Source of the DNA: a virus
DNA length: 23,065 nt
Direction: 5' to 3' (one strand)
Virus record (IMG/VR): IMGVR_UViG_3300032213_000589
Location: 1 to 23,065 of that record
The notes beneath the pieces were generated by a model that worked only from the letters and a program-made list of their open reading frames with translations, did no database searches and was not told where the DNA came from. Both the position numbers and the translations under genes were made by a program. Shown piece by piece: positions 1 to 23,065 of this stretch (the stretch's first letter is position 1; each line of letters opens with the position of its first letter).

Positions 1-1
1 A

Positions 2-79
2 TCTCCTGCCCGCCTCTCCCCAACACGCTCAAAGGTTCACGAAGACAGTCCATTTCAATCCAGACCGGTGACGAACTAA
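2..79 (+). CDS. C-terminal fragment of an HNH-like endonuclease (5' end outside window)
   Basis: An open frame enters from the window edge and stops at 77-79, four bases before terL. Its last residues carry the short motif DSPFQSRP. The HNH gene in front of the second terL has a closely similar ending (MPDSPFKIKPSPSQ), but only in the -1 frame of that gene (see 17098-17208). HNH endonucleases beside the large terminase are common in HK97-like phages and help cos or concatemer cleavage in some of them. The catalytic part lies outside the window, so the assignment rests only on the shared tail motif and the position. Confidence 0.5.
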   Translation, partial: SPARLSPTRSKVHEDSPFQSRPVTN

Positions 80-83
80 CCCG

Positions 84-1526
84 ATGGCAACCAGAACTAA
101 AAAGAAGCTTGTGGGGGCTACTAAGCCAAGACTCCACAGCCCACTACTTAAGGGTGAATCTCGTGGCGCTGAGGTAATCGAGTTCGCAAAAACTATCGGC
201 ATGGAATTAATGCCGTGGCAACAGCTAATCGTTCAAGACTTTTTCACCGTTGGGAAAGATTCTAAATTTATCCGGCGTACCGGCTTACTTTTGGTAGCCC
301 GCCAATCCGGAAAGAGCGCACTAGGTCGGATTATGTGCTTAGCCCACCTTTTCCTATTTAAGAGTCCTAGAGTCTTAATTGCTTCGTCTAATAGAGCTAT
401 GGCTTTAGTTTCGTTTCGAGAGATGGCTTACCTAATCGAAAACAATGCATTTCTCAATGCGCAAGTAAAGGCAATCCGTTACGCGAATGGCACGGAGTCA
501 ATCGAGCTATTACCAGAGTTCGGTGGCGGAAGACTTGATGTTGTAGCTGCGACGGCTGACGGTTCGCGTGGGCGCACAAGTTGGTTCACATGGGGGGATG
601 AGCTCCGTGAGTGGACCGAAGCCGCGTTCACCGCAATCACTCCAACTACTCGCGCAACAGATGGGCAGACATTCTGGACTACCAACGCTGGTGATGCTTT
701 TTCCCTTCCACTGAATGTTTTACGCGAAAAGGCTCAGGAAAATCCACCTAAGACATTTGGTTACTATGAATACAGCGCACCGCAGATGTATAAGTTCGAC
801 CCGAACAGCTCTAAGTTCTGGGAAGGTGTAGCGCAAGCAAATCCCGCTTTAGGTATAACAGTTTCCCGAGAAGCTATCGAAGAATCGCTATCAACGTCTA
901 GTCATGAATCAATTATGACCGAGCTCTTATGTTGTTGGGTTTCATCATTACAATCACCTTTCCCACCAAATTCAATCGAAGATTGCTCAGATTCTACGCT
1001 AGTCATTACAGAAACCGGATATACAGTTTTCGGCTTCGACGTTTCACCATCTAAAAGAAATGCCAGCTTATGCGCCGGTCAGATACTTCCAGATGGACGT
1101 ATAGGCGTTGGAGTTCTGCAATCGTGGGAATCAGCTGTAGCTATAGACGATTTGAAGGTAGCGGCTGATATTAAAGGCTGGTGCGATATTTATAGACCCC
1201 GCCAAATTATGTACGACAAGTATGCCACGCAATCAATCGCCGAAAGATTGGCTAACGCCGGACAAGTTGTAGAAGATTGCAGCGGGCAAAACTTCTATCG
1301 TGCGTGTGGAGACTTGTTAGATGCTGTAGTAAACCAGCGCATGATTCACAACGGGCAGAAATCTCTTATTGAGCAATTCTCCAATGTCGCAGCTAAAGTT
1401 AATGACTCCGCGTGGAGAATCATAAAAAGGAAATCCGCGGGCGATATTTCAGCACCTATCAGTATTGCCATGATAGTAAGCAAATTAATGCAACCACAAC
1501 AGACAGCGGCTATATACACCGAATGA
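84..1526 (+). CDS. terL: Terminase large subunit, copy A
   Basis: Motor ATPase and nuclease that packages concatemeric DNA into the prohead; 480 aa, normal for the family. The N-terminal ATPase has a Walker A-like ARQSGKS at residues 73-79 and a Walker B region ending in GDE at 171-173. A coupling-type TTNAG motif follows near 199-203. The C-terminal RNase H-like nuclease shows candidate metal-binding Asp at about 319 (GFDVSPS), 378 (YDKY) and 454 (SAGDISAP). It aligns without large gaps to the second terminase at 17205-18650; the last 35 or so residues are nearly identical. Walker B reads TWGDE here and LWIDE in copy B, so Gly replaces the usual aliphatic residue. No small terminase gene is recognisable; the HNH remnant lies just upstream. 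Confidence 0.95.
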   Translation: MATRTKKKLVGATKPRLHSPLLKGESRGAEVIEFAKTIGMELMPWQQLIVQDFFTVGKDSKFIRRTGLLLVARQSGKSALGRIMCLAHLFLFKSPRVLIASSNRAMALVSFREMAYLIENNAFLNAQVKAIRYANGTESIELLPEFGGGRLDVVAATADGSRGRTSWFTWGDELREWTEAAFTAITPTTRATDGQTFWTTNAGDAFSLPLNVLREKAQENPPKTFGYYEYSAPQMYKFDPNSSKFWEGVAQANPALGITVSREAIEESLSTSSHESIMTELLCCWVSSLQSPFPPNSIEDCSDSTLVITETGYTVFGFDVSPSKRNASLCAGQILPDGRIGVGVLQSWESAVAIDDLKVAADIKGWCDIYRPRQIMYDKYATQSIAERLANAGQVVEDCSGQNFYRACGDLLDAVVNQRMIHNGQKSLIEQFSNVAAKVNDSAWRIIKRKSAGDISAPISIAMIVSKLMQPQQTAAIYTE

Positions 1527-1539
1527 CATACATGTAGTG

Positions 1540-1545
1540 TATAAT
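1540..1545 (+). promoter_or_regulatory. Consensus -10 box (TATAAT) for a leaderless portal transcript, copy A
   Basis: A perfect TATAAT sits 14 bases after the terL stop and ends 8 bases before the portal ATG at 1554. Transcription would begin at or within a few bases of the ATG, giving a leaderless mRNA. There is no Shine-Dalgarno sequence before the ATG and no good -35 box at the usual spacing. The second portal gene has the same arrangement. Confidence 0.6.
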
Positions 1546-1553
1546 TGCCATCT

Positions 1554-2648
1554 ATGGCTCTCTTTTCGCGTAAAAAAACAGTTGAAGCACAACTCGCTCC
1601 GCAAGTAATGGGCGAGAGTATTTTTTCTCTTAACTCGGCAATTATGCCACGCATCTCACGCAAAGAAGCTATGTCAGTGCCAAGCATCGCTAGGGCTCGT
1701 AATCTTATTTGTGGGACTGTAGCTTCCATTCCGCTTGAGTACTACAAAACTTCCACTGGTGAAGTAATTGCACCGCCGCGTTGGATTAAACAGCTTTCAA
1801 AAACTCAGCCTTCATTTATTACCCTGACATGGTGCGTTGATTCGCTCATGATGTATGGTGTCTGTTATCTTTTAATAACCGAGCGATATGCCGAAGATGG
1901 AAGACCAGCATCATTTGAATGGATTGCTAATAATCGAGTTACTTTTACAACAGATGTAAATGGAATTATGATTGAGCAGTATTATCTAGATGCTGCGCCA
2001 ATTTCTATGAATGATATTGTGACTGTACAGGGATTTGACGAAGGAATCTTAGAGCGCGGAGCCCGTACTATTCAGGCTGCGATTGACGTAGAACGCGCAG
2101 CTGCGACTAACTCCGCAAATCCTCAACCCGCTGGTTATCTTCGTAATAACGGTGCAGACCTTCCACCTAATGAAGTCGCTGGATTACTTTCAGCTTGGAA
2201 ACGCGGCGCACAAACTAATTCAACTCGTTATTTAACTTCCACTCTGGAGTATAACGCTGTAGCTTTTTCGCCTAAAGATATGATGTATCAGGATGCGATT
2301 CGCTCACTATCTACGCAAATTGCAAGACTTACAAATATTCCGGCTTACTTATTGTCCAGCGAAGACAATCAGAGCATGACCTACTCAAACGTCCAAGATG
2401 AGCGCAAGCAATTTTATGCGCTATCTATCGAGCCATATATCCAGTGCTTACAGAGCAGATTTAGCATGGATGATATATCAACTATTGGACACGAAGTTAA
2501 ATTCGCAGTTCATGATACATTCTTAAAACAGGACCCGCTTACAGAACTTGCAGTAATTGAGAAGCTTCTAACTCTAGGACTTATTACTACAGAGCAAGCT
2601 ATGGAAATGTCAGACCTAACACCTAACGGCAGCGAAGGAATCAGCTAA
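1554..2648 (+). CDS. Portal protein, copy A
   Basis: HK97-type portal, the dodecameric ring at the capsid vertex through which DNA enters and leaves and to which terminase and connector bind. 364 aa, on the short side for the family. The N-terminal stretch with MSVPSIARARNLICGTVAS and IPLEYYK is typical. DERKQFYALSIEPY and the ending EMSDLTPNGSEGIS also match the second portal. I chose ATG 1554: the frame can be extended to a TTG at 1545, but that codon overlaps the TATAAT box and has no ribosome site. The stop is followed directly by the capsid ATG, so the two are probably translationally coupled. Confidence 0.93.
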   Translation: MALFSRKKTVEAQLAPQVMGESIFSLNSAIMPRISRKEAMSVPSIARARNLICGTVASIPLEYYKTSTGEVIAPPRWIKQLSKTQPSFITLTWCVDSLMMYGVCYLLITERYAEDGRPASFEWIANNRVTFTTDVNGIMIEQYYLDAAPISMNDIVTVQGFDEGILERGARTIQAAIDVERAAATNSANPQPAGYLRNNGADLPPNEVAGLLSAWKRGAQTNSTRYLTSTLEYNAVAFSPKDMMYQDAIRSLSTQIARLTNIPAYLLSSEDNQSMTYSNVQDERKQFYALSIEPYIQCLQSRFSMDDISTIGHEVKFAVHDTFLKQDPLTELAVIEKLLTLGLITTEQAMEMSDLTPNGSEGIS

Positions 2649-4199
2649 ATGGAACATCTAATCATCGAAGCATCATCTATCGAGTGCAGCGAAGAACGCC
2701 GCGAAATCTCCGGCAAAATCGTCCCAATGGGAACAGGCGAAGTAGGTAATACAAATCTCGGTGGCGTGGTATTTGAAGCGGGTTCAATTTCTATTGATGA
2801 CCCTTCTAAAATTCGTCTCCTTTCACAGCATGATATGAAAAAGCCTGTAGGGAAAATGCTCAGTGCAGAAACACGTCCAGATGGAATTTACGCTACGTTT
2901 CGTTTAAGCCGCAGCACTGGCGGTAATGATGCTCTCGTCATGGCTCAAGAAGGATTAGTTACAGGTCTTTCAGTTGGTGCAGAAATTATTGCTTCAAAGC
3001 CATCGCGTAACGGACACACAGTAGTAACAGCAGCTTCTCTAAAGGAAGTCAGCCTTGTCACCGAAGCGGCATTTAAAACAGCCGCAATTACAGAAATTCG
3101 AGCTGAGGAATCTCCTCTCGTCGAAGAAAACCCAATCCAACCAGAAAGCGAGCCAGTCATGGAAGAAACCCAGACTCCGGTAGAAGCTCCAGCAGTTGAA
3201 GCAGCAGCAGTCGAAGCCGCTCGTCCAACAGTTGCAGCAGCATTTACAGTACGGGAGCGAACAGCTCCAATTACATCTGCGCAGTACCTCGGCGCACAAA
3301 TCAAAGCGGCTATGGGCGATGAGACAGCTCGTCGTACAGTTCTAGCAGCGGATGATTCAACTTCAACAAATACAGGTCTGACTTTGCCAGCCCACCTAAA
3401 CATGTTTCAGACAACTACATTCTCAGGACGTCCAGCGTTCGATGCAGTTACACGTTCTGGAGCTGTACCACAACTTTCATTTACAATTCCTAAAATGGGA
3501 ACTGCACCTACAACAGCTGTAACAGCTGAGGGTGCTGCACCATCTGAGACAGGAATGACATCAACATACGACACAATTACAGCGAGCAAGTATTCAACGC
3601 TTAACCGTGTTTCATTCGAGCTCCTTGATTTTTCAAATCCGGCGTTCGAGACACTCCTTTTGGATGAAATGAGAAAAGGCTACGAGAAGGCTACAGATAA
3701 CGCGCTTCTTGCATACTTTACTTCTGCGGGAACACAGGCAACTGGTGTAGCTGCAACAGCGGCAGGTCTCCAGAGCTTTATTTCTACACAAGGTCCAGCT
3801 GCATACAAGGCAACAGGCGGAGATTACGCTAATAAGCTTGTAGCATCAACAGACCAGTGGAGCGCTATCCTCGGATACGCGGACACAACAGGTCGCGCAT
3901 TATTTAATGCTGAGTCACCTGTTAACGCATCTGGTAACGGTTCAATCACATCTACAGTTGGTCGCGTACTAGGTGCGGACTTAATCGTGGACCATAACAT
4001 CACAACATCCGGAATCATTGATGAGTCAGCTTTCCTTGTTGCGCCTAACAGCGTATATGTTTGGGAATCCCCTGTCACAAATTTGAGACTCAATGTGCTA
4101 ACTACAGGCGAAATTGAAATCAACATGTACGGCTACCTAGCAATTCACGCGAAGGCAGCTGGAGCTGGTATTCGTCGTTTTAATTACACAGCACCGTAA
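2649..4199 (+). CDS. Prohead protease-major capsid fusion protein, copy A
   Basis: A single 516-aa chain joins an HK97-type maturation protease (about residues 1-150) to an HK97-fold capsid protein (about 200-516). In the protease, LLSQHD carries the likely catalytic His61 and GLSVGAE the likely Ser108; EVSLVTE (134-140) is the usual third conserved block. Residues 152-200 are a Glu/Pro/Val/Ala-rich linker, probably standing in for the scaffolding delta domain, with an invariant VEAAAVEAARPTV at 183-195. The capsid part has the usual Ala/Thr-rich body and ends in a beta-rich segment (YGYLAIHAKAAGAG). Such fusions are known in very small actinobacterial siphophages. AAGGA upstream is a good ribosome site, overlapping the end of the portal gene. 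Confidence 0.93.
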   Translation: MEHLIIEASSIECSEERREISGKIVPMGTGEVGNTNLGGVVFEAGSISIDDPSKIRLLSQHDMKKPVGKMLSAETRPDGIYATFRLSRSTGGNDALVMAQEGLVTGLSVGAEIIASKPSRNGHTVVTAASLKEVSLVTEAAFKTAAITEIRAEESPLVEENPIQPESEPVMEETQTPVEAPAVEAAAVEAARPTVAAAFTVRERTAPITSAQYLGAQIKAAMGDETARRTVLAADDSTSTNTGLTLPAHLNMFQTTTFSGRPAFDAVTRSGAVPQLSFTIPKMGTAPTTAVTAEGAAPSETGMTSTYDTITASKYSTLNRVSFELLDFSNPAFETLLLDEMRKGYEKATDNALLAYFTSAGTQATGVAATAAGLQSFISTQGPAAYKATGGDYANKLVASTDQWSAILGYADTTGRALFNAESPVNASGNGSITSTVGRVLGADLIVDHNITTSGIIDESAFLVAPNSVYVWESPVTNLRLNVLTTGEIEINMYGYLAIHAKAAGAGIRRFNYTAP

Positions 4200-4207
4200 G
4201 CAATACC

Positions 4208-4260
4208 CTAAGTCGCTTAGTGGGGGTGCCGGAGCCCTTGCACTCCCACTAAGTCTTTAG
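4208..4260 (+). other. Conserved covarying RNA hairpin between capsid and connector genes, copy A
   Basis: A 14-bp stem (4216-4229 with 4240-4253, one G-U pair) closes a 10-base loop ending in GCCCTT. Outside it, CTAAG (4208-4212) can pair with CTTTAG (4255-4260), leaving one bulged base. Copy B has a stem at the same place with different bases but preserved pairing, and identical flanks. No T tract follows, so a standard intrinsic terminator is unlikely. The loop CCTT could pair with the AAGG of the next gene's ribosome site (4262-4265) as a pseudoknot. Role unknown: mRNA stabilisation, processing, or dosage control between capsid and connector. Confidence 0.75.
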
Positions 4261-4272
4261 AAAGGATAGACA

Positions 4273-4845
4273 ATGGCAATCACATCGGTAGCAACTCTTA
4301 GAGCCGCTTTAGGTGTTGGCACTTTGTACAGTGATGCCGTTTTACAAACTGTCTGCGATAGCTCAGATAACGTATTGCTACCTTTTTTATGGAAAAATGA
4401 TTTTCCTATTGTTGCGCACTCAAGTGAAGGCACAGTAGGCACTTTGTATTTTAATACAGACATAAGAGATACATTTTATATTGGTCAATCGGTTGTAATT
4501 TCGAACTCAGGCAGCCGATACAATGGCACAAAAACAATTACCACGGTTAGCGAGTATTCATTTACTGTCGCAATTACAGCGGGTAGCAATAACCCTTACC
4601 ACACCATTCAACCTTACGGCAACGCTGCAGCCGAAACTTATACAGATTATTCCACTGTACCTGCTATTCAAACTGCAAGTCTTTTAATTTCCGAAGCAAT
4701 ATGGCAAGCACGTCAAGCGCCAAGCGGACAAGGAATGTCAGTAGATGGATTTACTCCATCTCCATTTACTATGTCTAATACTTTAGTTGCACGAGTAAGA
4801 GGTTTAATAGCGCCGTATCTTAGCCCGAATTCAATGGTGGGCTAA
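4273..4845 (+). CDS. Head-tail connector (adaptor) protein, copy A
   Basis: 190 aa. The N-terminal helix pattern (TSVATLRAALGVGTLYSDAV) and the C-terminal part (QTASLLISEAIWQAR, then LVARVRGLIAPYL) are those of gp6/gp15-like head-tail adaptors, which form a ring under the portal. A beta-rich insert of roughly 80 residues (about 50-130) splits these helical parts and varies most between the two copies. The start has a clear GAAAGGA ribosome site, right after the conserved hairpin. The stop shares one base with the next start. The exact adaptor subfamily cannot be fixed by eye. Confidence 0.7.
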   Translation: MAITSVATLRAALGVGTLYSDAVLQTVCDSSDNVLLPFLWKNDFPIVAHSSEGTVGTLYFNTDIRDTFYIGQSVVISNSGSRYNGTKTITTVSEYSFTVAITAGSNNPYHTIQPYGNAAAETYTDYSTVPAIQTASLLISEAIWQARQAPSGQGMSVDGFTPSPFTMSNTLVARVRGLIAPYLSPNSMVG

Positions 4846-5234
4846 TGCCAGCGATAACTACTCTACGTGCAAGTTTAGCCGCGGCTTTAGTAGATAATAC
4901 TCTCTACTCTACTTTCAGTTTCCCACCGGCTACGCCTATCGCAAATAGCGTAGTGATAATTCCATCGGACCCGTACCTTACTCCGAATAATAACCAGTAC
5001 GCATCTATCAGCCCTATGGCTAACTTTTCGATTCAGATATTTGTGCCTCTCATGGACAACGAAGGCAACCTAAACGGAATAGAGCAAATGCTAGTAGCTG
5101 TATTTAATAAGCTCGCATCCTCATCTATTCAAATGAATGTTGGCAGTGTAAGTGCGCCTAGCGTGTATGCATCTGCCACCGGCGATTTGCTTACATGTAA
5201 TATCTCTGTAAGCAGTTTAACAGAATGGAGCTAG
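4845..5234 (+). CDS. Tail terminator or neck protein, copy A
   Basis: 129 aa, following the connector and preceding the tail tube. It has the N-terminal helix TTLRASLAAALVDNT, a central block with SDPYLTPNNNQ and FVPLMDNEGNLNGIEQML, and a beta C-terminus (SGDLLTC in copy B, TGDLLTC here). Length and position fit a tail terminator, the ring that caps the tail tube and joins it to the connector; the same place is used by HK97 gp10-type and gpU-type proteins. The copy at 22033-22425 shares much of the sequence, including DNEGNLNGIE. Start and previous stop overlap by one base (TAATG). Confidence 0.6.
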   Translation: MPAITTLRASLAAALVDNTLYSTFSFPPATPIANSVVIIPSDPYLTPNNNQYASISPMANFSIQIFVPLMDNEGNLNGIEQMLVAVFNKLASSSIQMNVGSVSAPSVYASATGDLLTCNISVSSLTEWS

Positions 5235-5236
5235 AC

Positions 5237-5335
5237 ATGACCGATGCATCAAACGCGGCTTGGCTTGAACGAATCGGTCAAGTTAAGCCAGAAGCAACAA
5301 AGCCAGCTACACCGACAAAGAAAGAAGAAGAATAA
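5237..5335 (+). CDS. Conserved 32-aa microprotein between tail terminator and tail tube, copy A
   Basis: 32 residues beginning MTDASNAAWLERIGQV and ending in a charged KKEEE. A GGAG ribosome site lies 8 bases upstream, overlapping the end of the terminator gene, and the tail tube ATG follows two bases after the stop. At the equivalent place in copy B (22427-22525) there is a frame of exactly the same length with IGQV, KPA and TKKDEE conserved, although much of the rest differs. That makes it a real gene. The layout is an N-terminal amphipathic helix with Trp, then a Lys/Pro/Thr linker, then an acidic tail. Function unknown; a tail assembly cofactor is a guess. Confidence 0.75.
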   Translation: MTDASNAAWLERIGQVKPEATKPATPTKKEEE

Positions 5336-5337
5336 TC

Positions 5338-5772
5338 ATGGCACAATTTATTAATAACAAAGTCGGCGTAAAGCTCGGCGCGACTTCACCTGCAAGCACT
5401 GACTTGAGTTCATATTGCACCAGCTTTACTCTCAATAGAGCATTTGACGAAATTTCCGTCACCGCGATGGGAGACCTTGGGGTCCGTCAGATTGCCGGTT
5501 TGGAAACTTCGACACTGACAATCGAATTTATCAATGATGACGGCGCTAGTGCTGTACTTCAAACACTTAACACACTTCTAGGCACAAATGCATATTTCAA
5601 GGTAGCCAATAACAAAGATGCAGCGGGCTCAGCTGCTAACCCTTTCTTCACAGGTCTATGCTTGATTAACAACATTACACCGATTAACGGCGCTGTAGGA
5701 GATTTATCTACTCAGTCTGTTACATTTAACGTATCTGGTGCAGTTACAAAGACTGAAACAGGAACTTTTTAA
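5338..5772 (+). CDS. Major tail tube protein, copy A
   Basis: 144 aa, almost all beta and rich in Thr, Ala, Asn and Ser. The frames FTLNRAFDEISVTAMGD, then GLETSTLTIEF, then INGAVGDLSTQSVTF are typical of short siphophage tail tube proteins, which stack as hexamers around the tape measure. Its place just before the two tail chaperone frames and the tape measure supports this. Copy B (22531-22950) aligns along the whole length, with the most change around residues 80-105. No immunoglobulin-like extra domain is present. Confidence 0.85.
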   Translation: MAQFINNKVGVKLGATSPASTDLSSYCTSFTLNRAFDEISVTAMGDLGVRQIAGLETSTLTIEFINDDGASAVLQTLNTLLGTNAYFKVANNKDAAGSAANPFFTGLCLINNITPINGAVGDLSTQSVTFNVSGAVTKTETGTF

Positions 5773-5794
5773 TAACTAAACAAAGGGGCTAAAA

Positions 5795-6046
5795 ATGGCA
5801 AAGCTAGTAGTAACAATGAAAGACGGAGTATTGCATGATGTGGAGATTACTCCACGATTGGAATACAACTTCGAGCAGCATGTAGGCATGGGATTCCATA
5901 AGGCGTTGCAGGACCTACAGAGGCAGTCGGACATCTACTGGTTGGCTTTCGAAGGCTTGCGTTTAGCGGGTGTTCAAATAAAGCCGATGCCTGAATTCTT
6001 GGACATGATAACGAAAGTTGACGTCCTAGATTCAGACCCTTCGTAG
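5795..6046 (+). CDS. Tail assembly chaperone G-type, copy A
   Basis: 83 aa, placed between tail tube and tape measure as in most siphophages, where G and GT proteins hold the tape measure during tail assembly. It opens with MAKLVVTMKDG and VEITPRLEYNFEQHVG; the window-end fragment at 22974 starts in the same way. A strong AAAGGGG ribosome site is present. The frame ends at TAG 6044-6046. A second frame overlaps its end in the -1 register (6022-6225) and looks like the T part of a G-T fusion. Confidence 0.75.
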   Translation: MAKLVVTMKDGVLHDVEITPRLEYNFEQHVGMGFHKALQDLQRQSDIYWLAFEGLRLAGVQIKPMPEFLDMITKVDVLDSDPS

Positions 6047-6225
6047 TTGAGCGGGGCTCTATAACGTACATCGCAGCGCGATTGAGTTACGAATATGGAG
6101 TCCCGCTTAACACCATAATAGATTTATCGCCGAGAGCTTTCAAGGCGCATTTAGATGTACTTAACGATTTAGCGAGGGAGCGAGAAAATGCCAACAGAAG
6201 TAGTGGGCGCCGTCGCACTTCGTAA
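6022..6225 (+). CDS. Tail assembly chaperone T-type extension (-1 frame of G)
   Basis: Open frame with no good start of its own, lying in the -1 register to the G gene and overlapping its last 25 bases. After the overlap it reads RGSITYIAARLSYEYG, then VPLNTIIDLSP and a helical, Arg-rich end. This resembles the T portion of actinophage G-T proteins, where a minority of ribosomes shift frame near the end of G. A TGA at 6019-6021 limits the slip to 6022-6046. No classical heptamer is there; C CCT TCG at 6037-6043, just before the stop, is the closest fit. The last 38 bases overlap the next gene. Existence of the domain is likely; the exact junction is unknown. Confidence 0.65.
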   Translation, partial: RPRFRPFVVERGSITYIAARLSYEYGVPLNTIIDLSPRAFKAHLDVLNDLARERENANRSSGRRRTS

Positions 6226-6808
6226 GGCATTAAATCAATACGCACCGGACTTAGCTAAAGAATTAACTAAAGAGCTTGGCATTGTTTTGAAACCTGTTGT
6301 AGCAGAGGCTCGTGGATTTGTGCCGCTTGATTCTCCAATGTCCGGATGGGCTCCAACTAACTCCGGCAGAATCGGCGGGTTTCCTAAATACGATGCTATG
6401 GCTATTCGCCGTGGAATTATTTACAAAACTACGCCATCTAAAGTTAATAAAGCTGGATTTGTAAATAACATTCGCATCCAGAATAAGTCAGCGCAGGGTG
6501 CTATCTATGAGACAGCTGGACGTAAAAATGGACAGGGACAAGATTGGGTTGGACCGAAAGCCTTTGCACGTTCTAAAGGCGTTTCACGTTCTGTTAACCC
6601 TTACGCTGGCAATCAGTTTATTTCTAATCTTGGCAATCTCTACGGTCCAAGCCGCAAGGGAGACCATCGCATGATGGGGCGATTGATTTTTAGAGCATGG
6701 GCTAATACTCAAGGCAAGGCTAACGCTTCGGTAATCAAGGCTATAGAAAGCACTACGGCTAAATTTAATCGTCGAACTGAAATTGTTGACATTAGGAGAG
6801 CCGCATGA
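6188..6808 (+). CDS. HK97 gp10-like tail/neck protein
   Basis: 206 aa, basic. The pattern of an N-terminal helix (VALRKALNQYAPDLAKEL), then LKPVVAEARGFVP and a Gly/Arg/Lys-rich middle (MSGWAPTNSGRIGGFP), is seen in HK97 gp10-like proteins, which complete the tail or neck. The location between chaperone T and the tape measure is unusual for that family, which normally lies among the connector genes; some very small actinophages place it here. Only one copy is in the window. It overlaps the T frame upstream by 38 bases and the tape measure by four (ATGA). The family call is moderate. Confidence 0.5.
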   Translation: MPTEVVGAVALRKALNQYAPDLAKELTKELGIVLKPVVAEARGFVPLDSPMSGWAPTNSGRIGGFPKYDAMAIRRGIIYKTTPSKVNKAGFVNNIRIQNKSAQGAIYETAGRKNGQGQDWVGPKAFARSKGVSRSVNPYAGNQFISNLGNLYGPSRKGDHRMMGRLIFRAWANTQGKANASVIKAIESTTAKFNRRTEIVDIRRAA

Positions 6809-8376
6809 GTAATGTAGCAATTAATATCCTTGCTGAATTTATCGGCAAAAAAGCTTTCGATAAAGCTGGAAAATCTATCAGCAAGCTTGAAAAATCTGCA
6901 TTTAAACTAGGCAGAGCTCTTGGTCTTGCTTTAGGTACTACAGCAATAGTCGCTTTTGGTAGAGCCTCCTTAAAAGCATTTGCCTCAGATGAGGCAGCGG
7001 CTCAGCGCCTTGCAACTGCAGTAGATAATTTAGGACTGTCTTATTCTAGAACTAGAGTAGCTGATTTTATTTCGGGCTTAGAAGCTTCGGCTGGAATCGC
7101 TGATGACGTTTTACGTCCAGCTATGCAAGCACTTTTAACCACCACCGGCTCTTTGACTAAATCACAAACTTTACTTAACAATGCCATCCAAATCTCACGC
7201 GCAAGCGGTGTCGAACTTTCTACCGTTTCACAGGATTTGGCTAACGGCTATGTAGGAATTACTAAAGGTCTTAAGAAATACAACACTGGTCTGACTCAAG
7301 CCGAATTAAAGAGCAAATCATTTGCGGATATTCTAGGCATATTGCTTACTAACTCAGCTGGTGCAGCTAACGCTTATCTCGACACTACAGAATATAAATT
7401 AGCAGTGCTTGGAGTTGCAGCCGATAACGCTAGAGAATCTATCGGTAGAGGCTTAGTAGATGCATTTGCAAAGATGAGCGGCGGCACTGAGGCAAGTGAT
7501 GCGGCAAAGACTATTAACAATATAGCTAAGGCTATCAATGCCATTACTGGTGCTGTAGGCGGTGCCATAGGCGGTATAACTAAGCTCTACGGCAAGCTTG
7601 ATAATTTCGTGCAGAACTTTGACCCGCTATTTGGAGACTCACTAGCTTCTCAAAAGACAAGAAAAGTAGGGCGCTCAGCTTCTCCAGCGGGAACTGCCCG
7701 TAGAACAGCTCAACAGAGAATAGCCGAAGTAGCGGCAGCCAAGCGAGCTAAAGAGCTTTACAACATTCAGCAAAAGCAAGTCAAGGCTCAACAGGCTTTA
7801 CTGGCAGAGCAAAAGAAGCAAGCTGCGCTCAAGAAAGCAGCTACCGTATTTGACGTAGAGCAAGCCGGTCTAATTGCAGCTCTGACTCGTAACATTACTA
7901 AAGAAGAAGAAACCAGAGCTAAGGCTCAACTAGCTTTACTGAACGGTAATGCAGCCGTAGCTACTTCTCTTACAAAGCAAATCCTCATGTCTCAAGATGC
8001 GACAGGCGCTCTTTACAAATTATGGCAGACTTTGCCAGATGCTAAGAATCCTTTTCTATACCTTGAAGCTTATCTAGTAGAGCTTGGCAAGAAAGCGCAA
8101 GCGGCGTTAACTTTAACCTTGCCAGTCGCAACTTCTATAGGTACAGATTTTATGAATAGCGTAGTGGCTCAATCAGCATCAAATGTACCAGTCAGTCCTT
8201 TCCCTAGAACGCAACCCGGAGACTTCCGCAGATACGAAGAAGCTTCTAACCGAACTGGACCAATCCAAGTAGTAGTACAGCTTGATGGACAGACTATTGC
8301 GCAATCAAACCAGAATCAATCTTTATCGGGGACTCCAAGTGCCATCAACCGTACTTTAGGAATGTTTAGCGGCTAA
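6805..8376 (+). CDS. Tape measure protein
   Basis: 523 aa, mainly helical and Ala/Lys-rich, the longest single gene of the tail block. The N-terminus has the repeated Lys/Ala heptad style of tape measures (AFDKAGKSISKLEKSAFKLG) followed by a hydrophobic segment around residues 36-50. A helical coiled-coil-like stretch (about 300-345, many Lys/Gln/Ala) follows, and the C-terminus is beta with QVVVQLDGQTIAQ (a common ending). With the usual relation of about 0.15 nm per residue the tail would be near 80 nm, short for a siphovirus. It starts by ATGA overlap with the gp10-like gene and ends with one base shared with the next start. Confidence 0.88.
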   Translation: MSNVAINILAEFIGKKAFDKAGKSISKLEKSAFKLGRALGLALGTTAIVAFGRASLKAFASDEAAAQRLATAVDNLGLSYSRTRVADFISGLEASAGIADDVLRPAMQALLTTTGSLTKSQTLLNNAIQISRASGVELSTVSQDLANGYVGITKGLKKYNTGLTQAELKSKSFADILGILLTNSAGAANAYLDTTEYKLAVLGVAADNARESIGRGLVDAFAKMSGGTEASDAAKTINNIAKAINAITGAVGGAIGGITKLYGKLDNFVQNFDPLFGDSLASQKTRKVGRSASPAGTARRTAQQRIAEVAAAKRAKELYNIQQKQVKAQQALLAEQKKQAALKKAATVFDVEQAGLIAALTRNITKEEETRAKAQLALLNGNAAVATSLTKQILMSQDATGALYKLWQTLPDAKNPFLYLEAYLVELGKKAQAALTLTLPVATSIGTDFMNSVVAQSASNVPVSPFPRTQPGDFRRYEEASNRTGPIQVVVQLDGQTIAQSNQNQSLSGTPSAINRTLGMFSG

Positions 8377-9620
8377 TGGCACTCCCAGCAAATATAGCCG
8401 TTTCTTTCGACTTTAGTTCTGGTGCTACGTTCGGCACCGGATTTGTTATAGGTTCTGACAAGAATGGAATTATTGGCACTTCTTCTTTTGGTTCATCCGA
8501 TGTTATTTTGCCGGTAGTTGACCTTACGCCTAATGTTTACGAGATTACGATTAAACGTGGTCGCAATATTCTGCGCGATACTTACGAAGCTGGTACAGCT
8601 ATCGTGCGCGTGTTAGACCCTGATTCTAATTTTAATCCTCAGTCAGTTACTTCACCTTACTATCCTTATCTAACTCCACTGCGTAAGGTTCGCATTTCAG
8701 CTACTACAGCCACTACAGATAAATTCTTATTCAGCGGTTACGTTACTGATTACAAATACTCTTACCCTACTTCGCAAGAAACAGGATACGTAGATATTTA
8801 TTGCAGCGATGCATTTAGATTATTCCAGATGGCTAACATTACAGCTGTTACGGATTCCGGCGCTGGTCAAGACACTGGCACTAGAATTAATAAGATTCTG
8901 GACCAAGTATCCTTTCCTGCATCTATGCGCACTATCGCTACAGGTGTAAACACTTGCGTAGCTGACCCTGCAACTTCGCGCACTTCACTCGATGCAATTA
9001 AAAACGCAGAATTTAGCGAAACCGGCGCATATTATCTCGACGGTACGGGAACCGCAGTATTTAAGAATAGAACTCAGGTCATGAGCTCACTAGCGGCTAC
9101 GCCTATTGAGTTTAATCAGACCACTGGTATCCCATACCAGAATCTAAAATATGCTTTTGATGACAAACTCATCATAAATACTTGCACTTTTACTCGTGTT
9201 GGCGGCTCACCCATTACGGTCTTTGACCAGACTTCTATAGACAAATACTTCCCGCATGGCATTACTCAAGATAACTTAGTAGCGCAGACAGATGCTTTAG
9301 TTACAGATATTGCTAGGGAATTTATTAGTACGAGAAAAGACACTACTATTCGTATTGACGAAATGACAGTAGATTTGCTCGATACGTCAGTACCTACCGA
9401 TACCATGATTGGTTTAGATTTCTTCGATAACTTGAAGATAACAAACGTCCAGCCGGACGGCAGTACCATCGTTAAAACTCTCCAGTGTCAGGGTATTAAC
9501 TGGAGCATCACCCCCAACAAAATGACAGCGGTAATAACTACGCTAGAGCCTATTGGTGATGCCTTCATCATCGGCAGCTCTACGTACGGTATAATCGGTG
9601 TCTCGACATTTAGTTATTAG
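8376..9620 (+). CDS. Tail-tip (minor tail / hub-like) protein
   Basis: 414 aa, directly after the tape measure, the usual place for distal tail and hub proteins that build the tail tip. The body is beta-rich with YEITIKRGRN, then the AIVRVLDPDSNFNP block and the FSGYVTDYKY block that recur in actinophage minor tail proteins. A motif of the form F-x-I-G-S-x3-G-I-I-G-x-S-x-F occurs twice: at residues 23-38 and again at the very C-terminus (397-412). It may be a clasp that brings the two ends together, or an attachment peptide for the fibres encoded next. Enzymatic motifs are not visible. Confidence 0.7.
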   Translation: MALPANIAVSFDFSSGATFGTGFVIGSDKNGIIGTSSFGSSDVILPVVDLTPNVYEITIKRGRNILRDTYEAGTAIVRVLDPDSNFNPQSVTSPYYPYLTPLRKVRISATTATTDKFLFSGYVTDYKYSYPTSQETGYVDIYCSDAFRLFQMANITAVTDSGAGQDTGTRINKILDQVSFPASMRTIATGVNTCVADPATSRTSLDAIKNAEFSETGAYYLDGTGTAVFKNRTQVMSSLAATPIEFNQTTGIPYQNLKYAFDDKLIINTCTFTRVGGSPITVFDQTSIDKYFPHGITQDNLVAQTDALVTDIAREFISTRKDTTIRIDEMTVDLLDTSVPTDTMIGLDFFDNLKITNVQPDGSTIVKTLQCQGINWSITPNKMTAVITTLEPIGDAFIIGSSTYGIIGVSTFSY

Positions 9621-9629
9621 GAGCAAGTA

Positions 9630-10016
9630 ATGGCAACATTTCCAGTAGCAACAGGTGACGTATTAACCGCCGCCACTTACAACTCGTTGCCGGTTTTTAC
9701 AGTAGGCGCAGATAACACCGCCGATTACACAGCTGTTCTCTCTGACCAATATCAGGTACTAGAGATTATGAATAAAGCTACTGCTATTGCTTTTAAGATT
9801 CCTACAAACGCAACAGCGGCTTTTCCCATCGGGACGGTTATTACAGTGCTCAACCGTGGCGTGGGAGTCTGCACAATAAGCGCCGTGACAAGCGGCACCA
9901 CGACTGTACTTAGTGCCGGAGCCGTAGCTGCCGCACCAACACTAGCCCAGTACAAAGCGGCTGCATGTCTGAAAATTGCTACCGATACTTGGATTATTAC
10001 TGGGGCGATTGGCTAA
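9630..10016 (+). CDS. Small tail-tip/fibre beta-domain protein
   Basis: 128 aa with a good AGGAG ribosome site. It has the domain often seen at the ends of marine and freshwater phage fibres: DYTAVLSDQYQVLEIMN, then AIAFKIPTNATAAFPIGT, then TVLNRGVG and a final ATDTWIITGAIG. The fold is a small beta domain probably forming trimers. Here it is a separate gene between the tail tip and three fibre paralogs, so it may be the adaptor joining them. The next gene starts in the stop codon (TAATG). Confidence 0.6.
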   Translation: MATFPVATGDVLTAATYNSLPVFTVGADNTADYTAVLSDQYQVLEIMNKATAIAFKIPTNATAAFPIGTVITVLNRGVGVCTISAVTSGTTTVLSAGAVAAAPTLAQYKAAACLKIATDTWIITGAIG

Positions 10017-10546
10017 TGCTTAATGGCATAGCAGCTTTACACGCGGGTGGGGTACCAGCTGAGACTAACTCTTACGAGTCTATTGCGACCACAACAGTAG
10101 GGTCAGGCGGTACTGGCACAATTACTTTTAGCTCTATTCCATCAACTTTTAAGCATTTACAGATTCGTTGTTTAATAAAAGCATCAGGCGCGGTAAATCC
10201 TTTGATTCGATTTAACGGTGATAGCACCAACAGTTATTACTGGCACGGACTTTATGGTACTGGTTCAGCAGCCGGAGCAAATAACGGTGGCGGTTTAGGC
10301 GATGCTATGATTTTGGCTTACTCTGACAATCAATGGGGCTCAGCAATTTCGGATATATTGGATTACACCAACACAAATAAGAACACAACAATCCGTAATC
10401 TTGGCGGGTGCGATACTAACGGTGGCGGTCAGATAGCACTTAACTCGGGGTTTTATATCAAGACCGATGTAATTACCAGTGTTTCTATTACTGGCACAAC
10501 CTTTGCTCAGTATTCATCATTCGCACTATACGGAATTAAGGGGTAA
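10016..10546 (+). CDS. Fibre/receptor-binding protein, paralog 1 of 3
   Basis: 176 aa from ATG 10016; the frame can be extended upstream to 9965, but that would overlap the previous gene by 52 bases and has no ribosome site, while 10016 overlaps its stop by one base. It starts with an extra 20 residues (MLNGIAALHAGG) lacking in the other two and possibly anchoring the fibre. The shared body then follows: SIATTTVGSGGTGTITFSS, IPSTFKHLQI, LYGTGSAAG at residues 79-87, and the terminal FALYGIKG. A beta-sandwich receptor-binding role is inferred from position and from the tandem paralogs. Confidence 0.65.
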   Translation: MLNGIAALHAGGVPAETNSYESIATTTVGSGGTGTITFSSIPSTFKHLQIRCLIKASGAVNPLIRFNGDSTNSYYWHGLYGTGSAAGANNGGGLGDAMILAYSDNQWGSAISDILDYTNTNKNTTIRNLGGCDTNGGGQIALNSGFYIKTDVITSVSITGTTFAQYSSFALYGIKG

Positions 10547-10549
10547 ATA

Positions 10550-11077
10550 ATGCCAGCCGGTTCAACTTATACGCCGATAGCAAGTACTACGCTGACTGCT
10601 TCTGCTACTGAAATTAACTTTACGTCAGTATCTAGTGCTTATACCGATTTAGTTCTTGTATGTAATTTAGGTATGAGCCGAACAGGTGCTGCTTTCTTTT
10701 TACGTGTGGGAAACGGCACCATTGATACTGGGTCTAACTACTCTGAAACAGAACTTTATGGTACAGGTAGCGCAGCAGGTTCAGCGCGGCGCACTAGCAG
10801 TACCGAGTGGAATATCTTTAGTAATGTTGGTTCTAGCACTACAACTGGTGAAAATACTTTTATTATGCAGTTTATGAATTACAGCAATACAACTACAAAT
10901 AAAACCGTTCTTGGGCGCGCTAATAATGCTTCTAGTTCTAGTTTTCCCGGAACTGCGGCAGCCGCTTTTTTATGGCGTTCTACTAGCGCAATTAACACAA
11001 TTAGAGTAGTAAGAAATGGTACTGATACTTTTAACTCTGGCAGCACATTTACCCTCTACGGAATCGCGGCTGCATAA
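10550..11077 (+). CDS. Fibre/receptor-binding protein, paralog 2 of 3
   Basis: 175 aa, Ser/Thr/Asn-rich and probably all beta. It aligns with its neighbours through TPIASTTLTASATEINFTS, then YTDLVLVCNL, an exact LYGTGSAAG (69-77) shared with paralog 1, and the ending FTLYGIAAA. The middle third differs strongly, as expected for a receptor-contact surface. Three bases separate it from paralog 1, and its stop overlaps the next start by one base. Another frame inside it (10686-10877) is a shadow. Confidence 0.65.
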   Translation: MPAGSTYTPIASTTLTASATEINFTSVSSAYTDLVLVCNLGMSRTGAAFFLRVGNGTIDTGSNYSETELYGTGSAAGSARRTSSTEWNIFSNVGSSTTTGENTFIMQFMNYSNTTTNKTVLGRANNASSSSFPGTAAAAFLWRSTSAINTIRVVRNGTDTFNSGSTFTLYGIAAA

Positions 11078-11577
11078 TGCCTAATACATTTGAACTTATT
11101 GCAAGCTCGACGCTGGGAAGCGCAGCCTCAAACATAGAGTTCGCTTCAATCCCTGCAACCTTTACAGACTTAAAACTTGTCTATTCTTTGCGCAGCGATA
11201 ATGGAGACGATTACTTTGCTTTGACTTTAAACGGTTCATCATCATCATTTACTACAAGAGATGTACAAGGCGGCGGCACAAGTGCTGCATCTGCCAATAG
11301 GTCTGACAACCTATTAGTTTTTACACAAGACCCTAGCTCGATGACAGCAAACACATTCTCAAGCGGTGAAATCTACTTCCCTAATTATGCCGGTTCAACG
11401 AATAAATCTTTTAGCCAAGACACAGCATACGAGAACAATGCAACCAGCGCAGGAATGGCTTTACGCGCTGGGTTATGGTCTAACACGGCAGCAATCACAA
11501 CAATCAGAATCGCTAAAGCATCAGGGAACTTTACTGCAAACTCAACCGCCTACCTATATGGAGTAAAAAATGCCTAA
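11077..11577 (+). CDS. Fibre/receptor-binding protein, paralog 3 of 3
   Basis: 166 aa with the same plan: FELIASSTLGSAASNIEF, ASIPATFTDLKLVYSL, a GGGTSAASANR stretch where the other two have GTGSAAG, and the ending AYLYGVKNA. It is the shortest and most diverged in the centre. With the two upstream genes it forms a tandem family that probably arose by duplication. This style of protein (IAS..L......I.F.SIPATYTDL) is common in uncultured aquatic phages. Direct receptor binding is inferred, not shown. Confidence 0.65.
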   Translation: MPNTFELIASSTLGSAASNIEFASIPATFTDLKLVYSLRSDNGDDYFALTLNGSSSSFTTRDVQGGGTSAASANRSDNLLVFTQDPSSMTANTFSSGEIYFPNYAGSTNKSFSQDTAYENNATSAGMALRAGLWSNTAAITTIRIAKASGNFTANSTAYLYGVKNA

Positions 11578-11791
11578 TCCAACACGAATCGAAATCAACT
11601 GCGAGACAGGCGTGGAGTCAATCATTGAACTCACCGATGCCGAAGTTGCAGAGATGGCAGCACAGGCGGCACTAGCTGCTGAGAAGAAGGCAGAAGATGA
11701 TGCAGCGGCAGCGGCTAAGGCAACTGCTAAGGCTGCTCTGTTAGAACGTCTTGGCATAACAGCCGATGAAGCGGCACTACTACTGGGATGA
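11570..11791 (+). CDS. Ala-rich small protein after the fibre genes
   Basis: 73 aa. The N-terminus (TRIEINCETGVESIIELT) is followed by a long Ala/Glu/Lys helix (about 24-58), probably a coiled coil, and a short leucine-rich end (LLERLGITADEAALLLG). Proteins of this layout commonly follow the fibre genes in actinophages and may be chaperones or fibre-tip partners; their role is not settled. It overlaps the preceding gene by eight bases and the endolysin by four (ATGA). Confidence 0.65.
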   Translation: MPNPTRIEINCETGVESIIELTDAEVAEMAAQAALAAEKKAEDDAAAAAKATAKAALLERLGITADEAALLLG

Positions 11792-12219
11792 GCCCTAAGT
11801 TATGTGCAGCTGGTGTAACTTTAAGGGAGCAAGTAAATGCTCGCTATAAAGACAGAGACAAGCGCAGCGATGGCTGGATTGCCGATGCACGTCATCTATC
11901 AGGTGGTGTATCGGACCATATTGCTACAGCGGATGGGATTGTTAGAGGGCTCGACCTTGACAGGGATTTACATGGAGTACCGAAACCAGACGAAATGCCT
12001 TATCTTGCAGACCAATTACGATTACTTGCCAAGTCTAAAAGAGATGGTGGAAGAATTGCCTATATCATATTTGACGGCGTTATTGCCAGCCCGAAGAAGT
12101 CTTGGAATTTCCGTAAATACGTGGGGAGCAATCAGCACCGCCATCACATGCATGTCAGCTTTACGAGCAAGGGCGATAAAGACGGTTCGTTATTTCTACT
12201 CCCACTACTCGAAGGATAA
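11788..12219 (+). CDS. Endolysin, M15/VanY-like peptidoglycan peptidase
   Basis: 143 aa, a single enzymatic domain with no separate cell-wall-binding domain. The layout fits M15-type zinc peptidases that cut peptide cross-links: GGVSDHI with the first zinc ligand His44, GLDLDRD with the second ligand Asp56 or Asp58, and HRHHMHVSF with His122 as the third. No signal peptide is present, so release would depend on a holin; two membrane microproteins follow at once. The frame at 11837-12223 on the same strand is a shadow. The ATGA overlap with the Ala-rich gene fixes the start. Confidence 0.8.
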   Translation: MSPKLCAAGVTLREQVNARYKDRDKRSDGWIADARHLSGGVSDHIATADGIVRGLDLDRDLHGVPKPDEMPYLADQLRLLAKSKRDGGRIAYIIFDGVIASPKKSWNFRKYVGSNQHRHHMHVSFTSKGDKDGSLFLLPLLEG

Positions 12220-12223
12220 GTAA

Positions 12224-12364
12224 ATGAACATGAAGAATCCAGCGGTCCTAGCACTCGGCGCATTTCTAGCAGCATGGGCTGGTAGTAACTTTGAGGTGGA
12301 CTACCGCGCTATTCTCTGGGCTATTCTTTCAGGCGTGTTCGGATATGCGAGCCCGAAGAAATGA
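12224..12364 (+). CDS. Putative holin (46 aa, two membrane segments)
   Basis: Starts four bases after the endolysin stop. MNMKNP precedes a hydrophobic stretch AVLALGAFLAAWAG; a short polar loop SNFEVDYR and a second hydrophobic stretch AILWAILSGVFGYA follow, then SPKK. Two membrane passes with basic ends in a very short protein next to an endolysin is the class II holin plan. The TGA overlaps the next start by four bases (ATGA). Holin function is inferred from layout and position, not from a recognised family. Confidence 0.65.
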   Translation: MNMKNPAVLALGAFLAAWAGSNFEVDYRAILWAILSGVFGYASPKK

Positions 12365-12510
12365 CACAACAGGATTTCTTTACTCTTTACTTTGCAAGCT
12401 TGACAATAGTAGGCGGCTTGGCTGGCTACGTGATTACGCATTTACTTAGCGAGATAAAAAGACTCAACTCGCGGGTGGATGAAATCTACAATATCTTACT
12501 AGACAGGTAA
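12361..12510 (+). CDS. Small membrane protein, possible second holin or antiholin (49 aa)
   Basis: MTQQDFFTLY leads to one hydrophobic span (FASLTIVGGLAGYVITHLL), then a charged amphipathic helix with heptad spacing (EIKRLNSRVDEIYNILLDR). The one-span plus coiled-coil layout resembles small phage lysis accessory proteins. Overlap with the putative holin by ATGA suggests coupled translation and a two-part holin system. Spanin-like or unrelated membrane functions are possible. It closes the late block: a new promoter-like box starts within its stop codon. Confidence 0.6.
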   Translation: MTQQDFFTLYFASLTIVGGLAGYVITHLLSEIKRLNSRVDEIYNILLDR

Positions 12511-12513
12511 CAT
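12485..12513 (+). promoter_or_regulatory. Putative promoter for a leaderless transcript before the 72-aa gene
   Basis: TCTACA (12485-12490, four matches to TTGACA) lies 17 bases before TAACAT (12508-12513), which ends six bases before the ATG at 12520. Spacing to the start codon is the same as for the two portal promoters, and a Shine-Dalgarno sequence at proper distance is lacking. It marks the change from lysis genes to the next block. Confidence 0.45.
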
Positions 12514-12519
12514 TTATCT

Positions 12520-12738
12520 ATGGCTAAGAAAAAGGTCATAGACCTAGATACTTACAACGCGTTAGATGCGTATGCCATTTCGATGCACGAATTCTATAAA
12601 GCTTTAAGACGTGCCGGATTCGCAGTAGATATGTGCTTAGGAATTATCACAGAGCGCAGTGCTTATCCTGATTGGATTATGCCAGAGCTGCCTAATCGCA
12701 TAGACAATATTCCCTATGATGACGAGGATGACGATTAA
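12520..12738 (+). CDS. Hypothetical small acidic protein
   Basis: 72 aa, not recognised. A basic start (MAKKK) leads to helical segments (ALDAYAISMHEFYKALRRAG, then FAVDMCLGIITER) and a strongly acidic end (YDDEDDD). No membrane segment, no zinc motif. It is probably the first gene after a leaderless promoter and overlaps the following phosphoesterase by 11 or 23 bases, so the two are likely co-expressed. The acidic tail could mimic DNA or bind a basic partner; that is speculation. Confidence 0.65.
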   Translation: MAKKKVIDLDTYNALDAYAISMHEFYKALRRAGFAVDMCLGIITERSAYPDWIMPELPNRIDNIPYDDEDDD

Positions 12739-13492
12739 GCGAACCGTAGTGGTGCCTGACCTTCAAATTCCATATCACGATGTAGTAGCCGTCAAAAACG
12801 TCACGGCTTTTATTAAGGCGTTCAAGCCGGACTCAGTAGTAATTTTGGGTGACGAGCTGGACCTCCCTATGATTTCAAAATGGGAAGAAGGCAAGCTCGG
12901 ATGGTTCGAGCAGACACTTCACGATGACAGGGAGCAAGCTGTAGAGATTCTCTGGGGCTTAACTGAGTTCGCTAAAGAAGCCCACGTAACGCGTAGTAAC
13001 CACACAGATAGATTGTATAACGTCATCATGCGCAAGATACCGGCTTTCTTGGCACTGCCAGAGCTACGCTATGAGAAGTTCATGAGATTCGAGGAGCTTG
13101 GGATTCAGTACCATAAGAATCCATATCCGATTGCTAAAGGCTGGATAGCTATACACGGGGATGAAGGCAGCATAAGTCCACACGCGGGAATGACCGCGTT
13201 GACTCATGCCCGCAAAATGGGGCTAAATGTAATTTGTGGGCATACGCATCGTGCCGGTCAGAGTGCCTTTTCTGAGGCTTCCAACGGGGTTTTAAGACGT
13301 GTTCACAGGGGAGTGGATGCCGGACACCTCATGAATCTAAAAGCGGCTCACTATACCCGTGGGACCGCTAATTGGCAGCAATCTATACAAATCATTACAG
13401 AGGATTCTAAAGGCGTACAGATTGACCTTATATATATAGAGAAGGATGGCACGTTCGCCGTGCATGGGAAGCGTTATGGACGTCCCCGCTAA
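12716..13492 (+). CDS. Metallophosphoesterase
   Basis: Up to 258 aa, calcineurin-like fold. Motifs in order: VVPDLQIPYHD (metal site I, with Gln where many members have His), VVILGDELDL (GDxxD, site II), RSNHTDR (the GNHE equivalent), IAIHGDEG and VICGHTHRAG (GHTH, last site). Phage members of this group are common in actinophages; targets (DNA ends, cyclic nucleotides or phosphoprotein) are unknown. ATG codons at 12716, 12719 and 12728 are in frame; 12728 gives the smallest overlap, with GAGG directly in front, so the start is open. The last 17 bases overlap a possible 36-aa frame. Confidence 0.85.
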   Translation: MMTRMTIKRTVVVPDLQIPYHDVVAVKNVTAFIKAFKPDSVVILGDELDLPMISKWEEGKLGWFEQTLHDDREQAVEILWGLTEFAKEAHVTRSNHTDRLYNVIMRKIPAFLALPELRYEKFMRFEELGIQYHKNPYPIAKGWIAIHGDEGSISPHAGMTALTHARKMGLNVICGHTHRAGQSAFSEASNGVLRRVHRGVDAGHLMNLKAAHYTRGTANWQQSIQIITEDSKGVQIDLIYIEKDGTFAVHGKRYGRPR

Positions 13493-13586
13493 GCTCGGAT
13501 TCCCCTATTTTGAGGATGAAGACCCTTCTCAAATCGTTATCAAATCGTTATCAAAAAAGGGTGGCTGCCGCTACAGACTGATGTAG
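13476..13586 (+). CDS. Possible 36-aa microprotein overlapping the phosphoesterase end
   Basis: ATG 13476 has GGGAAG at a plausible ribosome-site distance. The frame reads MDVPAKLGFPYFEDEDPSQ and continues through the 11-base direct repeat to TAG. Composition is mixed, with no domain. No second copy is available for a conservation test and part of it covers a likely regulatory repeat, so it may be chance. Confidence 0.3.
   Translation: MDVPAKLGFPYFEDEDPSQIVIKSLSKKGGCRYRLM
13530..13551 (+). repeat. Two tandem copies of an 11-base repeat containing TTATCA
   Basis: CAAATCGTTAT occurs twice without a gap (13530-13540, 13541-13551), followed by CAAAAAA. It places TTATCA at 13537-13542 and 13548-13553, one helical turn apart (11 bases). 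A third TTATCA starts at 13595 and an inverted one (TTGATA) ends at 13619. The regular phasing suggests sites for a DNA-binding protein. Confidence 0.6.
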
Positions 13587-13595
13587 TGTTCTCTT

Positions 13596-13619
13596 TATCA
13601 GGTAAACCGTTACTTGATA
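13596..13619. promoter_or_regulatory. 24-bp dyad, likely operator or regulatory hairpin
   Basis: TATCAGGTAA (13596-13605), a four-base centre ACCG, and TTACTTGATA (13610-13619) form an inverted repeat with one mismatch (a G-U pair if transcribed). It lies 19 bases before the start of the 57-aa gene. The half-site TATCA(A/G) also occurs in the direct repeat upstream. No repressor gene is visible in the window. Confidence 0.55.
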
Positions 13620-13637
13620 CTAGGTTAGGAGAACAAA

Positions 13638-13811
13638 ATGAACGAATCAGTTTTAAGCACATTAGTAATAGAGATTGAAAAGAATCGCAATACAGCTGGT
13701 TATTATGCAGCCATGAAAAATACTAAGCTGGCAAATAAGTACGAACATATCGCTGCCGGACTAGAAGAAGCTCACCGCATCATCGTTAACGAGATGGCGG
13801 TAAATGCATAA
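13638..13811 (+). CDS. Hypothetical 57-aa protein, first gene after the regulatory gap
   Basis: A strong AGGAGAA ribosome site precedes ATG 13638. The protein is helical (MNESVLSTLVIEIEKNRNTA, then YEHIAAGLEEAHRII) with no known motif. It begins a run of overlapping small genes downstream of the only sizeable intergenic gap, so it is probably the first gene of an early transcript. The stop shares one base with the next ATG. Confidence 0.7.
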   Translation: MNESVLSTLVIEIEKNRNTAGYYAAMKNTKLANKYEHIAAGLEEAHRIIVNEMAVNA

Positions 13812-14107
13812 TGAGCGCCATGTCAAATCTTTACACAGAGCAAGAATTAGATTTCGAACGCTTATCAATTACTTCTATGGAATGGACTGCAGACACTTGG
13901 CAGGTCCAAGCCGAAGAAGGTCGCTTCGATGGTGTGATTGATTTCGACCATCGCTATATCTACTGGTACGAAGAATATGCCTACCTTATGGATGCCCGCG
14001 AAATCTTGAAATCATTTGGCGAGCACTTTGCAGTTCTATTCGATAGCTACTCAGAACAGTGGTGCATCACAACTACTTACCAATCTACAGAATGGAGAAC
14101 AGCATAA
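13811..14107 (+). CDS. Hypothetical protein, acidic and aromatic-rich
   Basis: 98 aa, not recognised. It is unusually rich in Trp, Tyr, Phe, Glu and Asp (FDHRYIYWYEEYAYLMDARE) and appears to be a single small alpha/beta domain. A second Met at codon 4 is an alternative start. One-base overlaps with both neighbours place it in an early operon. Small acidic early phage proteins often inhibit host enzymes, but nothing here shows a target. Confidence 0.65.
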   Translation: MSAMSNLYTEQELDFERLSITSMEWTADTWQVQAEEGRFDGVIDFDHRYIYWYEEYAYLMDAREILKSFGEHFAVLFDSYSEQWCITTTYQSTEWRTA

Positions 14108-14226
14108 TGAGTATATATCTGTTAACTTTTATATCTACGGTTAGCGTTTTTGGGCTTGGATATTATCTTGGTAATGCAGACGGCAAGGTAGAAGGTCGTA
14201 TAGAGACCTTTCAGGAAAACCGATGA
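14107..14226 (+). CDS. Small single-span membrane protein (39 aa)
   Basis: MSIYLLTFISTVSVFGLGYY is a hydrophobic N-terminal anchor; LGNADGKVEGRIETFQENR is a short charged cytoplasmic or external tail. It starts in the stop of the previous gene (TAATG) and ends by ATGA overlap with the next, which supports a real gene. A role in host membrane takeover, exclusion or lysis timing is possible; nothing specific can be said. Confidence 0.6.
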   Translation: MSIYLLTFISTVSVFGLGYYLGNADGKVEGRIETFQENR

Positions 14227-14495
14227 ACGCTAATGAACTCCTACAAAGTGCAAGCGACACCATTACTGTCCGTAACCATACTCACGGCGATATTAAAGAC
14301 AATATGCGCCGAACAGGGATGCTCTTATCTGCGTATCTCGAAATACCAATCCACGATTATCAAGTCGCAATCATCATGCAGCTGGTCAAAATTAGCAGAA
14401 CTCAAGAATCCCCATACCTGCCTGACCATTGGACAGATTTGCTTGGTTACGGAGCGATTGCCGGAGAGCTCGCGCTTAGAGAGGAGCTTGACTAA
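14223..14495 (+). CDS. DUF6378-like phage protein
   Basis: 90 aa, helical. The order of an N-terminal helix (ELLQSASDTITVRNHTHGDI), then NMRRTGMLLSAYLE, then VAIIMQLVKISRTQ and the end DHWTDLLGYGAIAGE is that of the DUF6378 family of small phage proteins. Their biochemical role is not established; the layout loosely recalls MazG-like helical proteins. Start by ATGA overlap; the stop shares one base with the next ATG. A same-strand frame at 14233 is a shadow. Confidence 0.7.
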   Translation: MNANELLQSASDTITVRNHTHGDIKDNMRRTGMLLSAYLEIPIHDYQVAIIMQLVKISRTQESPYLPDHWTDLLGYGAIAGELALREELD

Positions 14496-15172
14496 TGTTT
14501 AATTTAGAAGACTATGAGGATGTTGCAACATTAAATCGTTGGTTTATTGAGAACTATCCTATGGGCAGGTCTAACCTTGTCACTGAATTCCATGACCCTG
14601 ATAAAGGTTATGTAAGAGTCAGAGCTGAGATATATCGAGACAGTGCTGACGTTGTGCCAGCGGTTGCTAATGTCGCATTTGGCGCTAGAGATTTATACAA
14701 CCGCAACATGGCTCGCTATTATGTAGAAGATACTGCGACCAGTGCTCTAGGCAGGGCGATAATCCTGCTTAAAGGCTCAACTAAGACAGCTACACGCGAA
14801 AGCATGGAAGAAGTCGTAAAGACTCAATCCATCGTGGCAGAGACTAAAGCTAAGATGGCGCAGACTTCGAAAGAGTATGTGCCGGTACAGAAAGAAGATG
14901 ACCCGTGGACAGTGCGCACGACAGAGCCAGTAGCGACTATGGAGCAAGCTGTAGAGACGGTGAAATCAGTACTTGGCGGCACAACGGAGAAGGATATTCA
15001 GAGATGTGCTCATGGCGATATGATTTGGAAAACTGGTACTACGAAAGCTGGTAAGCCGTGGGGACACTGGCGCTGCATAGGTAAGATACTTGGCGAAGCT
15101 GAGCGATGCGAACCAATTTGGTACGAAATTAAATCAGATGGTACGTGGGGCAAGCGGGTCGAACGTGGCTAA
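14495..15172 (+). CDS. Candidate single-strand annealing / DNA-binding protein with C-terminal zinc-binding domain
   Basis: 225 aa. The N-terminal domain (about 1-110) with GYVRVRAEIYRD, then ARYYVEDTATSALGRAI, resembles ERF/Sak-type recombination mediators, where EDTATSALGRAL is a hallmark. A charged linker (about 110-165) follows. The C-terminal part has Cys171, Cys193 and Cys206 in CAHGDMIWKTG, WRCIG and ERCEPIW, the layout of a short zinc domain seen at the end of many actinophage DNA-binding proteins. It would anneal strands for recombination-driven replication along with the nucleases downstream. The family is recognised by motif only. Confidence 0.55.
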   Translation: MFNLEDYEDVATLNRWFIENYPMGRSNLVTEFHDPDKGYVRVRAEIYRDSADVVPAVANVAFGARDLYNRNMARYYVEDTATSALGRAIILLKGSTKTATRESMEEVVKTQSIVAETKAKMAQTSKEYVPVQKEDDPWTVRTTEPVATMEQAVETVKSVLGGTTEKDIQRCAHGDMIWKTGTTKAGKPWGHWRCIGKILGEAERCEPIWYEIKSDGTWGKRVERG

Positions 15173-15545
15173 TCTTTCAGACTTTGATTTGGATTACACA
15201 TTTGGCGCAGCTGGTGAGTCTTTAGTGAATGAATTACTTACTCAAGGCAAGACAGTCGAAGTCAAGCGAGACCGTAGATGGTGGAGCACTGGCAATATCT
15301 ACATAGAAACAGGATGCTGGTACAACACTTCTTGCTCATGGGAAGAATCTGGTCTTAGTGTTACTAAAGCTGATTACTGGGCATTTGTATTAGAGTCCGG
15401 TGTTATCTTTGTACCTACTAATCACGTTAAGTACGCAGTTCGATTAGCTGGTAAAGCAATCACATGCAATATAGAGCCTAACTTTAGTAAAGGTTATCTC
15501 ATTACTGCAGAGGATTTGCTTTTAGCTATGAAGGAGCTTGACTAA
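15165..15545 (+). CDS. PD-(D/E)xK-like nuclease, candidate 1
   Basis: 126 aa from GTG 15165, which overlaps the upstream stop by eight bases. The frame is open back to a TTG at 15090, but that would overlap the zinc domain by 83 bases. FGAAGESLVNELL carries a conserved Glu (about 18), followed by TVEVKRDRRWW with the E-x-K pair at 32 and 34, and a strand GNIYIE. ADYWAFVLESGVIFVPT then fits the closing strands of a restriction-like fold. The first acidic residue of a classical PD motif is not clear. A junction resolvase or exonuclease role with the annealing protein is plausible. Confidence 0.55.
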   Translation: MANLSDFDLDYTFGAAGESLVNELLTQGKTVEVKRDRRWWSTGNIYIETGCWYNTSCSWEESGLSVTKADYWAFVLESGVIFVPTNHVKYAVRLAGKAITCNIEPNFSKGYLITAEDLLLAMKELD

Positions 15546-15775
15546 TGGGGCATGTAGAGTTTCTCAATCAAGATAACGAATGGGAGCGATTCCCTAGCGA
15601 AGAAGAAGAAGCTAACTTGCGAGCTAACGCCGAAGCACTAGAGGAATTGGGCTATAAGCTCATCTGCCAAATGTGCAACGCAGTGCCAACATACAGACAG
15701 ATTAAAGACCGTTGGTTACTAAAAGAATGGACATGCCAGTCATGTCATACAGTTAATTCCGCTGGTAAGGCATGA
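15545..15775 (+). CDS. Zinc-ribbon hypothetical protein
   Basis: 76 aa. The N-terminal half is acidic (SEEEEANLRANAEALEELG). The C-terminal half has CQMC and CQSC pairs separated by about 22 residues, a treble-clef or ribbon type zinc site. Starts in the stop of the nuclease (TAATG). Function unknown; the operon context suggests nucleic-acid or protein binding during replication. Confidence 0.65.
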   Translation: MGHVEFLNQDNEWERFPSEEEEANLRANAEALEELGYKLICQMCNAVPTYRQIKDRWLLKEWTCQSCHTVNSAGKA

Positions 15776-15783
15776 CCTAATCC

Positions 15784-16221
15784 ATGTCTCGTCATCGGAA
15801 AGACCGCGGGCTGCGGACGGAGCGTGTCTTAGCTGAGTACTTTAGAGTGCAAGGTTGGCACGGCGCAGCGGTAGGTCGAGGCGCGGGTAAAGATATTGTG
15901 AATATTCCAATAGACGTAGAAATCAAGGGACGTAGTGATTTCAGCCCGCTTGCATGGCTCCGTCAGAGTAAGAAACGCGGCGCGTTAAGCGGAGAACCGA
16001 GTTTCGTAATTTGCAGAATGAACGGGCAAGGTGAAACACCAGAGGATTATCTCGCCTTTACAGATGTGAAGACTTTGACGGAGCTATTGCTTAAAGCCGG
16101 TTACGGTGATTTACAAACAAAGTCGGTACAATTAGAACCTGCGTATTGTCATTGTGGCAATACCATTATGAAAGGTTCGAAGTGTCCGATATGCGAGAAG
16201 CTCGATAATGCCAGTATATGA
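15784..16221 (+). CDS. PD-(D/E)xK-like nuclease, candidate 2 (resolvase-like), with zinc tail
   Basis: 145 aa. The order RGLRTERVLAEYFR, AVGRGAGKDIVNIP, then DVEIKGRSDFSP is a good match to restriction-fold nucleases: Asp37 in GKDI, and Glu46-x-Lys48 in VEIK. LAWLRQSKKRG and PSFVICRMNG follow. The end (CHCGNTIMKGSKCPICEK) has four Cys of a zinc ribbon. Such proteins in actinophages are often called Holliday junction resolvases or putative PDDEXK endonucleases. No ribosome site is evident, and it starts eight bases after the previous stop, so leaderless or re-initiated translation is possible. It overlaps the next gene by 14 bases. Confidence 0.65.
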   Translation: MSRHRKDRGLRTERVLAEYFRVQGWHGAAVGRGAGKDIVNIPIDVEIKGRSDFSPLAWLRQSKKRGALSGEPSFVICRMNGQGETPEDYLAFTDVKTLTELLLKAGYGDLQTKSVQLEPAYCHCGNTIMKGSKCPICEKLDNASI

Positions 16222-16396
16222 ATTCGAGTGTAACTCAGAAAATTGCGAAGCCAATGCTCGTTACGATAAAGAGCTATCTATCGGCGAACCACACGACCTA
16301 GATTGCCCGTTTTGTGGTGAGACTATGAGAAAGGTTTACTCTAGTGTTCCCAGTGTTATCTTCAAAGGCAGTGGATTTTACTCGACAGATAAGTGA
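16208..16396 (+). CDS. FmdB-like zinc ribbon protein
   Basis: 62 aa. MPVYEFECNSENCEA, then DCPFCGETMRKVYSS and the ending IFKGSGFYSTDK are the hallmarks of the FmdB/CxxC-CxxC-SSSS family, small zinc ribbons common in bacteria and also in phages. Cys pairs are at residues 8 and 13 (spaced wider than the usual CxxC) and at 33 and 36. Bacterial members are called regulatory but their mechanism is not well known. Overlaps nuclease candidate 2 by 14 bases. Confidence 0.75.
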   Translation: MPVYEFECNSENCEANARYDKELSIGEPHDLDCPFCGETMRKVYSSVPSVIFKGSGFYSTDK

Positions 16397-16438
16397 TGCA
16401 TTTCACAGTAGTATTCATGTCCGTATTGCCCTAATTAG

Positions 16439-16444
16439 TATAGT
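16439..16444 (+). promoter_or_regulatory. Possible -10 box (TATAGT) for the lysozyme-like gene
   Basis: TATAGT ends seven bases before an in-frame TTG (16452), repeating the spacing of the leaderless boxes before the portal genes. No -35 match is seen, and TTG is unusual for leaderless starts, so this is tentative. Confidence 0.3.
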
Positions 16445-16451
16445 TCGTCTA

Positions 16452-16874
16452 TTGACAGGTACGGTACTCTCATGGCTAGAGCCTTTCAGGGGCTCAGAGC
16501 GAGCCGCTCAGCGGATAGCTCGCTCGGTAGCAATCGTTATTGGGATAGCTCTATCTATGCAGAGCACTGCAGTAGGAGTAGGCGTAATACCTGCTATTCA
16601 AAGCTTAAAAGAATTAGCTGCATATCAGTTACCTATTAAGCAAGAAGCTTGCCATAACGAGATAGTACATAGAGAGAGCTCATGGAGAGCTCATGTACGT
16701 AATGGCTCTCATGTAGGTTACTATCAAGGTAGAAGTAAGTATCTAATCAATAAGCCAGATGATGTTCAATTCTTCTGGTATTGGCATTACGTCAGTAATA
16801 GATATGGTGTTGATGATGAAGTACCTAACTACTGCAATGCACTCAATCATTTAAAACGCAAAGGCTGGCAGTGA
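16452..16874 (+). CDS. Membrane-anchored lysozyme-like / transglycosylase-like protein (start uncertain)
   Basis: 140 aa if it starts at TTG 16452. The frame is open upstream to a GTG at 16344 (176 aa), which would overlap the FmdB-like gene by 53 bases; the first ATG is at 16557. A membrane segment (ARSVAIVIGIALSMQSTAVG) precedes a lysozyme-fold domain: CHNEIVHRESSW with the likely catalytic Glu, HVRNGSHVGYYQGR (the usual G-L-x-Q-like motif) and FFWYWHYVSNRYG. It may degrade cell wall during entry or lysis and complements the M15 endolysin. The stop overlaps the HNH start by four bases (GTGA). Confidence 0.6.
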   Translation: MTGTVLSWLEPFRGSERAAQRIARSVAIVIGIALSMQSTAVGVGVIPAIQSLKELAAYQLPIKQEACHNEIVHRESSWRAHVRNGSHVGYYQGRSKYLINKPDDVQFFWYWHYVSNRYGVDDEVPNYCNALNHLKRKGWQ

Positions 16875-17215
16875 GTAGTAAACGAGGAGACCCTAGACTT
16901 ACACGTGATTACAAAGCGTTTAGGTTGAAGGTGTTAGCACGTGACCAGTGGACATGCCAGTACTGCCAACAGCCAGCTGATACAGTTGACCACGTGATTC
17001 CAATTAGCCTATCGCCTGAGTTGGTAGTAAGTTTCGACAACGCTTTAGCGTGTTGTAAATCGTGCAACAGTGCTAAAGGTTCACGCTCACAAGGCGTTTT
17101 TTTAGAGAAGAAGGCTACCCCCCTGTCTTTTCTTCCCGTATCTCTCCGATGCAGTCCAGACCGATGCCGGACAGTCCTTTTAAGATCAAACCCAGTCCGA
17201 GTCAATGACAGATAA
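16871..17215 (+). CDS. HNH endonuclease next to terminase (zero-frame product)
   Basis: 114 aa from GTG 16871. CQYC (29-32) and CKSC (62-65) bind the structural zinc; VDHVIP has the catalytic Asp40-His41, and FDNALACC the central Asn. HNH proteins next to terL cut concatemers along with terminase in HK97-like phages. After SRSQGVF the zero frame gives an unfamiliar tail (KKATPLSFLPV) and overlaps terL by 11 bases. The -1 frame from T TTT TTA at 17098-17104 gives a tail that matches the HNH remnant at 2-79 and ends at TGA 17206-17208, in a tidy ATGA overlap with terL. The functional full-length protein is probably the shifted 112-aa form. Confidence 0.8.
   Translation: MSSKRGDPRLTRDYKAFRLKVLARDQWTCQYCQQPADTVDHVIPISLSPELVVSFDNALACCKSCNSAKGSRSQGVFLEKKATPLSFLPVSLRCSPDRCRTVLLRSNPVRVNDR
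17098..17208 (+). other. Slippery heptamer T TTT TTA and -1 frame tail of the HNH gene
   Basis: In zero frame the codons are GTT TTT TTA, so T TTT TTA (17098-17104) has the exact X XXY YYZ layout. The -1 frame then reads FFREEGYPPVFSSRISPMQS and ends MPDSPFKIKPSPSQ. The fragment at 2-79 ends with the similar LSP...HEDSPFQSRP. Either ribosomes shift frame here or one T is missing from the assembly (T7 in place of T8). Confidence 0.7.
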
Positions 17216-18650
17216 ACCCAAAAGAGTCCAGCCGCTACGAGGGGCAACCGAACCAAGAGTTCACAGTCCACTTCTCAAAGGTAAATCTAGAGCTGGTGAA
17301 GTTTTAGAGATGATTAAGCGACTCAAGATGGATGAACTTATGCCATACCAAAAGTTCGTCCTCAATCAGATGCTGATGGTCAATAAAAAGAATCAATATC
17401 GGATCAAGACTGCTTTACTGCTCATATCTCGTCAGAATGGCAAGTCTCACTTAGGCAGAGTGCGAATTATCTGGGGCATGTTCTATGGCGGCGAAAAGAA
17501 GCTGATTATCATGTCAGCCAACCGCGCAACCTCATTGATGTTGTTTAGAGAAATCGCTTGGATCATAGAATCAACTCCGGAACTCAAAGCAATGACAAAA
17601 GCAATCCGGTATGCCAATGGTGGCGAACGAATAGAGCTGCTTAATGGCGCAACGCTCGATGTCATCTCGGATAACTCATCATCACCACGCGGAAGAACAG
17701 CAGACTTCTTATGGATCGATGAAATCCGCGAAATCTCAGAAGATGGCTACAAAGCAGCTGTGCCAGTAACCAGAGCGAGAGCAAATGCTCAGACATTTCT
17801 GACAAGCAATGCCGGCGACCATTTCAGCAGCGTACTTAATGGCTTAGTTGAACGCGCTAAAGATTATCCGCCAGAAACCTATGGCTACTATGAGTATTCA
17901 GCACCTCAGTATTGCAAGATTGACATTACAAGCGATTACTTTTGGAAGAGCGCTGTTGCTCCTAGTAATCCTGCACTTGGCTACATAATTACAAAAGAAT
18001 CGATTGAAGAAGCAATAGCGACCAACCCAATCGAGCAGACGAGAACAGAAACGCTATGCCAATGGATTGACTCGTTGCAATCGCCCTGGCCTCATGGAGT
18101 TTTGGAAGAAACGTCAGATAACACACTCGAAATGGCTGTGGGCGCTTATACAGTCTTTGCTTTTGATGTCAGCCCATCAAGGCGCAATGGATCATTGGTC
18201 GCAGGTCAATTATTGCCAGATGGTCGAATTGGCATTGGAATCCTAGAAACCTACAGCTCTCAGATGGCAATTGATGAACTTAAAATGGCAGCCAGCATTA
18301 AAGCCTGGTGTGATATCTATAAACCGCGATTAGTCTGCTTTGACAAATATGCGACTCAGACAATTGCAGATCGTTTAACTCAGGCAGGTGTAATGTGTGA
18401 AGATGTCTCCGGTCAGCAGTTCTACAAAGCCTGTGGTGACTTATTAGAAGGCTTGGTAAATCATCGAGTGGTTCACAATGGACAGGCAGAGTTAATCCAG
18501 CAGATGAATAACTGTGCAGCTAAGGTCAATGACTCAGCCTGGAGAATTATCAAGAGAAAATCCGCTGGTGACATATCAGCACCTATCGGCTTGGCAATGG
18601 TTGTCAGCAAGTTGATGCTTCCTGCTCCAAAGCCTCAAATTATTGCCTAG
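17205..18650 (+). CDS. terL: Terminase large subunit, copy B
   Basis: 481 aa, colinear with copy A. Walker A-like SRQNGKS at residues 75-81, Walker B FLWIDE at 168-173 (classical, unlike copy A), and SNAGD as coupling motif. The nuclease domain has AFDVSPSRRNGS, CFDKYATQT and SAGDISAPIGLAM with the matching Asp residues. The N-terminal signature (GATEPRVHSPLLKGKSR) differs from copy A by a few residues, while the segment at about 235-310 is more diverged. The differences are spread along the gene, so it is not a recent duplicate. Start overlaps the shifted HNH frame by ATGA. Confidence 0.95.
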   Translation: MTDKPKRVQPLRGATEPRVHSPLLKGKSRAGEVLEMIKRLKMDELMPYQKFVLNQMLMVNKKNQYRIKTALLLISRQNGKSHLGRVRIIWGMFYGGEKKLIIMSANRATSLMLFREIAWIIESTPELKAMTKAIRYANGGERIELLNGATLDVISDNSSSPRGRTADFLWIDEIREISEDGYKAAVPVTRARANAQTFLTSNAGDHFSSVLNGLVERAKDYPPETYGYYEYSAPQYCKIDITSDYFWKSAVAPSNPALGYIITKESIEEAIATNPIEQTRTETLCQWIDSLQSPWPHGVLEETSDNTLEMAVGAYTVFAFDVSPSRRNGSLVAGQLLPDGRIGIGILETYSSQMAIDELKMAASIKAWCDIYKPRLVCFDKYATQTIADRLTQAGVMCEDVSGQQFYKACGDLLEGLVNHRVVHNGQAELIQQMNNCAAKVNDSAWRIIKRKSAGDISAPIGLAMVVSKLMLPAPKPQIIA

Positions 18651-18666
18651 ACACAAACACCGTAAA

Positions 18667-18697
18667 TTGTCAAGAATTAGACAAAGTATGGTAAGAT
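18667..18697 (+). promoter_or_regulatory. Promoter for a leaderless portal transcript, copy B
   Basis: TTGTCA (18667-18672, five matches to the -35 consensus) and TAAGAT (18692-18697) are separated by 19 bases. TAAGAT ends six bases before the portal ATG at 18704, so the transcript would start at or beside the ATG. No Shine-Dalgarno sequence precedes it. The 53-base gap between terL and portal is otherwise empty. Confidence 0.6.
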
Positions 18698-18703
18698 GTC
18701 TAT

Positions 18704-19825
18704 ATGGGTCGCTTACTGCAAACATTCGGACTACAAACTAAACCTTTACTCGAAGCACAGTCAGCACCCCAAGTCTTAGGTGAGTATTCACCGTATGCAA
18801 TGCCGTTTCAATATGCCTATATTGGTAGAAACGAAGCACTCTCCGTACCAGCATTGCAAAGATGCCGTAACCTTTTAGCGGGAACTATTGGAGCAATTCC
18901 TTTAGAACTTTACAAGAAATCTACCGGAGAAGAATTAGGCAAGCCAGTCTGGTTAGAACAGCCTTCATATTCACAACCACGATCAGTAACTATTGCTTAT
19001 ACAGTAGATTCACTATTGTTTTATGGTCAAGCATTTTGGAAAGTTATCGAAGTTTATTCAGAAGATGGTCGTCCGGCACGATTTGAGTGGATTGCAAACA
19101 GTCGCGTAACTGCAACACTTGATTCGACAAATACTTATGTACGTTCTTATGCAGTAGATGGCACAACATTGCCAATGGATGGATTAGGTTCGCTTATTAC
19201 ATTCCAGTCACTGAATGACGGAATTCTCAATACCGGAACAGCAACAATTCGTGCAGCAGTAGATGTTCAGAAAGCTGCTGCTATTGCAGCATCAACTCCA
19301 ATGGCTACTGGCTACATCAAGAACAACGGCGCAGACCTTGATCCGAAAGAAGTGCAAGGATTACTAGCTGCATGGAAAACTGCACGCAACAATCGTGCAA
19401 CCGCTTACCTTACATCGACTTTGGAATATAACCCAGTTTCATTCTCGCCAAAAGAGATGATGTATAACGAAGCAATCCAAAACCTTGCTACTGAGATTGC
19501 TCGCCTTTGCAACGTACCGGCAATTTATGTGTCGGCTGATCAGAACTCCAGTTATACGTATCAAAACGTGAATGACGAAAGAAAACAATTTCTCACACTA
19601 AGTTTGCAGCCATTCGTATCGGCTATCGAAGATCGTTTATCTATGGATGACATTACTGCTCGCGGAAATGAAGTTCGTTTTGACATCGACAAAAATTATC
19701 TACGCACAGACCCATTGCAAGAACTTGCAGTAATCGAAAAATTGTTAGCCCTTAATCTTGTAACTCAAGAACAGGCTATGGCAATGACTGACCTCACACC
19801 TAATGGAAGCAACGGTATGGCATGA
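18704..19825 (+). CDS. Portal protein, copy B
   Basis: 373 aa, colinear with copy A: ALSVPALQRCRNLLAGTIGA, IPLELYK, EDGRPARFEWIANSRV, GYIKNNGADLDPKEVQGLL and DERKQFLTLSLQPF are all shared in form. The first 25 residues are the most changed (MGRLLQTFGLQTK compared with MALFSRKK). Both end with a TDLTPNGS motif or close to it. The start lies right after a promoter and lacks a ribosome site. The capsid gene starts by ATGA overlap, whereas copy A has a direct TAA-ATG junction. Confidence 0.93.
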   Translation: MGRLLQTFGLQTKPLLEAQSAPQVLGEYSPYAMPFQYAYIGRNEALSVPALQRCRNLLAGTIGAIPLELYKKSTGEELGKPVWLEQPSYSQPRSVTIAYTVDSLLFYGQAFWKVIEVYSEDGRPARFEWIANSRVTATLDSTNTYVRSYAVDGTTLPMDGLGSLITFQSLNDGILNTGTATIRAAVDVQKAAAIAASTPMATGYIKNNGADLDPKEVQGLLAAWKTARNNRATAYLTSTLEYNPVSFSPKEMMYNEAIQNLATEIARLCNVPAIYVSADQNSSYTYQNVNDERKQFLTLSLQPFVSAIEDRLSMDDITARGNEVRFDIDKNYLRTDPLQELAVIEKLLALNLVTQEQAMAMTDLTPNGSNGMA

Positions 19826-21390
19826 CACAAATCGTAACCCTTACGGCTGAACTCACAGCGGATGCGGCTAGCCGCACCATCTCTGGCAAAATTGTGCCAT
19901 TAAATGTAGAAGCAGGTTCAACCAATTACGGCAAGGTAATCTTCGAGTCTGGATCAATCGAGATTCCAGAACCTAAGTCAATCAAACTTTTAAGCCAGCA
20001 TGATATTAAGAAGCCTTTAGGCAAAGCAGTTAGTTTCTCAGAATCAGAGAACTCAATCGATGCTGTGTTCTCAATTAGCCGTTCACAACGCGGCACAGAA
20101 GCTCTTATCCTTGCAGAAGAAGGATTGCAATCAGGGCTGAGTATTGGCGCAGAAGTTCTCAAGTCAAAGATTAAGGATGGCGTGACTTACGTATCCGCCG
20201 CTCGCTTAGTCGAAGTCAGTTTAGTAACAGAGCCAGCATTTAAGTCTGCTCAAGTTACTGATATAGCAGCTGAAGAAGCCGAAAAGGTAGAAGAAGCTGT
20301 AACCGAAACCCAACCAAAAGAAAGCGAGACAGTAGTGGAAGAAACCACAGCAGTCGAAGCAACACCATCAGTAGAAGCTGCGGCTGTCGAGGCTGCTCGT
20401 CCTACTGTTACAGCAATGGCTTACACAAAGCCACGCATTGAAATCACAGCTGCTAAATACGCAGAAAACACAATCCGCGCAGCACTAGGAGACGAGACAG
20501 CTCGTCAATACCTACGCGCAGCAGATGACACATCAGACAACGCGGCTTTTGTACCAACACGCCAGTTGTCTGAAATCATCAACCCACTCGGAACAACAAT
20601 CCGTCCGTCAATCGAAGCAATCTCTCGCGGAGTATTGCCAGATGCAGGTATGACATTCGAGATTCCAAAAATCTCACAAATGCCAACAGTTGCAGAAACA
20701 GCAGAAAACGCAGCATTCTCAGACACAGATCAGAACTCATCATTCTTGTCAGTAGATGTGAAGAAGTACGCTGGACAACAGACATTTTCTGTCGAGCTCT
20801 TGGATCGCACTTCGCCTGCGTTCTTTGACGAGTTGGTTCGTAACATGGCCGCAGCTTACGCTAAGGCAACAGATGCAGCAGTTCACGCAGCAATCGTGTC
20901 AGGTGCAACACTCGATGGAACAACTGTTGCGACATATCCAACAGCAACAGAATTACTAGGAATTATTGCTCGCGGCGCTGCTTCCGTTTACAGCGCAACA
21001 GCAGGACTTCCAAACCCATTTGCTCGCAACCTCATTGCTAACACTTCACAATGGTCAAACTTGATGTCACTTAATGACACAGGTCGCCCAATTTACAACG
21101 AAGTAACAAACCCAATGAACCAACCAGGTGTATCAACACCAACAGCTCTTCGCGGTCGCGTTGCAGGACTCGATCTCTATGTGACTGCAAACGTTGCAAC
21201 AGCAAACAACACAGACAAAGATGGATCACTTCTTATTGTGAACCCAGATGCTTACACATGGTATGAGTCACCAACATACCGCCTTCGTGCAGAATCAACA
21301 GCAGCAGGTCAAGTAACTATCGGTTACTACGGCTTTGGAGCAATCGCTACAAAGGTCGGCGCTGGCGCATTCAAGAACAACAAGGCATAA
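19822..21390 (+). CDS. Prohead protease-major capsid fusion protein, copy B
   Basis: 522 aa. The protease part has LLSQHD with His60, GLSIGAE with Ser107 and EVSLVTEP; the linker (about 150-200) is Glu/Thr/Val-rich; the capsid part starts near residue 200 and ends IGYYGFGAIATKVGAG. The linker diverges from copy A except for the 13-residue VEAAAVEAARPTV (184-196), which is identical. In the capsid body, ALGDETARQYLRAADD matches AMGDETARRTVLAADD of copy A. The codon use is strongly biased toward ACA, GCA and CGT-type codons, as expected for the most expressed virion gene. Confidence 0.93.
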   Translation: MTQIVTLTAELTADAASRTISGKIVPLNVEAGSTNYGKVIFESGSIEIPEPKSIKLLSQHDIKKPLGKAVSFSESENSIDAVFSISRSQRGTEALILAEEGLQSGLSIGAEVLKSKIKDGVTYVSAARLVEVSLVTEPAFKSAQVTDIAAEEAEKVEEAVTETQPKESETVVEETTAVEATPSVEAAAVEAARPTVTAMAYTKPRIEITAAKYAENTIRAALGDETARQYLRAADDTSDNAAFVPTRQLSEIINPLGTTIRPSIEAISRGVLPDAGMTFEIPKISQMPTVAETAENAAFSDTDQNSSFLSVDVKKYAGQQTFSVELLDRTSPAFFDELVRNMAAAYAKATDAAVHAAIVSGATLDGTTVATYPTATELLGIIARGAASVYSATAGLPNPFARNLIANTSQWSNLMSLNDTGRPIYNEVTNPMNQPGVSTPTALRGRVAGLDLYVTANVATANNTDKDGSLLIVNPDAYTWYESPTYRLRAESTAAGQVTIGYYGFGAIATKVGAGAFKNNKA

Positions 21391-21397
21391 GTAACAC

Positions 21398-21448
21398 CCT
21401 AAGTCGCTTGCAGGGGGTCGCAGCCCTTGACCCCCTGCAAGTCTTTAG
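21398..21448 (+). other. Conserved covarying RNA hairpin between capsid and connector genes, copy B
   Basis: A perfect 13-bp stem (21407-21419 with 21429-21441) closes a nine-base loop GCAGCCCTT. The flanks ACCCTAAGTCG and TCTTTAGAAAGGATA are identical to copy A. Within the stem three adjacent pairs differ from copy A (AGT/ACT there, GCA/TGC here) with pairing kept. No T tract follows. The loop CCTT may pair with AAGG of the next ribosome site (21450-21453). Confidence 0.75.
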
Positions 21449-21460
21449 AAAGGATATGGA

Positions 21461-22033
21461 ATGTCATTAACAACAGTTGCTGAACTTCGCTCAGCTCTAG
21501 GTGTCGGCTCTCTATATTCTGATGCAACGCTTCAAGAAGTCTGCGATGCGGCAGATGTAGTTATCCTTCCAATGCTATGGAATAACTACACATTTAATGT
21601 TGGCCATAGCAACACAACAACAGAGGGCACTTTATATTTTGAGCAATCTATAAAAAATGTATTTTATGTAGGTCAAACAGTTGCAATAACTGGCAATGGT
21701 GCACCACATAACGGTTCTAAGGCAATTACCGGTATGAGTGACACATCTATCACCTATGCAGTAACAGGCACTCCAACAGAGCAACCACGCCACACAGTTA
21801 CGCCTTTTGGACAGGTAGCGGCTGTTGCAACAGTTGATTACACAACAGACACAGCAATTCAATTAGCTGCACTTCTTATTAGCGTGGACATCTGGCAATC
21901 TCGTCAGGTTAGCTCTACAGGCGGCGTATCGCCGGACTTCACTCCTAGCCCATATCGCATGGGTAATACTCTTTTGGCTAGAGTTCGTGGACTTATTGCT
22001 CACGCACTTGATCCACGTTCGATGGTCGGATAA
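21461..22033 (+). CDS. Head-tail connector (adaptor) protein, copy B
   Basis: 190 aa, the same length as copy A. Conserved at both ends (TTVAELRSALGVGSLYSDAT at the start; LLARVRGLIAHAL and the final SMVG at the end), with a divergent beta-rich insert between about 50 and 130 (FYVGQTVAITGNG compared with FYIGQSVVISNSG). Ribosome site GAAAGGA after the hairpin. Probably the ring protein between portal and tail terminator. The stop shares one base with the next start. Confidence 0.7.
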   Translation: MSLTTVAELRSALGVGSLYSDATLQEVCDAADVVILPMLWNNYTFNVGHSNTTTEGTLYFEQSIKNVFYVGQTVAITGNGAPHNGSKAITGMSDTSITYAVTGTPTEQPRHTVTPFGQVAAVATVDYTTDTAIQLAALLISVDIWQSRQVSSTGGVSPDFTPSPYRMGNTLLARVRGLIAHALDPRSMVG

Positions 22034-22425
22034 TGCCAGTTGCTCTCACTACTCTTAGAACCACGATTGCGACAGCATTAGTTGATAACACCAAGTGGCA
22101 AACCTTTGCGTTTCCACCAGCCACAGTTCTTGCTAACTCAGTAATCGTTAGCCCTTCTGATCCATATTTAGAACCAAACAACAATCAACACAACACGATT
22201 GCTCCAACTGCTAATTTTAAGATAATCATCACCGTGCCTTTATTTGATAATGAAGGCAACCTCAATGGAATTGAAGATGCCCTTGTGGGTGTGTTCAACA
22301 AACTCGCAGCATCCTCATTAACATATAATGTGGGAGCAGTTAGCCAGCCAAGCGTTCTGAACGCGGCATCTGGTGACCTACTTACTTGCGAGATGTCACT
22401 ATCCGTTCTAACTACCTGGAGCTAA
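22033..22425 (+). CDS. Tail terminator or neck protein, copy B
   Basis: 130 aa. Colinear with copy A, sharing ALTTLRTTIATALVDNT, the FAFPPAT block, SDPYLEPNNNQ, DNEGNLNGIEDAL and SGDLLTCEMSLSVLTTWS. The strict conservation of DNEGNLNGIE and PNNNQ between two otherwise diverged proteins points to contact surfaces. The terminal GGAGCTA of the gene doubles as ribosome site for the next small gene, as in copy A. Confidence 0.6.
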   Translation: MPVALTTLRTTIATALVDNTKWQTFAFPPATVLANSVIVSPSDPYLEPNNNQHNTIAPTANFKIIITVPLFDNEGNLNGIEDALVGVFNKLAASSLTYNVGAVSQPSVLNAASGDLLTCEMSLSVLTTWS

Positions 22426-22426
22426 A

Positions 22427-22525
22427 ATGTCCGAATGGGAAAAAGAAAACGAAGCCTTCCTGAAGAAAATCGGGCAGGTTACTTCAGCACCAAAGCCAGC
22501 ATCTACTAAGAAAGACGAGGAATAA
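22427..22525 (+). CDS. Conserved 32-aa microprotein between tail terminator and tail tube, copy B
   Basis: 32 residues beginning MSEWEKENEAFLKKIGQV and ending TKKDEE. Same length, position and ribosome site (TGGAGCTA) as the copy at 5237-5335, with IGQV, KPA and the charged end kept. The start has changed, and Trp is at residue 4 here but residue 9 in copy A. Its stop is followed five bases later by the tail tube start. Confidence 0.75.
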   Translation: MSEWEKENEAFLKKIGQVTSAPKPASTKKDEE

Positions 22526-22530
22526 TCCTA

Positions 22531-22950
22531 ATGGCTGTATTTCTAAACAATAACGTAGGCGTTAAGATTAACTCTGTTGATCTTTCTGACCATGTAACAG
22601 CAGTAACAATCAATCGTTCATTCGATGAGCTAGAAGTCACTGCAATGGGTGACACATCACACAAGTTCGTTAAGGGCTTGGAAGCATCAACTGTCACTAT
22701 TGACTTCCTTAATGACACAGCATCAGCGAATGTTCTTGCAACACTTCAAGCTGCATGGGGAACAACAGTTACAGCTGTATTCCTACAAACAAAGGGAACA
22801 GCAGTTTCTGCTACAAACCCTCTATACACTGTTTCTCTATTAGTTAATAACACTACCGATATTAACGGTGCTGTTGCTGACATTGGAACTCAGTCGATTA
22901 CATTTACTGCCAATTCAACGATTGCAGTAGCATCAACAGGTTCATTCTAA
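22531..22950 (+). CDS. Major tail tube protein, copy B
   Basis: 139 aa. It shares the order of copy A: NNNVGVKI, VTINRSFDELEVTAMGD, GLEASTVTIDFLND and DINGAVADIGTQSITF. It is five residues shorter, mainly from a small loop loss near residue 15. The variable part (about 75-100) probably faces outward or the neighbouring ring. Position before a G-type chaperone is as in copy A. Confidence 0.85.
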   Translation: MAVFLNNNVGVKINSVDLSDHVTAVTINRSFDELEVTAMGDTSHKFVKGLEASTVTIDFLNDTASANVLATLQAAWGTTVTAVFLQTKGTAVSATNPLYTVSLLVNNTTDINGAVADIGTQSITFTANSTIAVASTGSF

Positions 22951-22973
22951 ACAATTAGATAAAGGGGCTAACC

Positions 22974-23065
22974 ATGGCAAAACTTAAGATAGTTCGAACA
23001 GATGGAAGCGTAGTTGAGGGTGAAATTACTCCAGCAGTGGAGTATGCATTCGAGCAATACGCTAA
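22974..23065 (+). CDS. Tail assembly chaperone G-type, copy B (cut by window end)
   Basis: Only the first 30 codons are present: MAKLKIVRTDGSVVEGEITP, then VEYAFEQYA. The pattern matches the start of copy A (MAKLVVTMKDG, VEITPRLEYNFEQ). A strong AAAGGGG ribosome site precedes the ATG, identical to that of copy A. The expected -1 overlap with a T frame lies beyond the window. Confidence 0.75.
   Translation, partial: MAKLKIVRTDGSVVEGEITPAVEYAFEQYA

Follow-up and report, generated by a model that had tools for sequence, protein, structure and literature searches.

Long-distance RNA pairing that sets the dosage of structural proteins is textbook knowledge for RNA phages; in double-stranded DNA (dsDNA) tailed phages, it is usually promoters, terminators, ribosome sites and frameshifting that are regarded as setting the dosage. 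The Min Jou interaction of MS2 is a long-distance contact between the coat gene and the replicase start (Berkhout and van Duin 1985, cited in PMC11339067). This contact resembles the one proposed here in that an upstream structural-gene sequence pairs with the start of a downstream gene on the same phage RNA, and in a proposed logic of repression and coupling to coat or capsid translation. It differs in that the RNA here would be the mRNA of a dsDNA tailed phage, the upstream partner an untranslated hairpin loop and the target a tail assembly chaperone (TAC) gene. The Q-beta U1 hairpin likewise has a conserved loop, whose partner in a long-distance pseudoknot lies about 1200 nt away (PMC3561173), but it serves RNA replication rather than a start site. 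Small RNAs from 3′ untranslated regions, e.g., SdhX (PMC6393394), originate at the 3′ ends of coding transcripts and pair with mRNAs, as may also be the case here; however, trans action and processing have been shown for them, whereas for the present element they are conceivable. In lambda, −1 frameshifting between gpG and gpGT (PMC5009743) concerns the dosage of the same kind of chaperone, whose ratio matters; it acts at the gene end on the G:GT ratio, while the contact described here would act at the gene start. The open-licence literature yielded no earlier description of the link between such a loop and TAC, or of such pairing in late transcripts of dsDNA tailed phages.

The best explanation of the whole, to which we assign a probability of roughly three in four, is that a hairpin loop behind the capsid gene and the TAC start form a long-distance RNA–RNA interaction that lowers TAC translation. 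In hundreds of freshwater actinophage genomes, the capsid and tail modules would thus be linked by an RNA contact, as judged from sequence alone, and this link probably sets the amount of chaperone relative to capsid. It provides testable base-pair predictions and a search route, namely the comparison of capsid-3′ hairpin loops with chaperone starts elsewhere.

Window and gene layout

The window, i.e., the whole stretch of 23,065 nt that was analysed, contains one small siphovirus genome (A) and, end to end with it, the start of a second, related one (B). Both carry, in this order, the genes for the terminase, the portal, a protease-capsid fusion, the connector, a tail-completion-like protein, the major tail protein (MTP) and TAC, beyond which genome A runs on to a tape-measure-like gene. 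The features around the hairpin are as follows.

2649-4199, + strand: capsid protease/major capsid fusion gene of copy A, upstream of the hairpin (PHROG 2263 major head protein; Pfam Phage_capsid and Peptidase_S78)
4208-4265, + strand: hairpin element A (fold and shuffles; covariance model 84.3 bits)
4208-4212 with 4256-4260, + strand: outer helix of element A
4215-4229 with 4240-4254, + strand: 15 bp stem of element A
4234-4239, + strand: loop motif GCCCUU of element A, the part predicted to pair with the TAC leader (GCCCU in 228/228 distinct junctions; in other clades it changes together with the TAC start)
4261-4265, + strand: connector ribosome site AAAGG of element A
4273-4845, + strand: head-tail connector gene A (open reading frame and homologs)
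21399-21453, + strand: hairpin element B (fold; covariance model 62.7 bits)
21423-21428, + strand: loop motif GCCCUU of element B
21461-22033, + strand: head-tail connector gene B (56% identity to copy A)

The connector protein (4273-4845) has no Pfam or PHROG match, though its relatives in IMG/VR are abundant. Positions 1-17200 and 17205-23065 belong to two different related phage genomes, with 45% identity in the capsid and 56% in the connector protein, and their junction lies between an HNH gene and the terminase gene. The record is probably a chimeric assembly, a tandem arrangement being the alternative. Where the HNH gene of genome A ends, just before the junction, there is a terminator-like hairpin followed by seven T (17083-17104). 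Another double-genome contig is perhaps 3300047272_000039 (loci L276/L309), which at 32321 bases is about twice the usual 16–17 kb of the group. One hairpin-carrying contig, found by pattern, lies in a MAG of an uncultured actinobacterium from an order whose genomes are mostly 1.2–1.5 Mb among those listed, as in Nanopelagicales; this carrier contig and these genome sizes suggest a Nanopelagicales-like actinobacterium as host. A prophage search in GTDB returned no homolog with the connector.

The hairpin as a selected RNA element

Copy A of the element folds at −30.6 kcal/mol (z = −4.0) and copy B at −31.3 kcal/mol (z = −4.2), and none of 200 dinucleotide shuffles was equally stable. The first-pass annotation had observed that the stem is kept between the two copies despite changes on both sides, with flanks and loop unchanged, and this was borne out: the flanks and the GCCCTT loop are common to both, and the stem differs on both sides. 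The outer helix proposed there (CTAAG/CTTTAG) likewise forms in the folds of both copies (CUAAG/UUUAG).

Connector-protein homology led to 80 IMG/VR loci, two of which (L053 and L077) begin too near the gene to show the hairpin; the same element was found in every locus with enough upstream sequence. Further scans added loci, some of them fetched by a hairpin DNA pattern and hence not an unbiased sample. At least 228 distinct capsid/connector junctions were collected, all with a GCCCT loop (225 GCCCTT, two GCCCTC and one GCCCTG), and these frequencies describe the loci sampled among the matches listed in the scans. In two ungapped alignments, 99.8% of the cells are paired, and 10 and 9 pairs, respectively, are changed on both sides; the covariation score was reached by 0 of 500 shuffles and was lost when the partner was slid by one column, in agreement with the earlier claim that compensatory changes indicate selection on structure. 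A covariance-model search in related contigs, which the same annotation had suggested, gave one copy per genome, always at the capsid/connector junction, with a sense score far above the antisense score. Together with the G–U cells found on the sense strand, this strand preference indicates that it is the sense strand, as mRNA, that folds. On this comparative evidence, the hairpin is an element under selection as RNA.

A repeat or mobile element was rejected on the grounds of a single copy per genome at always the same junction, and a structure of the DNA strand was rejected because the sense strand is favoured. A comparison with the 4227 models of Rfam gave no match up to E = 1.

The loop and the adjoining connector ribosome site

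The first-pass annotation had read the hairpin as a possible local (H-type) pseudoknot between its loop and the adjoining connector ribosome site. One part of this reading was retained, since the element is a selected RNA whose loop is antisense to a downstream ribosome site; however, the covarying partner is the TAC start, not the connector. The complementarity between CCUU and AAGG on which the proposal was based is present in the window and in most window-type relatives, but is lost in relatives with AAAGAGG, in which the loop is unchanged. The loop matches its own connector leader by 3–4 nt in 222/313 loci; in clades with other loop types this match is not beyond chance, the GAGGCUC and CCUAGUCC clades showing none, and the complementarity between loop and connector site was found to be neither conserved nor covarying. 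In addition, a linker of 6–7 nt would have to span a stem of 13–15 bp, which is sterically unfavourable on geometrical reasoning. A local pseudoknot is thus extremely improbable.

The TAC gene and its start site

The putative partner of the loop lies about 1.5 kb downstream, where the following features were located.

5783-5789, + strand: complementary site AAGGGGC in the TAC leader of copy A (172/173 genomes have AGGG(G)C at most 22 nt from the TAC start; predicted loop duplex −11.1 kcal/mol)
5795-6046, + strand: TAC first frame of copy A, after the MTP gene (conserved −1 frame extension in eight lineages)
6022-6222, + strand: overlapping −1 frame extension of TAC (gpGT-like) of copy A (open frame, conserved in position and length)
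22962-22968, + strand: complementary site AAGGGGC in the TAC leader of copy B (duplex with loop B −10.8 kcal/mol)
22974-23065, + strand: TAC gene of copy B (homologous start and leader), cut by the window end

This gene lies between the MTP gene, assigned by PHROG, and the tape-measure-like gene (523 aa), whose identity is given by position and length only, and it has an overlapping −1 frame extension of about 52–60 residues that is conserved in eight lineages. No profile named TAC matched the window protein, and its relatives match phrog_6889 or phrog_23030, which are of unknown function. Judged by its position after MTP and its conserved −1 frame extension, the gene is TAC.

The single exception among the 173 genomes in which AGGG(G)C was sought near the TAC start codon looks like a mis-called start, and the motif occurs in only 0–5% of the leaders of every other gene. 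It is not simply the Shine-Dalgarno sequence (SD), because about 20 genomes have a separate AAGGAG as SD and still keep AAGGGC between this SD and the start codon. The positional conservation of GCCCT, followed from 2.4 kb upstream to 0.9 kb downstream, is strongest at the hairpin loop. In the GCCCU clades, TAC codons 8–9 read AGG-GCN, with AGG as the Arg codon in 209/209 cases, compared with 67/887 (7.6%) of the Arg codons elsewhere in the first 60 TAC codons; this codon usage indicates that AGG in the TAC site is under a silent constraint, with a count that is inflated by relatedness. The TAC start is also less structured than random segments (unpaired probability 0.59 vs. 0.48). Extra AAGGGC sites complementary to the same loop were seen within the TAC gene of relatives (codons 7–9 and about +90; e.g., L215 and L054).

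Statistics of the match between loop and TAC start

A 14-nt segment of the loop matches the TAC start region (−30 to +36) in runs of at least 6 nt in 266/313 pairs, compared with about 10% of random windows between connector and MTP. When sites were ranked by duplex energy within their own genome, the TAC start was the best for 44 of 153 distinct hairpins (2 with shuffled loops) and within the best 5% for 102 (16 with shuffled loops). Matches of at least 7 nt occur in 25–48% of genomes in the bins at the TAC start and at +80, and in 0.8% elsewhere. Among 17 lineages with less than 60% connector identity, such matches are present in 12, compared with 2% of windows; after swapping the loops among these lineages the mean was 7.3, and 12 was reached in 1 of 300 permutations. 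Below 50% connector identity there are only six lineages, with which the swap test is without power. Fisher's method over nine lineages gave p values of about 6e-10 (windows) and 6e-12 (shuffled loops), which hold as orders of magnitude only, the nine lineages having been chosen post hoc.

The copies in the window match at the leader site only, with five Watson–Crick pairs (6–7 with G–U) and predicted duplex energies of −11.1 (A) and −10.8 kcal/mol (B). Taken alone, this pairing is not unusual, being equalled by 63/764 (A) and 23/258 (B) windows; it is the comparison of relatives that carries the argument.

Covariation of the loop with the TAC start

In the GCCCU clades, every one of the 274 distinct TAC start regions carries GGGC in its leader. 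Wider scans brought in relatives with entirely different stems, and five further loop types each match the TAC start of their own clade, three by 7–9 nt and two by 5–7 nt: AAGCCUU with AAGGCUUC at +21 of TAC (three loci), GAGGCUCG with CGAGCCUC at +4 (two loci), CCCCUUC with GAAGGG(G) at −11 (two loci), CCUAGUCC with CUAGG at −7 (seven loci) and UAGUAGCCCU with AGGGCUA(CU) at +21 (three loci). Three loci (L427/L429/L431) combine a GCCCU loop with a plain TAC leader, and the doubt that they cast on the pairing was resolved by a match at +21 inside the TAC gene.

In distant phages related to Pontimonas phiPsal1, the hairpin lies 2.7–4.2 kb upstream of TAC and the loop matches by 7–10 nt. The loop UUGUAGGUUG of L362 matches the TAC start CAACCUACAA by 10 nt, and the matches of L361, L365, L366 and phiPsal1 itself are 8, 7, 10 and 6 nt long, respectively. 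For L370/L603, a match was predicted from the TAC start before the hairpin sequence was retrieved, and the loop GUGCGUAGGC then matched CCUACGCA by 8 nt; the same prediction failed for L375/L604, which have a small GUUU loop without a TAC match, and no match between loop and TAC was found in L376 and L378. Taken singly, the phiPsal1 match (6 nt) and that of the CCUAGUCC type (5 nt core) are weak. Among cultured phages, Shagrat, REQ1 and TM4 have a hairpin behind the capsid gene and no TAC match, and the small actinophages Decurro, Penoan, Belthelas, McGonagall, BlueFeather, RRH1 and Root have no hairpin, because their capsid–adaptor gap is only about 0–3 nt.

Two features of a Min Jou-type contact were found: the loop is complementary to the initiation region of a gene far downstream, and the two sides vary jointly between relatives (six loop types and the distant phages). 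Since most lineages are of the GCCCU type, the independent loop switches are few (about eight), and some of the matches exploit SD-like sequence. The pairing of loop and TAC start, as complements that co-vary across lineages, is well supported by these comparisons.

The near-invariance of GCCCU over diverse stems could also be expected of a site bound by a protein of the phage or its host, similar to the MS2 operator, with the TAC match as a by-product. However, a protein site predicts neither that loop types switch jointly with the TAC start in other clades nor that a constraint on the AGG codon sits in the TAC gene, which makes it a highly unlikely reading.

The hairpin might also act in trans, as a small RNA from the capsid 3′ untranslated region directed at several structural genes including TAC. 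In L361, L362 and L365, there is a further match of 7–11 nt between the loop and the start of the gene directly after the capsid gene, so that several targets, or an effect in trans, are possible; clades with a T tail would give such an RNA a discrete 3′ end, and SdhX offers a bacterial precedent (PMC6393394). In the window family, on the other hand, a second target gene was not found, and this reading is somewhat unlikely. The sites after the capsid gene that match the loop are at 730-741 in L362, 314-322 in L361 and 447-454 in L365, with up to 11 nt.

T tract and termination

The statement in the first-pass annotation that the hairpin has no T tract holds strictly, as copy A is not flagged by a terminator scan, but needs to be qualified, as UCUUU trails the stem and T4–T7 occur in some relatives. 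This bears on the possibility that the hairpin serves to terminate or attenuate transcription behind the capsid gene, which would yield more capsid than downstream mRNA and leave the loop sequence incidental. The window element shares the gene position and a GC-rich hairpin with terminators downstream of capsid genes, such as the textbook terminator of phiPsal1 (MG835450), and T4–T7 follow the hairpin in L404-, L427-, L425- and L361-type relatives. Unlike these terminators, however, the window type is without a real T tract: the UCUUU directly after its stem is not a U-rich tract, and the clades vary, some having such a tract and several lacking it (median T in the best 6 nt: 2 in the GTTACCCC type, 1.5 in GAGGCUC and 2 in CCUAGUCC). 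Given this variation, the hairpin is not a conserved terminator. Several clades without a T tract still keep the match between loop and TAC, and a terminator predicts neither the conservation of the loop nor its covariation with a gene 1.5–4 kb away. Termination as the whole explanation is unlikely, and it may be an extra in some clades rather than a shared feature.

Proposed mechanism

In the proposed long-distance interaction, the hairpin behind the capsid gene would present its loop (GCCCUU in the window), which would base-pair with the TAC start region (AAGGGGC before the start codon), either within one structural-gene mRNA or between molecules. The target is always inside or next to the footprint of the initiating ribosome, be it in the SD, the spacer, the start codon or the first ten codons, and pairing would therefore be expected to block initiation; as this region is otherwise fairly open, it would be hidden rather than exposed. 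Repression of TAC, which we infer from this arrangement, would keep TAC output low relative to capsid and MTP. In lambda, it matters in which proportion the two chaperone forms are made (PMC5009743), which renders such dosage control plausible. More speculatively, ribosomes that terminate on the capsid gene or initiate on the connector gene flank the hairpin and could open the contact, as coat translation does in MS2 (PMC11339067); TAC synthesis would then be coupled to translation of the capsid.

A wider generalization, to which we would give slightly less than an even chance, is that this is a general dosage-control RNA of tailed phages, in which the loop of a capsid-end hairpin is antisense to the TAC start, and in some phages also to the gene after the capsid, with loop and target re-evolving together repeatedly.

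A second small hairpin was noticed nearby in relatives, often with the capsid stop codon in its loop and with differing arm sequences (e.g., L003, L064 and L027). Arms of at least 5 bp enclose the capsid stop codon in 63/217 genomes, compared with 9/221 for the connector stop codon.
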